A DNA stretch of 64,000 bases from an uncultured Litorivicinus sp. (lineage in GTDB: Bacteria; Pseudomonadota; Gammaproteobacteria; Pseudomonadales; Litorivicinaceae), in NCBI GenBank assembly GCA_902541775.1, contig CACBSE010000004.1:1-64000 (forward strand), in the 5' to 3' direction. Under the pieces are notes generated by a model, which saw only the letters and a program-made list of their open reading frames with translations, was not told where the DNA came from and ran no database searches. Of this stretch, positions 1 to 64,000 are shown one piece after another. The translations under genes and the position numbers were made by a program. Position 1 is the stretch's first letter. Each line of letters opens with the position of its first letter.

Positions 1-2
1 TC

Positions 3-317
3 GCCGATATCCAACCGGGATTTGAGCCGTTATTGAATCGAGTCGGTAATGCATTGAGCACGACAGAAGGGCCAGTCACGGTCGAGGGGCATACAGACAA
101 TGTGCCGATCGCGTTCAGTGACCGCTTTCAATCCAATTGGGATTTGTCAGCAGCGCGGTCTGCAGCCGTTGCCGATTATCTGCTCGGAAATACTGAAATT
201 CAGCAGGGTCGATTAACTGTTACCGGCTATGCAGATACCAAACCACTCGAGTCGAACGAAACCGCTGCGGGGCGCGCGAAGAATCGTCGAATAGAGATTA
301 TCGTGAATGGTGGCTAA
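3..317 (+). CDS. motB: Flagellar motor protein MotB/MotD-type, C-terminal OmpA-like peptidoglycan-binding domain (5' truncated by window edge)
   Basis: Open frame from the window edge; 'VEGHTDNVPI...SNWDLSAARSAAVADYLL...GYADTKPLESNETAAGRAKNRRIEI' is a typical OmpA/MotB C-terminal domain. Confidence 0.7.
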   Translation, partial: ADIQPGFEPLLNRVGNALSTTEGPVTVEGHTDNVPIAFSDRFQSNWDLSAARSAAVADYLLGNTEIQQGRLTVTGYADTKPLESNETAAGRAKNRRIEIIVNGG

Positions 318-1008
318 GGCTTTAATCGTCGTCTTGCTCAGTTTAATCAGCCCATGTTCGTTTGCCGAAGTCGATCGAGGTGTTGATGCGTATGAGCAGA
401 ATAAGCACTCAGTCGCATTACGTTATTGGATTCCTTTAGCGCGCGAGGGAAACGCGCTGGCGCAAAACAATCTTGGCGTCATGTATCAGCGAGGACTTGG
501 CGTCGCACAAAATTTTCAAAAAGCACTGTCATGGTTTGAAAAGGCTGCCGCACAAAATCTAGCTGAAGCGAATGTGAACCTTGGCTTATTGTATTTTGAT
601 GGGCTCGGTGTCACGCAGGATCATCAGAAAGCATTTCGCCTGTTTTCGATCGCCGCGCGTGACAAACTTCCTGAGGCTCACCATATGTTGGGCCTTCAGC
701 TCTATGACGGAATCGGTGTTCCGTCTGATCTTCAGAAAGCACTTCAGCATTTCAAGGACGCTGCGGTACTCGGATATCCAGAGTCACAGTACATGCTTGC
801 ATTTCTCTATCAATCTGGCGATCTAGGGGAAGTGCGTGCTGATCTGGCATATGTTTGGTCGAAAATCGCGAGTGATTACTACAATCTCGAAATCGCTCCT
901 GATCTCCATTATCTTACAACGTTATTACTAGACGACGATGAGCAGGCAGAGCAAGCGTTAAAAGCCAATGCGTGTTATTCCAGTAATTTTACAGATTGTC
1001 CTTTTTAA
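307..1008 (+). CDS. Sel1-like (SLR) repeat protein with signal peptide
   Basis: Signal-like N-terminus; repeated 'A..NLG.MY..G.GV.QNFQKAL.WF.KAA' Sel1/TPR-like units; overlaps the motB end. Confidence 0.8.
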   Translation: MVAKALIVVLLSLISPCSFAEVDRGVDAYEQNKHSVALRYWIPLAREGNALAQNNLGVMYQRGLGVAQNFQKALSWFEKAAAQNLAEANVNLGLLYFDGLGVTQDHQKAFRLFSIAARDKLPEAHHMLGLQLYDGIGVPSDLQKALQHFKDAAVLGYPESQYMLAFLYQSGDLGEVRADLAYVWSKIASDYYNLEIAPDLHYLTTLLLDDDEQAEQALKANACYSSNFTDCPF

Positions 1009-1012
1009 ACCC

Positions 1013-1039
1013 TAAAGAGTTTTTGAGTTCGCCCGATAA
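1013..1039 (+). promoter_or_regulatory. Candidate sigma-28 (FliA) promoter upstream of fliS
   Basis: TAAAGAGT-N11-CCCGATAA against consensus TAAAGTTT-N11-GCCGATAA; 15 nt upstream of the fliS start. Confidence 0.65.
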
Positions 1040-1053
1040 TTAATGTATCGCAC

Positions 1054-1494
1054 ATGACAACAATCGAGGATGAGCTGATGGCATTTCGAAAAAAGGGTTT
1101 GGCGAGTTACGGTGAGGTTGCAGTTCAATCTGGAACGGCTTACGCCGACAGCGTTCAACTAATCCAAATGTTATTTGATGGATTAATCGACTCCCTGGCA
1201 GCAGCCGAAGGTCAAATCGAACGAAATGAAATTGACGCAAAAGGCGAATCACTTAGTCGGGCGACACGAATCGTCCTGGGATTACAGGGATCATTGGATA
1301 TCGAGAAGGGCGGTGAGATCGCTGGAAATCTGGCTGACCTTTATGATTACTGCACGCGTCGACTGCTCCATGCCAATCTGAAAAACGATCTCGAGGCCGT
1401 TCGCGAAGTCAAGAAATTGATGGGTGAAATCAGAGATGCCTGGGCTCAAGTGCCTGATCTGATTGATGGTCAGTCAGCAGCAAACTTCGGCTGA
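1054..1494 (+). CDS. fliS: Flagellar export chaperone FliS
   Basis: 'YGEVAVQSGTAYADSVQLIQMLFDGLIDSLAAAEGQIERN...LDIEKGGEIAGNLADLYDYCTRRLLHANL' is FliS-like. Confidence 0.93.
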   Translation: MTTIEDELMAFRKKGLASYGEVAVQSGTAYADSVQLIQMLFDGLIDSLAAAEGQIERNEIDAKGESLSRATRIVLGLQGSLDIEKGGEIAGNLADLYDYCTRRLLHANLKNDLEAVREVKKLMGEIRDAWAQVPDLIDGQSAANFG

Positions 1495-1502
1495 GGGCGG
1501 TT

Positions 1503-1712
1503 GTGATCGAGATCGACGCGTCGACAGAGCAAGAAGTTGACAACGCCCACCAACTGTCTGTGGATCCAGTCCTGCCGTATTCTGTTCCTTCAACTGCAAT
1601 CGAAAATGTTCAGTTGTTTAACATACTGCACCAGCCGCAACGGCGGTTGGTGCAGGGGACCGTTCGGAAATATCATTGGTACTCCCAATCGGTTGCCATG
1701 CTTGAGAGATAG
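1503..1712 (+). CDS. Small hypothetical protein downstream of fliS
   Basis: ORF only; in the usual place of fliT but with no recognisable similarity. Confidence 0.2.
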   Translation: MIEIDASTEQEVDNAHQLSVDPVLPYSVPSTAIENVQLFNILHQPQRRLVQGTVRKYHWYSQSVAMLER

Positions 1713-1730
1713 GGCGATCGCAGATCAACC

Positions 1731-1758
1731 TTGAGCTATTTGCATAGTCTTTTATACT
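1731..1758 (+). promoter_or_regulatory. Candidate sigma-70 promoter of the fleQ/flrA-like gene
   Basis: TTGAGC-N16-TATACT just upstream of the regulator start. Confidence 0.5.
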
Positions 1759-1792
1759 CAAGCCTCTACAAAACAAGCGCTTGAGGAAATCA

Positions 1793-2881
1793 TTGAGTAC
1801 AACATCCGATATGATCATCGGCAGTAGTCGTGCGATCAATGAACTTCGAGCACTGATCAGTCAAGCGGCTTCAAGCGATGCCAGCGTGCTGATTCTCGGA
1901 GAAAGCGGTACCGGCAAAGAGCTTGTCGCGCGCGCTTTGCATACCGAATCCAATCGTGCCGGTTCGAATTTTGTGCCAGTTAACTGTGGCGCAATCCCTC
2001 GCGACCTACTCGAGTCCGAGCTATTTGGTCACAAACGAGGGGCTTTCACGGGTGCCATTGCTGACCGAACAGGCCGATTTCAATTAGCGCACGATGGCAC
2101 CTTATTTCTTGACGAAATTGGTGATATGCCCGCTGAGATGCAAGTGAAATTGCTCCGAGTTCTTCAGGAGCAGAAAGTTGACCCAGTGGGCTCCACCAAA
2201 TCCATCGATGTCAATGTCCGAATTATTGCAGCAACGCACAGAAACCTGGATTCTTATATCCAAGCAGGCGATTTCCGTGAGGACTTGTATTATCGACTCA
2301 ACGTGATTCCCGTTATTCTGCCGTCGCTGAGAGAGCGTCAGGAAGACATCCCTGAATTGATTCAGTTCTATCTGGAAAAACATACGCAGGACGGCCAGAT
2401 ATCGAGTTTCGATGGCGCACTGATGGATGCTTTGTGCAAGTATCCCTGGCCTGGCAATATTCGCGAATTAGTGAACTTGGTTCACCGATTGTGCTGCTTC
2501 TTCCCGGGTCAACCGGTCAGACTGTCACAGGTCCCCGCACCTTTGCTTCCCAGAGGGATTGCTGAGTTCGGTGCAGGCGGTGCAATCAGCTTTGACCGGA
2601 GTTGCCCGCAGCAGAGTGAATTGGATTTGACTATCTTTGACCGCGGCGACAATCCCGTCGAGGAAATTATTCTACGTGCGCAAGGCGGTGCACCCGCTCC
2701 GACTGCGACTCTGCCGCTTGACGGACTTAATTTAAAAAACCATCTTGCTGAGATTGAGAAGCAATTGATTGTTGATGCACTCTCAAAGTGTGACGGTAAT
2801 GTTTCGCAGTCTGCGAGGCTATTAAATCTTCAACGGACCACGTTAATCGAAAAAATTAACAAGTACGAAATCCAGTCCTAA
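1793..2881 (+). CDS. fleQ: Sigma-54-dependent flagellar master regulator, FleQ/FlrA-like, lacking an N-terminal receiver domain
   Basis: AAA+ domain with Walker A GESGTGKE and GAFTGA loop; FleQ-like C-terminal HTH 'SQSARLLNLQRTTLIEKINKYEI'. ORF track starts at TTG 1781; TTG 1793 has a GAGG Shine-Dalgarno. Confidence 0.85.
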   Translation: MSTTSDMIIGSSRAINELRALISQAASSDASVLILGESGTGKELVARALHTESNRAGSNFVPVNCGAIPRDLLESELFGHKRGAFTGAIADRTGRFQLAHDGTLFLDEIGDMPAEMQVKLLRVLQEQKVDPVGSTKSIDVNVRIIAATHRNLDSYIQAGDFREDLYYRLNVIPVILPSLRERQEDIPELIQFYLEKHTQDGQISSFDGALMDALCKYPWPGNIRELVNLVHRLCCFFPGQPVRLSQVPAPLLPRGIAEFGAGGAISFDRSCPQQSELDLTIFDRGDNPVEEIILRAQGGAPAPTATLPLDGLNLKNHLAEIEKQLIVDALSKCDGNVSQSARLLNLQRTTLIEKINKYEIQS

Positions 2882-2978
2882 TCGATCCTGTCGGATTTTC
2901 GGCAGCCGGTGATTGACCTCCAGGTCGGCTCGTGTTTGCCGGCTCTGAAACTCCTATGTGACAAATGGTTGCCGCCAT

Positions 2979-2994
2979 TGGCATGATGCTTGCT
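2979..2994 (+). promoter_or_regulatory. Candidate sigma-54 promoter of the fleR/flrC-like gene
   Basis: TGGCATGATGCTTGCT fits TGGCAYRNNNNTTGCW with GG-N10-GC spacing; about 38 nt before the start. Confidence 0.7.
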
Positions 2995-3031
2995 GCGACG
3001 AGCGTATTCCAATGTGAGCAGGTAACTGACA

Positions 3032-4453
3032 ATGACACAAAGCAATACGAATCGTTTATTGGGCATCGCTGATCCGAGTTGGCCCACCACGAGTCTTATT
3101 GAGAAACGAGCGATAGAACTCGGCTACGAGGCCGTGGTGACGTCGACTCCTGGCAATCTTGAATCTCAAGCATCTGAATTTGGAATGGTTGTTGTTCATC
3201 TGCCCAATGGTGGGTCGATCCAGTCAATTATTGAGTCGATCAAATTGTTTGATGATGAAATTCAATTCGTTGTTTTAACCGATAGAAGCGATCAGCAGTC
3301 TGTGAAAACACTCGAGCGGATACCTGGTGTGTCTGTGTTTTGTGTTTCAACAATCGATGCGATTTCTTGGAATGAATTGTTTGCACAGCATCTCGAGCGA
3401 TCTTCTGGATCGACAAAAGAGGAACAACCAACGTCGGACGCACAGTACGTATTTGTTGATCCGAAGTCTCAGCATCTGCTGGCCCTTGTCGAGCGACTTG
3501 CAACAACAAAAGCTGCTGTACTGCTGCAGGGCCAGACGGGTACAGGAAAAGAAATTGTTGCGCGAACATTGCATGCGTTGTCAGACCGCGCCAATGCGCC
3601 ATTTGTTGCATTAAATTGTGCCGCGATGCCTGAGCATTTGGTCGAGGATATGTTGTTTGGCCATGAAAAGGGCGCATTTACAGGCGCGACACGTGAGCTC
3701 CAAGGCATTTTCGAGCAGGCGAAATCGGGGACTGTGTTTCTCGATGAGATTGGAGAAATGCCAATTCAACTGCAAGCCAAATTGCTTCGCGTATTGCAAG
3801 AGAAAGAAGTGGTCAGGCTTGGTGGACGCGACACCATTCCATTGGATTTCCGTTTGATCGCTGCGACCAACAAAGATTTAAAAGAAGGGATTGCTGAGAA
3901 GACATTTCGGGAGGATCTGTATTACCGAATCAGTGCTTTTAAGTTGCAGATCCCAAATCTTGCTGAGCGCAAGGGTGACATCTTACCTTTAGCGAATACA
4001 CTCGCGGCTCGGCATGGCCTTGATCATCCGGAGTTTACAGAGTCAGCCTTGCGCGAACTCAATCGATACAGCTGGCCTGGTAACGTTCGTGAGCTTGATA
4101 ATGTGATTCAGCGCGCCGTGGTTTTCGCTAATTATGGACGGATTGATACGCAGCATCTGTTCTTCGATGAACCTTTTGCGCGTGAAGAGCAAGAATTTGG
4201 TCATCACACCCTGGTGCAAGACTATCACTCGGCACGTCTAGGTCAGCCAATGCCGTCGGCATTGACGCCACTGCGCCATCGCGATCTGCAGTCTGCGGTT
4301 CGTGAGAGCGAATACGATGTCATCATGGATGCAATCAATTCGACACGTACCCGTGAAGAGGCTGCTCGAAAGCTGGGAATTAGTCCGCGCACACTCCGTT
4401 ACAAAATGGCTAAGCTGCGTGAATCGCGTCTTGGCATGTCGCATTGCGCTTAG
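3032..4453 (+). CDS. fleR: Sigma-54-dependent flagellar regulator, FleR/FlrC-like, with degenerate receiver domain
   Basis: AAA+ with GQTGTGKE, GAFTGA and a Fis-type C-terminal HTH; position before fliE. N-terminal ~110 aa are receiver-like without the acidic pocket. Confidence 0.88.
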   Translation: MTQSNTNRLLGIADPSWPTTSLIEKRAIELGYEAVVTSTPGNLESQASEFGMVVVHLPNGGSIQSIIESIKLFDDEIQFVVLTDRSDQQSVKTLERIPGVSVFCVSTIDAISWNELFAQHLERSSGSTKEEQPTSDAQYVFVDPKSQHLLALVERLATTKAAVLLQGQTGTGKEIVARTLHALSDRANAPFVALNCAAMPEHLVEDMLFGHEKGAFTGATRELQGIFEQAKSGTVFLDEIGEMPIQLQAKLLRVLQEKEVVRLGGRDTIPLDFRLIAATNKDLKEGIAEKTFREDLYYRISAFKLQIPNLAERKGDILPLANTLAARHGLDHPEFTESALRELNRYSWPGNVRELDNVIQRAVVFANYGRIDTQHLFFDEPFAREEQEFGHHTLVQDYHSARLGQPMPSALTPLRHRDLQSAVRESEYDVIMDAINSTRTREEAARKLGISPRTLRYKMAKLRESRLGMSHCA

Positions 4454-4464
4454 GAGATTGACCG

Positions 4465-4806
4465 ATGGTTGACCCAACAAGTAGTGGCAGTGCGCAGATG
4501 ATCATGGATCAGATTAAGGCCTATCAGACGCGTGTTGAACAAACACATCAACCTGAAACTGCAATTCCCCCGACGGAGGTAAATAAGCCTCAGTTCAACG
4601 AAGCTGTTCAGGCGCTTGTGAATTCAGTCAATGACGCACAAATGGAATCCGCAGAGATGCGCGCTGCTTTTGAACGTGGGGACGATATCCCATTAACTGA
4701 CGTTGTCTTAAGTATGCAGAAATCTTCATTAGCGTTTGAAGCCACGCTTCAAGTGCGCAATAAGGTTTTGAAAGCTTATGAAGACATTATGAATATGCCG
4801 GTATAG
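4465..4806 (+). CDS. fliE: Flagellar hook-basal body protein FliE
   Basis: 'FNEAVQALVNSVNDAQMESAEMRAAFERGDDIPLTDVVLSMQKSSLAFEATLQVRNKVLKAYEDIMNMPV'. Confidence 0.95.
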   Translation: MVDPTSSGSAQMIMDQIKAYQTRVEQTHQPETAIPPTEVNKPQFNEAVQALVNSVNDAQMESAEMRAAFERGDDIPLTDVVLSMQKSSLAFEATLQVRNKVLKAYEDIMNMPV

Positions 4807-4824
4807 ATAGGGTAGGTTAGAGAT

Positions 4825-6750
4825 ATGGCAACATCGACTACAGAGATGCAGGAAATGCAGGCAGCTGAGCGAAGCGCAGAGACGAGCCTGTCGACCACCG
4901 CGCCGTCAGGGCAGGCTGGTCCGCTTGGGCTAGCCAAAGGAGCGTCGTTACCCAAACTGAACGAGATTCTCGCTCAACCTGCAGTGAAAAAGGCAACCCC
5001 TGCGATCATGATTGCGGTGCTGTTGGTCTTCCTCGTTGCAAGCTATATGGCGATGCAGGATCCCGTCTACCGTCCTATTTTCCCAGGAATGACAGAAGCC
5101 GATCGGCAGGTAGCGTCGGAAACGCTTAAAGAAGGGGGGTTTTCGCCACGGGTGAACCGATCCACTGGTCAGTTGGAAGTTGACGCGGGCTCCTATCACG
5201 AAGCACGGATTTTCTTGGCATCGAAGGGACTGCCATCGGAAGGAACGGCCTCGGGGTTTGAGGCCTTATCAAGCTCTGCTTCAATCACCACCTCGCAGTT
5301 CATGGAACAAGCTAACTATGCAGCTGCTGTTGAGCAGGAGCTCGCAAAATCCATTATTCGGATTTCAAGCATTAAGCATGCAAGAGTCCACCTGGCGCTC
5401 CCAAAGCAGTCGGTCTTTGTTCGCGATCGGACACCTCCTAAGGCGTCCGTCGTGGTGACGCGGTTCGCGGGTCGTAATATCGATCGAGAGCAGGTGAATG
5501 CAATTATTAACCTGGTGGCAGCGAGTATCCCATATTTGAATCCCACGGATGTGGTTGTCGTTGATTCATTGGGTAACCTTTTAAGTGATGAAACTCGCGA
5601 GAGTCCATTAGGCTTGACCAGCGCTCAGTTAGTCCATAAACAACGTGTCGAGACGACCTACCGCAATCGGATCTATGAGCTGTTGGGTCCAATTTATGGC
5701 GAAAACAATGTCCGGGCTCAGGTAGATGTTGAATTGGACTTCACTGAAGTGGAAAGTACTTTTGAGACCTATGATCCGAACGAAAAAGGTGAAAGAACCC
5801 GGTCAGAAGTCCTGTCACTAGACCGAACAGCCACCGCGGATGCCGAGGGTGTTCCTGGGGCAACAACCAATCAGCCCCCAGCAGAGTCTGAATTTGCTTT
5901 GGATGGACGTGCAACGGCAGAATCCTTCTCAAATATGGGCGAAACAGTCAGTTCTCGGACGACAAGAAATTACGAGTTAGACCGCATTGTACGGACCGTG
6001 AAAGACGCGAATGGTCAAGTTCTCAAAGTGTCAGTCGCAGTTGCTGTGAATCGGTTTGCCCCTGGAGAGTATCCTCAACCACCAGAAGGTATTGCGCCCG
6101 AGGATTTTGAAGGCCCCGAGTTACAAGAGATCTCAGAGAATGAATTGACACGCGTGAATAATTTGGTGCGTGGTGTTGTGAATTTTGATGCCGAGCGTGG
6201 CGATCAGGTGACAGTCGTGGCGACGCCCTTTGATCCACCTGCAGCCTTGGAGGACCTTATGCCTTGGTACGAGAACGTTCTATTATTAAATATGATCAAA
6301 GGCGTCTTCGCCATGACCGTGTTCTTATTGATTGCGTACATCTTGATTCGTCCGGTCGCTTATAAGTTGCTAGGTATACCGTTACCACATGAGCGCAAAG
6401 CTGCTGAAGCAGCGGCAAAGGCGGCCGCGGCCGAGCAGTTGGCGGCACAACCGGTGCTGGGTCCTGATGGAACGCCGCTACCACCCGGTGCAGTCGGTGT
6501 CAATGAAAACGGTGAGCCTGTTGATGCGAACGGGGAAATCATCGTACCAGAAGCGGAGATTGAGATTGGCGAAGGTGAGAGCCTTGAGGAAATTCGTGCG
6601 AAGTTGAAACCGAAGAAGTCAGCAATCTCTGCAGATTTACTGGATACTGCAAATACCTATGAGGACAAAGTTGCCTTGATTAGAATGCTCGTGCAAGAAG
6701 ATTCTGGTCGTGTGGCTAACGTGCTCAAAGGTATGGTGAGGCAACGATAG
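4825..6750 (+). CDS. fliF: Flagellar MS-ring protein FliF
   Basis: 'YRPIFPGMTEADRQVASETLKEGGF...SIIRISSIKHARVHLALPKQSVFVRDRTPPKASVVV'; two TM segments. Confidence 0.97.
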   Translation: MATSTTEMQEMQAAERSAETSLSTTAPSGQAGPLGLAKGASLPKLNEILAQPAVKKATPAIMIAVLLVFLVASYMAMQDPVYRPIFPGMTEADRQVASETLKEGGFSPRVNRSTGQLEVDAGSYHEARIFLASKGLPSEGTASGFEALSSSASITTSQFMEQANYAAAVEQELAKSIIRISSIKHARVHLALPKQSVFVRDRTPPKASVVVTRFAGRNIDREQVNAIINLVAASIPYLNPTDVVVVDSLGNLLSDETRESPLGLTSAQLVHKQRVETTYRNRIYELLGPIYGENNVRAQVDVELDFTEVESTFETYDPNEKGERTRSEVLSLDRTATADAEGVPGATTNQPPAESEFALDGRATAESFSNMGETVSSRTTRNYELDRIVRTVKDANGQVLKVSVAVAVNRFAPGEYPQPPEGIAPEDFEGPELQEISENELTRVNNLVRGVVNFDAERGDQVTVVATPFDPPAALEDLMPWYENVLLLNMIKGVFAMTVFLLIAYILIRPVAYKLLGIPLPHERKAAEAAAKAAAAEQLAAQPVLGPDGTPLPPGAVGVNENGEPVDANGEIIVPEAEIEIGEGESLEEIRAKLKPKKSAISADLLDTANTYEDKVALIRMLVQEDSGRVANVLKGMVRQR

Positions 6751-6759
6751 GAGCTGGAG

Positions 6760-7809
6760 ATGGCTGAGGCACCTGATTTATCAAATCTACCGGAAGTTCT
6801 TCGCGAAGAGATCCAAGGCCTTACGCAAGCGGATCGCGCAGCGGTCTTGTTATTGCTACTCGGAGAGGAAGAGGCCGCCAATATCCTGAAGTATATGAAT
6901 CCGGCCGAAGTTCAGCGATTGGGAGGTGCCATGGTCGGCGCCGCTGACTTATCACAAGAGGCAATCAACTATGTTCTTGATGAGTTTGTATCGACTTTAA
7001 AAGGACAAAGTAGCTTGGGCCTCGGTGCGACTGACTATGTTGAGTCAGTCCTAAACAAAGCGTTGGGCGAAGACAAAGCGGCTTCAGTCCTTGGGCGGAT
7101 CCTTCCAGGTCAAAGCTCAAAAGGCCTTGAAATTCTGCGTTGGATGGATGCTCGAGCTATTGCTGATATGGTCTCGAATGAGCATCCCCAAGTGATCGCA
7201 ATCATTTTATCTGTTCTCGAACATGCGGTTGCCGCAGACGTATTATCCTATCTTCCATCGGATGTGCGGCCTGAGATTGTTCAGCGGGTTGGTGCACTGG
7301 AAACTGTGCAGCCGGCAGCCATGCAAGAACTCGAAGCAATTATGAAGAAACAGTTTAGTAACAATTCCTCGGCGCGTTCGTCAAACGTGGGTGGTGTTCA
7401 GGCTGCAGCTAAGATCATGAACTTCGCAAAAGTTGATATGGAAACCCAAGTCATGGCCGGTTTAATGGGCCTTGATGAGGAAATGGCACTTCAAATCCAG
7501 GATCAAATGTTTACCTTCGATAACTTGTTGGATGTCGACAATAAGGCGATTCAGGTCATTATGCGGAACGTCGATCAAGATCTTTTGATGACAGCATTGA
7601 AAGGTGCGAGTGATCCGGTCAAGGAGAAGTTTTTCGATAATATGTCTTCGCGTGCACGCGTCATGTTTATTGACGATATGGAGGCTAAAGGCCCGATGCG
7701 AATTACCGATGTGGAGGAAGCACAGAAAACGATCATGCGGACAGCACGGAAGCTATCGGATGCAGGAGAGCTGGTTCTAGCCGGCGGTGGTGGCGATGGC
7801 TTCGTCTAA
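6760..7809 (+). CDS. fliG: Flagellar motor switch protein FliG
   Basis: 'LTQADRAAVLLLLLGEEEAANILKYMNPAEVQRLG...MFTFDNLLDVDNKAIQVIMRNVD'. Confidence 0.97.
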   Translation: MAEAPDLSNLPEVLREEIQGLTQADRAAVLLLLLGEEEAANILKYMNPAEVQRLGGAMVGAADLSQEAINYVLDEFVSTLKGQSSLGLGATDYVESVLNKALGEDKAASVLGRILPGQSSKGLEILRWMDARAIADMVSNEHPQVIAIILSVLEHAVAADVLSYLPSDVRPEIVQRVGALETVQPAAMQELEAIMKKQFSNNSSARSSNVGGVQAAAKIMNFAKVDMETQVMAGLMGLDEEMALQIQDQMFTFDNLLDVDNKAIQVIMRNVDQDLLMTALKGASDPVKEKFFDNMSSRARVMFIDDMEAKGPMRITDVEEAQKTIMRTARKLSDAGELVLAGGGGDGFV

Positions 7810-9091
7810 AGTTGCTTATGTGGCGTTTGGTGAAGATGCCTCGATTGGATTTGCGGGCGATGATGTTTTAAATCGCCCAAGTCATCGTTCGTTTGAAGAT
7901 CCGCCATGGAAGGTCATTGATTCAGATATTCACTTTAAGCCGATGTTCGTTGAGGGTTTTGAACCTATCGATGGGATTGATGGAGTATCAGATGATACGA
8001 CTGAAACCGTGAATCCAAGTGATACTGAGCGTGTTTCCGACACCCTAGAGACCGAACGTGATGCATCAGATGAGTCCATTCAAACAGATGAGGATCCGTC
8101 TGAATGGGCAGAAGTCGCTGACGTTGAAAGTCTGGTGACGGGGGTTTCAGAGGAGGAGGTCGTCAATCGAGTTGAAGAGGCTGTTGCTAATGCGCGAGCC
8201 GAACTGATTGAAGAATATTCTCGGAAAATCAGTGAGCTCGAAGCAAGTATTACATCGTTAAAGAGCGATCACGAAACGGAATGCCAGCAAATTCGCGAGC
8301 AAACGAAAGCTGAAGCAGAAGTGAAAGTTGATAACGCGATCCAGCAGTACCGTGAGCTGACACAGAAAATCCGAATGGCTTCGACACGAGTATCCGAGTT
8401 TTTTGAGCCTGTATCTCGGCTATCAGTTCATATCGCCGAGCAGCTGGTTCGAGGTGAATTGACGGTTAGTCCGGTCGCAATTACCCGCCTCGTGCAAGGA
8501 TGTCTTGATGCAATCGAAGAGCGTATATCGAAAAAAGAGCCAATTTTGAAGATGCATCCAGCAGATTTGGAGATGTTCTTAAACGGTTTTGATGGTGAGC
8601 CATCGGGCGTCTCTCTCGTGGCGGATGACCGACTCGCGCGAGGCGACGTGTCGCTGCAAATGGATCACTCAGTCATTGACGACTTACTGTCACACCGATT
8701 AGAGGAAATTGCTCAATACGTATTTGGGCGCTCGACGACTGCGGGTGATCTATTACTCGATGAGGAAAATGATTCAACTCTTGCTGAGGATTCAATACCT
8801 TTGGACGATGTTGACGCAGTGTTGACTGATGCGAGCGACCTTGCCGAAAACCCGAGTCACGAGGAGCTCGAATTTCCAGCGGTCGAGTCGCACGCGGATG
8901 ATCCAATGGTCTCTAATAAACTCGAAAATCAGGTGTTGGACAATTCGACTGAGACACAAGAGGATTTTGAGGGGGACGCATTGGCAGAAACTAGCAACAT
9001 GGATGTCTCGTTGCCTTCAGATGATCTTGGTGAGGGTCAAATCGGCGGAGACGACACTGAAATTGACAATACGGATCAATCAGATCAATGA
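7787..9091 (+). CDS. fliH: Flagellar assembly protein FliH with long acidic N- and C-terminal extensions
   Basis: Between fliG and fliI; central coiled coil and FliH C-terminal region; overlaps the fliG end. Confidence 0.85.
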   Translation: MVAMASSKVAYVAFGEDASIGFAGDDVLNRPSHRSFEDPPWKVIDSDIHFKPMFVEGFEPIDGIDGVSDDTTETVNPSDTERVSDTLETERDASDESIQTDEDPSEWAEVADVESLVTGVSEEEVVNRVEEAVANARAELIEEYSRKISELEASITSLKSDHETECQQIREQTKAEAEVKVDNAIQQYRELTQKIRMASTRVSEFFEPVSRLSVHIAEQLVRGELTVSPVAITRLVQGCLDAIEERISKKEPILKMHPADLEMFLNGFDGEPSGVSLVADDRLARGDVSLQMDHSVIDDLLSHRLEEIAQYVFGRSTTAGDLLLDEENDSTLAEDSIPLDDVDAVLTDASDLAENPSHEELEFPAVESHADDPMVSNKLENQVLDNSTETQEDFEGDALAETSNMDVSLPSDDLGEGQIGGDDTEIDNTDQSDQ

Positions 9092-10413
9092 ATACGTCAT
9101 TGGACTTTGAAGCCTTTGCCGATTCGTTAATGTCGAATCTCAAAGTTGCACCACCACAGCGAGTCGGTACGGTTGTCCGTGTCGTCGGTATGACGCTCGA
9201 AGCGAAAGGATTAATCGCTCCTGTGGGTTCGTTGTGCAGTATTACAAGCGAAGGACATGGTGACTTTCATGCTGAAGTGATCGGGTTTGATAATGAAACG
9301 CTTTATTTGATGCCATTTTCCGATCCGGTTGGTGTTCATCCTGGAACTCATGTAAGGCTCCTTAGCATGACTGCAAAAGCAGAGCTCGGGGACGCTCAAC
9401 TGGGCCGTGTCCTTGATGGATTGGGTCGCCCACTCGATGGTAAGCCAATGCCACTGGCTGATCGCACACTTGGACTCCAAGGCCTGATCATTAATCCGAT
9501 GGAAAGAGGCGAGATTATTGAAGCGTTAGACGTTGGGATTAAAACGATCAATGGTTTGTTGACGCTTGGGCGTGGGCAACGGATTGGTTTGATGGCGGGA
9601 TCTGGCGTTGGAAAAAGTGTGCTGTTAGGCATGATGTCAAAATACACCGAAGCTGACGTCGTCGTGATTGGCTTGATCGGCGAGCGGGGTCGCGAAGTGA
9701 AAGAATTCATTTCAAACAGTTTGGGGCGACAGGGATTGGAAAAGTCGATCGTTATTGCTTCCCCAGCTAATGAGTCTCCGGTTTTGCGATTGCGTGCCAC
9801 CTTGCTAGCGCATCTGGTCGCTGAATACTGGCGGGACCAGGGAAAAAATGTGTTGTTATTGGTCGACTCGATCACACGGGTTGCACACGCACAACGCGAG
9901 ATTGGTTTAGCTGTGGGTGAGCCACCAACATCCAAAGGATATCCGCCTTCGGTGTTCGCATTGATTCCGCGGCTGATTGAGCGAGCAGGTGTGGGTCGCA
10001 ATGGTCATGGCTCGATTACAGCAATTTATACCGTACTCGCTGAAGGCGATGACCGTGCTGATCCGATCGTTGATATCGCGCGAGCGTCTCTAGACGGACA
10101 GGTCATGCTGTCGCGTCGATTGGCTGATGCAGCGATGTATCCTGCGATTGACCTCGAAGGTTCGGTGAGTCGGATTACAGACCAGATTGTCTCGACGGAC
10201 TGGCTGAAACGTGCGAATCGATTCAGACGCTTGTGGACGCTCTATCAGCAAAATAAGGATCTCATTCAAATTGGTGCTTACGAACAAGGCTCCAATCCAG
10301 AAATCGACGAGGCCATTCAAAAACGAGCTTCTCTTGAGGCATTTATGACGCAAGGGTCTACGGAGCGTTTCACCGTCCAGCAAACTGAACAATTACTTTC
10401 GGGAATTGTGTAA
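9088..10413 (+). CDS. fliI: Flagellum-specific ATPase FliI
   Basis: Walker A 'GLMAGSGVGKSVLLGMM', 'GLIGERGREVKEFI', 'LLLVDSITRVAHAQREIGLAVGEPPTSKGYPPSVFA'. Confidence 0.97.
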   Translation: MNTSLDFEAFADSLMSNLKVAPPQRVGTVVRVVGMTLEAKGLIAPVGSLCSITSEGHGDFHAEVIGFDNETLYLMPFSDPVGVHPGTHVRLLSMTAKAELGDAQLGRVLDGLGRPLDGKPMPLADRTLGLQGLIINPMERGEIIEALDVGIKTINGLLTLGRGQRIGLMAGSGVGKSVLLGMMSKYTEADVVVIGLIGERGREVKEFISNSLGRQGLEKSIVIASPANESPVLRLRATLLAHLVAEYWRDQGKNVLLLVDSITRVAHAQREIGLAVGEPPTSKGYPPSVFALIPRLIERAGVGRNGHGSITAIYTVLAEGDDRADPIVDIARASLDGQVMLSRRLADAAMYPAIDLEGSVSRITDQIVSTDWLKRANRFRRLWTLYQQNKDLIQIGAYEQGSNPEIDEAIQKRASLEAFMTQGSTERFTVQQTEQLLSGIV

Positions 10414-10844
10414 TGGCTAATTGGCGGGTTATGGTCCAGCGAGAGCAAGCGGCGCGTGATCGTGAAGGTAAAAAGTTAGGTCAATTGCTCAGTCGTCATG
10501 CAGAATATACTGAATTACAGCTGAAAACCCGCTCGATATTGACGCAGTACGAAGAACAACTTGAATCGGTACAAGATCAGTCATGCTCGCTGACAGAAAC
10601 ACAATTGTATCGGGTTTCTATTGCGCAGATGCGAACTGCTCTTCAGCAAATTGACGGGCAAATTTATCAGCTGGCGATGCAGATCAGTCAAGCTCGGGCA
10701 AAATTGGGGCTAATTGAAAGAGAACGTCAGAAGTACCAATTACTTTTAGACCAGCAAGTCGACCGGGCGCGAGCCGAGTTATTAAGAGACGAAGCACGCG
10801 TGTTGGATGAATACTCCATCCAACGATTCAATCAGCAAAACTAA
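10413..10844 (+). CDS. fliJ: Flagellar export protein FliJ
   Basis: Position after fliI; ~143-aa coiled coil; overlapping stop/start with fliI. Confidence 0.82.
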   Translation: MANWRVMVQREQAARDREGKKLGQLLSRHAEYTELQLKTRSILTQYEEQLESVQDQSCSLTETQLYRVSIAQMRTALQQIDGQIYQLAMQISQARAKLGLIERERQKYQLLLDQQVDRARAELLRDEARVLDEYSIQRFNQQN

Positions 10845-10847
10845 AGT

Positions 10848-10863
10848 TGGCTCAAAGTTTGCT
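10848..10863 (+). promoter_or_regulatory. Candidate sigma-54 promoter upstream of fliK
   Basis: TGGCTCAAAGTTTGCT, GG-N10-GC spacing, 41 nt before the ORF. Confidence 0.5.
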
Positions 10864-10903
10864 TTCTCTCCTAGTACTTGAGGTAGGGTGAGGATCACAG
10901 CGC

Positions 10904-12193
10904 ATGCCCGCGGGATTAAATCTTCCAACAAATATCAGTCTGCAAACATCTGTAAATGCTGAAAATTCTGACACCAAAGGACAATCGGAGCTTGCGGTTG
11001 CCGAAAAAGATACGTCAGGATTTACGAGTGTAATCAATAAAATCTCTCCTGAGACAACCAGGATCGGCAAATCATTGCCGGAGGACGGGTCTGCAGCGGC
11101 CGAAAATCAGCAAACCCGGGATCAAAGTGACTTACTTCAAGAGGTCACAGAGTCAATTTTGATTCCAATCACGGGAAAGATTCAGCTGGTCACTGGCAAG
11201 AACCAAGTTTCCGAAGAATCTCTATTGGAGTTTATGAACGAGCAGGGATTATCGCGATCAGAGATACTCGCGGTCTTGTCGAATGCTGAGATCAGTCGAG
11301 TCATTACGCCAAAAACGGAAATACAAATCTTAATGACGGATGATTGGCTGCAGACAAAAGTAAGGGCGGAAAGTCTCGTTGGTGATACGGTAATTGAAGC
11401 TTTAGAAGCGGAGCAGATGAACGCATCAGCGCTAGTGCTTAAAGAGCTTTTAGAGATCCAGCTGAAGACGCAACTGGGCCAAACAAAGCCATCTCATGTT
11501 GTAGAGATTATCGCCAGTAAAGCCGCAATTCAGCAACTGACAAATGGTACGAGCCAACACGAGGCTGTCATGGAGCCAGTCTATGATGTGTTCGAATCAA
11601 TAAATTTGAGTCGTTCGACGGGCGATTCCGAGACATCTTCTCAAAATCACCGAGATTCTAGCTCACTCTTTGCAACATCTGCCCGCGCGTCTACCGAGAC
11701 TGCGATGACTCAATCCGAACTGAAGGATTTCCGTTCGCTTCTTGCCGATCATTTGCGACGTGCAGAAACGATTCAGCAATTGACTGATCGGTTGGGAGTC
11801 TTTGTTGCAAAGCAAGTGACAGCGCAGATGAGCCAAGGTCGGTGGAGTATTGACTTGACCTTGCATCCAGCTGAGCTTGGCAGTATTAAAGTGGATATGG
11901 AAATGACAGAGCGTGGGCTTGAGGCTACGTTTCGAGCCAGTCAGGGGTTAACCCGTGACTTATTAATGGAATCCATGTCTCGTTTGAAACAGTGGTTTGA
12001 AGAAGGTGGCATTAATGTTGCTTACTCTGGATTATCGCAAGATTCAGGAATGAATCAGTCAACAGGCGACGAGCAGACCAATGAAACTGCTCAGTCGACA
12101 AAAGATAGGGCATCGACAGAGGAGTCTGGCGAGCCAGTAGAGACAAACAACGTGACGGGAATCGATCCCGGACGATTGGACATTCGAGTGTAA
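10904..12193 (+). CDS. fliK: Flagellar hook-length control protein FliK
   Basis: C-terminal 'WSIDLTLHPAELGSIKVDMEMTERGLEATFRASQGLTRDLL' (Flg_hook domain); between fliJ and fliL. Confidence 0.88.
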   Translation: MPAGLNLPTNISLQTSVNAENSDTKGQSELAVAEKDTSGFTSVINKISPETTRIGKSLPEDGSAAAENQQTRDQSDLLQEVTESILIPITGKIQLVTGKNQVSEESLLEFMNEQGLSRSEILAVLSNAEISRVITPKTEIQILMTDDWLQTKVRAESLVGDTVIEALEAEQMNASALVLKELLEIQLKTQLGQTKPSHVVEIIASKAAIQQLTNGTSQHEAVMEPVYDVFESINLSRSTGDSETSSQNHRDSSSLFATSARASTETAMTQSELKDFRSLLADHLRRAETIQQLTDRLGVFVAKQVTAQMSQGRWSIDLTLHPAELGSIKVDMEMTERGLEATFRASQGLTRDLLMESMSRLKQWFEEGGINVAYSGLSQDSGMNQSTGDEQTNETAQSTKDRASTEESGEPVETNNVTGIDPGRLDIRV

Positions 12194-12205
12194 AGAGGAT
12201 TAAAG

Positions 12206-12784
12206 ATGGCAGACGAACAAGTTGATGGGCAGGAAGAAGGGAAGAAAGGTGGTCTGATTAAGATCATACTTCTTGTCGTTGGTATCGTCTTTGTTGTGAT
12301 GCTAACGATTGGTCTGACATTGTACTTCACTGGATTTTTTGATCCTGGAGCTGAAGAGGCCGCTGAAGAGCAGATTTCGGCGTTGGAATCAGAAGCTGCA
12401 CAAGCTGCTGAAGAAGCCGCTCAGCAACCGGCGAAAATTCAATTGGAAGCGCCGGCAGTGGAGAAGTTTGAGACTGTTTACTACGAGCTCGACCGGGAAT
12501 TTCTCGCGAACGTGTCTGATTCGCGAAAAGTCATGCAAATCAAGCTTGCGATCATGACACATTATGATGAGCAGGTGATCGCCAATATTGAGAAGCACGT
12601 GTTCGCAGTGCGCAATGAAGTGCTTGATATCATGCGGCAGGTGACAGAAAACGATCTAGTGAGTCCAGATTTTCGGACCAACCTTGCCGAAAATATTCGG
12701 ATCGCGATGAATGCAACTTTGGAAGAAGCTGAAGACTTCGGTGGAATCGAGAAAGTGTATTTCGTTGAATTCATTGTTCAGTAG
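12206..12784 (+). CDS. fliL: Flagellar basal body-associated protein FliL
   Basis: N-terminal TM; 'YYELDREFLANVSDSRKVMQIKLAIMTHYDEQVIANIEKHVFAVRNEVLDIM'. Confidence 0.92.
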   Translation: MADEQVDGQEEGKKGGLIKIILLVVGIVFVVMLTIGLTLYFTGFFDPGAEEAAEEQISALESEAAQAAEEAAQQPAKIQLEAPAVEKFETVYYELDREFLANVSDSRKVMQIKLAIMTHYDEQVIANIEKHVFAVRNEVLDIMRQVTENDLVSPDFRTNLAENIRIAMNATLEEAEDFGGIEKVYFVEFIVQ

Positions 12785-12795
12785 GAGATGATCCT

Positions 12796-13791
12796 ATGGC
12801 TGATACAACACTGACGTCTGAAGAGCTCGATGCGTTAAATGCCGGCGTTAGCTCAGGGGAAATAGAGGTCGATACTGGTCTTAACGTGCACGCTAATGTG
12901 GTTAAGCACGATCTCACCGCCGAAGACTCAACACTTGGTATCAATCTTTCGGCCATTGATATGGTCAATGAGCGCTTCGTCCGCATGTTTCGCCTTGGGC
13001 TACTTGAAGTGTTGCGAACGAGTCCTAGAGTGAATTTGACCAAAGCCAAGATTGTAAAGTTTGGTGAGTATTTGCCGGATTTGAAGCCGCCATTATCAGT
13101 CACAACGATCAGGGCTAATCCGCTGCGTGGTTCGTCGATGGTACTGATCGAACCCAACATTATTTTTTCGGCCTTGGATAACTTCTTTGGTGGGTTTGGT
13201 CGTGGCATTGGGACGTTACCACCAGGACGATTATTTACTCCGACTGAAAGCCGTATTATCAAGTTGATGCTAGATCAGTTATTTATGTCTCTACAGGAGG
13301 CGTGGTCCCCATTGTTGCCGATGGAGATTGAGGCTGTTGGGGCGGAGATCAACCCACAGTTTGCCCAAATTGTTGATGAAAACGAGTTGGTGATATTGAC
13401 CCGATGCGAAATTGAAATTGGACAAAACGTTAATGGGTTTATCGACATCGTGTATCCATATGCTGCGGTCAAACCTTATCGAGAGTTGTTGAAGAGCCGG
13501 CTTCGTACCGGTGAGAGTGATGATGAGAAAGATCGCACCTGGATTCACAATATGGAATTAGCTGCAGGTGATGCAACATTGGGCGCCAAAGTCGAGTTAG
13601 CCAAGGTAAAAATTCCAGTGAGCGCATTCGAAGAGCTTGAAGAAGGTCAAGTAGTGTTCTTCAAGAAACCAGATTTTGCGCGGTTATTAATTAATGAAAT
13701 TCCGGTCTATGAGGTCGCTGTGGGCACGCACGGCACCCAAGTCGGTGTGCGGATTGAAAACCCAATCAAACCTGATGATTCAAACGAATAA
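12796..13791 (+). CDS. fliM: Flagellar motor switch protein FliM
   Basis: 'LTSEELDALNAGV', 'HANVVKHDLTAEDSTLG', 'VNERFVRMFRLGLLEVLRTSPRVNL'. Confidence 0.97.
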   Translation: MADTTLTSEELDALNAGVSSGEIEVDTGLNVHANVVKHDLTAEDSTLGINLSAIDMVNERFVRMFRLGLLEVLRTSPRVNLTKAKIVKFGEYLPDLKPPLSVTTIRANPLRGSSMVLIEPNIIFSALDNFFGGFGRGIGTLPPGRLFTPTESRIIKLMLDQLFMSLQEAWSPLLPMEIEAVGAEINPQFAQIVDENELVILTRCEIEIGQNVNGFIDIVYPYAAVKPYRELLKSRLRTGESDDEKDRTWIHNMELAAGDATLGAKVELAKVKIPVSAFEELEEGQVVFFKKPDFARLLINEIPVYEVAVGTHGTQVGVRIENPIKPDDSNE

Positions 13792-13809
13792 TTAGCTAAT
13801 GACAGGAGA

Positions 13810-14166
13810 ATGACAGTGAGCGAATTTGAAACCGATGAGAACACAGAGGGTACAGTCGAAGCTGAAGCCACTGAGGACAAAAGTCAGGAGGGCTCTGAAG
13901 CCAAGCCGTCAATGAATCGCGAGGTGATCCAGAACATTCCGATTACGCTCGCAATCGAGGTTGGCCGAGCATCTCTCAAAATCCGTGATTTGATGCGTCT
14001 GACACAGGGCAGTGTCGTTGAATTGGATCGTCTAGCAGGAGAGCCGCTTGATATTGTTGTGAATGATACAGTCGTTGCACAAGGTGAGGTGGTTTTGGTG
14101 AATGATCGATACGGTGTCAGGTTGACCAAAGTTGTCTCTGCGGCGGACCGAATCAAAAACTTGTGA
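13810..14166 (+). CDS. fliN: Flagellar motor switch protein FliN
   Basis: 'NIPITLAIEVGRASLKIRDLMRLTQGSVVELDRLAGEPLDIVVNDTVVAQGEVVLVNDRYGVRLTKVV'. Confidence 0.97.
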   Translation: MTVSEFETDENTEGTVEAEATEDKSQEGSEAKPSMNREVIQNIPITLAIEVGRASLKIRDLMRLTQGSVVELDRLAGEPLDIVVNDTVVAQGEVVLVNDRYGVRLTKVVSAADRIKNL

Positions 14167-14177
14167 TGGATAATTAA

Positions 14178-14498
14178 GTGGAATATGTCGACTGGGCATC
14201 ATTTGCCGCTAGTTTTGGCTTGGTCATCGGACTGATCCTCGTGACTTTGTGGGGTTTCAAGCGTTATGGGCAAATGCAGTTCCCGAAAAAGCATGGTGAC
14301 GCAGCCATTCAAGTTGTTGAGTCTCATGTGATGGGGCCACGACAGCGTATTGTTCTCATCCACTGCGACAATCAGCGAATACTTGTCGGTTTGTCGCCAC
14401 AAGGTTTTGCGCATCTTGGGCAATGGACGTCTGATGCAACGCCGCCAGACCCTTCGTTTGCGGAAACATTGAAAGCTGTGGATCCGAGTTCGGAATAA
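14178..14498 (+). CDS. fliO: Flagellar biosynthetic protein FliO
   Basis: Single TM plus 'QVVESHVMGPRQRIVLIHCDNQRILVGLSPQGFAHL'; between fliN and fliP. Confidence 0.88.
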   Translation: MEYVDWASFAASFGLVIGLILVTLWGFKRYGQMQFPKKHGDAAIQVVESHVMGPRQRIVLIHCDNQRILVGLSPQGFAHLGQWTSDATPPDPSFAETLKAVDPSSE

Positions 14499-14541
14499 AA
14501 TCCCTCTAATTACTCATCATGACGGCAGTTTGAGTTTTGCC

Positions 14542-14557
14542 TGGCATTTTATTTGCA
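14542..14557 (+). promoter_or_regulatory. Candidate sigma-54 promoter upstream of fliP
   Basis: TGGCATTTTATTTGCA, GG-N10-GC spacing, in a 126-nt gap between fliO and fliP. Confidence 0.6.
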
Positions 14558-14624
14558 TTTCTTAGTATCAGTGCTTTGATTCTTAACAAGAATGGATCTA
14601 AGTAATTGAAATTAGGGAATTAAT

Positions 14625-15419
14625 TTGATGTCAATTTGTCGTCACAAAAACTTTTGTTGGTGGTTTCGATATCTCCGAGTCATCGGCCGGGGTCTTTGTG
14701 TTCTCACGGCCTCTTTAATTTTTTCAGGTTCGGTGACGGCGGAAACCTTGCCGATTATGACAGTCATCGAGCAAGAGGGGGCGACACAATATAGCCTCAC
14801 ACTCCAGCTCCTTGCGTTGATGACGCTGCTTTCTCTGTTACCAGCGTTACTCCTCGGTATGACGTCATTTATCCGAATTATTATCGTTTTGTCCTTGTTG
14901 AGACAGGCGCTTGGCACAATGCAGACGCCGCCGAACCGTGTTTTGTTGGGGATCGCTTTATTTCTCACACTCTTCGTGATGGAACCTGTGTTAACAGCTG
15001 TCTACGACACGGCTATTTTTCCATATCTGAATGAAGAGATATCTATTGAAGCGGCAATTGCAGCAGCAGAGGCTCCGATGCGCGGCTTTATGCTGAATCA
15101 AACTCGCCAGGAAGATATTGCGATGTTTACTGAGATTGCTGGTGATGGTCCAATTGCGGGCCCAGAAGAGGTTCCTTTTTCGATACTCGCACCAGCATTC
15201 ATTACTTCTGAGCTGAAAAGCGCTTTTGTCATTGGTTTTATGATTTACATCCCTTTTGTCATTCTTGATTTGATTGTGGCGAGTGTATTGATGTCGATGG
15301 GTATGATGATGTTATCGCCAATGATGATTTCGATGCCATTTAAGTTGATGTTGTTTGTTTTAGTTGATGGCTGGACTCTGATTATGGGGTCTTTGGCATC
15401 AAGCTTTGCAATGCCTTAG
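14625..15419 (+). CDS. fliP: Flagellar biosynthetic protein FliP
   Basis: 'LLPALLLGMTSFIRIIIVLSLLRQALGTMQTPPNRVLLGIALFLTLFVMEPV'. Confidence 0.97.
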   Translation: MMSICRHKNFCWWFRYLRVIGRGLCVLTASLIFSGSVTAETLPIMTVIEQEGATQYSLTLQLLALMTLLSLLPALLLGMTSFIRIIIVLSLLRQALGTMQTPPNRVLLGIALFLTLFVMEPVLTAVYDTAIFPYLNEEISIEAAIAAAEAPMRGFMLNQTRQEDIAMFTEIAGDGPIAGPEEVPFSILAPAFITSELKSAFVIGFMIYIPFVILDLIVASVLMSMGMMMLSPMMISMPFKLMLFVLVDGWTLIMGSLASSFAMP

Positions 15420-15428
15420 GAGGTTAAT

Positions 15429-15698
15429 ATGGATACAGCAATGGTGGTTAACTTGGGTCGAGAATCTCTATTGGTCGCAGTGATGGTTGCTTCACCGCTG
15501 CTGGGGATTGCTTTGGCAGTTGGTCTACTCATTGGTATTGTGCAGGCCGCAACGTCAATCAATGAAATGACCCTTTCCTTTATCCCGAAACTCGCAGCGT
15601 TGGTTATCGTCTTAATGATACTGGGGTCATGGCAAATTTCTGTCATGGTCGATTTCACTCGCCGTCTTTTCGAGCGAATCCCTACATTTTTCATGTAG
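15429..15698 (+). CDS. fliQ: Flagellar biosynthetic protein FliQ
   Basis: 'LLVAVMVASPLLGIALAVGLLIGIVQAATSINEMTLSFIPKL'. Confidence 0.97.
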   Translation: MDTAMVVNLGRESLLVAVMVASPLLGIALAVGLLIGIVQAATSINEMTLSFIPKLAALVIVLMILGSWQISVMVDFTRRLFERIPTFFM

Positions 15699-15707
15699 GA
15701 GCCTGAT

Positions 15708-16487
15708 TTGGAGCTTTTTGTCGCTGATTTGATTGAACGGTTCTATACGGCTTTGTGGCCGTTTCTCCGGATCGGCGCAATGTTAGTCGCCGTTCCGATT
15801 TTATCGATTGACGCCGTGACTGTCAGGATTCGAGTTTTTCTCACGTTATTGTTGACGATCTTGGTTTATCCCTTGGTGGATTGGCCGGTCATTGATCCTG
15901 TTTCGGCCGTGGGACTTAGTGAGATTTTCAATCAAATACTCATCGGTTTAGTGATGGGATTCTTCCTCCAAATTGTGACAGCAGCTGTCGTTCTCGCGGG
16001 CCAAGCAATCTCCAACTCAATGGGACTCGCAATGGCGACCATGGTTGATCCGAGCATGGGAAACGTGCCGTTGGTCTCTCAGTTTATGCTGATCTTGGCG
16101 ACACTGATATTCTTAGGTGTGGGCGGTCATATGTTGCTAATCGGTATCTTACTGCGCAGTTTTGAGACTTATCCTGTTGGTCTGGCATTCATTAGTCAAA
16201 GTACCTACGGAACATTGATTGAATGGTGCGCAATGATATTTGTTGGCGGCGTTCTACTCGCTTTGCCAATTATGGTCGCGCTATTACTCGTGAACATTGG
16301 AGTTGGCGTGATCACCCGTGCGGCACCGAGCCTCAATATTTTTGCAGTTGGTTTTCCCGTATTTTTCATGACCGGTTACGCCGTTTTGATTTTATCGTTG
16401 GGTGGTATTGGCTCTCGAATGCAATGGTTATGGATGGAAGGTGTTGACCAAGTGAAGAACTTTGTCTTGGTACCAGGGGTACTTTAA
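15708..16487 (+). CDS. fliR: Flagellar biosynthetic protein FliR
   Basis: Polytopic membrane protein; 'ILIGLVMGFFLQIVTAAVVLAGQAISNSMGLAMATMVDP'. Confidence 0.96.
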   Translation: MELFVADLIERFYTALWPFLRIGAMLVAVPILSIDAVTVRIRVFLTLLLTILVYPLVDWPVIDPVSAVGLSEIFNQILIGLVMGFFLQIVTAAVVLAGQAISNSMGLAMATMVDPSMGNVPLVSQFMLILATLIFLGVGGHMLLIGILLRSFETYPVGLAFISQSTYGTLIEWCAMIFVGGVLLALPIMVALLLVNIGVGVITRAAPSLNIFAVGFPVFFMTGYAVLILSLGGIGSRMQWLWMEGVDQVKNFVLVPGVL

Positions 16488-17641
16488 TGGCTGAAGATAC
16501 TCCAGACGACGACCAGAAAACCGAAGAACCCACCGCTCGGCGGTTACAAAAAGCCCGAGAGGATGGTCAGGTTCCGCGATCGCAAGAACTTGGGATTGCG
16601 GCCGTCATGATTAGTTCGATGGTTTTTCTGTATTTATCAGGCGGGTGGTTGATCGGTCACTTATCTCAATTGTTTGCGGCTGGTTTTGTTATCGAGCGTC
16701 GCGATATTTTCTCTCCTTACGTCGGATTACTGCATTTTCGGGATATCGGTCGAGATGGTTTTTTACTATTTATTCCGTTGCTTCTCTTGACTCTGGTGGT
16801 TGCGATCCTCTCTTCATCAGCGATGGGTGGCCTGAATTGGTCCTGGAAGGCAACAGCCCCGAAAGCCAGCAAGTTGAATCCGTTGAATGGATTGAAGCGG
16901 ATGTTTGGCTTACGCGCTGTAGTCGAATTAGTCAAATCCATTTTGAAATTTTCGTTAGTGGCAGCCGTGCTTGCCTATATGGTTTACGACTTCTCTGATG
17001 AGTTGATTGTGTTGTCCGGGATGAATTTTGAGCCGGCAATGGAAGCGGCTGGGCATATGGTGGGACTGACCTCAGTTCTAGTAACCGTTACATTGGTGTT
17101 CATCGCAATGATCGATGTACCGTTCCAAAGCTTCGAATTCACCAAGCGTATGCGAATGACGAAACAAGAGGTCAAGGACGAGTTCAAAGATGTTGAGGGT
17201 CGGCCGGAAGTGAAAGCGCAGATCCGTCGGAAGCAGCGAGAGATGGCTGAATTACGAATGATGGATGCTGTTAAAGAAGCCGATGTTGTGATTACAAACC
17301 CAGAACATTTCGCAGTCGCTTTGGTTTATGATCCTGAATCAGATGGTGCTCCCATTGTGGTTGCGAAGGGTCTTGATCATGTTGCGCTGCGGATACGAAA
17401 TGAGGCGAAAGAGCACGGAGTTGTCCAAGTTGAGATTCCACCTTTGGCCCGCGCGCTTTATTTTACCACCGATCTTGATCAAGCGATTCCAGAGGATCTG
17501 TATTACGCGGTGGCTCAGGTGATTGCCTATGTCTTCAGTCTCGCGAGTTTGCGTCGTGATGGTCGAACAGGTCAGGTGCCGAATCCGGAGATTCCGGAAC
17601 AATATCGCTTCGATACTGATGGTAACCTAAGCGACTTATAA
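16487..17641 (+). CDS. flhB: Flagellar export switch protein FlhB (autocleavage-site variant NPEH)
   Basis: 'DDDQKTEEPTARRLQKAREDGQVPRSQEL', 'DVVITNPEHFAVALVYD'. Confidence 0.97.
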   Translation: MAEDTPDDDQKTEEPTARRLQKAREDGQVPRSQELGIAAVMISSMVFLYLSGGWLIGHLSQLFAAGFVIERRDIFSPYVGLLHFRDIGRDGFLLFIPLLLLTLVVAILSSSAMGGLNWSWKATAPKASKLNPLNGLKRMFGLRAVVELVKSILKFSLVAAVLAYMVYDFSDELIVLSGMNFEPAMEAAGHMVGLTSVLVTVTLVFIAMIDVPFQSFEFTKRMRMTKQEVKDEFKDVEGRPEVKAQIRRKQREMAELRMMDAVKEADVVITNPEHFAVALVYDPESDGAPIVVAKGLDHVALRIRNEAKEHGVVQVEIPPLARALYFTTDLDQAIPEDLYYAVAQVIAYVFSLASLRRDGRTGQVPNPEIPEQYRFDTDGNLSDL

Positions 17642-17650
17642 GGGGGTGTG

Positions 17651-19294
17651 ATGCAAGAATCTCAGGACATGCCGACAAATTTATTATTCGGGGAAGCCGG
17701 AGAGATTTTCTTTCGAGAAAGCGACAATAGTCGGATGAATCGGTTATTTGAGACCGTCGTCAACGACGGCCTTCATCTCCTCATGACGAGTCAACTCAAT
17801 GGGCCTGTCGATCACTATGGAAAACTTTTCCTGAACCGGCTGAAGATGCGTTCGGGCCTCGCTGTTGAGACGTTCATGCCAGTCAGTACAGACGCTCTGA
17901 TTGCGCGATTTAATTCGATGCTGGGTGACGTCTCTGTTGAGGAAGCTAGAGATGACAAGGTTCCGCTGCCAGGTCGTGTCATCGTGGTCAACGATTTACG
18001 TGCAATTGACGGAGAAAACCTCTCACTGCTGATGCGTCTCATTTCTGATTTTCCGAGCCTCAATGTGCGGTTGGTTTTTTTGGCGGACCAGATCCCAAAA
18101 GATATGGAGCGGATACTTGAACGTCTTGGCTCTCGATTGGTCCGGTGGGATGTGGTGCCACCATCGCCCGATGAGCAAATGAAGTTACGTAAAGAATCAA
18201 TGCAAATTGGGCTCGAGTTTCAGGTTGAACGTGTGCTAACCCGGATTAATCAATCAGTGGCAGATCAGCTAGAACCCAGTCTTGATTATGATGATGGGCA
18301 GCCATCGCTCCAGTTGGATGCGAATCGTGCCCTCGAATCTGGTACTGAGGCGGGAGAGCGCGAAGCTGAGGACATGAAAGCATTGTTTGAGGAGGACGAG
18401 GATACGCCTCGGTCAAAGGGCCGTTTTCGCATCGTTCTGATGGTGTTGGTGCTGTGCATCATTGGAGTTGTCGGCGCAGCAACTGTAAATCCAGACGTGG
18501 GCAGGCAGCTCAACAGTCTGCTTTTGTTGATTGGGGTGGATGAATCATTCTTTGACCGACAAGAAGCGGAACGCAGTGTCGTCGATGCCGCTTATGACAC
18601 CGAGTCTTCGAAAATACCGGTGGAAACAAATATCCAGACGTTGCTTGAAGATTCCATTAACAGCAACCAGCCCGCAACGACAGGACCTGAGGACAATGAC
18701 AGGCTCAATGTAGCGACAGAAATTGCAGCGGCAGCGATAACCGCCGATATGCAGGAAGAGGCGCCGGCCAGCGAGCCGACGACCAGCCTCCCAGAAATCC
18801 CTCAGAGCACCGAACCTCTCGCAACGAATGAGGAATCCACCCAAGTTGTGAACGCTGATGGAGACCAGCCGCCAAATTCGGAGGAGCAGGTCGCATTGAC
18901 TGATCCAGTTTCTGATCAAGTGACTACAGATCCTTTGGTTCCGGCTGCGCCGAGTGAAGATCAAGACTCACCCGAAGCCTCGAGAAATGACGTGATTCAA
19001 AATCCTTTGATCGCGCGCGTCGGTAATGCGAGTCCCAGCAGTCAGTTCGTTCAGCACATTGTGCTCGCATCAGCCGCACGTGCTGAAGAATGGCTTAGCA
19101 CGCAGAATGGGCTAGATCGCGCAATCGTAGTTCCTGTTTCGATCAATAATACTCGGCGATTTGCTGTGGTGAGTGGGCCATTCGAAACGCGTACTGAAGT
19201 CAGGGATTATATTCAAGGAATGGACCAAACAGCCGATTACTGGGTGAGAACAGCAAGATCCTTGCAAAGAATTGCGTTAATCGGGGATGAATGA
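17651..19294 (+). CDS. Uncharacterised protein: degenerate P-loop/AAA-like N-terminus, one TM, disordered linker, C-terminal SPOR-like domain
   Basis: C-terminus 'QFVQHIVLASAARAEEWLSTQNGLDRAIVVPVSINNTRRFAVVSGPFETRTEVRDYIQGM' is SPOR-like; DamX/ExeA-like architecture. ORF track start is GTG 17648. Confidence 0.65.
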   Translation: MQESQDMPTNLLFGEAGEIFFRESDNSRMNRLFETVVNDGLHLLMTSQLNGPVDHYGKLFLNRLKMRSGLAVETFMPVSTDALIARFNSMLGDVSVEEARDDKVPLPGRVIVVNDLRAIDGENLSLLMRLISDFPSLNVRLVFLADQIPKDMERILERLGSRLVRWDVVPPSPDEQMKLRKESMQIGLEFQVERVLTRINQSVADQLEPSLDYDDGQPSLQLDANRALESGTEAGEREAEDMKALFEEDEDTPRSKGRFRIVLMVLVLCIIGVVGAATVNPDVGRQLNSLLLLIGVDESFFDRQEAERSVVDAAYDTESSKIPVETNIQTLLEDSINSNQPATTGPEDNDRLNVATEIAAAAITADMQEEAPASEPTTSLPEIPQSTEPLATNEESTQVVNADGDQPPNSEEQVALTDPVSDQVTTDPLVPAAPSEDQDSPEASRNDVIQNPLIARVGNASPSSQFVQHIVLASAARAEEWLSTQNGLDRAIVVPVSINNTRRFAVVSGPFETRTEVRDYIQGMDQTADYWVRTARSLQRIALIGDE

Positions 19295-19731
19295 TGAGTG
19301 GTGATGAGTTATTTCGTCAGGACAATGGTGATCAATCCGAGACTGCAGTCGTTGGCAATGGGCCATCATCAAAGCATCAATCGTCGCGCACGCGAGGTCC
19401 CAGTGTTGGGGTCGATCAGTACAACGATCGATTTGTCCGTGTAACGGATGATTCAACACTTGGAACCGCGCATCTCGGTGGTCAGAGACAACGTACTTCT
19501 AAAGACTTGAAAGCCGAACTTCAGGCTGTGGCTGAGCTGACTCCTGTGAGCTGGAGTCTCAAACCCTGGAAGCCAGGATCACTGAGCCGTGACCTTCAGA
19601 TTCGTATTCAAGACGCTGAGTCCGCTGTTGAAAAGATGCAAACAATGATTGACGGTCTGTCGGAGCAAGTAGCCGTATTATGTGGCGAGGTTGATTTAGC
19701 CGATTCAGATGATGACTTGGAAGAGGATTAG
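19291..19731 (+). CDS. Uncharacterised protein in flagellar operon
   Basis: ATGA overlap with the upstream gene; 146 aa, C-terminal coiled coil; no family recognised. Confidence 0.6.
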   Translation: MMSGDELFRQDNGDQSETAVVGNGPSSKHQSSRTRGPSVGVDQYNDRFVRVTDDSTLGTAHLGGQRQRTSKDLKAELQAVAELTPVSWSLKPWKPGSLSRDLQIRIQDAESAVEKMQTMIDGLSEQVAVLCGEVDLADSDDDLEED

Positions 19732-19742
19732 GAGGCAATATA

Positions 19743-20852
19743 ATGAGTGGCGAAGATCCAGAAGACAAAAAAGTTGAGAATCCCGCAGCTGATGACGACT
19801 CTATTGACGATGACTCTTTAGATGACGTGTTTGACGTTGATGAGACCTTTGACGTTGACGGTGATTTTGAGGTTGATCCGGAGGCTGCTGAAGCCATCGC
19901 TTCGATGGCTGAAGCATCGGACGTCGCAGTTGGAGAAACAGCCAGTCAACAGCCAACCCTCGATGCCACACTGTCGGATTCGATACGCTTGGCCGATGAG
20001 CTCGTGAAAACACGGATTGAGAAAATTCATGAGGCGGGTGAGAAGTCCGTCTCACAGGCTGTCGAATCGATGGAGACGCTCATCGGTTCAGTATTGGATG
20101 CGACTGAGGCGGCAACACGTGCATCGGCAGCAGCGACTACATCGACCACTAATCTTGTGAAGTCTGCTGGTCGTTTGACCCAAACAGCTGATCGCAGTTC
20201 GCGAATTTCCACGATCGTGCTATCTGTCGGTGGTGCGATGCTATTTATTTCTGTTGCGGTGTTCGGGTTTATGGCTGCACAGCTCGCACAGCGAACAGGT
20301 GAGCTCGAATCGATGGTGATGGCCGTCGGTAAGCGGGTTGTCGAAATGAATGTGGCGTTCGGGGAGTTCACCGCTGTCACTGACTCGCTCGATCAATTAC
20401 GACTGACCCAAGAGACGTTTCGTGACAGCGTATATCAATTGACAGAGCGAGTGAATGGGATGACAGAGACACTCCAAGCCGTCAGAAGCGAGGTTCCTGT
20501 GACCACAGCTGAATCCGTTGGACGGCAGAGTGAAGTCTTCACTGCTCGCGTATCAGATGTTGAAAGTCAGATTCAAGCGCAACAGAAAATAACAGGAGAT
20601 CTTGCAAAATCCATGCAAGGGCTTGCAGGTCAAATGAGCTCGTTACGTAAGCAGATCGCGAGTGTATCTGAGCTGAATAAGGATGTTGAGGCGTTGGTTA
20701 CACTGCAGCGAGAGCGATACTACGAGTTGCTACAGGCTCAAGCCAATGCAACCAAGGCACAGGGCTCTTCAGCCGAGCCCCAAGCCGATCAAGTCATTAT
20801 CCGTTACCCGAACCCTGAGGCTCCATTACCGCTCCCGGAGCAAGTAAATTAA
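19743..20852 (+). CDS. Uncharacterised acidic, single-TM coiled-coil protein
   Basis: Asp-rich N-terminus, TM 'IVLSVGGAMLFISVAVFGFMAAQLA', long C-terminal coiled coil. Confidence 0.65.
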   Translation: MSGEDPEDKKVENPAADDDSIDDDSLDDVFDVDETFDVDGDFEVDPEAAEAIASMAEASDVAVGETASQQPTLDATLSDSIRLADELVKTRIEKIHEAGEKSVSQAVESMETLIGSVLDATEAATRASAAATTSTTNLVKSAGRLTQTADRSSRISTIVLSVGGAMLFISVAVFGFMAAQLAQRTGELESMVMAVGKRVVEMNVAFGEFTAVTDSLDQLRLTQETFRDSVYQLTERVNGMTETLQAVRSEVPVTTAESVGRQSEVFTARVSDVESQIQAQQKITGDLAKSMQGLAGQMSSLRKQIASVSELNKDVEALVTLQRERYYELLQAQANATKAQGSSAEPQADQVIIRYPNPEAPLPLPEQVN

Positions 20853-21553
20853 GAACTGACTTTATCCGCGTCTTCGGGCTCTGTTTCAGAGCTCGGAGAT
20901 GGTAACTGAAGCGAATCGTCATTGGTCAGCTCGTCGTCTAAATCGTCATCAATGTTCGACTCGTCTTCTGAAATGGAATGGGTCATCGATAGCATTGACT
21001 CGATGAGTGTTGTCGGGACATCCATGCCGACTTTTGCAAAGATCTCATCAACGATTTCACTGGTCTCAGTTTTGAGCTTTTCACTTTTCTCCGGATTGGA
21101 TTCTAGTTCTTGACCAATCTCATACAATCGGGAAGCGTCGGCGAATGGAATATAGGATTCAACAGAACCTCGCAGCATCTGTATCCGTAAGACGGCTTTT
21201 GCATCAGATCGCTCGCCATTTCTCGCGTCGAAACGACCCTCTTCGAGTAACGACTCAAGATGTTTGGATAAAACAAATTCATAACGAGGACGCTTTTTGT
21301 CGAGGTCTACCGGATCGATGATTATATCTGAATTCTCTAGCTCATCTCCGCACATTGCTTGCCAAAGATCCTTCCCGGAAAGCTCTCCAAATGGATTTGG
21401 ACCAAAATTGACGTGTTCGGCCAATTTTTCGCCAGTCACTTTCGGGTTGATCCCAAGCAGTGTCTCGAACACAGTGACGCGCTCGCTCAAATAGATCACA
21501 AAGATTGCAACCACCGCGAGGATGATTATCAGAACGCCTAGTACCCACTCCAT
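20849..21553 (-). CDS. Uncharacterised protein with N-terminal TM
   Basis: 'MEWVLGVLIIILAVVAIFVIYLSERVTVFETLLGINPKVTGEKLAEHVNFG'; downstream in the flhA-fliA block. Confidence 0.6.
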   Translation of the reverse strand: MEWVLGVLIIILAVVAIFVIYLSERVTVFETLLGINPKVTGEKLAEHVNFGPNPFGELSGKDLWQAMCGDELENSDIIIDPVDLDKKRPRYEFVLSKHLESLLEEGRFDARNGERSDAKAVLRIQMLRGSVESYIPFADASRLYEIGQELESNPEKSEKLKTETSEIVDEIFAKVGMDVPTTLIESMLSMTHSISEDESNIDDDLDDELTNDDSLQLPSPSSETEPEDADKVSS

Positions 21554-21567
21554 ATCAGGCTCCCTCG

Positions 21568-22110
21568 TTAGAGGTTATCGTCATTGTCATCGTCATCGTC
21601 ATCGGCCATGGCGGCGATTTCTCCATCCACATCGACGCCTTCAGCGGTCAATTGCTCCCTCAGAAATTCGAGGGCGATCAGCGGCTTGTCGAGCTTCAGT
21701 TCGATGGCGACCGCGTTCGAAACCTTTTGGACGCAGTCAATCGCCTTTGGCCCCGTGATTGCGACACTTTGGTACTGCATTCCGTATTTAAAAACGAGCT
21801 GTGCATATTCTTCCGGAAGATACGACCAGACCTCGCCGCTTGCGGATACCAATTTCATGTACTCATTCGTTGTTGGTGCCGCCGGGGCCTTTTTCCCCTG
21901 TGAAATATTCAACATCACGGTTTCGTTGTACTTCTCCGCTTTTTTTGCCCCATCAACGAATAGCTTATCGATGTGTGAACGAGTCCGTAGTCCGATTCGC
22001 ATGCGATACGCATGCTCTTTGCGGGTATCTCCTTTTAGCCCAACAGCTTTTTCGTATTCCTTACGCGCATCTTGTTTTAAATCTTTGTCACTGGGACCAA
22101 ATAAAGGCAT
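21568..22110 (-). CDS. Uncharacterised soluble protein with Asp-rich tail
   Basis: 180 aa, co-directional and close to fliA; ends MADDDDDDNDDNL. Confidence 0.6.
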   Translation of the reverse strand: MPLFGPSDKDLKQDARKEYEKAVGLKGDTRKEHAYRMRIGLRTRSHIDKLFVDGAKKAEKYNETVMLNISQGKKAPAAPTTNEYMKLVSASGEVWSYLPEEYAQLVFKYGMQYQSVAITGPKAIDCVQKVSNAVAIELKLDKPLIALEFLREQLTAEGVDVDGEIAAMADDDDDDNDDNL

Positions 22111-22122
22111 TAGAATATTTCC

Positions 22123-22836
22123 CTAGTCAGTTGCCAAAGCCATCATTTTGCGAAGCTTCTGGACATTCGCCGAGAGTAACTGACTGACACGCGATTCGCT
22201 AATATCAAGAACAGCCCCAATCTCTTTGAGATTCATTTCTTCATTGTAATACAGTGCCATGATGATCTGGTCACGTTCAGACAATTTCGCGATACTGTCA
22301 GTCAGCATCGACATCATCATTGAGTCACTGACTTCCTCCTCAGGCTCGGAACGTTGTTGTGCTGGCGTATTGAGCATCTCATCTTCAGCCGCTTCAGAAT
22401 CAACCATCATCATCTGATGCGCGTGTGATCGCTCTTTCTGGTACTCCGATACGTCTTTACCCATGAATTTGGCTAATTCTGTCTGAGTGGGCGTTCGGCC
22501 AAGGCTGGTCGCTAATTCTTGGGTTGCCTCGTTTGTGTCGCGAATGTGGGAGATCGCAGACCTTGGCAATACTGAGATCCGTCGAACTTCATCGAGAATC
22601 GCTCCTCGAATTCGTGTTCTAGCGAAAATTTCAAATTCCACACCACGCGATACATCGAAGTTTTGAGAGGCTTCAATTAAACCAACCATCCCCACTTGGA
22701 TCAGCTCATCGACATCCATCACCTGGGGAATGCGGGCCTTTAAATGCAGAGCAGTCCGTTTCACTAAACCGACATGCTTTAAGATGGGATCTTGGCCTTG
22801 TTTCTGTACCTGTGTGTAAAGATCAAGATCAGCCAT
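22123..22836 (-). CDS. fliA: RNA polymerase sigma-28 factor FliA
   Basis: 'LVKRTALHLKARIPQVMDVDELIQVGMVGLIEASQNFD...GVEFEIFARTRIRGAILDEVRR'; ATG 22836 preferred over the ORF-track start 22902. Confidence 0.96.
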   Translation of the reverse strand: MADLDLYTQVQKQGQDPILKHVGLVKRTALHLKARIPQVMDVDELIQVGMVGLIEASQNFDVSRGVEFEIFARTRIRGAILDEVRRISVLPRSAISHIRDTNEATQELATSLGRTPTQTELAKFMGKDVSEYQKERSHAHQMMMVDSEAAEDEMLNTPAQQRSEPEEEVSDSMMMSMLTDSIAKLSERDQIIMALYYNEEMNLKEIGAVLDISESRVSQLLSANVQKLRKMMALATD

Positions 22837-22837
22837 G

Positions 22838-23650
22838 TCAGACCGCCGTCTCCGTGGATACCAATCGCTCAACAAAAAATTGAAGGCCTCCGTTGATCGC
22901 ATTCATCTCTAGAGAGTCGATTTCTTTAGCCAACCGCTTAAAGTTTTGAGACGCTGTGGCGCCCGGTGAATGAACAATCACTGGTAAATACTTTTTGGAT
23001 GCTTCGAAAATGAGGTCGTCACTTTGGATGCTATATAAATACTCTGTATGGAGATTCAGAAATTTAACGCATACCGCATTCAGGCGATGGTGCAACAGCT
23101 GGCCTGAGCGTTGATCTGGCACGCCATTCGGTATCAGTCCAATGTTGGTGTATTTCTGCTCGTTAACCAGTACTTTGACGATTCCGTAGGCATCTGCAAT
23201 CGAACTCGGTTCATCACGTACGACAACCAAAGTTTGGTGGCAGGCTTTGAGAAATGACAATACTGTGGGAGAGATGCCAGCCGCTACGTCAACAATAAGG
23301 TAATCCAAGGGCTCTTTGAATTCTGAAAAGAGTTGAATGATTCCACGTAATTCAGCCTCCGATAAATCTGCCATTTTCCCGAGGCCTGAAGCACCTGGCA
23401 CGACATAGATATCAGACGGTCCTCTGACGACGATTTCATTGAATGTCTTTTCGCCCGAAATCACATGTCCAAAGTTGAATTCAGGGCGAATTCCTAAAGC
23501 CAATTGCACGTTTGCGAGGCCAAGATCACCATCGAACAGCATGACGCGGTTTCCGGCTTGTGCGAGCGCAACAGCCAGATTGGAGGAGACGGTCGTTTTT
23601 CCGACACCCCCTTTGCCGCTTGCAATGCCGATGATCTTTAGTGCACTCAT
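22838..23650 (-). CDS. flhG: Flagellar number regulator FlhG/FleN (MinD-like ATPase)
   Basis: 'IGIASGKGGVGKTTVSSNLAVALAQAGNRVMLFDGDLGLANVQLALGI'. Confidence 0.95.
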   Translation of the reverse strand: MSALKIIGIASGKGGVGKTTVSSNLAVALAQAGNRVMLFDGDLGLANVQLALGIRPEFNFGHVISGEKTFNEIVVRGPSDIYVVPGASGLGKMADLSEAELRGIIQLFSEFKEPLDYLIVDVAAGISPTVLSFLKACHQTLVVVRDEPSSIADAYGIVKVLVNEQKYTNIGLIPNGVPDQRSGQLLHHRLNAVCVKFLNLHTEYLYSIQSDDLIFEASKKYLPVIVHSPGATASQNFKRLAKEIDSLEMNAINGGLQFFVERLVSTETAV

Positions 23651-23671
23651 AATGGCTTGATCTGCCTCGGG

Positions 23672-24937
23672 CTACTGTGTGTTCTGTGCGGACTTGGGAC
23701 TGCGATCATTCGGATCAGCTCGCAATCCAACCAAGGAGTCGAGTTTAGTCGTCTCTTCACCTATTTGTCGACCGCTTTCAGGATGTTCGACGGTATCGTT
23801 GAGGTCTTGAGAATCCGTCAAACTCAAGCGTTGAATTGCGCTTTCGAGAAGCCGATCAGCATTGATCAACTGGACCGGTTGGCTGAAATCTCCATCGGTC
23901 GTTTTAATCCAAAGATGCAGTTGAGGTTGTTGGGATAGCGCATCAATTAGCACCCATGTGTCGGGTTGAGGCGACATTTCGGAAATGTTGACGCTATCCC
24001 AGCCAAGGCTTTGATTCAGTAACTTTTCACAACTCGACCGAGAGATTTCGGCATTCACAAGCAGATGCATCAAAGTGTCAGGAACAACAGACTGAATATC
24101 TCGGTAAGTTTGATCGATGTTTAAACCGGGGGTGTCGATGAGGATGCATTGATCATTAGGTAATTCTCGAATAATTGTTTCAAGCATCTGGCGGTCTGCA
24201 CAGCGAAAACATCTTATTCCAAGGGTAGAGCAGATCAGTTGGATTTGGTTCCAGGCGCCAAGTTTTTGATCGGCGAAACTAATGACCGTCAATGAGTCTC
24301 TCTGTGAGGTCGTGACAATTTGTGTTGCAAGTTTGCCGATCATCGTTGTTTTGCCGGCACCTGTTAGTCCAAAGATCGCATGGACCCCGCTGAGGTTTTC
24401 GGGTGTCTGATCACTCACTAGTAAAGATGATGAGAAGAGGTCATGAATACGGCTCTCAGCTTCTTTCCGATTTGTTATATTGTTGATCGCATCGAGAATC
24501 AGTAGCTTTGAGGTCGATGGCAGTTCATATTGACTCACTTGAGTCTGAAGACGGGTATCAGTCTTCGTATTGTGTTGTTGCCATGCTGACGCACTTCTCA
24601 ATTGCGCGAGTTCTTTTTTCAACAGCCGCATTTCTGTTTTGAACAGATTCACGATTTCTTGCGCGCGATCATTCGTCATAGCCGGCTCTTTTTTTTGTTC
24701 GCCGTGCAATACTGCGGAAAAGCGTGGTGCCTGTTTCCTTTCACCTTGAACTTCAATTAACAATTCATCTGCCTGGTCGATCAGGCTTGGATCAGGTGTG
24801 ATATCGACTGCGACGATCATTTCAAACTTCCGATTAACTTTGTGGCTAGAAACTACCAGAGCGTCAGGACCAAACTCCTGGCGAACCAGCTCCATCGCGT
24901 GTTTGCTGTCTTTACCGATTATGCGTTTCAGTTCCAT
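23672..24937 (-). CDS. flhF: Flagellar biosynthesis GTPase FlhF
   Basis: SRP-type GTPase 'AIFGLTGAGKTTMIGKLA', 'ILIDTPGL'; N-terminal 'DSKHAMELVRQEFGPDALVVSSHKVN'. Confidence 0.94.
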   Translation of the reverse strand: MELKRIIGKDSKHAMELVRQEFGPDALVVSSHKVNRKFEMIVAVDITPDPSLIDQADELLIEVQGERKQAPRFSAVLHGEQKKEPAMTNDRAQEIVNLFKTEMRLLKKELAQLRSASAWQQHNTKTDTRLQTQVSQYELPSTSKLLILDAINNITNRKEAESRIHDLFSSSLLVSDQTPENLSGVHAIFGLTGAGKTTMIGKLATQIVTTSQRDSLTVISFADQKLGAWNQIQLICSTLGIRCFRCADRQMLETIIRELPNDQCILIDTPGLNIDQTYRDIQSVVPDTLMHLLVNAEISRSSCEKLLNQSLGWDSVNISEMSPQPDTWVLIDALSQQPQLHLWIKTTDGDFSQPVQLINADRLLESAIQRLSLTDSQDLNDTVEHPESGRQIGEETTKLDSLVGLRADPNDRSPKSAQNTQ

Positions 24938-24948
24938 CAGTCAATTCC

Positions 24949-27060
24949 TTATCTTGATTCTTCGATCTGCGCAGTAATGGTGGCCACCACGTTGACAGAT
25001 TGGTCTTCGGGGATTTCTGTGTAGGACAAAACCGTCAAATCCGGAATCCGTGGTCGCACCAGGTTAGACAACCAAGGACGGATAATTGGCGACACAACCA
25101 GAATGGCTGGCTGCCCTTGATCCTCAATTTTTTGGACCTCGTTACGCATGGATTTGAAGAGTGCTTCAGCAAGGTCTGGATCAATTGTCAGGGTTTTACT
25201 TTGCTGCGACTGCTGAACGGCGTTGTGCAGCATCTGCTCTAGCTGAGGCTCTAATGTCATGACGGGCATATCATCGGAGATATCCACCAAGTTTTGGACG
25301 ATCATCCGGCCGAGTTTTGGCCTAATGAGTGCCGTAAGATCATCGGGATCTTGAGTTTTTCCGCCCTCTTCATTCAGAACCTCCAAGATGGTTCGCATGT
25401 CACGAATGGGCACGCCATCGCGTAATAGGTTTTGCAGTGTGCGAGTGATGATCGCGAGACTCAGCTTTGCGGGAACGAGATTCTCCACGAGTTTTGGAGA
25501 TCGCTCAGCTGTTTTATCGAGAATTTGTTGCACCTCATCATGACCGAGCAACTCCGAAGCTGTGCCATAAAGAAGACTATTGAGATGCGTTGCGATCGCT
25601 GTCGGAGGATCGACCACGGTGTATCCCAGTGTCCGTGCATGATCGCGTTGCGAAGGCTCGATCCAGACCGCATCCAAACCAAATGCGGGCTCCTTGGTCG
25701 CGATGCCTTCGATTGGGACCGTAATGTGGCCAGGGTTGATTGCTAATTCTTTTCCGCTGTAACTCTGGCCTCGACCACGAAGTACGCCATTGACAAGCAC
25801 ATGGTATGTATTGGGTTCAAGATCAAGGTTGTCACGAATCCGAACTGGCTGGATTAAAAAGCCAAGTTCTGTCGAGAGTTTTTTGCGTACCCCTTTGACC
25901 CGACTGAGTAGTTGACCACCGGTTTCTGTATTCACCAGTGGAATCAGACCGTACCCGATCTCAAGGGAGATTAAATCGACTTGACTGACGTCTTCCCACT
26001 GCACATCTTGCTCCTCGATAGGGCTAGTTGGGGCTGTTGACGCATCGGAGGCGGATTGTGCGGTATTTTTGCCAGCCCTCAGTCGATATACGATTGCTCC
26101 GATTCCAGCTGAAACAGCGGCGAGCGAAATAAATACGGTTGACGGCATCCCAGGGATAACGCCGAGGAGGAGCAAAATCGCTGCTGTCACAAACAATGCA
26201 GTTGGATTAGCGAGTTGCGTTGTTGTCTGCTCTGTCATCGACTGATTGGTCGTGACGCGAGTCACAATAATTGCTGTCGCCAGTGACAGGATTAATGATG
26301 GGATTTGTGCAACTAATCCATCACCGATGGTGAGCAGGACATAAATCTCTCCCGCGTCGGTGAACGACATATCGTATTGGGTGATTCCAATGGTCAGCCC
26401 ACCGATGATGTTAATAATCAGAATCAGTAGCCCTGCGATCGCGTCACCGCGAACAAATTTGCTGGCACCATCCATCGAACCAAAGAAATCGGATTCTTGG
26501 GCGATTTCAGCGCGTCGTATTTTTGCTTCTTCCTGATCAATCACACCGCTGTTGAGATCTGCATCAATCGCCATTTGCTTTCCCGGCATTGCATCAAGCG
26601 TAAATCGTGCAATCACTTCAGAGACTCGGCCAGCACCCTTTGTTACGACGATAAAGTTAATGATCATTAGGATTCCAAAGATGATGAATCCGACCAAATA
26701 ATTTCCACTGATAACAAAATTACCGAAGGCCTCGATAACCTTGCCTGCCGCATCGGTACCCTCGTGACCATTCACTAGAACAATCCGCGTCGATGCGACG
26801 TTGAGGGATAGACGTAGCATCGTCGCGAAAAGAAGGACAGCTGGGAATGAAGAAAAATCGAGCGGTTTTTCGGTGTGAATACTGATCATAATCACAATCA
26901 GTGCAATCATGATGTTCAGCGTAAAAAGAATATCAAGCAGCACCGTCGGTAGCGGTAAGATCAGCATTGCGATAATTAGAAGAACAAGCGCAGGGATTCC
27001 CATGGACTTGAAATCCACGTTGGGAATCCGTTGACGAAAATCTGACAGCGCAAGTTGCAC
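24949..27060 (-). CDS. flhA: Flagellar export protein FlhA
   Basis: 703 aa; 'GVIDQEEAKIRRAEIAQESDFFGSMDGASKFVRGDAIAGLLILIINIIGG'. Confidence 0.97.
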   Translation of the reverse strand: MQLALSDFRQRIPNVDFKSMGIPALVLLIIAMLILPLPTVLLDILFTLNIMIALIVIMISIHTEKPLDFSSFPAVLLFATMLRLSLNVASTRIVLVNGHEGTDAAGKVIEAFGNFVISGNYLVGFIIFGILMIINFIVVTKGAGRVSEVIARFTLDAMPGKQMAIDADLNSGVIDQEEAKIRRAEIAQESDFFGSMDGASKFVRGDAIAGLLILIINIIGGLTIGITQYDMSFTDAGEIYVLLTIGDGLVAQIPSLILSLATAIIVTRVTTNQSMTEQTTTQLANPTALFVTAAILLLLGVIPGMPSTVFISLAAVSAGIGAIVYRLRAGKNTAQSASDASTAPTSPIEEQDVQWEDVSQVDLISLEIGYGLIPLVNTETGGQLLSRVKGVRKKLSTELGFLIQPVRIRDNLDLEPNTYHVLVNGVLRGRGQSYSGKELAINPGHITVPIEGIATKEPAFGLDAVWIEPSQRDHARTLGYTVVDPPTAIATHLNSLLYGTASELLGHDEVQQILDKTAERSPKLVENLVPAKLSLAIITRTLQNLLRDGVPIRDMRTILEVLNEEGGKTQDPDDLTALIRPKLGRMIVQNLVDISDDMPVMTLEPQLEQMLHNAVQQSQQSKTLTIDPDLAEALFKSMRNEVQKIEDQGQPAILVVSPIIRPWLSNLVRPRIPDLTVLSYTEIPEDQSVNVVATITAQIEESR

Positions 27061-27130
27061 GATTTAATTCCTAAAAAACAATGGTTTATGTCGTATCGAT
27101 TCTAATGTTCGAATCGTCTTAGATTTAGAC

Positions 27131-27146
27131 AGCAAGAGAAGTGCCA
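27131..27146 (-). promoter_or_regulatory. Candidate sigma-54 promoter of flhA
   Basis: Minus strand TGGCACTTCTCTTGCT; near-consensus, 71 nt from the flhA start. Confidence 0.75.
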
Positions 27147-27240
27147 GTTTTGAATTCTGTGATTCTATGGATGACTTAATTCCGTTAGTAAATATTTTTT
27201 GTTAGCGACCGATACATAACAAAGAGTCCGAATTTAAGTC

Positions 27241-27256
27241 TGGCATCAATTCTGCA
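27241..27256 (+). promoter_or_regulatory. Candidate sigma-54 promoter of the flgP-flgT operon
   Basis: TGGCATCAATTCTGCA, GG-N10-GC, 41 nt before the flgP-like start. Confidence 0.65.
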
Positions 27257-27296
27257 AGATGATTCGGGTTAGCCAAGATTCGGTCGGAGAATAAAC

Positions 27297-27800
27297 ATGC
27301 GAGCATCACTGAAAACTCTTGTGATAATTGGAACTGTGCTACTCGGTGGATGTAGTATCACGATGACACCACCGGGGCAAAATGCTGCCGCTCAGATGGC
27401 AACCCCTCAGGTTGAGACAGTCGTAGAAACGAAAGCCATTCCCGTTGTGGAACGTCGGAGTGCGATCCGCGCAACCGGTTATGCCGTAATTAGTGTGCAA
27501 CCATCAGATGTTGGCGCTCAACAACGATTGCTGGCGATCCGAGCATCTAAACTTGATGCGTACCGGGGGCTTACCGAGCAAGTGTATGGTCAATATCTTG
27601 ATGCGACGACAACAGTGGCTGATATGGCAGTTCTTAGTGATACCTTCCGAACTCAGGTTGAGGGGGTAATTTATGGGGCCAAGGTTGTGAGCATTGCGCC
27701 AGTCGGCGAAGACACTTATGAGACAACATTATCGCTGGATCAGGATGTCGTTGACGACCTGAGAGCGCTATATTTGGCATCAATGGCGAGTCGATCATAG
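27297..27800 (+). CDS. flgP: Outer-membrane flagellar lipoprotein, FlgP/LPP20-like
   Basis: Lipobox LLGGC; 'GYAVISVQPSDVGAQQRLLAIRASKLDAYRGLTEQVYGQYLDATTTVADM'. Confidence 0.85.
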   Translation: MRASLKTLVIIGTVLLGGCSITMTPPGQNAAAQMATPQVETVVETKAIPVVERRSAIRATGYAVISVQPSDVGAQQRLLAIRASKLDAYRGLTEQVYGQYLDATTTVADMAVLSDTFRTQVEGVIYGAKVVSIAPVGEDTYETTLSLDQDVVDDLRALYLASMASRS

Positions 27801-27802
27801 CC

Positions 27803-28915
27803 ATGCGTTTTGTCGCTGGGTTGGTCAGCTGTTGCATGAGTTTCTGCGTCTGGGCCGATGGGCATCAGAATACAGTTGTGAGCGAGCAGGTGCTCAAAGC
27901 GATCAAAGAACAATTGGTTGCAGAGGCACAGACAGCTGAAACTCAGGTTACGAGCACGGCCTGGCTCGACAGCGACGGGCGACTCCATGAAAGCACCATG
28001 ATTCGCTCAGATGTTCGGGTCAGAGGTGTGCAGGTACACCGCTACCTCGAGGAAATGCGTCGGCCTGACGTTGAAATTACTTTGGACGAGAAACCAGGTG
28101 CATTGCCCGAGTGTTTCGCTCCTGATGATCACTTGGTCCGCACAGTGAAAGTGCATCCCGCCATGAAGTCTGGGCAGTTTGATGTGAACCACATGGGTCT
28201 TATTCGTCAGTTGGGAGAAGTCATTTACTCTGAGTTGCAGCAAAGTTTTGAACACAGTCCGCTCTGGCACACGATACGGCAGCAGCAGGTGACTAGTGGT
28301 TATTTGCAGATGGTTTCAGGAGTCGTGCCGGAGGTATCTCGATACGACATGCGGGTCACTATTAGTCAGGGCCAGCCTCCAAAAGCACATCAGATTGAGC
28401 GTATTCCGGGTTCAGATCCTGTTAGTACTTTTTTCAATGGATCGCCATCTTGGTTTTCAGAGTCTTGGGTTCGTGTTCACCTGTCGCTTACCGATACCGC
28501 AGATGATGGTCTGATCTGGCAAGCCCGCACCAACTTAAGAATTCCAGCGAGACCAGTCTCCTATACCGATGAAGTGCTTCCACGATCCATGAATCAAACG
28601 ATGAATGAATTGTTGTCAAAATGGATGGCAGATCTAATTCAATATGCTCGTTGCGAGCCCATCCATTTTGCGTTGATACAGCTGGCAAATAATCAAATGC
28701 AGATTGACGGTGGCACTTCGTCAGGAATTAGCGTTGGTGATCAGTTGTTGATTATTGATCGAGATACGATTCCGCAACGAAGTATGGAGCCGGGTGCTTT
28801 GGCGGAATTATCTCTTGTTCAAGTCACTCAAACGTTTGAGAATCATGCCACCATCGAACTTGTTGCTGGGGCGTCCCTGCAGCAGACTGGTGGTCGTGTG
28901 GCATTACCGTTTTAG
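27803..28915 (+). CDS. flgT: Flagellar H-ring protein FlgT-like
   Basis: Signal peptide; downstream of flgP; C-terminal 'DGGTSSGISVGDQLLIIDRD...GALAELSLVQVTQTFENHATIEL'. Confidence 0.75.
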   Translation: MRFVAGLVSCCMSFCVWADGHQNTVVSEQVLKAIKEQLVAEAQTAETQVTSTAWLDSDGRLHESTMIRSDVRVRGVQVHRYLEEMRRPDVEITLDEKPGALPECFAPDDHLVRTVKVHPAMKSGQFDVNHMGLIRQLGEVIYSELQQSFEHSPLWHTIRQQQVTSGYLQMVSGVVPEVSRYDMRVTISQGQPPKAHQIERIPGSDPVSTFFNGSPSWFSESWVRVHLSLTDTADDGLIWQARTNLRIPARPVSYTDEVLPRSMNQTMNELLSKWMADLIQYARCEPIHFALIQLANNQMQIDGGTSSGISVGDQLLIIDRDTIPQRSMEPGALAELSLVQVTQTFENHATIELVAGASLQQTGGRVALPF

Positions 28916-28921
28916 TAGGGA

Positions 28922-29401
28922 TTGATTATGTTGCGAATCGCAAGTGTTCTTTTGATGTGTGTGACATATTCTGTCAATGCCGCAGATATGTCGGTTGATC
29001 AGGCGGTATCGCGGCTTCTGAAAGATATCCAACAAGAGGTCGAAGTGCTCAAGGTTCCCGTTCCGTCAAAGGCCCAGGTTAACCAAGAGAGACAAGCTGG
29101 TAAATCTGGTGGGCAGATCGTGACCACTGGTACGCATCGTGTCCGACGTGGTGAAACCCTGGACATGGTGATCCGAAAAGTCGTACCAAATTCGGCAATA
29201 CAACCGCGAATCTTGCGTCAGGCATTTGTGCGAGCGAATCCACATGCGTTTCGGCGTAGTAATCCCAACTGGTTGTATGCAGGTGCGGTGCTTCAGATTC
29301 CGGATATCGAGCATTTGCGCCAGGTTATTTTTAAGAACTCACCCAATCGGCTGAAGAAGAATATAAGTGATGAGAAAGCTGGCTGGGTAAGGTTTCCATA
29401 G
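28922..29401 (+). CDS. Periplasmic protein with LysM/FimV-like domain
   Basis: Signal peptide; 'HRVRRGETLDMVIRKVV...NPNWLYAGAVLQIP' is LysM-like. Confidence 0.6.
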   Translation: MIMLRIASVLLMCVTYSVNAADMSVDQAVSRLLKDIQQEVEVLKVPVPSKAQVNQERQAGKSGGQIVTTGTHRVRRGETLDMVIRKVVPNSAIQPRILRQAFVRANPHAFRRSNPNWLYAGAVLQIPDIEHLRQVIFKNSPNRLKKNISDEKAGWVRFP

Positions 29402-31054
29402 ATGGTGTCGCCGATCTCAAATCATCTGAGATCGAAGTTCGAACCCATGAGTCTCGAGCGGGTTCTACAGGCAAGCTATGGTAGCCGATTAGCAATTAGT
29501 GGCGATAGCGCTCAGTATACGCTGAGTTACGACACAGCCACAAAATCAGTGGTTTTGAAGGTGTTAACGCCGCGAGCAAATCAAGTCATTCCTGTATCAG
29601 CATCGCAAGATTTGATGTCCTTAGTGATCAAACATGGGTCTCTACGACTGGTTATAGCTGAGCCTGGTCCAGCTGATGCTGTGACTTTTCGGGGTGTGAT
29701 ACCAACGCCCCAACCGACGCAAGTCGTCCTGACTTATCGGTTCGATACGAGTGACACGAAGATTCAGCCGGCTGAGCAAATAAGCCAGCACGGAATCAAC
29801 GAAAGACATCCATTATTTTCAGTGATCAGTCGGATCGATGCGCGCCAAGTAAATGGCGCTTTATCCCAGCGACTAAGGCCTTTGATGGTCGACCAAACAG
29901 TCTCGATTTCGCCTGAGCCCAATCGTTTAGAAAACTCCGATCAACTTGTTCGTTCGGTGGTAGCATCGTTGCCAACGATCGAAGGGAACAAGAGCATGCT
30001 AATCCCAGATATCAATCCTGCAATGCCTCGACCCATTGGTCCCGATGCGTTGCCAAATAACGTACCGATTTCTCAGCCAATCGCTGCTGAGCTTGGGCTA
30101 AAACCTGGGCAGGTTGTTCAAGCGCTAGTCGCAAATGCTGGGGATAAAATGGCCTTGCAATTAAAAAATGGTGAAATTCCATTGCCCTCGAACCTTCGAC
30201 TTCCGGAGGGACAAGTTCAATTGCGAGTGATGCAGGGTCCCCAGGGTCTTCTATTGAGTTTTGTTGGAGCACAGACAGTGCCTGCTAGCCAAGCTGCAGC
30301 AGTTGGCGGCGTTTCTGCTGCTCTCGCCAATATTTTGGCGAGACCTGCCGGTAAGTCGCAGATCCAGAGTGTATTTTCGCCACGTGCTATGGAGTCTCTT
30401 CTTTCCGGCCAAGGGCTTGACCGCGAGGCTGGGGTGCTGCAAAACAGTCGTCTTGACTCAAATACGCTGAACGCACAAGCGATCGCTCGGGCTGTACAAT
30501 TTGGTGGGTTGAACACTGAAAGAGCTGTACTCGATGGAGTCACTTTGTCAGCTCAGACGTTGAAACCTTGGTTACGACAGATTTTGCGGCTCTTGCCTGC
30601 GCAGTCAGAAATCGCATCGAGGTTCTCTGACCTGATTAGAGACGTTGAGCGATTCCAACTCGATGCGATGCCAAATACTGGTAATCGAGATCACATCGGG
30701 ATGTCGGCGCTTTTGTTATTCAGGGATCAACTTCCCGTGGAACTTATTTTTGAGCGTTTGCCTTCGGCGGATGATGATGGCGCTTCAATATGGGTGATTA
30801 ATGTGCATACGTCGCTCGAGCATTTGGGCGAGATTTGGATGAAGTCGACCTTTTCAAGAAAAGATGTTGATTTGGTCATGTGGGCTATCGAACCGAAAAC
30901 AGCAAGTCTTGCAAAGGAAGCATCGATCGATTTGAAAGAAGCCTTTTCCGAAATTGGTCTGACTGTCCGGACCATTCAGATATTGAATTCTGAGCGAACA
31001 AACTTCCCTGATCGTGGTAAGCCAATGCATTCGAATTTGGATTTGCAGGCATGA
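29402..31054 (+). CDS. Second FliK-like hook-length control protein
   Basis: C-terminal 'SIWVINVHTSLEHLGEIWMKSTFSRKDVDLVMWAIEP...LKEAFSEIGLTVRTIQIL' is Flg_hook-like. Confidence 0.65.
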   Translation: MVSPISNHLRSKFEPMSLERVLQASYGSRLAISGDSAQYTLSYDTATKSVVLKVLTPRANQVIPVSASQDLMSLVIKHGSLRLVIAEPGPADAVTFRGVIPTPQPTQVVLTYRFDTSDTKIQPAEQISQHGINERHPLFSVISRIDARQVNGALSQRLRPLMVDQTVSISPEPNRLENSDQLVRSVVASLPTIEGNKSMLIPDINPAMPRPIGPDALPNNVPISQPIAAELGLKPGQVVQALVANAGDKMALQLKNGEIPLPSNLRLPEGQVQLRVMQGPQGLLLSFVGAQTVPASQAAAVGGVSAALANILARPAGKSQIQSVFSPRAMESLLSGQGLDREAGVLQNSRLDSNTLNAQAIARAVQFGGLNTERAVLDGVTLSAQTLKPWLRQILRLLPAQSEIASRFSDLIRDVERFQLDAMPNTGNRDHIGMSALLLFRDQLPVELIFERLPSADDDGASIWVINVHTSLEHLGEIWMKSTFSRKDVDLVMWAIEPKTASLAKEASIDLKEAFSEIGLTVRTIQILNSERTNFPDRGKPMHSNLDLQA

Positions 31055-31320
31055 AGTTGCAAAAGAAGAAAGCCGTTGCGCTTGAATATGGTGCGCAAGA
31101 ATCGCCTACGTTGATTGCTAAAGGGAAGGATGATCTGGCTTTAGAGATCATTGAAGAGGCTAAAAAACATGGGATTTTTATTGCTGAGGATCCACAGCTC
31201 GTCGCTGCTTTGTCGCAGGTTGGCCTATCCGAGGAAATTCCAGAAGAGTTGTATCATGCTGTTGCTGTGATGCTTGCCTGGGCCTACTGGCTCAAGGGTC
31301 TCTCGCCAACAGAACAATGA
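31051..31320 (+). CDS. FlhB C-terminal domain paralog (FlhX/YlqH-like)
   Basis: 89 aa 'KKKAVALEYGAQESPTLIAKGKDDLALEIIEEAKKHGIFIAEDPQLVAAL...IPEELYHAVAVMLAWAY'; ATGA overlap with upstream. Confidence 0.88.
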   Translation: MKLQKKKAVALEYGAQESPTLIAKGKDDLALEIIEEAKKHGIFIAEDPQLVAALSQVGLSEEIPEELYHAVAVMLAWAYWLKGLSPTEQ

Positions 31321-31330
31321 AGACGTTGAT

Positions 31331-31900
31331 CTATTTTTGATCTCTTGCCGGATGGTATTGCGGTTTAACCGAGATCAAGGGTTGTGCGTGCGGTGGAAGT
31401 TGCTGTGTTTGTAATAGTAAGTCAACAGATCGCTCGATAGCCTTTGGGTACCAGCGACAGACGGCAAGACCAGTGAGTCCGAGTGATAGAAAAATTAATA
31501 ACGTTGCTTTCATGCGAATTGACACTGGCTGGCTCTGATTGAGCGTGATGAGCCCAGATGAAATCCAAGTATCAGGGCCAATTGCCTCTGCACTAATGCG
31601 TGACCAAACCCCAAATTCGCAAACGACTGTAATTGGATCGTTTTTATTTTTTTGACTTAAGACATTTGAAAAAACTGTTGGTAGGTCTCTAATGTTGACT
31701 CGATTCGCGTTGACGAAGGCAAAACGATGCACAGGCTCACCGTTATCGCAGGAGATATTTGGCCGAGGTTGCCATTGGGTCATCGAAGTTTGACTGATAT
31801 TCACGAAAGCAATTAAAAGAAAAAGGCCAGCAATGATCATTGTAACCCGGAGCAACCCAGGGTCTGTTTGTTGAAGAGCGGGTTCGGATTTACGCATCAC
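31331..31900 (-). CDS. Uncharacterised membrane protein with SH3-like region
   Basis: Two hydrophobic segments flanking 'VNANRVNIRDLPTVFSNVLSQ...VVCEFGVWSRIS'. Confidence 0.5.
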   Translation of the reverse strand: MMRKSEPALQQTDPGLLRVTMIIAGLFLLIAFVNISQTSMTQWQPRPNISCDNGEPVHRFAFVNANRVNIRDLPTVFSNVLSQKNKNDPITVVCEFGVWSRISAEAIGPDTWISSGLITLNQSQPVSIRMKATLLIFLSLGLTGLAVCRWYPKAIERSVDLLLQTQQLPPHAQPLISVKPQYHPARDQK

Positions 31901-32306
31901 CAGATAAAATTGAACGCCGAGTTGCCCGTGTCGTACCCAGTTTTGTATAAAGCTCTAAAGTCGCTGACGGGTCTTGATTTTGGAGCGCAGATAGTGCCCC
32001 ACGAATGCTGTCTAACTGCTTCGAAATCAGTAGTTCATTACGCTGATGCGATCGCTTGCACCTTTCAAGCAGGGTCGTTATTTCGTTCCAGATCGGATCA
32101 TTCAGCAGTTGTTGTGTTGTAGCCTGATCAAGCTTCTCGCCGATGAAATCCAAACCAGCTAAGACCTCTAAAATTTTGAGTTTTTCAGCTTGAAGCGCTT
32201 CGAAAAACTCTAAATTCTGACTTTTTAGTGCTTCGAATTCTTCTGTGAGGAGAGAATCCAAACGTTTCGCAGAATTTAGAGTTTTCAATAGTTGCGTCGA
32301 CTGCAT
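31890..32306 (-). CDS. flgN: FlgN-like flagellar chaperone
   Basis: Helical 138 aa 'LLTEEFEALKSQNLEFFEALQAEKLKILEVL'; adjacent to flgM. Confidence 0.75.
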   Translation of the reverse strand: MQSTQLLKTLNSAKRLDSLLTEEFEALKSQNLEFFEALQAEKLKILEVLAGLDFIGEKLDQATTQQLLNDPIWNEITTLLERCKRSHQRNELLISKQLDSIRGALSALQNQDPSATLELYTKLGTTRATRRSILSGDA

Positions 32307-32315
32307 TCCCGAAGG

Positions 32316-32606
32316 CTACAGTAACTTCTCAATCTCCGTAAAGCCCTCTGCAATTCTCTTTGGATCCAATGGATAATTTCCATCTGCAAGCGCTTGTTTG
32401 ATCTGAGCGACCTTCACTTCGTCAAAACCGGCACGCTCCAACTCTACGACTGTTTCGTCGCTCAGTTGCACTTCATCTGAAATCTGACGGGCGGCTGATG
32501 CACTTTGAGATTCAACATCCGCACTTCTTAACTCGTCGTCTTTCTTTTGTTCGGGCTTTATTGCAGACAATGCTTTCGCACCGACGCCTGAAATTGGATC
32601 TGTCAT
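32316..32606 (-). CDS. flgM: Anti-sigma-28 factor FlgM
   Basis: 'DEVQLSDETVVELERAGFDEVKVAQIKQALADGNYPLDPKRIAEGFTEIEKLL'; ATG 32606 preferred over 32657. Confidence 0.88.
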   Translation of the reverse strand: MTDPISGVGAKALSAIKPEQKKDDELRSADVESQSASAARQISDEVQLSDETVVELERAGFDEVKVAQIKQALADGNYPLDPKRIAEGFTEIEKLL

Positions 32607-32645
32607 TTCCGTCTCCTCACAATCTGGAACGACCTTACGATCTGA

Positions 32646-32672
32646 AGATCGACCCAAGTCCCTATAACTTTA
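32646..32672 (-). promoter_or_regulatory. Candidate sigma-28 promoter of flgM
   Basis: Minus strand TAAAGTTA-N11-GTCGATCT. Confidence 0.55.
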
Positions 32673-32704
32673 GCAATTTTTTGAAAAAAAGTCTCGGGCT
32701 GGTG

Positions 32705-33754
32705 CTAGAGGCCTCGCGCCTCATGTCGACCAATAACAATTCCCCTGATTTTTTTACCAGAATCTGGATTTTTTAGCAGAACCTGTTCGCCAATTTTACC
32801 ATTTTCCATCGCGATGGTTTCGACGGTAATCTCAAGTGCACCACGCTTGATGACCAGGCGAACAGTCTCATTTTTACGAACAAGGTCTGCGGCAACGAAG
32901 TCACTCGCATTCAGTCGTTGCCCAGCGCGTATTGTCCGTGTTGCCTCGAGTCCAATGATTTCTTCGACCCTCGTTAAGGCTTGAGGCCCATAGCTTGTGA
33001 TTGCCTCGAGCTTTGATTCCACCAGTTTTTCAGTAATGACCTGTCCGTTAACGATGGTTGTTTTTGCGATCAATACCCGTTCTGCGATTTCGATATCGCT
33101 CGCCTGGATTGAATGACCGGGCCTCAGCTGTGTTCTGGCGATAACGGTTTGCTTGGGCCATTGTGTGACGGGTTTACTCGAGGCATCCTGCGTTTGCCTT
33201 TCAATAGAAAGATCTTCAAGTCGGATCACTTCTCCGGCCTCATAGGGTCGATTTGGGATGTAGATAGCGATTTCTTCGCCCAAGAGATCAGGAGTAACGA
33301 CATCACCTTCTGACACGTTTTCGCGAACAACTCGCCCAAGAATTTCTTCTTGGCTAAGGGGCTCTGGCGGACGAGCACTATCGATTGACTGATAAACGAC
33401 GTGATCCTGATGAACTTCAGTTCCTTCGACCAAATTTTGCGTGAAAGTCCAAGCAAATCGTTGCTGTTCGATCTTTACCCGTAAATATCTTTTCCACGAT
33501 GGGTTCTCGCAGACGACTTCGACGGTTTTTTGATTATTGGTAAACGGGAACCTGATGGCGAGGTTGGATTGACAGTTTGCGATGGGAATCCGTCGATCCG
33601 GCGGAGTGACTTCGATTAAATCCCGATGGAGCGACTGATCGTTTGCGATCCAATCGGTGGTAACGGCCACAAGTGCCTCGTGGCCACCCGGAAATTCCCC
33701 AGCTTGAACCGTAGGAAGTGAAAGAATTCCAAAGAGCAAGAACAGTGCACGCAT
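32705..33754 (-). CDS. flgA: Flagella basal body P-ring formation protein FlgA
   Basis: SAF-like domain 'RTQLRPGHSIQASDIEIAERVL...TRTIRAGQRLNASDFVAADLVRKNETVRLVIKRGALEITVE'; ATG 33754 gives a signal peptide (ORF track begins 33805). Confidence 0.9.
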   Translation of the reverse strand: MRALFLLFGILSLPTVQAGEFPGGHEALVAVTTDWIANDQSLHRDLIEVTPPDRRIPIANCQSNLAIRFPFTNNQKTVEVVCENPSWKRYLRVKIEQQRFAWTFTQNLVEGTEVHQDHVVYQSIDSARPPEPLSQEEILGRVVRENVSEGDVVTPDLLGEEIAIYIPNRPYEAGEVIRLEDLSIERQTQDASSKPVTQWPKQTVIARTQLRPGHSIQASDIEIAERVLIAKTTIVNGQVITEKLVESKLEAITSYGPQALTRVEEIIGLEATRTIRAGQRLNASDFVAADLVRKNETVRLVIKRGALEITVETIAMENGKIGEQVLLKNPDSGKKIRGIVIGRHEARGL

Positions 33755-33875
33755 GGGTGCAGTATGCGACTCCGGCCAAAGAATGCAAACGATGCCGGCA
33801 TACATTTGCCGTTTTGCCGTCCAGGCTCATGATCGGAATAGCTGTTAGAAAGGGTCTGGACCAAAAAACTCTGTT

Positions 33876-33891
33876 TGGCATACGGATTGCT
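33876..33891 (+). promoter_or_regulatory. Candidate sigma-54 promoter of the flgBCDE... operon
   Basis: TGGCATACGGATTGCT; near-consensus, 67 nt before flgB. Confidence 0.75.
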
Positions 33892-33957
33892 TCAACGAGA
33901 ACCAGAAAACCATGTTGACGTAATCGACAGGATTTCAAAAAACTTTAGAGGTCAGAT

Positions 33958-34341
33958 ATGAAATTGCTTGAAAACCCATTTGGCATCCACGAGAAAGCCC
34001 TGTCTGTCAGGAACAAGCGCATGGAGTTGATTTCTGCAAATATTGCAAACGCAGACACGCCACACTTTCGGGCGAAAGATCTTGATTTTAAGAAGGTACT
34101 CGCGAATGCGAATCCGAGTCCGATGGCTGCAACCAACGTTCGGCACTTTGATACCGGAGAGGTTGAAGATCCCCACGGTATCGTCTTCCGTAATCCTTAC
34201 AACACCGCGGTCGATGGTAACACTGTCGAAATCAACGTCGAGCAAGCCAAGTATGGTGAGGCAGCAATACAGTATCAAGCAACACTTCAATTTCTAGAGA
34301 ATCGAATTTCTGGAATACGCAAATCGTTACGTGGTGAATAA
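33958..34341 (+). CDS. flgB: Flagellar basal-body rod protein FlgB
   Basis: 'RNKRMELISANIANADTPHFRAKDLDFKKVL'. Confidence 0.96.
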   Translation: MKLLENPFGIHEKALSVRNKRMELISANIANADTPHFRAKDLDFKKVLANANPSPMAATNVRHFDTGEVEDPHGIVFRNPYNTAVDGNTVEINVEQAKYGEAAIQYQATLQFLENRISGIRKSLRGE

Positions 34342-34353
34342 GGGGCCATAACA

Positions 34354-34776
34354 ATGCTGAAAAATATATTTGCGATCGCCGGTACAGCCCTCTCGGCACA
34401 GACCATCCGGATGAATACGACAGCGTCTAACCTGGCGAACGCGGGATCCGTCTCTCCGACCGAAGCCGAAGCATTTCGAGCTAAGCGTCCAGTCTTCAGG
34501 GCCTTGGTCGATCAAGCGGACCTGAATGCCGGGTTCAATACGCTAGGAGGCGTCAAAGTCAAAGAAGTTGTGGACAGCACCGAACCGGTTCGTAAGGTCC
34601 ATGATCCGGGTAACCCCGAGGCAAATGATGAAGGATTTATCTTTTTATCGAATGTGAACGAGGTGACGGAAATGGTTGAAATGGTCGCCGCATCACGCTC
34701 ATTCCAAAACAACGTCGAAGTGGTGACGACTGCACGTCAATTGATGATGCGAACGCTGGATATTACTAAGGCTTAA
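34354..34776 (+). CDS. flgC: Flagellar basal-body rod protein FlgC
   Basis: 'IAGTALSAQTIRMNTTASNLANAGSVS...NVNEVTEMVEMVAASRSFQNNVEVVTTARQLMMRTLDI'. Confidence 0.97.
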   Translation: MLKNIFAIAGTALSAQTIRMNTTASNLANAGSVSPTEAEAFRAKRPVFRALVDQADLNAGFNTLGGVKVKEVVDSTEPVRKVHDPGNPEANDEGFIFLSNVNEVTEMVEMVAASRSFQNNVEVVTTARQLMMRTLDITKA

Positions 34777-34779
34777 ATC

Positions 34780-35508
34780 ATGAATACGGAAATTTCACTC
34801 GCATCGACAGGGACCTTGACCAAAGCGGAATATGATGAGTCTCAGCTTCTGAAATCGGCGGAAGATGAACTTGATCGGAGTGCTTTCTTAAAGCTCCTTA
34901 CCACGCAGTTACAAAACCAAAATCCATTAGATCCAATGAAAAACGAGGCATTTGTGGCTCAATTGGCCCAGTTCTCACAACTCGAAGGAATTACCAATAT
35001 GTCCACGTCACTGACCGACGTGGCGGACGTCATTCGATCCGATCGAATCATGAGCGGTGCTAACTTGGTCGGTAAGTCGGTTTTTGGACAGACTGGACGG
35101 ATAAGTACTGATGGGGAAACGCCAGAAAAAATTGAAGTTTCATTGCCCTACGGCGCAGAGCAGGTTGATATAGGTATTTACGATCTCGAAACGGGTGTCT
35201 TGGTACGGTCTATCGTTGCCGGCCCACAATCCTCGGGTATTGCCGAGTTTGCATGGGACGGGCGTTATGCGGATGGACAACCGGCGGCCCCGGGCGTCTA
35301 TTTCATTCGGGCCTTAGCAACCATTGATGGCGCTGCCACCGATGTTACTCCAGGAACGTACTCGCAAGTGGAGACGGTCTCCTGGGATGCCCAAACAGCA
35401 AACCTTAATTTGAATTTAGTGGGTGGAGTTGTTCTTCCCATGGATCGAGTTACTCGAATTGGCGAGGGTGGTACTTCACTCGCCGGTAATGAATCAACGG
35501 GAGAATAA
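34780..35508 (+). CDS. flgD: Hook capping protein FlgD
   Basis: 'FLKLLTTQLQNQNPLDPMKNEAFVAQLAQFSQLEGITNM'. Confidence 0.96.
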   Translation: MNTEISLASTGTLTKAEYDESQLLKSAEDELDRSAFLKLLTTQLQNQNPLDPMKNEAFVAQLAQFSQLEGITNMSTSLTDVADVIRSDRIMSGANLVGKSVFGQTGRISTDGETPEKIEVSLPYGAEQVDIGIYDLETGVLVRSIVAGPQSSGIAEFAWDGRYADGQPAAPGVYFIRALATIDGAATDVTPGTYSQVETVSWDAQTANLNLNLVGGVVLPMDRVTRIGEGGTSLAGNESTGE

Positions 35509-35511
35509 GCG

Positions 35512-38500
35512 ATGTCATTCTTTACCTCATTGACGGGTCTAAACGCTGCAACGACACAGCTTTCTGTGACCTCAAACAACATTGCGAACGCAGGGACGAC
35601 AGGTTTTAAACGCTCACGATCAGACTTCGGTGATATTTTTGCGACCTCTCCACTTCAGAAAGCATCGACCGTCGTCGGTCAGGGAACTGCGTTGAAGCAG
35701 GTTACTCAAGAATTCTCTCAGGGTAACATCGAACTCTCTGGAAACTCTCTGGACCTTGCGGTTACCGGTGAAGGATTTTTTCCTCTGCGCTCGGCCGATG
35801 GACAGGATCTGTTCACTCGAAACGGTTCTTTTCTTTTGGACGAACAGAACACGGTGGTGAACTCCGCTGGACAATTTTTGCGAGTCGCCTCTGTTGACTC
35901 CCTCGGTAAAGCTGATTTCCAAGCGGAGCTGGTTCCTCTAACAATTGCACCAAATACGGTGGGACAAGCAATCGCTACCTCTCGAATTGATCTAGCGATT
36001 AACTTCCCAGCTGAATCATTGCCTCAAACGACCGTGAATGAGTCCAATATTGAAACCATCAAACCATTTGATCAAAACGATCCAACGACCTACGCAAAGT
36101 CAGCCGCGGTCACCATATTTGACGAAAACGGTAACGACTTCCTGCTCACCTTTTTCTACCGTCGGGTAGGGGTTGCATCAGCCGATGATCCGTTTAACAA
36201 ATGGCAAACCCATATCGTGCTAGATGGTCAGGAGATTACTCCGGCTCTCGGTCAAGCCACCGCAACTGACCAAACACCACTGTATGTTGATAAATACGGT
36301 AATATCCTGCCTGAGGACGAGTTGCCGACAGCCGTTCGAAATAATGCGGTCTTCAGAAAATACATCTTGGATGATCTTGCCGATCCAAATTTGTCCGCGC
36401 CGGCAAAGGCGTCTGGCACGTTGGTTGGATTACCCTACCTCACTGAGGAGGCAGGGGTAAACTTTGCGCCATCGGTTGCCTCAACCTCAATCTCAGTCGT
36501 CGAGGACGAGTTGGCAGAGATTGGTGATACGTCCCATATCATTGCGACGTCAGCGATTGCAGCGAATACAATTACGATCGCTAGTCACGGTCTAAGCACC
36601 GGTGATCGGGTACTGTACGATGCGCAATCAGGAACAACGGCTACCGGACTGATTGATCAAGCTGAGTATTATGTTGTTAGAGAAAGTGCTTCGACCTTCA
36701 AGCTCGCGACAACTTACGCAAATGCTGTCGCAGACACCCCTGTCACTGTGAATATTTCTGGCGGGAATAACAACCAAACAATTATCCATCGCGAAGTCGT
36801 TTCACTAACGATGAAAGATTCTAATAACGCGGAACTGGCTACTCTTTCTACGGTCACTGCAGCGTCAGCCTCAGTTGATCTGGTCAAAAACGGTGATGTC
36901 GAAGCCAATGACCGTGTTTCGCTAAAACTGACTGATTCTGATGGGACGGCTGTCAACATATCGACCAGCGCACTATCCGCTGACGCGTCGGTTGCTGATG
37001 TCGTTGATGCTTTAAATCGAGCATCGGCCGCGACCGCGGTAAATTTTGCGAGTATTGCATCCGACACGATCACAGCGGTAGGACACGGGTATGAAACCGG
37101 CGACCGGGTTAAGTTTAACTTGCACGGCAGCTCTGCGATCGGTGGCCTCACTGACGGAACTGAGTATCATGTCGTCAAACTGTCGGCGGATACTTTCAAG
37201 ATAGCGACCACTTACGCGAACGCAACCGCGTCGACAGCAGTGACCGTCGGCTCAATTACCAATACGGCGGCAAATACAACGGCAACGTTCGATTCAGCCG
37301 AAGGGACTGGTCAGTATGTTTTCTCAACCGATACAAATGCCGACGGCGATGTGGTTGTTGCCTCTCGAATCGTTATCACACGTGCTGATGGGAAAAATTT
37401 CAGAATCGCGTCCGATATCACCAGGCACTCATTGTCTGGCGAGTCTGCCATCCACGAGAATGTCACCTTAGAGAGCCCCGAGATTAGCTCGACTTCGACG
37501 GCATTGACCCAGGACGGGGTGCGGCTGGACACCAGTACGACGATTGAGGAGCTCGTCTCGGCGTTGCATCGCAGTGCCTCTCAAACGGATTTTAAGATTG
37601 AGCTCTCGACAACTGCCAATAACACGATTGATATCACCAAAGCTGACGGTACTAATTTCTCGGTGACCGCTGATCGACTACCGAATGGAACGACCGGTCT
37701 TCTGACCGCGTTGCAGAGTGAAACACTTGCCGCGCTCGCACAAGGTGGTGTGAGCGACGCAACTTCGAACGGGACGACTGCCCCTGACCTGTCGGCGGCG
37801 TTTGATTTAACAATCGATGAAGACCCTCTCGATCCGAATGCGACCAATTCGCTGACAGTTGATCTGTCTGCTTTAAACGCACCGGAAAATGCCGCCCTAT
37901 CCGGCGACGAGGTTGCCGAGCAGATGACAAAGGAGATTAACCGTCAATTTGGTGATCAACGGTATTTCAATCTAAGCTCGGCGGCGAATCGCCAGTTTCG
38001 GATGACCTTTGATGCTAACCCGAATGATTTGACCGCCGCTCAGGTGGTCGATATCTACATTCCTGCGTCGGCTGTTTATACCGAAAAATCACTGGCGCAG
38101 GAGATTCAGTCTCAACTCAGGGCTGCAACAGGAACACAAGTGGCAGTAAACTATAGTGGTTCATCGAAGGGTTTCGTATTCTCGCCCGAGGATGACACTA
38201 GCCAGCTAACCATTTCCAACGTCCCTGCGTCATCATCGCTGACCGGTTCAGCCGTGCCGAATACACTCTTTGGCCTGAATACCCTGTCTTCAAACTTTAC
38301 GCTGGACTCTCGCGGTCGGTATGCCGCAGAGGTCATTCCTAATGGAAGCCAGATCTTGGCCGATACCGACCAACAACGGTATGGCATCAAAGTTGAATTT
38401 GTTCCTGATGACGAATCGGGGGGCCAGTTCACCATCTCGAGCGGTAAAACGGGGGACGGCTCGGCGATACGGATTGAGAATATGTCTACCGCTGCCCGTA

Positions 38501-39657
38501 CATACTTTGGTTTTGATCCAGACAGCGCCACGGCGAATGAACTTGAAGTTGTGGCGGTCGATCAGACCGTTGCGGTCCGCGGTGTTGAGTCCACCGCCGC
38601 GCGTGTCTTCGGTAAGCCAGTGAGTTTCGATCCCGACGAGGCTTTCTTTGTCGATGATTTGACCAATGAGTTTACTGTCACTGTCGACACCGTAACGGAA
38701 ACCTTCCGACTGCCGGTCGGCAACTATAACTTGAATAGCTTTAAGACCGCGCTCGAGAATCGGATTAACGCAATGGAAGATTCCCTCGGAAATTCGATCT
38801 CTGGTGTTCGCGTCAATTTTGATCAGGTTAACGAGATATTCCAATTTACATCCGGTACGACCGGCGACTCGTCGTTCTTGCAGATTTCTGGATCCTCGCG
38901 GTATGGGCTTGAGGATATTGAGTCGAGTGTTGGCCAGACATCAACATTCCGTAAGCCGGTCGCAGACCTAACAGCGAGTGGCCAGGATATCTTTGTCGCG
39001 AAGGACGAAAACGGAGTATTCCGCGAATATTCCGCCGACTTTACATCAGGACTATCGCCGCTCCCTGGCAACCGGACCTTTACCGAAGACCCAGAGTTCC
39101 GGCCACTCTTTTTGGATAAGGGTGAATTGACCTTTGATACAGCGGGTAACCTGGTCTCGCCACTGAACGGAATTTCACTGGATAACGTCGTCATCGGTGG
39201 TTCAGGTAACACGCTCAATATCGATATTGATTATGTGGGTTCAACTCAGTTCTCGGGCGCTTTCTCGGTCAACTCGCAGAGTCAGAATGGTCAGCCAAAC
39301 GGATCGTTGGTTGCGGTCGACATTGCTGATGACGGTCTGGTGACAGCATCGTACTCAAATGGTACCCAGGATCTGAAGGGCAAGATCGTGTTGTCCACTT
39401 TTTCGACACCTAACGGTTTGCGTCAGCTCGGTGATTCGACCTTCCTGGAATCCAACGAATCCGGGGCCCCGACGCTTGGTGAACCGGGTGGCGCTGGGTT
39501 TGGCACGATCCGTGCTGGTGCACGGGAAAGGGCTAACGTCGATTTGACCTCGGAACTGGTTGACTTGATCACCGCGCAGCGGAACTTCCAGGCAAACGCG
39601 AAGGCTATCGAAACGTCATCAACCCTGACGTCAACGATTATTAACATCAGAAGCTAA
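35512..39657 (+). CDS. flgE: Flagellar hook protein FlgE, unusually large (1381 aa)
   Basis: N-term 'FTSLTGLNAATTQLSVTSNNIANAGTTGFKRSRSDFGDIF', C-term 'DLTSELVDLITAQRNFQANAKAIETSSTLTSTIINIRS'. Confidence 0.95.
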   Translation: MSFFTSLTGLNAATTQLSVTSNNIANAGTTGFKRSRSDFGDIFATSPLQKASTVVGQGTALKQVTQEFSQGNIELSGNSLDLAVTGEGFFPLRSADGQDLFTRNGSFLLDEQNTVVNSAGQFLRVASVDSLGKADFQAELVPLTIAPNTVGQAIATSRIDLAINFPAESLPQTTVNESNIETIKPFDQNDPTTYAKSAAVTIFDENGNDFLLTFFYRRVGVASADDPFNKWQTHIVLDGQEITPALGQATATDQTPLYVDKYGNILPEDELPTAVRNNAVFRKYILDDLADPNLSAPAKASGTLVGLPYLTEEAGVNFAPSVASTSISVVEDELAEIGDTSHIIATSAIAANTITIASHGLSTGDRVLYDAQSGTTATGLIDQAEYYVVRESASTFKLATTYANAVADTPVTVNISGGNNNQTIIHREVVSLTMKDSNNAELATLSTVTAASASVDLVKNGDVEANDRVSLKLTDSDGTAVNISTSALSADASVADVVDALNRASAATAVNFASIASDTITAVGHGYETGDRVKFNLHGSSAIGGLTDGTEYHVVKLSADTFKIATTYANATASTAVTVGSITNTAANTTATFDSAEGTGQYVFSTDTNADGDVVVASRIVITRADGKNFRIASDITRHSLSGESAIHENVTLESPEISSTSTALTQDGVRLDTSTTIEELVSALHRSASQTDFKIELSTTANNTIDITKADGTNFSVTADRLPNGTTGLLTALQSETLAALAQGGVSDATSNGTTAPDLSAAFDLTIDEDPLDPNATNSLTVDLSALNAPENAALSGDEVAEQMTKEINRQFGDQRYFNLSSAANRQFRMTFDANPNDLTAAQVVDIYIPASAVYTEKSLAQEIQSQLRAATGTQVAVNYSGSSKGFVFSPEDDTSQLTISNVPASSSLTGSAVPNTLFGLNTLSSNFTLDSRGRYAAEVIPNGSQILADTDQQRYGIKVEFVPDDESGGQFTISSGKTGDGSAIRIENMSTAARTYFGFDPDSATANELEVVAVDQTVAVRGVESTAARVFGKPVSFDPDEAFFVDDLTNEFTVTVDTVTETFRLPVGNYNLNSFKTALENRINAMEDSLGNSISGVRVNFDQVNEIFQFTSGTTGDSSFLQISGSSRYGLEDIESSVGQTSTFRKPVADLTASGQDIFVAKDENGVFREYSADFTSGLSPLPGNRTFTEDPEFRPLFLDKGELTFDTAGNLVSPLNGISLDNVVIGGSGNTLNIDIDYVGSTQFSGAFSVNSQSQNGQPNGSLVAVDIADDGLVTASYSNGTQDLKGKIVLSTFSTPNGLRQLGDSTFLESNESGAPTLGEPGGAGFGTIRAGARERANVDLTSELVDLITAQRNFQANAKAIETSSTLTSTIINIRS
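36541..36783 (+). repeat. HG module copy 1 in FlgE
   Basis: IATSAIAANTITIASHGLSTGDRVLYDAQSGTTATGLIDQAEYYVVRESASTFKLATTYANAVADTPVTVNISGGNNNQTI. Confidence 0.8.
37042..37290 (+). repeat. HG module copy 2 in FlgE
   Basis: NFASIASDTITAVGHGYETGDRVKFNLHGSSAIGGLTDGTEYHVVKLSADTFKIATTYANATASTAVTVGSITNTAANTTATF. Confidence 0.8.
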
Positions 39658-39685
39658 TGAGCTTCTAGTATTTTAGGAACTTGCC

Positions 39686-40453
39686 ATGGATCGTTTGGTC
39701 TTTACAGCTAACACAGCGATGTCGGAATACCGACTCGATCGTCAAAACATGACGCACGAGTTAGCGAACGTCTCGACTACCGGATTTAAAAAAGCCTTTC
39801 AGATTGCGAATAGGGCGGTTCGTGTAGAGGGGGATGGATTTGATACGCGGTTCTTACCAAGAGCAATGACGTCGCCGAAAATTGATCTGGCGCCTGGCGT
39901 AAGGCAGCTTACTGGTCGAGCGCTTGATGTCGCGATGGATAATAAGACCGTCCTTGGGGTCCTTTCGGAAAATGGCGAGCTCGCCTGGACGCGACGAGGC
40001 GATCTGAGACAAGGACCTGAGGGGTTTATTCAGACGGGCGAGGGGTATCTCGTAGTCGATGACTCGGGGGCCCCCTTGCAGCTTCCACTCGGTTCGATGA
40101 GGTATGAGATCGCAAACGATGGGACTATCTCAGCCATTGATCCTAGTAACTTGGAAGCAGGCGCAGAGCAGATTGCGCGGTTGGGAATAAAGGACGCGTC
40201 GACCACTGACCTGGCGCGCCGCGAAGATGGCCTATTTAGGCCTATGAACAATACAGAAGATGGATTTGATTTTGAGGCGGGACCGGAGCCGGCCACGTTG
40301 ACGCCGGGATCTCTTGAGGGCTCAAACGTCAATCCGGTCCACACACTTGTCAAGTTTATTGACCATATGCGTTCGTTTGAAATGCAAACGAAAGTGATCC
40401 GTGAAATGAAAGATAACGATAGCTCTGGCGCGTCGATGATGCGGTTATCGTAG
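39686..40453 (+). CDS. flgF: Flagellar basal-body rod protein FlgF
   Basis: 'MDRLVFTANTAMSEYRLDRQNMTHELANVSTTGFKKAFQ'; between flgE and flgG. Confidence 0.93.
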   Translation: MDRLVFTANTAMSEYRLDRQNMTHELANVSTTGFKKAFQIANRAVRVEGDGFDTRFLPRAMTSPKIDLAPGVRQLTGRALDVAMDNKTVLGVLSENGELAWTRRGDLRQGPEGFIQTGEGYLVVDDSGAPLQLPLGSMRYEIANDGTISAIDPSNLEAGAEQIARLGIKDASTTDLARREDGLFRPMNNTEDGFDFEAGPEPATLTPGSLEGSNVNPVHTLVKFIDHMRSFEMQTKVIREMKDNDSSGASMMRLS

Positions 40454-40463
40454 GAGATAGAAA

Positions 40464-41249
40464 ATGGAAGCCTCACTTTACGTCTCAAAAACTGGTCTTG
40501 ACGCACAACAGATGCGGATGACCGTGATCTCAAACAACCTGGCTAATGTAAACACGGTCGGCTACAAGCGCGATCGGGCAGTGTTTGAAGACCTGTTGTA
40601 CCAGAATATACGGCAGGCAGGTGGCTCAACTGGTGGTGATAACCAGTCACCCACGGGCCTGATGATTGGAACAGGTGTTCGGATTATCGCTACAGAGAAA
40701 ACCCATACTCAAGGGTCGATGATTCAGACAAAAAATGCACTGGATTTGGCAATTCAGGGTGAGGGAATGTTTCAGGTCCTGCAGCCTGATGGGACATTTG
40801 CCTACACCCGAGATGGCTCATTTAAGTTGTCAGTTGATCGGGAACTCGTGACCTCCAACGGAATGCAACTCCAGCCCGTAATTACAATTCCCCAGAATGC
40901 TGAGTCAATTAGTATCGGCGAGGATGGTACGGTCTCGATTCAGCCATACGGAAACGCTGAAGAGCAGGTGATTGGTCAGATGTTGCTTACTCGCTTTGTG
41001 AATTACGCGGGACTCGAGCCCATGGGTAAGAACTTGTACCGAGAAACATCTGCATCGGGAGCGCCAATCATCGGGGTACCAGATGAAGATGGTGCTGGGC
41101 GGATTGCCCAAGGTTCGCTGGAGGCGGCGAATGTGAATGTTGTCGAAGAGATGGTCAACATGATCGAGACACAACGTGCCTACGAGATTAATTCGAAGGC
41201 GATTTCTTCTGTTGATTCGATGCTTCGATTCTTGAACCAGAACTTGTAA
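40464..41249 (+). CDS. flgG: Flagellar basal-body rod protein FlgG
   Basis: 'VSKTGLDAQQMRMTVISNNLANVNTVGYKRDRAVFEDLLYQN...VEEMVNMIETQRAYEINSKAI'. Confidence 0.97.
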   Translation: MEASLYVSKTGLDAQQMRMTVISNNLANVNTVGYKRDRAVFEDLLYQNIRQAGGSTGGDNQSPTGLMIGTGVRIIATEKTHTQGSMIQTKNALDLAIQGEGMFQVLQPDGTFAYTRDGSFKLSVDRELVTSNGMQLQPVITIPQNAESISIGEDGTVSIQPYGNAEEQVIGQMLLTRFVNYAGLEPMGKNLYRETSASGAPIIGVPDEDGAGRIAQGSLEAANVNVVEEMVNMIETQRAYEINSKAISSVDSMLRFLNQNL

Positions 41250-41258
41250 GGAATTGAT

Positions 41259-41933
41259 GTGATACGTAAAGCGTTTCTGTCGTTAGGGTTCATAGCTCTG
41301 GCCGGTTGCGTGGGACCCCAAAAGGTCGCCGGGCCTTCGCCTGAGTTTGCGCCGATTATTCCAGTGGTGACAAATCAATCGTCGATTCCAACAGGTTCGC
41401 TCTACAACGCAGCCTATTCAGACAGTTGGTTTGGGGAGAAAAAGGCATATCGGGTTGGCGACATTGTCACGGTAGTCCTCGATGAGTCATTGGATGCGGA
41501 CACCACAACGAAGAACACCGCGTCCCGCAAGACAAAAACTGATGTCTTGTCACCCTTACAGATTGCAAAGTGGGGAAGCCCAGGCGGATTTCTGTCGAAT
41601 GACCTCCAAGAGGAAAACGAAGTGTCGTCAACTGGCTCCGGCGTGATTGATCAGAGTGCGACGTTCAAAGGCACGATGACGGCTCAGGTCGTCGAGGTCT
41701 ATCCGAACGGTAACCTATTGATACGCGGCGAGAAAATTGTCAATTTTTCCTCTGGATCAGAGGTAGTACAAGTGAAGGGGATAATTAGACCTCAGGATAT
41801 TCAACCGGATAATACAGTCCAGTCGAAACGATTAGCATCCGCGCAAATCACCTATAAAGGAGTTGGTCCTAATGCCAATGCGCAGAAGATACCTTGGGGT
41901 ACAAATTTGCTGCTAAGTATCTGGCCATTCTAG
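41259..41933 (+). CDS. flgH: Flagellar L-ring protein FlgH
   Basis: Lipobox LAGC; 'SLYNAAYSDSWFGEKKAYRVGDIVTVVLDE...NGNLLIRGEK'. Confidence 0.96.
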   Translation: MIRKAFLSLGFIALAGCVGPQKVAGPSPEFAPIIPVVTNQSSIPTGSLYNAAYSDSWFGEKKAYRVGDIVTVVLDESLDADTTTKNTASRKTKTDVLSPLQIAKWGSPGGFLSNDLQEENEVSSTGSGVIDQSATFKGTMTAQVVEVYPNGNLLIRGEKIVNFSSGSEVVQVKGIIRPQDIQPDNTVQSKRLASAQITYKGVGPNANAQKIPWGTNLLLSIWPF

Positions 41934-41942
41934 GAGTTGATG

Positions 41943-43067
41943 ATGAGGCTGTTTATTCTTTTCTTTGCTCTCTTAGCGTCTTCATTGACGCTTGCCGATC
42001 GCATCAAAGATTTAACGACTGTGGCAGGAGTTCGCTCTAACCAGTTGATTGGGTATGGCCTAGTTGTCGGATTGAATGCGACCGGTGACGGTGGTGCTGT
42101 CCCCTACACAGGGCAGTCTTTACGATCAATACTCGGCCGGCTTGGCGTCAACGTGGATGGTGTTCTCTCTGATTTTGATGTTGCTGGCACACAGGCCAAC
42201 AGTATTCCTGCCGATAATGTAGCCGCGGTCATGGTGACAGCAACACTGCCTCCATTTGCGAAGCCCGGACAAAATATCGATGTGAATATCTCGACCATCG
42301 GTGCAGCAACTTCGCTCCGTGGCGGGACCCTTATTATGACACGTCTGCGCGGTATCGATGGTGAGGTTTATGCGCTTGCCCAAGGCGCTCTGACGTCAAC
42401 AGGTATCGAGGTCAACGCCGCTGGCGACGAAATTACCATCGGCGTCCCGACCTCTGGAAGAATTCCCAATGGTGCGACGGTGGAGCGGATGATCGAATCT
42501 CCGTTTAACCGCTCACAGCATATTGTCCTGAATGTTTCTAACGGTGACTTCACAACCTCAAAAGAGATTGTTGACAAGGTCAATCAAGTCTTCGGCGAGG
42601 GAACGGCCTCAGCGATCGATGGTGTTTCAGTCGCGGTCAGGGCGCCCGAGGACCCAAATTCCCGCGTTTCATTTCTCTCGCTTTTGGAGAATCTAGACGT
42701 AATCCCTGGCGAGCCTGCTGCAAAGATCGTGGTCAACAGCCGTACAGGAACCGTTGTGATTAGTCGAAATGTTAAAGTGACTGCGGCGGCGGTGACTCAC
42801 GGGCCGATTACAGTGACTGTATCGGCCACCAACGAGGTCAGTCAGGCCAACCCCTTCGCTGATCAAGGGCAGACCGTGGCGATCCAAAATGCCGATGTGG
42901 CGATCGAAGAGCCCGCGAATAAAATGTTTCTATTTCAGCCAGGTGTTGATCTGAGGGAAATTGTCGACGCGGTCAACGAGACCGGAGCGACCCCATCCTC
43001 ACTTATTGCGATCCTTGAGGCACTGAAATCCTCTGGCAGTCTGCGAGCTGAGCTTGTGGTGATCTGA
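41943..43067 (+). CDS. flgI: Flagellar P-ring protein FlgI
   Basis: 'RIKDLTTVAGVRSNQLIGYGLVVGLNATGDGG'; start among TTG 41937/ATG 41940/ATG 41943. Confidence 0.97.
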   Translation: MRLFILFFALLASSLTLADRIKDLTTVAGVRSNQLIGYGLVVGLNATGDGGAVPYTGQSLRSILGRLGVNVDGVLSDFDVAGTQANSIPADNVAAVMVTATLPPFAKPGQNIDVNISTIGAATSLRGGTLIMTRLRGIDGEVYALAQGALTSTGIEVNAAGDEITIGVPTSGRIPNGATVERMIESPFNRSQHIVLNVSNGDFTTSKEIVDKVNQVFGEGTASAIDGVSVAVRAPEDPNSRVSFLSLLENLDVIPGEPAAKIVVNSRTGTVVISRNVKVTAAAVTHGPITVTVSATNEVSQANPFADQGQTVAIQNADVAIEEPANKMFLFQPGVDLREIVDAVNETGATPSSLIAILEALKSSGSLRAELVVI

Positions 43068-43537
43068 TGAGCGTCGTTTCTGATCCACAAACATCCTACG
43101 ACTTCTCAGCCCTGGGCGCATTGAAAGCCCAAGCTGTCAGGGATCGGTCGAATGATGAAACGATCAAACAGACAGCGAAGCAGTTTGAGGCGATGTTCCT
43201 TCAGATGATTCTGAAGTCGATGAGAGACGCTGTCCCTCAGGGTGGCTTGTTTGATTCAAAGGAAACACAAACCTTCGAGCAGATGCTGGATCAGCAATTT
43301 GCGCTCGCAATGTCTGAGAGAGGCTCGACTGGTCTCAGTCAGATGATCGAGCAGTTCATTCGTCGATCGCAGGGAAACACTGACATTGAACCGCAGCAAA
43401 AAAATTTGAAGCTTGAGACGCCGTCACCGACTGCACTGCCCTTAGTCAATGAATCGGATAAATATCCTATTCCTGAAGGGGCAACCCAAAATTTTCTGCT
43501 ACTTCGTGATCAGTTGCGTCTTGAAGGAGGCCAGTGA
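43067..43537 (+). CDS. flgJ: FlgJ-type rod-binding protein, without muramidase domain
   Basis: 'TAKQFEAMFLQMILKSMRDAVPQGGLFDSKETQTFEQMLDQQFALAMSERGSTGLSQMIEQFI'. Confidence 0.9.
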   Translation: MSVVSDPQTSYDFSALGALKAQAVRDRSNDETIKQTAKQFEAMFLQMILKSMRDAVPQGGLFDSKETQTFEQMLDQQFALAMSERGSTGLSQMIEQFIRRSQGNTDIEPQQKNLKLETPSPTALPLVNESDKYPIPEGATQNFLLLRDQLRLEGGQ

Positions 43538-46500
43538 TGGCCGACCTGTTAGCAATTGGATCAAGCGGCATCAACGTCTACCAGCGAGCCCTCGCGACGG
43601 TTTCGAACAACATTGCCAACCTCAACACGGACGGTTATAGCCGCCAAACAACCGAGATCAGACAGAACCAGCCAAAAGAGGCAGGTGGTGGATACATTGG
43701 AACGGGTGCCTATTTCGATCGCGTTTCACGCCAGTATGACGGTTTTCTTGAGTCGTCACTCCAGCAAGCAACGGCAGATCTTGAGTCACAGGGTGCGGCG
43801 GTTGAATATACCGGCCGTCTTCTCGATATCCTCGGTGACGAACAAATTGGCCTGACAGGCGCATTGAATAAATTTTTTGCGTCAGCGAAATCGCTGTCGA
43901 CAGATCCAGCTTCAACGGCCCTACGCGGCGCGATGCTGCGCGAGTCCGACGCCCTGGTATCACGGTTTCAGAGTCTGTCGGGGCAGCTCAAAGATCTGGG
44001 TGATCAGTCGTTGTCTGCGCTGGAGGCAAACGTTCGATCCGCAAACGCGATCGCAGGTCAGCTGGCCGAGATTAATCGTCAGATGCTGAAGAAGAGTACT
44101 GAATCTGATCAGGCCCCCGAATTACTGGACAGACGCGATCAGCTACTCAGGGACCTTTCCGAATACGTCCAGATCACAGCCGCGTTTGATCAAAAAGGTT
44201 CCGTGACCGTGTCTTTGACTGCGTCTCCTACTAAGGGGATGATGGTCTCCGGAACGAGATCGTCTTCGCTATCGGTTAGCCCGAACACGGCAGACCGAAG
44301 CCGCCTCGAGTATCGTCTCCAGGGGGAGCTCCCGAGCGAGACGCTGACAGGTATCCGCAGTGGGAGCGTATCAGGTTACGCAAACTTTTTTGAGAACACC
44401 CTGGTTTCGGTGACCCAAAAGCTAAACCAGCTCGCCGAGGTTTTAGTCGAAGAGGTCAACACGATCCAGACCACCGGACTCAATGCGTCCGGGAACTTAG
44501 GTAGTGCATTTTTTGAGGTTGTCCCGAGCTTCGATATTGATAGGGGCGCATCTTCTGGAGATTTTCAAGTCGAGGTTTCGGTCACTGATTCTGAGACATA
44601 TAAATCACGACCAATTACGGTCGCGTTCGATGGGCAGCAGGACCTGTGGTACGCGAAAGATGAGACCGGGGCACCGGTCTTCGCAGACAGTTCTGGGTTG
44701 GTTGATATCTCTGGCGTACGGGTCCGAGTCACCGGGACTTCGAATGTCGGCGACCAGTTTACTTTAACCCCTGATACTGGAGCCGCGAGGGGCCTCAGGC
44801 TGGCGTTGCAGGACGGAGATGAGATTGCAACCGCCTCTTTGTTTCGAGTAACGACCAGTCAAAAAAACAATGGCGTCACAGATCCGCGGGTGAGTTTTAG
44901 CCACCCCTCACCGATCGATACGGCCTCCGTATCACTGGCGGCACTTTCAACCGGTCGACCCGTGCGCGTGGAGGCTTCGAGCGTTGAGCCCTTGACGGTC
45001 GTTAACGCAGGTAAATCTTCGGTCAACTTGAAGCTCGATCCAGGTACTGGCTCGAACATCTCTGTGCAGATGATTACCACAGATGGTCGACATATTCTCG
45101 GACATGTTGGAAACGTTGAGCAGCGTATTGCGATGGTCGAGAATTTGCCGCAGTTTGCCCCGAACGCCACCTACAACAGCGACTATCTCAATCAAAGCGG
45201 TGCCGACGCTTACAAGGATCTTGACGTATTTTACGGAGCTCGCTCGGAAGCGTCTGCGGTTACCCAGCTCAAACCGATTAGTAGCCTTTTTTTCGAGGCC
45301 CCATCTGGAACCGATTTTTCCGGCGGTGGTTTGGATCTTACGTTGGAGCCTGTGTCGCCAAATGATCGGCTGGGGCTCGAGAATTCTCCGTTTGCCGATC
45401 CGACACTCGGCGAAGTGACGGCAGTGAATGACATCATCTATCTCGGCGATGGCACCACCACGATGGTGTTGGGTACTCTTGAATCCACCTATGACGGCGA
45501 TGCGCAAACCCTGAGGATTCTGTTCTCTGACGATATTCCGGCGGGTGTGTTGACAGATGAGCTGGCGGCGCGTGTTGTGAGCCTGGTGACTTTCAGTAAC
45601 GGTGAGGATTTAGTCGGCAGCTCGAATCCCGTTAAGAAGCGTTTAACAGCTGAACTATTTGATCAAGACCGGAGCCTCAATCTGGTACAGGGTCGCGACT
45701 TTGTGACCTCGACATTGGTTGAGGCCGGTCAGGTTGTTACCAACTCCAGTCAATATATAGCCAAGCTAGCCACTGGAAACCTCGGATACGCGTCGGGCGC
45801 CGGTCGGGTCCTCATTGAACGTGGAGATTTGACCCTCAACGGCGTCACCCTGGGAGAGCTCGTGATTAATAGCTCCGGGATCTTATCGGCGACCGATGCC
45901 ATGGGATGGATTAATAGCGCAAATACCGGGGTGGGTGTTACTGCGGCCAACCTGATTGAGATTCCCAGCGAAACGCTACGCCTGGATACGGGGATTGGGC
46001 TCGAGATCAATGGGGTGGAAATTCAATCTTTGGCGCTTGGTTCGACGCTTCGATTTGATGATGAGGATGATCTTGTCGCGTCGATTAATGCCGTGTCTGT
46101 CAGCTCAGGTGTGTTCGCGCGCAGAAAAGAGAACGGAGATCTTTTACTTCAGAACGTTAATGAGGGCGGCGACAATATCATCATCGATGGAAGTCTCGCA
46201 GGTGCTGGCCAAAACTCGCTCGGCATTGCGAGTAAGGCCTATATCGGCTCGCTAACCTTTGAGCTTCAATCGGGCGATGGACAACCGATCGAGTTTAGGC
46301 TGGGCGATGCCGGGAAACCGTCAGACTTAAATCTCCTCGGTATGAACACCGAGATTCAGTTAAGGGGTGAGATCGATGAGGATATCTTGGTATTCATCGG
46401 TGGAAATGGCGATGGAACAGTTCAAGCATCGTCAGTGGATTCTTCCGACCCGTTTTCTGAGGGTCTCAGAAGCCGGCAGTTTGAGTTTGAGTTTGTGGCC

Positions 46501-46995
46501 GATGACCGGTTTAGAATCAGAGACCTACGTTCAGACACGGTGTTAGCCGAGCGTCTCTATAACGGTGAATTGAGCCTCACCTATCAAGGGATCCAGATCG
46601 ACTTAGATGCGCCTGCCGCTCTTGGTGACACCTTCGTTGTCGATGGCAATAATCTTGGCCCAAATGGCACGTTCGATGGTCAGGGCAACAACGGGAACAT
46701 CCTCCGAGTCGTTGACCTCGAATCAGATCCAGTCGTGGACGGGGCACTGACTATATCGGAGAGCTACCTGAAATTTGTTGGGGACGTCGGTAACGAGGCG
46801 ACGCAGTCGGCAATCGCTCGCGATGCCCTCGAGATTATCCAGACACAGGCAATCGAGGCCCGCGACAGGGTATCTGGGGTGAATCTCGATAAGGAGGCCG
46901 CCGATCTGATTCGCTTCCAGCAAGCCTACCAAGCATCAGCACAGGTGATGCAGGTGGCTACCAAATTATTCGATACCGTACTGCAGGTTCGGTAG
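43537..46995 (+). CDS. flgK: Flagellar hook-associated protein FlgK, unusually large (~1152 aa)
   Basis: N-term 'LLAIGSSGINVYQRALATVSNNIANLNTDGYSRQ', C-term 'GVNLDKEAADLIRFQQAYQASAQVMQVATKLFDTVLQVR'. Confidence 0.96.
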   Translation: MADLLAIGSSGINVYQRALATVSNNIANLNTDGYSRQTTEIRQNQPKEAGGGYIGTGAYFDRVSRQYDGFLESSLQQATADLESQGAAVEYTGRLLDILGDEQIGLTGALNKFFASAKSLSTDPASTALRGAMLRESDALVSRFQSLSGQLKDLGDQSLSALEANVRSANAIAGQLAEINRQMLKKSTESDQAPELLDRRDQLLRDLSEYVQITAAFDQKGSVTVSLTASPTKGMMVSGTRSSSLSVSPNTADRSRLEYRLQGELPSETLTGIRSGSVSGYANFFENTLVSVTQKLNQLAEVLVEEVNTIQTTGLNASGNLGSAFFEVVPSFDIDRGASSGDFQVEVSVTDSETYKSRPITVAFDGQQDLWYAKDETGAPVFADSSGLVDISGVRVRVTGTSNVGDQFTLTPDTGAARGLRLALQDGDEIATASLFRVTTSQKNNGVTDPRVSFSHPSPIDTASVSLAALSTGRPVRVEASSVEPLTVVNAGKSSVNLKLDPGTGSNISVQMITTDGRHILGHVGNVEQRIAMVENLPQFAPNATYNSDYLNQSGADAYKDLDVFYGARSEASAVTQLKPISSLFFEAPSGTDFSGGGLDLTLEPVSPNDRLGLENSPFADPTLGEVTAVNDIIYLGDGTTTMVLGTLESTYDGDAQTLRILFSDDIPAGVLTDELAARVVSLVTFSNGEDLVGSSNPVKKRLTAELFDQDRSLNLVQGRDFVTSTLVEAGQVVTNSSQYIAKLATGNLGYASGAGRVLIERGDLTLNGVTLGELVINSSGILSATDAMGWINSANTGVGVTAANLIEIPSETLRLDTGIGLEINGVEIQSLALGSTLRFDDEDDLVASINAVSVSSGVFARRKENGDLLLQNVNEGGDNIIIDGSLAGAGQNSLGIASKAYIGSLTFELQSGDGQPIEFRLGDAGKPSDLNLLGMNTEIQLRGEIDEDILVFIGGNGDGTVQASSVDSSDPFSEGLRSRQFEFEFVADDRFRIRDLRSDTVLAERLYNGELSLTYQGIQIDLDAPAALGDTFVVDGNNLGPNGTFDGQGNNGNILRVVDLESDPVVDGALTISESYLKFVGDVGNEATQSAIARDALEIIQTQAIEARDRVSGVNLDKEAADLIRFQQAYQASAQVMQVATKLFDTVLQVR

Positions 46996-47004
46996 GGGTG
47001 AGCT

Positions 47005-48576
47005 ATGACGATTTCTACGACTCTTCTATTTAATCGTGCGGTGTCTCTAATGGGTCGCCAACAGACGGCGCTTGCGGAGTTGCAGGAGAAGGTTTCGACA
47101 GGTAAGGAGCTTGTCCGTCCGTCAGATTCGCCTGAGCTTGCGGTGAACATAGCCCGAATCAAGTCGTCGATCGGTGAGATGGACGCATTTAAGAGTTCCC
47201 TCAATGCCGTCAACGACCGGCTTCGGATCGAGGAGAGCTACCTCGACGGGGCGAAAGATGTCCTGATCAAGCTGAAGCAGCTGACCCTTCAGGGCGCCAA
47301 CGCTTCCATGTCAGGTAGGGATAAAGAGGTGCTTGCGCTTCAGGTCGATGAGCTCATCGCGGAAATCAAGAACCTGGCTAACGGCACTGATGCCAACGGG
47401 AATTACCTCTTTGCTGGGTCTCGGGTGACGACACCTCCTTACATCGAGGACGCAGATGGGGTCATTCGATACCATGGGGATAATTTCAGGCCGAATATCG
47501 ACTATACCGCCAACCGGCGGTCCGCGATCGGCCGGAACGGGATCGACGTGTTCAGACCTGTCTTGTCGGGGCAGTCCACAGAACCCACCCCGGGGATTCA
47601 TCAGGTCAGCTTGACAGGAACACTGGAGCCCGGTGACATGTATTCCTTATCCATTGACTCTAGCGAGTTTAATTATGAGGTCCGGCCAGGTGATACGGCA
47701 GATGAGGTTCTCGATAACATCGCCCTCCAAGTCAATGAGTCAGTCTCGCAAGGGGTGATCGAATTAGTTTCCGCCGAACGTGATGGATCTAATCTGATTC
47801 TCTCAACGCTCGATGGTGCGACGAGGACTGTCTCGGGGTCAACTCGGAATACCAGTGAGGCGGTCGATGATCTGAGTGTGAGTTTGGATTCGAATCCAGA
47901 CGACACCTACCGGCTAAGTTTAGAGGGTACCACTGAGCCCGGCGACCAGGTTGTTCTATCGATCGGATCCCGGTCATTCAGCTACGTGGTCCCCAGAGCG
48001 CTTGAGCAAGCGAATAGATCCGCAGTCATGCAGGATCTTGTCTCACAACTCAGCCAGTCTGGGTTATTTTCCGAGTCTGTCGATATTTCCATCGGTCCAC
48101 TCGATGAGACTCAGGTGGTCTTGACACCGACCCGGGACAATATTGGAGACGTGAGCGCGACAATCGTAGAGAGGACCTCGATCAATGACCAGGGGATCTC
48201 TATTTCGTTGACCCAGGAACCACGCCGTGCATTGCCCGAGCGTGTCGAGTTTTTCCAATCCCTCCAGCAGGTCTCTCAGCTGCTTCGAAACGGCACACAA
48301 GATCAGATCCAAGGGAAGCTCGGTCATCTCGATCAGATGCTGGATATCGTAACCCTATCGCTCGCGGATATCGGATCAGAGATGGGTTCCATCGAGGCCG
48401 AAATTTCGATCAACGAGGACCTCAAGCTTCAGCTGGAGACGACGTTATCCAGTCAAGAGGATCTCGATTTTACCACCGCCATCACGGAGCTTCAGTCGAA
48501 GTTGATGTCGCTCGAGGCCGCTCAGTCATCATTTGCGAAGATCTCTCAGTTATCTGTATTTGATTACATCCGATAG
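47005..48576 (+). CDS. flgL: Flagellar hook-associated protein FlgL
   Basis: 'TLLFNRAVSLMGRQQTALAELQEKVSTGKELVRPSDSPELAVNIARIKSSI'. Confidence 0.94.
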   Translation: MTISTTLLFNRAVSLMGRQQTALAELQEKVSTGKELVRPSDSPELAVNIARIKSSIGEMDAFKSSLNAVNDRLRIEESYLDGAKDVLIKLKQLTLQGANASMSGRDKEVLALQVDELIAEIKNLANGTDANGNYLFAGSRVTTPPYIEDADGVIRYHGDNFRPNIDYTANRRSAIGRNGIDVFRPVLSGQSTEPTPGIHQVSLTGTLEPGDMYSLSIDSSEFNYEVRPGDTADEVLDNIALQVNESVSQGVIELVSAERDGSNLILSTLDGATRTVSGSTRNTSEAVDDLSVSLDSNPDDTYRLSLEGTTEPGDQVVLSIGSRSFSYVVPRALEQANRSAVMQDLVSQLSQSGLFSESVDISIGPLDETQVVLTPTRDNIGDVSATIVERTSINDQGISISLTQEPRRALPERVEFFQSLQQVSQLLRNGTQDQIQGKLGHLDQMLDIVTLSLADIGSEMGSIEAEISINEDLKLQLETTLSSQEDLDFTTAITELQSKLMSLEAAQSSFAKISQLSVFDYIR

Positions 48577-48766
48577 CGCTTTGAGCTTTGCGAGTCATCA
48601 CGAAAAAGGGGGGCGGCAAACCCTGTCGGGATGCTGACAGCTAGGCGGCAACTTTTGGCCCCGTCTGGATATCCGGGGTCTGAACTGGATTGTTCAAACC
48701 AACTAATGATCCAGATCGGTTGAGTTTACGGCGTTTCAGGGTGCATTTTTCGGTTGATTTAAATGT

Positions 48767-48782
48767 TGGCACAGAAATCGCT
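48767..48782 (+). promoter_or_regulatory. Candidate sigma-54 promoter of the giant flagellin gene
   Basis: TGGCACAGAAATCGCT, GG-N10-GC; 73 nt before the start; no sigma-28-like motif seen. Confidence 0.65.
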
Positions 48783-48854
48783 TACAGACCCAAGAGGAAA
48801 TTTTTTACCGAGGCACATGTAAGTGAGGTGCCCGGGTAATGAGGAGTAAAACTC

Positions 48855-51800
48855 ATGGCACTAACGGTTAATACCAACGTCTTGGCGCTCAATGCACAAC
48901 GGCACGCGGCCACTACTCAAGATGAGATGGCGTCTGCGATGGAGCGTCTGGCTTCAGGTAAGCGGATCAACAGCGCTGTCGATGACGCTGCGGGTCTTGC
49001 AATCACTGCGCGGATGGAGGCTCAGATTTCCGGCCTTGCTCAGGCGGTACGTAACGCAGGTGACGCGATTTCGCTAGTAAATACCGCAGAAGGTGCGCTC
49101 CATGAGACTACTGACATCCTACAGCGGATTCGAGAGCTTTCCATCCAGTCAGCCGGCGGGGCACCGTCAAATGCCGACCGCGTGAATCTGAATAAAGAAG
49201 TGGTGCAGCTTCAGGAGGAGTTGGGACGTATAACCAATACAACACGTTTCAACGGCGAAATTCTTCTCAACGGAACTTTCCACGACAAAGACTTCCAGAT
49301 TGGCCAAACTAATAACGAGGAAATCTCGGTAAACATCGGAGACATGCGGCCTGAGCGGATCGGTGCGTACACCCAGAACACCTTGACTAATGTCGGTTAT
49401 ATTAACGTGGGTGACTCTGTCGCTGATCTTACAAACGGTGTGAATCAACAGACCCTTACCCTGGCCGTTGGCTCTGAGGTTCCCCGAATTGTCTCGGTCA
49501 ATCTTGGCGATAATGCGAGAACTATTTCAGATAAGATTAATCAGTCTGGGGCCATGATTAATTCCCGGGCCACAAACACTACCGATGTCTATATCTCTGG
49601 GGAGGGAACATTTTCCTTCACTTTATCTTCAGACTCCGCGCCTGATCTCGAGGACGTCGTAACGGTCGGCGGAACTTCTGCCTCAAAGGTCCGGACGATG
49701 GTTTCAGAGATCAACGCTCGTTACTCCGAGCACAACGTTTCAGCCACCACACAGGTAGATGATGACGGCAACGAATTCGTGCGCATGATTCAAGATCAGG
49801 GGTTCGATATACAGATTGATAACTTCGTCACGGCTGGGACCACGGCGCTTGATTTTGGTGGCGACGGTGTAAATGAGGTGACCGGTGCGGCCGGTAAGAC
49901 TGCAGCCATAGCCGGTGGAAGTATCATCATAGACGCTCCCTACTCCTTCCTGATCTCGTCAGATGACACGGATAATACGATTCTTGTTGGAACACGAGCC
50001 TCACTAGAGGTTCAGGGCGCGAGTTCGGTGCCGACAGATTACCAGGACTTGACGTTCGACGTGACAGTGAGCGGAACCACAGAGACAATCACCTTGGCTG
50101 CTCCACCGCCAACAACTCCGGTTGACGCGGTCAGCGCTATTGTCCCGATGGAGTTTACATCGACGGCGCAGACTCAAGCACCGTCTGGACAGCAGATTGG
50201 CGCATTTAGACCCGCAATATACTCAGTTGGACCGATTACCGTCCGGACGGGTAGCGATGCTGGTGACGAGACCACACAGTTTTCCTTGAACGTAAACAGT
50301 CTGGGCCGCCAGGATTTCGATATTGCGCAGGCCCTGACAGATCTCGGGGTGACCTCGACTGGAGCCCCAGATACGGTCGCCACGGGTAGTGTTAATACAA
50401 CAACCAACCGAATCACGATTACCGCCCACGGCTATGAAACGGGCCAACGCCTTACTTACGATAACGCGGGCTCTACGACGCTCTCGGGACTAGCTGACGA
50501 CACTGATTATTTTGTGATCAAGATCGATGACAATACGATCCAGCTCGCTGAGACCTACGCGGAGGCAACGGCCTCAACGGCGGTTCCTATTGTTCTAGAT
50601 GGTACGGGAAACTCTGCCCAGACGTTTACCCCGAACGCGTCAATTACAAAGGCACAGTTCGTCTCGGCGATGCAGACTACGATTAACCAGAATGGTCTCC
50701 TTAGTGGAGATCACGCAGTCACAGTCTCAGTCAACAGCACCGGTCAGGTCGAGCTGACGGTCGCAGGCGGGGCAGGAACAATAGTATTCGAGGAGCACTC
50801 GAATCAGCGCGCTGCAACCGTCAAGACTATCGCCACAGCTGACGTATCGTTGACCGCGGACACGATCACCATCACTGGCCACGGGTTTGTGACGGGGGAC
50901 GTCCTAACGTATGCCAACGGCGGTGGTGCAGATCTTGACCAGGGCGGATCAGCTATTGGGACCGTTTATGTCATCCGTGTTGATGACGACACGATCAAGC
51001 TCGCGAGCACGGCACAGAACGCGTTTGCTGGAACAGCCTACGATTTAGACGACGTCGGTAACGATGCACAGACCCTGACTAAGGCGGCTCGGGACGGAAT
51101 GGCCGCGTCATTGACGCAGAACACGAAGCCCGCTGATGGAACTTCATCGGAGTCTGGAACAGGTGGTTCGGTCGTGCTCGGTGCCACAGATAATGTGACA
51201 AACGGTGATTCTGCAACCCAAGGGCCGGTAAAGCCTTTCGGTGTTGAGACAATCACGATCGCGGGCACAGACGCAAACACCGTCGCGACATCTGCGGTGA
51301 GTACGGCGAATAACACAGTCACCATCACCGATCATGGTTACGTGACGGGGCAGAAGCTGACCTACGATGATGGGTCCTCGACTGCGATCGCTGGTCTGAC
51401 CGATGACACAGACTACTATGTGATTAAAATTGATAACGATACGATCAAGTTGGCATCCACCTACGCAAACGCTGTCGCGGGTACGAACCTAGGGATCACA
51501 GGCACGGGCACCAACGCCCAGACGTTCACGAACTCCAACGATACCTTTACGCTGGCCATCAGCGGTGGGTCTCCTACCACCCTAGACGTCGCAGATGACA
51601 CCTATTACTCGTTAGATCAACTGGCCACAGCGATACAGACGGCGATTGACGACAGTCCCTTCGCGCAGACGGGCGATTTCCCAATCGTCGTCAGTGTGAC
51701 GGAGGATTCGAACGGGGACCAGGGGATTACCTTCTCCAGTGCGGATGGGTATAGCATTGAGCTCGGTGGGACCGAGTTCTTGTCGGACGCGGGTGCTCTG

Positions 51801-53858
51801 AACATCAACCCAGCCCGCACGGCTCCGGACGTGGGAGCACTCACAGACCGTACCTATGCGGCGACGCTCAACACGGACACGATTGCTACATCAGACGTCG
51901 ACACTGGCGATAACCACATCACCGAGACCGGCCACGGTCTGCTGACTGGGGACGTTGTCAAATATAACGCCAATGGCGGTACAGCCATCACGGGATTGAC
52001 CGACGGTCAGTACTATTATGTCATCAAAGTCAATGCTAACGACTACAGGCTTGCGACTTCAGAGGCCAATGCCACAGCTGGGACTGCAATCGGTTTGACC
52101 GGCACCGGAAACGCATCGCAGACCTTTACGAATATAACCTCAGACAAAGAATCAAAGCTCGCGATAAGTGTTAACGGGAGCAGCTTCATCGATATTGATA
52201 TCGCGAATCAGCTGACGCTGGCCGGAGCGGACGCAACAGTGACAGGTACTGAGTTTACGACCGCACTGCAGGCGGCTATTAATGCCAGCGCTGCGTTTAA
52301 TGGTGACAACGCAGTCACCGTGTCGGTAACGAACGCGGGTCTTGTCAATCTCGCTGTGGCTGGCGGCTCGGGTACGATTATCGTCCGGGAGCACAGCGAC
52401 ACCGTCGCGGCCGGCACAAATGGCTTGGTCGAGACCCTGACCGGACGGAATGCGAACGAGGATCACGGGACGCTCTCAACCGTTTCAAACGGTGGTGCTT
52501 CTCAATCATCAACGACAGGTTCGCTGACCCTCGGATCTGAGGCCAACGCCGCGTTGGTGACTGACAATCTGACTTCGTCCGACGCCAACTATGTGAAGAC
52601 CTTCGGGTCTGCCCCGATTACACTCGACGCCACAAACAATACGCTGGTGCTATCGATAAACTCTGGAGCCTCGACGTCCATTGACATCACTCCGGGCACT
52701 TACACAACGATGGCGGACTTCGCCGCAGCGATTCAAACCGCGGTAGATGCCAGTCCACAGTTGACCGGCCAGGTAACGGTCGGCTCACTGCAAGATTCGG
52801 CAAGCCCCTTCACGCATGGCATAACATTCACGCAGCCTAGTGGGTACACGATCGAATACAGTGGGTCTCTCATCACAGACGCTAATGCCTTGAACACAAC
52901 CGCTGGCACCATTGCCGCCTTGACGACAACGCCCGCCGGCGAAGCCGCGAGCCGTTCAACCGTAGCGGCGGGCGCGTTTTCTAACGGGATCGATCTGAGC
53001 ACGGATAACACGATTACATTTGAGGTTACCGATAACGCGACGGGCGCGATCCGGAATGAAACCCTCACTCTAGGGAGCACTTCTGGCTCAGTCTCATTTT
53101 CAGACTACGTAGATTTAGTTGCGACGGCGGCTAATACCGCTTTTTCAGCCGATGGTTATACGTTTTCCAAGGCAGGAACAGGTTCTTCCCTGACACTTAC
53201 CATGGTCCCTGCGGGTGATTACACGGTCTCAATAGCTGGGACCTCAGTAACTCAAGGGCTTGGTGCCGCTGTGTCTGCCTCTGGAACGCCCTCCAATATG
53301 GATGGGTTCACGTTTGAGTCCATGAATGATGTCGTGACGGAAATGAACGCTGAGTTCGCTGCTGCTGGTCTAGGACTCATTGCCGCATACAGTCGTGGTG
53401 GTGACACCTTCACCTTCTCAGTGACAGAAGGAAGGGCTGACTCCTCAAATACGTTAGCATTTTCAGGATCTGAGTTGGCTTCTGTCGGCATAACCGGTAA
53501 TTTAAGCGCTGTCGGCGGTGGAACGGAGCCAGCCGAGACCGTCCGGTACGTCTCCCAGATAGATATTTCGACCAGAGATTCTGCGTTGCTAGCAATGACG
53601 GTAGTTGATGCGGCACTTGAGACCTTGGCTGCCCAGCGAGGTGCTTTGGGTGCCGTCGCAAACCGCCTGCAGGCGACCATATCTAATCTGATGAACATCT
53701 CAGAAAATACATCGGAGTCAATGTCCCGGGTAATGGATGCAGACTTTGCAGCTGAGTCAACTCGCTTGGCGAGGGCGCAAATTCTGCAAGAGGCGTCTGT
53801 TGCGATGCTCGCGCAAGCGAATGCTTCGGCGCAGAGCGTACTCAAGCTTCTTCAATAA
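48855..53858 (+). CDS. fliC: Giant flagellin (1667 aa)
   Basis: N-term 'ALTVNTNVLALNAQRHAATTQDEMASAMERLASGKRINSAVDDAAGLAITARM', C-term 'AESTRLARAQILQEASVAMLAQANASAQSVLKLLQ' with large insertion. Confidence 0.97.
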   Translation: MALTVNTNVLALNAQRHAATTQDEMASAMERLASGKRINSAVDDAAGLAITARMEAQISGLAQAVRNAGDAISLVNTAEGALHETTDILQRIRELSIQSAGGAPSNADRVNLNKEVVQLQEELGRITNTTRFNGEILLNGTFHDKDFQIGQTNNEEISVNIGDMRPERIGAYTQNTLTNVGYINVGDSVADLTNGVNQQTLTLAVGSEVPRIVSVNLGDNARTISDKINQSGAMINSRATNTTDVYISGEGTFSFTLSSDSAPDLEDVVTVGGTSASKVRTMVSEINARYSEHNVSATTQVDDDGNEFVRMIQDQGFDIQIDNFVTAGTTALDFGGDGVNEVTGAAGKTAAIAGGSIIIDAPYSFLISSDDTDNTILVGTRASLEVQGASSVPTDYQDLTFDVTVSGTTETITLAAPPPTTPVDAVSAIVPMEFTSTAQTQAPSGQQIGAFRPAIYSVGPITVRTGSDAGDETTQFSLNVNSLGRQDFDIAQALTDLGVTSTGAPDTVATGSVNTTTNRITITAHGYETGQRLTYDNAGSTTLSGLADDTDYFVIKIDDNTIQLAETYAEATASTAVPIVLDGTGNSAQTFTPNASITKAQFVSAMQTTINQNGLLSGDHAVTVSVNSTGQVELTVAGGAGTIVFEEHSNQRAATVKTIATADVSLTADTITITGHGFVTGDVLTYANGGGADLDQGGSAIGTVYVIRVDDDTIKLASTAQNAFAGTAYDLDDVGNDAQTLTKAARDGMAASLTQNTKPADGTSSESGTGGSVVLGATDNVTNGDSATQGPVKPFGVETITIAGTDANTVATSAVSTANNTVTITDHGYVTGQKLTYDDGSSTAIAGLTDDTDYYVIKIDNDTIKLASTYANAVAGTNLGITGTGTNAQTFTNSNDTFTLAISGGSPTTLDVADDTYYSLDQLATAIQTAIDDSPFAQTGDFPIVVSVTEDSNGDQGITFSSADGYSIELGGTEFLSDAGALNINPARTAPDVGALTDRTYAATLNTDTIATSDVDTGDNHITETGHGLLTGDVVKYNANGGTAITGLTDGQYYYVIKVNANDYRLATSEANATAGTAIGLTGTGNASQTFTNITSDKESKLAISVNGSSFIDIDIANQLTLAGADATVTGTEFTTALQAAINASAAFNGDNAVTVSVTNAGLVNLAVAGGSGTIIVREHSDTVAAGTNGLVETLTGRNANEDHGTLSTVSNGGASQSSTTGSLTLGSEANAALVTDNLTSSDANYVKTFGSAPITLDATNNTLVLSINSGASTSIDITPGTYTTMADFAAAIQTAVDASPQLTGQVTVGSLQDSASPFTHGITFTQPSGYTIEYSGSLITDANALNTTAGTIAALTTTPAGEAASRSTVAAGAFSNGIDLSTDNTITFEVTDNATGAIRNETLTLGSTSGSVSFSDYVDLVATAANTAFSADGYTFSKAGTGSSLTLTMVPAGDYTVSIAGTSVTQGLGAAVSASGTPSNMDGFTFESMNDVVTEMNAEFAAAGLGLIAAYSRGGDTFTFSVTEGRADSSNTLAFSGSELASVGITGNLSAVGGGTEPAETVRYVSQIDISTRDSALLAMTVVDAALETLAAQRGALGAVANRLQATISNLMNISENTSESMSRVMDADFAAESTRLARAQILQEASVAMLAQANASAQSVLKLLQ
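50370..50630 (+). repeat. HG module copy 1 in giant flagellin
   Basis: DTVATGSVNTTTNRITITAHGYETGQRLTYDNAGSTTLSGLADDTDYFVIKIDDNTIQLAETYAEATASTAVPIVLDGTGNSAQTFT. Confidence 0.88.
50826..51080 (+). repeat. HG module copy 2 in giant flagellin
   Basis: TIATADVSLTADTITITGHGFVTGDVLTYANGGGADLDQGGSAIGTVYVIRVDDDTIKLASTAQNAFAGTAYDLDDVGNDAQTLT. Confidence 0.85.
51276..51530 (+). repeat. HG module copy 3 in giant flagellin
   Basis: NTVATSAVSTANNTVTITDHGYVTGQKLTYDDGSSTAIAGLTDDTDYYVIKIDNDTIKLASTYANAVAGTNLGITGTGTNAQTFT. Confidence 0.9.
51876..52130 (+). repeat. HG module copy 4 in giant flagellin
   Basis: DTIATSDVDTGDNHITETGHGLLTGDVVKYNANGGTAITGLTDGQYYYVIKVNANDYRLATSEANATAGTAIGLTGTGNASQTFT. Confidence 0.9.
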
Positions 53859-53893
53859 ATACCGATTACCTATTAATGAAGCAGGGATAGATA

Positions 53894-56119
53894 ATGGTAA
53901 CGACGGATTTCTTGGGTGCACTTGACGCCGGTTCAGGCCTCAACTCGAAGAATTTAGTTGAGGCACTGGTATCTGCCGAACGTGCGCCTCGTGAATCCCG
54001 CCTGAACACCAAGATCGCTGACTCGGAGGCTGAGATCTCCGCCTTCGGTTTAATTAAGTCATCACTACAGACCCTCGAATCAGCGTTTGATTCTCTTAAC
54101 GATAAGGCAGATTTCGAAAACTTCACTGTCAGCGCGACGGGTGGACTGAGCTCCTCTAACGAGGCTGCATTTTCGATAAGCGTTGATGACGCAGCCTCTG
54201 CAGGCACCCACGATATAGCAATCAGTTCTCTAGCCACAGCAGACCGGTTTATTTCAGCCGGCTTTGATTCAACATCTAGCTCAATTAATGGAGGAACACC
54301 CTTCGTATTAAACGTAACGGTCGGCGGAACAACGACAAACTCAATCTCAGTCTCGACGGCTACACCTCAGGGTATTGTTGATGCGGTAAATACTGCTGAT
54401 ATCGGTGTAACGGCGTCGGTCATTGACACGGGCGCGACTACCTCACGGTACAAAATAGTCTTTACCGGGACAGAGGGTGCCGCGAATGCATTTACATTTA
54501 CGGCTGGGGGCGTGGGCGAGACAAGTAGCATCGTTGGTACCGGAGATATTTCGACCAACAACGATACTCTTACGATAGCGTCGCACGGTTTTGTGACAGG
54601 TGACATTCTCACATATGACTCTGCTGGAGGGACTGCTATTACTGGCCTATCTGACGCGACGGCTTACCACGTCATCAGGGTGGACGATAATACGATAAAG
54701 CTTGCATCAAGCGGTTCTAATGCGTCGAGCGGCACTCAAATCGATTTAACCGGCACCGGGAACGATGCACAGATATTTGTCGGTACCAGGTCAGCTAGTT
54801 CTTCGACCGTGACGACTTCCAACGTCTCGACGACCGCAAGCACCTTGACAATCTCAGGTCATGGATATGTGACCGGTGACAGATTAACGTATGACGCGAG
54901 CAGCGGTACCGCTCTCGCTGGTTTAACAGATGGAACAACGTATTTTGCAATACGTGTCGACGATAACACGGTGAAGTTAGCCACGACTGCGGCCAACGCT
55001 GCAGCAGGAACAAATATCACACTCACTGGCACGGGGAATGATTCGCAAACATTTTCAGGCCCACAGCCACCGATGGTAGCGACCAGCTCTGTGTCAACAG
55101 CTAATAACCGTATAACCATGACCGGCCACGGTTATGTAACTGGGGATGTTGTTACGTATCGGGCGAACGGTGGAACGGCGATAGCTGGTTTAACTGATGC
55201 GACAGCCTATCACGTGATAAGGATCAGTGCTGATACATTCAAACTTGCGGCAACACGCGCAGATGCTTTGGCTGGCACGAGTCTGGCAATCTCTGGGACA
55301 GGCAACAGTGCACAGTTTTTTACTGGAAGCGGAATTGCCTTCAACCCGAGGTCCGTGTCTGCAAGTGACGCAGCCTTGACTGTTAATGGAATTGATATTA
55401 CCCGGTCAACGAATTCGATATCTGACATCATCACCGGGATGACAATTAATCTGCTGAACACCACAAATTCGGTCGGGACGGTCTCCATCACAACAGATTC
55501 GAGTCAAGTAGAGACAAAACTAAGAACTTTAGTAACGGCTTTCAACTCTGCGATAACAACATTCGATACGTTATCTGATCCAGATGCGACCGGAGAGAAT
55601 GCAGGGATCCTGAGCGGAGACAGCTCATTGCGATCGATAGAGAATAAGATTAAGGATTTGTTTATTCAGGCTTCTTCTACCCCCGGGACATCCCTGAGCT
55701 ACCTCAGTGATATGGGTATCGAAATGACCCGATCTGGCGTCTTAGAGATTAACGAGACGGCGCTTGCGACCGCCCTCACTTCGAACTATGCCGACATAAG
55801 ACAAATGATATCCGCCGATACGGACAATCAGACCACCATTGGAACCGCCAGCCGCGGAGTGGCCGGCGACGCGCTGGTGATACTTGATGAGTTTCTCAGT
55901 TCAACTGGTATCCTAGAATCGCGGATTACTAACAATGAAACTCGGATCGCAGATTATAAGGAAGATCTTAGTGAACTCGACACGAGGATGCAGGCTATTT
56001 ACGAGCGATACCTGCGCCAGTTCACGGCGATGGAAAAGGCGATTGATGAGATGAATTCAATGAGAGACTACTTGAAACAACAGATAGAAGCCCTGCCTTT
56101 CAACAACCGTGATAAGTGA
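53894..56119 (+). CDS. fliD: Flagellar filament cap protein FliD (741 aa, with HG-module insertion)
   Basis: N-term 'LDAGSGLNSKNLVEALVSAERAPRESRLNTKIADSEAEISAFGLIKSSLQTLE', C-term 'LDTRMQAIYERYLRQFTAMEKAIDEMNSMRDYLKQQI'. Confidence 0.95.
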   Translation: MVTTDFLGALDAGSGLNSKNLVEALVSAERAPRESRLNTKIADSEAEISAFGLIKSSLQTLESAFDSLNDKADFENFTVSATGGLSSSNEAAFSISVDDAASAGTHDIAISSLATADRFISAGFDSTSSSINGGTPFVLNVTVGGTTTNSISVSTATPQGIVDAVNTADIGVTASVIDTGATTSRYKIVFTGTEGAANAFTFTAGGVGETSSIVGTGDISTNNDTLTIASHGFVTGDILTYDSAGGTAITGLSDATAYHVIRVDDNTIKLASSGSNASSGTQIDLTGTGNDAQIFVGTRSASSSTVTTSNVSTTASTLTISGHGYVTGDRLTYDASSGTALAGLTDGTTYFAIRVDDNTVKLATTAANAAAGTNITLTGTGNDSQTFSGPQPPMVATSSVSTANNRITMTGHGYVTGDVVTYRANGGTAIAGLTDATAYHVIRISADTFKLAATRADALAGTSLAISGTGNSAQFFTGSGIAFNPRSVSASDAALTVNGIDITRSTNSISDIITGMTINLLNTTNSVGTVSITTDSSQVETKLRTLVTAFNSAITTFDTLSDPDATGENAGILSGDSSLRSIENKIKDLFIQASSTPGTSLSYLSDMGIEMTRSGVLEINETALATALTSNYADIRQMISADTDNQTTIGTASRGVAGDALVILDEFLSSTGILESRITNNETRIADYKEDLSELDTRMQAIYERYLRQFTAMEKAIDEMNSMRDYLKQQIEALPFNNRDK
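54536..54778 (+). repeat. HG module copy 1 in FliD
   Basis: GTGDISTNNDTLTIASHGFVTGDILTYDSAGGTAITGLSDATAYHVIRVDDNTIKLASSGSNASSGTQIDLTGTGNDAQIF. Confidence 0.9.
54803..55054 (+). repeat. HG module copy 2 in FliD
   Basis: STVTTSNVSTTASTLTISGHGYVTGDRLTYDASSGTALAGLTDGTTYFAIRVDDNTVKLATTAANAAAGTNITLTGTGNDSQTF. Confidence 0.9.
55073..55321 (+). repeat. HG module copy 3 in FliD
   Basis: MVATSSVSTANNRITMTGHGYVTGDVVTYRANGGTAIAGLTDATAYHVIRISADTFKLAATRADALAGTSLAISGTGNSAQFF. Confidence 0.9.
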
Positions 56120-56159
56120 TGATAACGACGCATATCTAGTGTCAATGAAAAAAAAGTAT

Positions 56160-56186
56160 TAAACTTTCTACGTTTACTGCCGATTA
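56160..56186 (+). promoter_or_regulatory. Candidate sigma-28 promoter of flaG
   Basis: TAAACTTT-N11-GCCGATTA, near-consensus. Confidence 0.75.
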
Positions 56187-56220
56187 CCATGACGAGATAG
56201 AGGAAATTGGGCCGTTGAAC

Positions 56221-56610
56221 GTGGAAAATTTTGAGATCAGTAGAAGCATGAGAGTCGCCGCACCAGCTGGCGAGAAGTCCGTGCGTCCTGAAATCTCGGG
56301 TTCTAACGCCAAGGTTAATTCTTTTGTTAACGTAGACCCCATTAAACCGAAACGGTTTGACCAAACCAAGGTGTCAGAGGCACTCTCGGTTGAAAATGTT
56401 GAAAGAGCAATCGAGTCCGTAAACACTGCTTTGAAGAACGCCAATAACTCACTAAGATTCCAAGTAGACGCCGCTGTAAGTCAACCAATAATTTCGGTTG
56501 TTGAAAAAGACACCGGTAAGGTCTTGCGGCAGTACCCATCTGAAGAAGTCGTCCGGATTTCGAAAAACATAGATTCTCTCAGGGGGATTCTTTTCGACTC
56601 TAAGGGCTGA
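56221..56610 (+). CDS. flaG: FlaG family flagellar protein
   Basis: 'ALKNANNSLRFQVDAAVSQPIISVVEKDTGKVLRQYPSEEVVRISKNIDSLRGILFDSKG'; start GTG 56221 or TTG 56215. Confidence 0.88.
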   Translation: MENFEISRSMRVAAPAGEKSVRPEISGSNAKVNSFVNVDPIKPKRFDQTKVSEALSVENVERAIESVNTALKNANNSLRFQVDAAVSQPIISVVEKDTGKVLRQYPSEEVVRISKNIDSLRGILFDSKG

Positions 56611-56717
56611 CTGAAGAGACGCATAGAGATTTTTGGCGTGCCCGTATTTTAGGATGCATAATACTTTGAGAAAATTGACGTAATTGCCCAGCATTTTTTT
56701 AGGCCGTAAACAGGATA

Positions 56718-58220
56718 ATGCCGATGCTCAAAGTGATCTTGGAGTTAGCAAATAACCATTGCGGTTCAATTCAGCACGGCCACGAAATCATCGAAAAGTT
56801 CGATTCTGTTACGAGACAATTTCGCGGAAATATTTGTTTTGGATTTAAATTTCAGTTCCGGAATCTAGATAGTTTCATCCATCCCCAGCACCTCAATTCT
56901 GATCATCCTGGAGTAACTAGGTTCATAGAAACTAAGATATCTTTAGAGGAGTTTGATCTCCTCATAAACGATTGCTTACAGCGCAATTTTATTGTAGGAG
57001 CAACTCCATTCGATGAGGACTCAGTATCCCGTATTTCCGAAGATGCAAGGTTTTCATTCTTAAAGATCGCTAGTTGCAGTATCACTGATTGGCCCCTCTT
57101 AGAAAAAATTAAAGCAGTGGCGCTTCAAAAATCGATAATTGCCTCGACTGGAGGTTGTCACATTTCTGAACTTGATAGGGCCGTTTCTTTCCTTCGAAAA
57201 ATACCAACGTCCTTAGAATTGATGCATTGCGTTGCAATTTATCCTTCAGCGAGGCCGCAATTCAACTTAGCTTGGATTGATACATTGAAAAAAAGGTATA
57301 GGTTGCCCGTGGGTCTTAGCACTCATGAGGACGGCGCTGAAGATCTCACAGGAGCCATAGCATTAGCTATTGGAGCAAAAACCTTCGAAAAGCACGTCAG
57401 TATTCCAGACGTGAAATATCCCATGAATCGATATAGTAGCTCCCCAGAGGAGTTGGAAATTTGGCTAGAGCGAATGCTCGAGGCGAAAGAAATGATAGGT
57501 AATCGAGCTGACAGAGAGGAGTTATTTCTGGAAGAAAGCTCTCAACTCGACAGATTCAGGAGGGGTGTTTTTGTTGGAGAAAAAATTTGCCTTGGATCTA
57601 AGATCGATCCCAGCAACTTAAAGTTTCAATACCCTTTAACGGAGGGACAGGTAACAGCAAGCGAGATTTCTAAATTTTCAGAAATCGTCGCGCTTGAAGA
57701 GTTAGAAAGTGGAACCCCACTCCTGCAATCGCAAGTCAAACGTAATGATTTTCGGGCGATTGTCGAAGATTTTGCGATTGACTATGTCGGTATTATCAAG
57801 GCGGCACATATAAATTTAACGAATCCAGTTGAGGTAGAAATTAGCCATCATTATGGACCAGATAAGTTGAATCAGTATGGGATTGGGATGATCACAGTCG
57901 TAAACGACGACTACTGCAAAAAGTTTTTAGTGATGCGTGCACAACAAAGTCATCCAGCACAATTTCACCGTAAAAAAACTGAGACGTTTATTCTATTGTC
58001 TGGAAATGTCGTCGTAGATCTAGACGGCGAAAAGCAGACTCTGAATTTGGGAGAACCTTTAACGATAAAACCCGAGGTAGTTCACAGTTTTAGAGCTGAA
58101 ACAGATTCGGTTATTGAAGAGCTGTCAACGACTCACATGTCCGATGATTCCTTCTATTTAGATGAACACATTTTAAGTAACAAAAAAAGGAAATCTTTTG
58201 TCACGATATCAACAGCTTAG
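56718..58220 (+). CDS. NeuB-family nonulosonate synthase with SAF region and C-terminal cupin domain
   Basis: 'LELANNHCGSIQHGHEII', 'LKIASCSITDWPLLEKI', 'IIASTGG', 'LMHCVAIYPS', 'VGLSTHEDG', 'FEKHVSI'; C-terminal cupin 'HPAQFHRKKTETFILLSGNVVVDLDGEKQTLNLGEPLTIKPEVVHSF'. Confidence 0.88.
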   Translation: MPMLKVILELANNHCGSIQHGHEIIEKFDSVTRQFRGNICFGFKFQFRNLDSFIHPQHLNSDHPGVTRFIETKISLEEFDLLINDCLQRNFIVGATPFDEDSVSRISEDARFSFLKIASCSITDWPLLEKIKAVALQKSIIASTGGCHISELDRAVSFLRKIPTSLELMHCVAIYPSARPQFNLAWIDTLKKRYRLPVGLSTHEDGAEDLTGAIALAIGAKTFEKHVSIPDVKYPMNRYSSSPEELEIWLERMLEAKEMIGNRADREELFLEESSQLDRFRRGVFVGEKICLGSKIDPSNLKFQYPLTEGQVTASEISKFSEIVALEELESGTPLLQSQVKRNDFRAIVEDFAIDYVGIIKAAHINLTNPVEVEISHHYGPDKLNQYGIGMITVVNDDYCKKFLVMRAQQSHPAQFHRKKTETFILLSGNVVVDLDGEKQTLNLGEPLTIKPEVVHSFRAETDSVIEELSTTHMSDDSFYLDEHILSNKKRKSFVTISTA

Positions 58221-58229
58221 TTAAATTTA

Positions 58230-59162
58230 ATGGAACCAATTTACGGACCAGTATTCACTATTTACCCATCATTCAATCATGACTTTACGGTTGACCTGCG
58301 GGGCACAATTCGGTACGCCACTTATCTTATAGAAGCCGGAGCTAGGTGGTTGTATTTGATGCCCTATAATGGCCGATACAACCAACTTTCCGATAGTGAG
58401 ATTGAATCTCTCGGCGGAGCTCTTATCCGACTAATCGGTCCCTTGCATGCGACTAATATAATTGTAGCTGTACCAATTAATTACTCGACACAGGCCACTT
58501 ACGCACTAATGAACAGATGGTCTGAGTTAGGAGAATTTTGCGTGTCCTCTTTGGTGGGAGAAAGGCTATATTCCTCACAGCAGCTAGTTGATCATTATAG
58601 TTATCTTAATGAGTTTGGAATGCCAATCGTAGCGCATGAGATGCCCATGATCGCGGGTATCAGTGGCGAGCTAGTTAGCTGGCCTTCCGAGTGCCTAATT
58701 GAAATATCTGAGCTTCCTAACATTGTGGGCATAAAAGAAGACTCAAAGTCAGTGCAATACGCAACAGACATTCTGGATAGAAAACCAGGAGCACCACTTA
58801 TTTTCGCGGGCAGAAAATCTTTTTTTGGCGAACTAGTGACGGCTGGTCTGAATTGCTATCTAAACGGGATTTCAATGGTTGAACCGCGTTTGGCATTTAA
58901 ATTTTTTCATCTAATAGAAAACTACGATAACGAGGGTTGCAGAACTGAGATGCAACGGTTTATTAGGGAGGTTGATGATCCTTTTTGGGATGACTTAGTG
59001 ACATCATTTGGTTGGCATCGTGTTAATCGAGCTTCACTTTTTTACTTTAATTTGCTGGATAAAACAGAGCGGAGTCCCATGCCACAATTAACAGCTAAAG
59101 AATACCAACATCTATCAAATTTTTGGGACAGGCACAAAGAAGTAATCAATGGATGGATCTAA
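58230..59162 (+). CDS. DHDPS/N-acetylneuraminate lyase family aldolase
   Basis: TIM-barrel aldolase with Schiff-base Lys context 'LPNIVGIKEDSKSVQYATDIL'. Confidence 0.75.
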   Translation: MEPIYGPVFTIYPSFNHDFTVDLRGTIRYATYLIEAGARWLYLMPYNGRYNQLSDSEIESLGGALIRLIGPLHATNIIVAVPINYSTQATYALMNRWSELGEFCVSSLVGERLYSSQQLVDHYSYLNEFGMPIVAHEMPMIAGISGELVSWPSECLIEISELPNIVGIKEDSKSVQYATDILDRKPGAPLIFAGRKSFFGELVTAGLNCYLNGISMVEPRLAFKFFHLIENYDNEGCRTEMQRFIREVDDPFWDDLVTSFGWHRVNRASLFYFNLLDKTERSPMPQLTAKEYQHLSNFWDRHKEVINGWI

Positions 59163-59883
59163 GGTCTGCTTTATACCTGCTCGATCGGGTTCGAAGCGTT
59201 TAAAAAATAAGAACCAAGAGAAGGTCTCGGGACTAACCCTGATTGGGTGGGCAATGTTGGCCGCAAAACTTACTGATGTCTTTGATGAAATCGTTCTTAG
59301 CTCAGACTCTGAGAAATACTTTACTGATGCTCTTATCGAAATTGAAGAGCTCGGTATGAGTACTGACGATATTAAGCTTGACAAGCGAGACAGGGCAGAT
59401 GCTGGTTCCAAGATCAAAATTTTCGATTATATAAAATCCGGATTTCGTCATCCTGTTATGAGCGAGCCACATGGCATGCTAGTGCAAATGTTGCCAACGT
59501 CTCCGTTTCGACAAGTGTCGCTTATTCGAGAATCGATCATACAATGTGCGAAGACGAAAAAGAGTAGTTTTGCCGCAGCCCCCTATGATTTCCATGTGTC
59601 TTTCGCGTTTGAAACACTAAACGGTTCTTGGTCGCCCTTGCTGGGTCACGAAAGTCCTATGGTTTCAGGGCAAACACAAAGTCAAGACCAAAAAAAGTAC
59701 CTTCACCCTTGTGGCTCATTTTACATAATAAACACGGGTTGCATCCAAAACATGCAAACTATCTATCACCAGTCAGAGCCTGTCGAGGTTGACCGATTAT
59801 CTGCCCTGGATGTTGATACTGCTGAGGATCTCGATTACTTAAGATTACTCGCAGCTGATCCAAGAACAATTCTCAACCGATAA
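59149..59883 (+). CDS. CMP-nonulosonate (NeuA-like) cytidylyltransferase
   Basis: 'CFIPARSGSKRLKNKNQEKVSGLTLIGWAMLAAKLTDVFDEIVLSSDSEKY...QMLPTSPFRQVSLIRESI...VDRLSALDVDTAEDLDYL'. Confidence 0.88.
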   Translation: MDGSKVCFIPARSGSKRLKNKNQEKVSGLTLIGWAMLAAKLTDVFDEIVLSSDSEKYFTDALIEIEELGMSTDDIKLDKRDRADAGSKIKIFDYIKSGFRHPVMSEPHGMLVQMLPTSPFRQVSLIRESIIQCAKTKKSSFAAAPYDFHVSFAFETLNGSWSPLLGHESPMVSGQTQSQDQKKYLHPCGSFYIINTGCIQNMQTIYHQSEPVEVDRLSALDVDTAEDLDYLRLLAADPRTILNR

Positions 59884-60199
59884 TCTAGCGAAGAGACGGT
59901 CTTTCGATTAATAGCTTGGGAAGGATGCTGGAAACCTCCCGGACTTAACTGGAAGGATGAAGCTTTGAGTCTTGGGAAGACTGAAAAACAACGTTTGGTG
60001 GAAGAGCCTGCGAACCGTATTGATCGCGGCAGTTTCAATTATTTTTGATCTTTTAATCTCATGGGAGATTATTTGAAAAGCTCACACTGCCATAGAGGTC
60101 TACAATGTTTTCATATTCACGATATATAAAAACTGGCCACTTGTGTTTTAACCCTTTGGTTTGCATTTCACATTTTCAAAACTAGTTCGGAGATCTTGC

Positions 60200-61609
60200 A
60201 TGATCCAACAAAATGAATTGGTCGATATTTTTTTAAGAGAGGAGTCGAAGGGTGACTGTTGGACTCTTAATTTTGGAGGTATTTCCCTTTGGCCGCTATT
60301 GAGGATGTGTCTTTACTTTGCGTGGAGGAGTAAACAAACCGCCCTGTCAGAACCGGCGGATACAGGCCTGACATTTAATTCTGATTCTTTATTATCTGGC
60401 GAATTCGGCACCACGCAAAAAGCAGGTAAAAAGCAAGTTATGCTCATCTCTCGCGATGACGCGCTCAATGACAAAGTTGACGGTAAATTGTTCGATAAAT
60501 TTATCTCGTCTATCGCTATTTTATTTAGTCGTTTTCATGATGTTGCAGTTGTGTCATACACGCCCGAGAAAAAAAACCGATTCGATCATACAGTTGATCT
60601 GTCTCGGCATTTAGATCTCTCGAATAATGAAATCTCACTCAATATTAGTCGGGAAGACCTGAATACGATCGAATCCTATATCTCCTATATTTGCGATGAG
60701 TGTCATCTTTCAGTAACACTAGAAACTCTTCTACACGCGTTTGGATATTGTGCGAGTGGACAGTCTTTTTGGTCAAAGATCTTTGAGGAATCTAAGCCGG
60801 ATATTGTTATTACAACTTGTTTCTATGTGCCATTTCTAACCGGTGCGTGCGTCGCTGCTCGTGAAAGAGGAATACGTTTTGTCGATATGCAGCATGGTAG
60901 GGTTGGAACTAATCATCCGGTAATGTCCAATTGGGATTTTCGAAAGGCTCAATCAGACGTGGGAAATTTTTTCCCGTCAGATTTCTGGTGTTGGACAGAA
61001 GAAAATGTGCGCCAGATCCAAACGACATGGAGAGGCTCAGACGATATTCCAAAAACGTCCGTCTTTGGGAATCCTTGGCAATTTGTGCGCTCAAAAAAAA
61101 TAATCGATGAAAAGTCCGCAAGGATTGGAAAAAGATCGAATCGGATTGTATTGGTTGCGCTTCAGCCTATTCCGGATTCATTTCCTCTCTTTATGATACA
61201 AGCATTGAAGAAATATCCAGATTTGCGGGTTTGGGTGAGACCTCATCCTCACCAAATTGGTGCCGTATCGGAAATCGAAAACGCTGTTAGAGAAAAGGGA
61301 TTACGCAATTTCCTAGTCAGATCCAAAACCGAACTGTATTCAGAATTTGAGCAGATAGATCTCGTCATTACCGCATTCTCAACAGTTGCCACGGAAGCAT
61401 GTGATTTTGGTTTGCCAGTAATTTTGACACATCCGAACGCCGAGGCTGCGTTCGCTGGGATGATAGATAATCAAAAGATCTTTTATTGTAGCAATGAAAT
61501 AGAGAGCATAAATGCTTTACAAGTTTGCACCTCTGGTACGGAGGTTAAATTCTGCAGGGAGTCAACCGCGCTACCCGATTTCGAAAGTATGGCAAGTTGT
61601 TTTGACTAA
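60200..61609 (+). CDS. GT-B-like glycosyltransferase / surface carbohydrate biosynthesis protein
   Basis: 'RFVDMQHGRVGTNHP', 'WVRPHPHQIG', 'LVITAFSTVATEACDFGLPVILTHP' resemble CDP-glycerol/capsule GT-B C-terminal regions; ATG 60200 preferred over 60161. Confidence 0.6.
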   Translation: MIQQNELVDIFLREESKGDCWTLNFGGISLWPLLRMCLYFAWRSKQTALSEPADTGLTFNSDSLLSGEFGTTQKAGKKQVMLISRDDALNDKVDGKLFDKFISSIAILFSRFHDVAVVSYTPEKKNRFDHTVDLSRHLDLSNNEISLNISREDLNTIESYISYICDECHLSVTLETLLHAFGYCASGQSFWSKIFEESKPDIVITTCFYVPFLTGACVAARERGIRFVDMQHGRVGTNHPVMSNWDFRKAQSDVGNFFPSDFWCWTEENVRQIQTTWRGSDDIPKTSVFGNPWQFVRSKKIIDEKSARIGKRSNRIVLVALQPIPDSFPLFMIQALKKYPDLRVWVRPHPHQIGAVSEIENAVREKGLRNFLVRSKTELYSEFEQIDLVITAFSTVATEACDFGLPVILTHPNAEAAFAGMIDNQKIFYCSNEIESINALQVCTSGTEVKFCRESTALPDFESMASCFD

Positions 61610-61684
61610 ACATATTTCGCTCTAATGCCGCCTGGTAACACCGTCTTAGCGATCTTCCACCTGCGAACGATGTCAAATTAACTT

Positions 61685-61700
61685 TGGCCCGCATTTTGCG
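61685..61700 (+). promoter_or_regulatory. Candidate sigma-54 promoter upstream of the dioxygenase-like gene
   Basis: TGGCCCGCATTTTGCG, GG-N10-GC, 38 nt before the ATG. Confidence 0.5.
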
Positions 61701-61737
61701 TACAGAACAAAGTCTAACGATATCGGAAGGATAAAAA

Positions 61738-62334
61738 ATGTATAACGCAGAAATTGGGATCTTAGAGGGTCGATTAGCTGCAAGGGAAATAGCAAATTTG
61801 CTTCAGTTGAGCGAGCAAATAAAACAATCGGGTTCCAAAAGATTAGGAACAACAATTTCGATTTGGGAGGTCATGTTTTCTGACTTAAACTATTTCTGCA
61901 CTGAGGGAAGCGCCAGGACCTTATCCAATCTGATCAACTTCGTCGCACCTCCAAAATCACTTTCCCTCGAAAAATTCTGGGTTGTGGAGAGCTCATACGA
62001 GAACGTAGATGCCTCAAAGCTGCCTTTCCTCCCACATTTTGATGTCAAAAGAACCACCAAGATAATGGTTTATTTGTCGGATGTTGATACAAACGATGGA
62101 CCAATGTTTATCGCAAAAAACGTTAGCCCAACTCAATTCGAAAAAAGACGATGTGGAGTAACCCTGAAAGGCCAGAATGTTGTAACCAATACAAATCTAA
62201 CTTTTGAGCCACTGATTGGCCCCGCGGGCCACTTTCACGTTTTTGATACGAACATCCCTCATTTTGCTGGTAGGCCTGGCCAAGGCGGTTCAAGGACAGT
62301 CTTACGTCTCGATTTCGTGCATCCTCACCAATGA
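61738..62334 (+). CDS. Phytanoyl-CoA dioxygenase-like Fe(II)/2-oxoglutarate-dependent oxygenase
   Basis: HxD 'LPHFDVKRTTKIMVYLSDVDTNDGPMFI' and distal His/Arg 'HFAGRPGQGGSRTVLRLDFVHPHQ'. Confidence 0.72.
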   Translation: MYNAEIGILEGRLAAREIANLLQLSEQIKQSGSKRLGTTISIWEVMFSDLNYFCTEGSARTLSNLINFVAPPKSLSLEKFWVVESSYENVDASKLPFLPHFDVKRTTKIMVYLSDVDTNDGPMFIAKNVSPTQFEKRRCGVTLKGQNVVTNTNLTFEPLIGPAGHFHVFDTNIPHFAGRPGQGGSRTVLRLDFVHPHQ

Positions 62335-62428
62335 TCGGTTGACTTTGAAATGGTCGGATACTACCGATTAATTATCTGTTCTTTTATATAGTCCTAATTC
62401 GAAAAAACTAAGCATTCGATGCCAAAAC

Positions 62429-62649
62429 GTTCGCTTGTAATAACGAGTGGGCGCTCTTTGCAGGCAATTTAGCTCCGCTCAGGTTTCCTAATCTTTCCAA
62501 ATATTTCCGAATTTTCGAACTTTAATTTCCAAGCTTACATGTTCGCTTGTAATAACGAGTGGGCGCTCCTTGCAGGCAATTTAGCTCCGGTCAGGTTTCC
62601 TGATCTTTCCAAATATTTCCGAACTTTCGAACTTTTATTTCCAAAGCTT
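62429..62649. repeat. Two tandem direct copies of a ~108-bp non-coding sequence (112-bp period)
   Basis: Copies at 62429 and 62541, both starting GTTCGCTTGTAATAACGAGTGGGCGCTC; I count about five substitutions and one indel. Confidence 0.92.
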
Positions 62650-62683
62650 GGCAAGGCGTTGCCATAAGAATTGCCATATAGGC

Positions 62684-62710
62684 TAAAGCTTTCCAGGATA
62701 TTGCCGATAT
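62684..62710 (+). promoter_or_regulatory. Candidate sigma-28 promoter of the second flagellin
   Basis: TAAAGCTT-N11-GCCGATAT, near-consensus, 63 nt before the ATG. Confidence 0.8.
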
Positions 62711-62772
62711 TTCTCTCAACGGCGGTGAATGTTTGCCGGGTGGTGCAAAAAATTTTGACGAGGAGATCGACA

Positions 62773-64000
62773 ATGGCACTTGTAGTAAATACGAATATCG
62801 CGTCTCTAGTTGCTCAGAATAATCTGTCAGCTAATCGCAGTGAAATGGAAAAGGCCATGGAGCGTTTATCTTCTGGTCTAAGGGTGAACAACGCGCGCGA
62901 CGATGCGGCAGGCCTTGCAATTGCGACACGTATGGATTCTCAGATTCGTGGGATGACAAAAGCTGTCCAGAATGCCAATGATGCCATCTCGCTGACGCAG
63001 ACAGCGTCGGGTGCGCACAAAGAGATAAGAGAGATGCTGCAGCGTATGCGTGAGCTAGCTGTCCAGTCATCCAATACCACAAATAATTCAACAGACCGAG
63101 CTTCGTTGGACGCAGAAGTTGCTCAATTGGTTGCTGAAATTGATCAAATTGCTGTGGATACACGGTTTAACAACCAGGCTATTCTTGACGGAAGTTACGC
63201 CGCCAACATTCAGACCGGGGCATTTTTGGGACAGGACCTTGGCTTCTCTATCGACTCGATGAAGACAGCTGATCTGGGCTTGGTCACGACAGGCTCGTCG
63301 ACAGGTGTTTCGACGTCCACCTATATTGGTGGCAGAACAAATCTGGCTCCCTCGCACGGGGCGATTGAAGCTGGCGATATTTTGATCAATGGTCAGGCGA
63401 TGGCTGCGATTGCTGCAGCTGACGAAATCACTGATGTTGTGGACAATATCAACACAAATATTGAAGGGGTTACGGCGTCTGCCTTTAACGAGGTCGTAAT
63501 GCGTGACGTTGGTACTGGTCAAGCTACGGCCGGCACAATTTTGGTGGGTATTCAGAATGTTGGTTCCTCATCAAATGCTGATGACGTAACAACCCAGACC
63601 TTCCTCATTAACCAGGATTCGGCTAATTTGGAAGAACTGGCTGGATTGATCGTTACTGAGTCAGAGGGACGAATTTCGGCGAGTGTAAATTCCGATGGAA
63701 AACTGGTGCTGTCAAACGATACTGGCGCTGCGATATTGGTGAAAGATACCTCAACTAGTGCGTCCGCAACAGGACTTGGTACCGGCGTGAATCACGATGA
63801 AACACTGGCAGCTGACGGTAACTCAGGGACCCCATCTGTCTCCACAACTACCTCTAACGATGCGCGGGTATTCCATGGATTCCTCAAGTTGGAATCAGAT
63901 ACTGGCGACCGAATCACGATTGAAAAAGGATTGGGGGTATCGTCTGGGGCTATCGGAACGCAAACAGAGCTAGCACTTCTTGGACTTCAGCAGTTAAATG
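62773..64000 (+). CDS. fliC: Second flagellin (3' truncated by window edge)
   Basis: 'ALVVNTNIASLVAQNNLSANRSEMEKAMERLSSGLRVNNARDDAAGLAIATRMDSQIRGM'; open frame to the window end. Confidence 0.96.
   Translation, partial: MALVVNTNIASLVAQNNLSANRSEMEKAMERLSSGLRVNNARDDAAGLAIATRMDSQIRGMTKAVQNANDAISLTQTASGAHKEIREMLQRMRELAVQSSNTTNNSTDRASLDAEVAQLVAEIDQIAVDTRFNNQAILDGSYAANIQTGAFLGQDLGFSIDSMKTADLGLVTTGSSTGVSTSTYIGGRTNLAPSHGAIEAGDILINGQAMAAIAAADEITDVVDNINTNIEGVTASAFNEVVMRDVGTGQATAGTILVGIQNVGSSSNADDVTTQTFLINQDSANLEELAGLIVTESEGRISASVNSDGKLVLSNDTGAAILVKDTSTSASATGLGTGVNHDETLAADGNSGTPSVSTTTSNDARVFHGFLKLESDTGDRITIEKGLGVSSGAIGTQTELALLGLQQLN

Follow-up and report, generated by a model that had tools for sequence, protein, structure and literature searches.

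The flagellar gene cluster of an uncultured Litorivicinus (a genus previously named Litoricola) harbours a block of predicted sugar genes between flaG and a flagellin gene, which raises the question of how these genes came to lie there and what they make. We analysed a 64-kb stretch of DNA, referred to as the window (G000:C4:1-64000), from a 1.26 Mb genome that is 61% complete. The block is a 5.6 kb island (56718-62334) on the + strand whose five genes encode a NeuB-cupin protein, a DHDPS/NanA-fold enzyme, a CMP-sugar synthetase, a GT-B-like protein and a PhyH-like dioxygenase. All five are present, on the + strand and at the coordinates that the original prediction had given, with Pfam matches to FlaG (PF03646) 5' and Flagellin_N 3' of the cassette. 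The AT-rich character that had been noted after flaG was borne out as well: the G+C content of the island is 0.421 as compared with 50% in the flank and a window mean of 0.499, making it the most AT-rich stretch of 5.6 kb in the window, all other non-overlapping stretches having at least 0.463. Codon usage agreed with this picture, GC3 being 0.39-0.43 in the cassette genes versus 0.47-0.50 in FliD, FlaG and flagellin. The NeuA gene overlaps the DHDPS-like gene by 14 nt, and the open reading frame of the GT-B-like protein, listed from 60161, was assigned its true start at the ATG at 60200 with the help of homologues.

Features of the cassette and its surroundings (positions in the window)
Feature	Position	Strand	Basis and remarks
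Sigma-28 (FliA)-like promoter 5' of flaG	56160..56186	+	TAAACTTT-N11-GCCGATTA; 2 mismatches to the pattern searched
flaG	56215..56610	+	PF03646, E 4.8e-20; left edge of the divergent block in or just 3' of flaG
NeuB-family synthase with C-terminal cupin fusion	56718..58220	+	PF03102, E 3e-36; PF07385, E 3.5e-7; PF07883
DHDPS/N-acetylneuraminate-lyase-fold enzyme	58230..59162	+	PF00701, 34.3 bits; alignments
CMP-nonulosonate synthetase (NeuA/PseF-like, CTP_transf_3)	59149..59883	+	PF02348; TIGR03584, E 4.6e-26, under its cut-off
GT-B-like glycosyltransferase without TPR domain	60200..61609	+	QHG, RPHP and FST motifs; 42% identity to G020/G004
PhyH-like 2-oxoglutarate dioxygenase	61738..62334	+	homologues 43% (L014) and 34% (L029)
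Terminator-like hairpin 3' of the cassette	62351..62370	+	pattern search only
112 nt repeat, two tandem copies 5' of the flagellin promoter	62415..62638	+	copies 90% identical
Sigma-28-type promoter of the flagellin gene	62684..62710	+	0 mismatches to the pattern
Flagellin, 742 aa, probable target	62773..64000, running 1,001 bases past the window end	+	PF00669; L016; 68% identity to the G020 allele

We compared the site with the corresponding region of related genomes. The order fliD-flaG-[cassette]-flagellin is kept in three genomes (our own, G000, as well as G020 and G004), which carry two divergent alleles. Between flaG and flagellin, G020 and G004 encode a NeuB protein fused to a xylose-isomerase-like TIM barrel, a NeuA, a DHDPS-like enzyme and a glycosyltransferase, with the PhyH-like gene located 3' of flagellin, and the cassette proteins of the window share 26-43% identity with this version of their nearest relatives. 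The DNA of our genome is 94.6% identical to that of G020 over 42460-56604 and 92.7% identical over 69277-75575 (contig coordinates). At flaG, identity falls from about 0.92 to 0.83 and 0.71, the nucleotide alignment stops at 56604, and from 56605 to 62716 no nucleotide match to G020 was found; the flagellin gene matches at just 66-71%. The divergent block thus spans about 12.6 kb, ending at about 69.3 kb of the contig. On the protein level the flagellin within the block is 68% identical to its G020 counterpart, as against 98.6% for a 1667-aa flagellin-like protein and 95.5% for FliD, which lie outside the block, just upstream. More distant congeners hold other genes at this spot. Next to flagellin, G009 and G015 encode a PseB over the curated cut-off, proteins resembling PseI, PseF and an aminotransferase, and a transferase with TPR domains; a comparable transferase gene separates flaG from flagellin in G001, and G021 has a GT41-like gene. 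The congener transferases were considered as Maf-like proteins, a candidate that was rejected in favour of FlmG-like since Pfam found TPR domains.

Because a divergent version occupies this site in the closest relatives while the flanks are 93-95% identical, the comparison indicates replacement rather than insertion. On these alignments several different gene sets alternate in a diversified block to which flagellin also belongs, the cassette being one of them, and we read the locus as an exchange locus in which the adjacent flagellin diverged along with the cassette. The original prediction of a cassette inserted between flaG and flagellin was therefore right about the position, and insertion into an empty site was rejected in view of the alternative occupants and the divergent block reaching to about 69.3 kb. 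Its further claim, a horizontally acquired flagellin modification cassette, holds for a nonulosonate-type cassette and for horizontal exchange, given the flagellar flanks in three genomes, the sigma-28-type sites and the grouping of NeuA described below, and fails for entry into an unoccupied site.

Sigma-28-type sites with up to two mismatches occur five times in the whole window versus 0.49 expected by chance. The site 5' of flaG is kept in G020 and G004 with no mismatches, to a slightly different consensus. On the + strand between 56000 and 63000 there is a single terminator-like hairpin, 3' of phyH, and a pattern search revealed no such site between flaG and phyH on this strand. We infer from this arrangement that flaG and the cassette are transcribed together from the flaG promoter.

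The first gene product combines two domains. Its NeuB domain scores over the gathering threshold of PF03102 and keeps the catalytic Glu, Lys and two metal-binding His residues (E9, K116, H203, H226), which are invariant in the alignment of its clade. Its closest PDB match is 3g8r_A (E 1.2e-65, query residues 6-339), deposited as probable SpsE; the match ends before the cupin, the deposited chain comprising 350 aa. The NeuB/PseI equivalog cut-offs were not reached, with 117.9 of 399.65 bits for TIGR03569 and 108.5 of 340.25 bits for TIGR03586. Arg314 in the antifreeze-like domain of Neu5Ac synthase, which positions the N-acetyl group of ManNAc (PMC6795526), is absent in all six members of the clade; mutation of the equivalent Arg322 abolished the function of the Caulobacter enzyme (PMC7591256). 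The position of Asp247 in the Neisseria enzyme also seems to be replaced in the clade. The cupin resembles D-lyxose/D-mannose isomerase (PF07385, over gathering score), from which it differs by its fusion to NeuB. The cupins of the clade keep KxETF, the second His and the EE(L/V)S(T/S)TH...DDSFY tail. In the window protein the HxH metal motif begins with Gln instead of His, which makes its isomerase activity uncertain. Full-length relatives of the fusion were found three times, in other genomes of the class; one (L068) lies directly behind a flagellar cluster resembling the genes at 41-48 kb of the window, and the remaining two belong to other sugar loci. The lack of the N-acetyl-positioning Arg in the clade, the lyxose-isomerase-like cupin and the missing aminotransferase together favour an unusual acceptor sugar for NeuB, an argument limited by genome incompleteness.

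The DHDPS-like enzyme shares its fold and the Schiff-base lysine with the DHDPS/N-acetylneuraminate lyase (NAL) superfamily. The AlphaFold model of the window protein (pLDDT 89.5) aligns with DHDPS and NAL structures at a Foldseek TM score of about 0.8 and prefers no subfamily, and a profile search reached PDB DHDPS entries with E 5.5e-16 as well as NAL structures. The alignments set it apart, however. All eight members found have the invariant Lys169 and, at the position of the catalytic Tyr, His136; instead of the GTTGE loop of DHDPS/NAL, every member except the most distant one has YNxR(Y/F/L), the window protein reading PYNGRY. In a tree, 100/100 support separates the subfamily from DapA-type sequences. 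By these alignments and this tree the enzyme is a member of an undescribed subfamily of the DHDPS/NAL fold.

Relatives of this enzyme are rare. In a sample of 399 genomes from the phylum, matches came from three: our own, with the window protein, and two with ordinary members of the family. Of 397 genomes belonging to the same order as L029 (SAR11), five gave strong matches. Weak matches in G180, G415 and G755 were discarded as ordinary DHDPS-family or DapA genes. Plasmids and phages yielded only remote DHDPS-superfamily matches, and viral contigs contained neither a relative of the DHDPS-like protein nor one of the glycosyltransferase. All eight members (three Litoricola, five SAR11) sit in one locus with NeuB and NeuA genes, and in seven of the eight loci the DHDPS-like gene lies within 15 nt of NeuA, the spacing for L015 being taken from its 97%-identical sister L014. 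L029, L045 and L048 have PhyH-like homologues alongside the DHDPS-like gene. As the SAR11 loci with the triad contain no flagellar genes, the module is not flagellum-specific. Judged by this recurrence, the gene set is a NeuB/DHDPS-like/NeuA module and not a canonical pathway with gaps. Among the papers covered by full-text searches, none dealt with a NeuB-DHDPS or NeuB-cupin link.

NeuA is closest to the TIGR03584 PseF model, whose cut-off it does not reach. In the tree it groups with three SAR11 sequences (99/95), apart from its congeners, although long branches call for caution. A Litoricola NeuA clade was rejected with a p-AU of 0.015, a lenient value because the tested group was named after the tree had been seen, and the tree of the DHDPS-like proteins does not resolve SAR11 versus congener grouping. 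The module links loci of two marine groups, SAR11 and Litoricola. The GT-B-like protein gave weak Pfam/NCBIfam matches and no TPR match and was identified through motifs and a structure model of low confidence (pLDDT 57.8), which was too poor for naming its family. Since the top matches of this model, at a TM score of about 0.4, are NeuC/WecB-type GT-B proteins, the protein may have a NeuC-like role. The PhyH-like protein of the window has no Pfam match of its own; its homologue L029:9724-10389 matches PF05721, and all five aligned homologues conserve the HxD...H...R pattern.

Could the cassette belong to ordinary pseudaminic or legionaminic acid glycosylation of flagellin, with the missing genes located in the 39% of the genome that the assembly lacks? 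The affinity of NeuA to PseF and the canonical PseB and aminotransferases of G009 and G015 are in line with this. A search of our genome, 61% complete, detected no PseB over the curated cut-off, no DegT-family aminotransferase (PseC/LegC) and no NeuC-type 2-epimerase. A PseB over the cut-off and DegT aminotransferases are likewise missing in G004 and G020, and the epimerase search, in these incomplete genomes, found nothing in G004 and one Epimerase_2 in G020. The three cassette genomes are 60-72% complete, and the precursor genes that were not found may be located in their unsequenced parts. The original prediction that the precursor genes of known pathways are missing thus stands for the genome at hand, and the notion of a canonical pathway with holes gives way to the recurrent triad. 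Against ordinary synthesis stand, besides the absence of a PseB over the cut-off and of DegT aminotransferases in three of three genomes, the missed NeuB/PseI and PseF cut-offs and the loss of the N-acetyl-positioning Arg, and a DHDPS-like enzyme is not known to have a place in the pseudaminic or legionaminic acid pathways. Taken together, we regard this explanation as unlikely.

Two further explanations concern the target and a single enzyme. A cassette that serves the synthesis of lipopolysaccharide or capsule sugars and is located among flagellar genes by chance would be compatible with the SAR11 loci and with a second nonulosonate locus in our own genome, outside the flagellar cluster. This is very unlikely in our view, as all three genomes keep the cassette between flaG and flagellin, 3' of a sigma-28-type site, the adjacent flagellin diverged together with it, and congeners have pseudaminic-acid-type genes at the same spot. 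The DHDPS-like protein might, by its shared fold and the reach of its profile to NAL structures, be a NAL-type salvage or recycling enzyme outside synthesis. The exchange of the catalytic Tyr for His, the lost GTTGE loop and the tight coupling to NeuA argue against it, and such a lyase would be futile next to a synthase unless their substrates differ, so that we consider this role quite improbable.

The locus is probably best explained as an exchangeable nonulosonate-type cassette that glycosylates flagellin in marine Litoricola and is present here as one allele. In this scheme transcription of flaG and the cassette would take place at a late stage of flagellum assembly. The NeuB domain would condense PEP with an aldose, probably not the usual acetamido hexose, which the fused isomerase-like cupin may prepare or handle, and the DHDPS-like enzyme would make or trim a 2-keto acid of the same route by Schiff-base chemistry. 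NeuA would then form the CMP-sugar, the GT-B-like protein would, in the cytoplasm and prior to export, transfer the sugar to the neighbouring flagellin, and the PhyH-like enzyme may hydroxylate the sugar. Annotation would label such a nonulosonate-type pathway as sialic acid synthesis, against its key residues. If a stretch that determines the flagellar surface is exchanged together with its flagellin in a free-living ocean bacterium, selection by phages or grazers becomes a testable idea.

More tentatively, the triad of NeuB, NeuA and a DHDPS-like enzyme of the His type could make, by a route not described so far, a keto-sugar acid that belongs to neither the sialic nor the pseudaminic nor the legionaminic class and possibly lacks amino groups, the aldose being supplied by synthase-isomerase fusions. 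SAR11 loci would share this route with the flagella of Litoricola, in which it would move as an exchangeable, antigen-like cassette, a possibility that we put forward with some doubt. The combination of the three genes offers a signature by which such pathways may be located.

Among known systems, Maf-dependent flagellin glycosylation, e.g. in Aeromonas (PMC4065374), resembles the cassette in the position of glycosylation genes near flagellin and in its nonulosonate-type chemistry, but a Pfam search detected no Maf domain in any cassette protein. The FlmG/Pse system of Caulobacter, where flagellin modification requires NeuB activity, likewise combines a NeuB-family synthase, a cytidylyltransferase and a cytoplasmic transferase dedicated to flagellin (PMC7591256). 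In comparison, no PseB or PseC equivalent was found for the cassette, its transferase is devoid of the TPR domain of FlmG, and it adds the DHDPS-like and PhyH-like enzymes.

The GT41-like protein encoded downstream of the flagellin shares 47% identity with its counterpart in the near relative G020. In the congener G021, GT41-like genes are accompanied by a number of small ORFs (151-277 aa; L022:2967-10771) that resemble flagellin, perhaps representing an array of flagellin fragments. The tandem repeat preceding the flagellin promoter is possibly a recombination scar or a regulatory repeat.

At its right edge the divergent block has a TPR protein that shows 77% identity in relatives and whose C-terminal half is without a clear Pfam match. 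Here G020 is longer than the window's genome by about 8.5 kb (L074:1-9069), and this surplus includes methyltransferase-like and sulfate-adenylyltransferase-like genes.

Features of the window contig (L016 numbering is offset by 56000)
Feature	Position	Location and remarks
Flagellin-like protein, 1667 aa	48855-53858	Very large
Tandem repeat, 112 nt unit	62415-62638	Directly upstream of flagellin promoter
GT41-like protein	65042-67024 (L016:9042-11024)	Downstream of and convergent with flagellin; weak TPR matches
TPR protein, 569 aa	L016:11568-13277	Right edge of divergent block

The repeats of the very large flagellin-like protein are common to FliD and a 1381-aa protein (35512-39657).

The window's genome also carries a second nonulosonate locus (G000:C41; L017:2204-5624, L002), encoding a HAD phosphatase fused to NeuA, for which the closest model is KDN-9-phosphatase with a score below the cut-off, as well as a CBS-NeuB-TIM-barrel fusion, with a sugar-nucleotide-dehydrogenase-like gene alongside.
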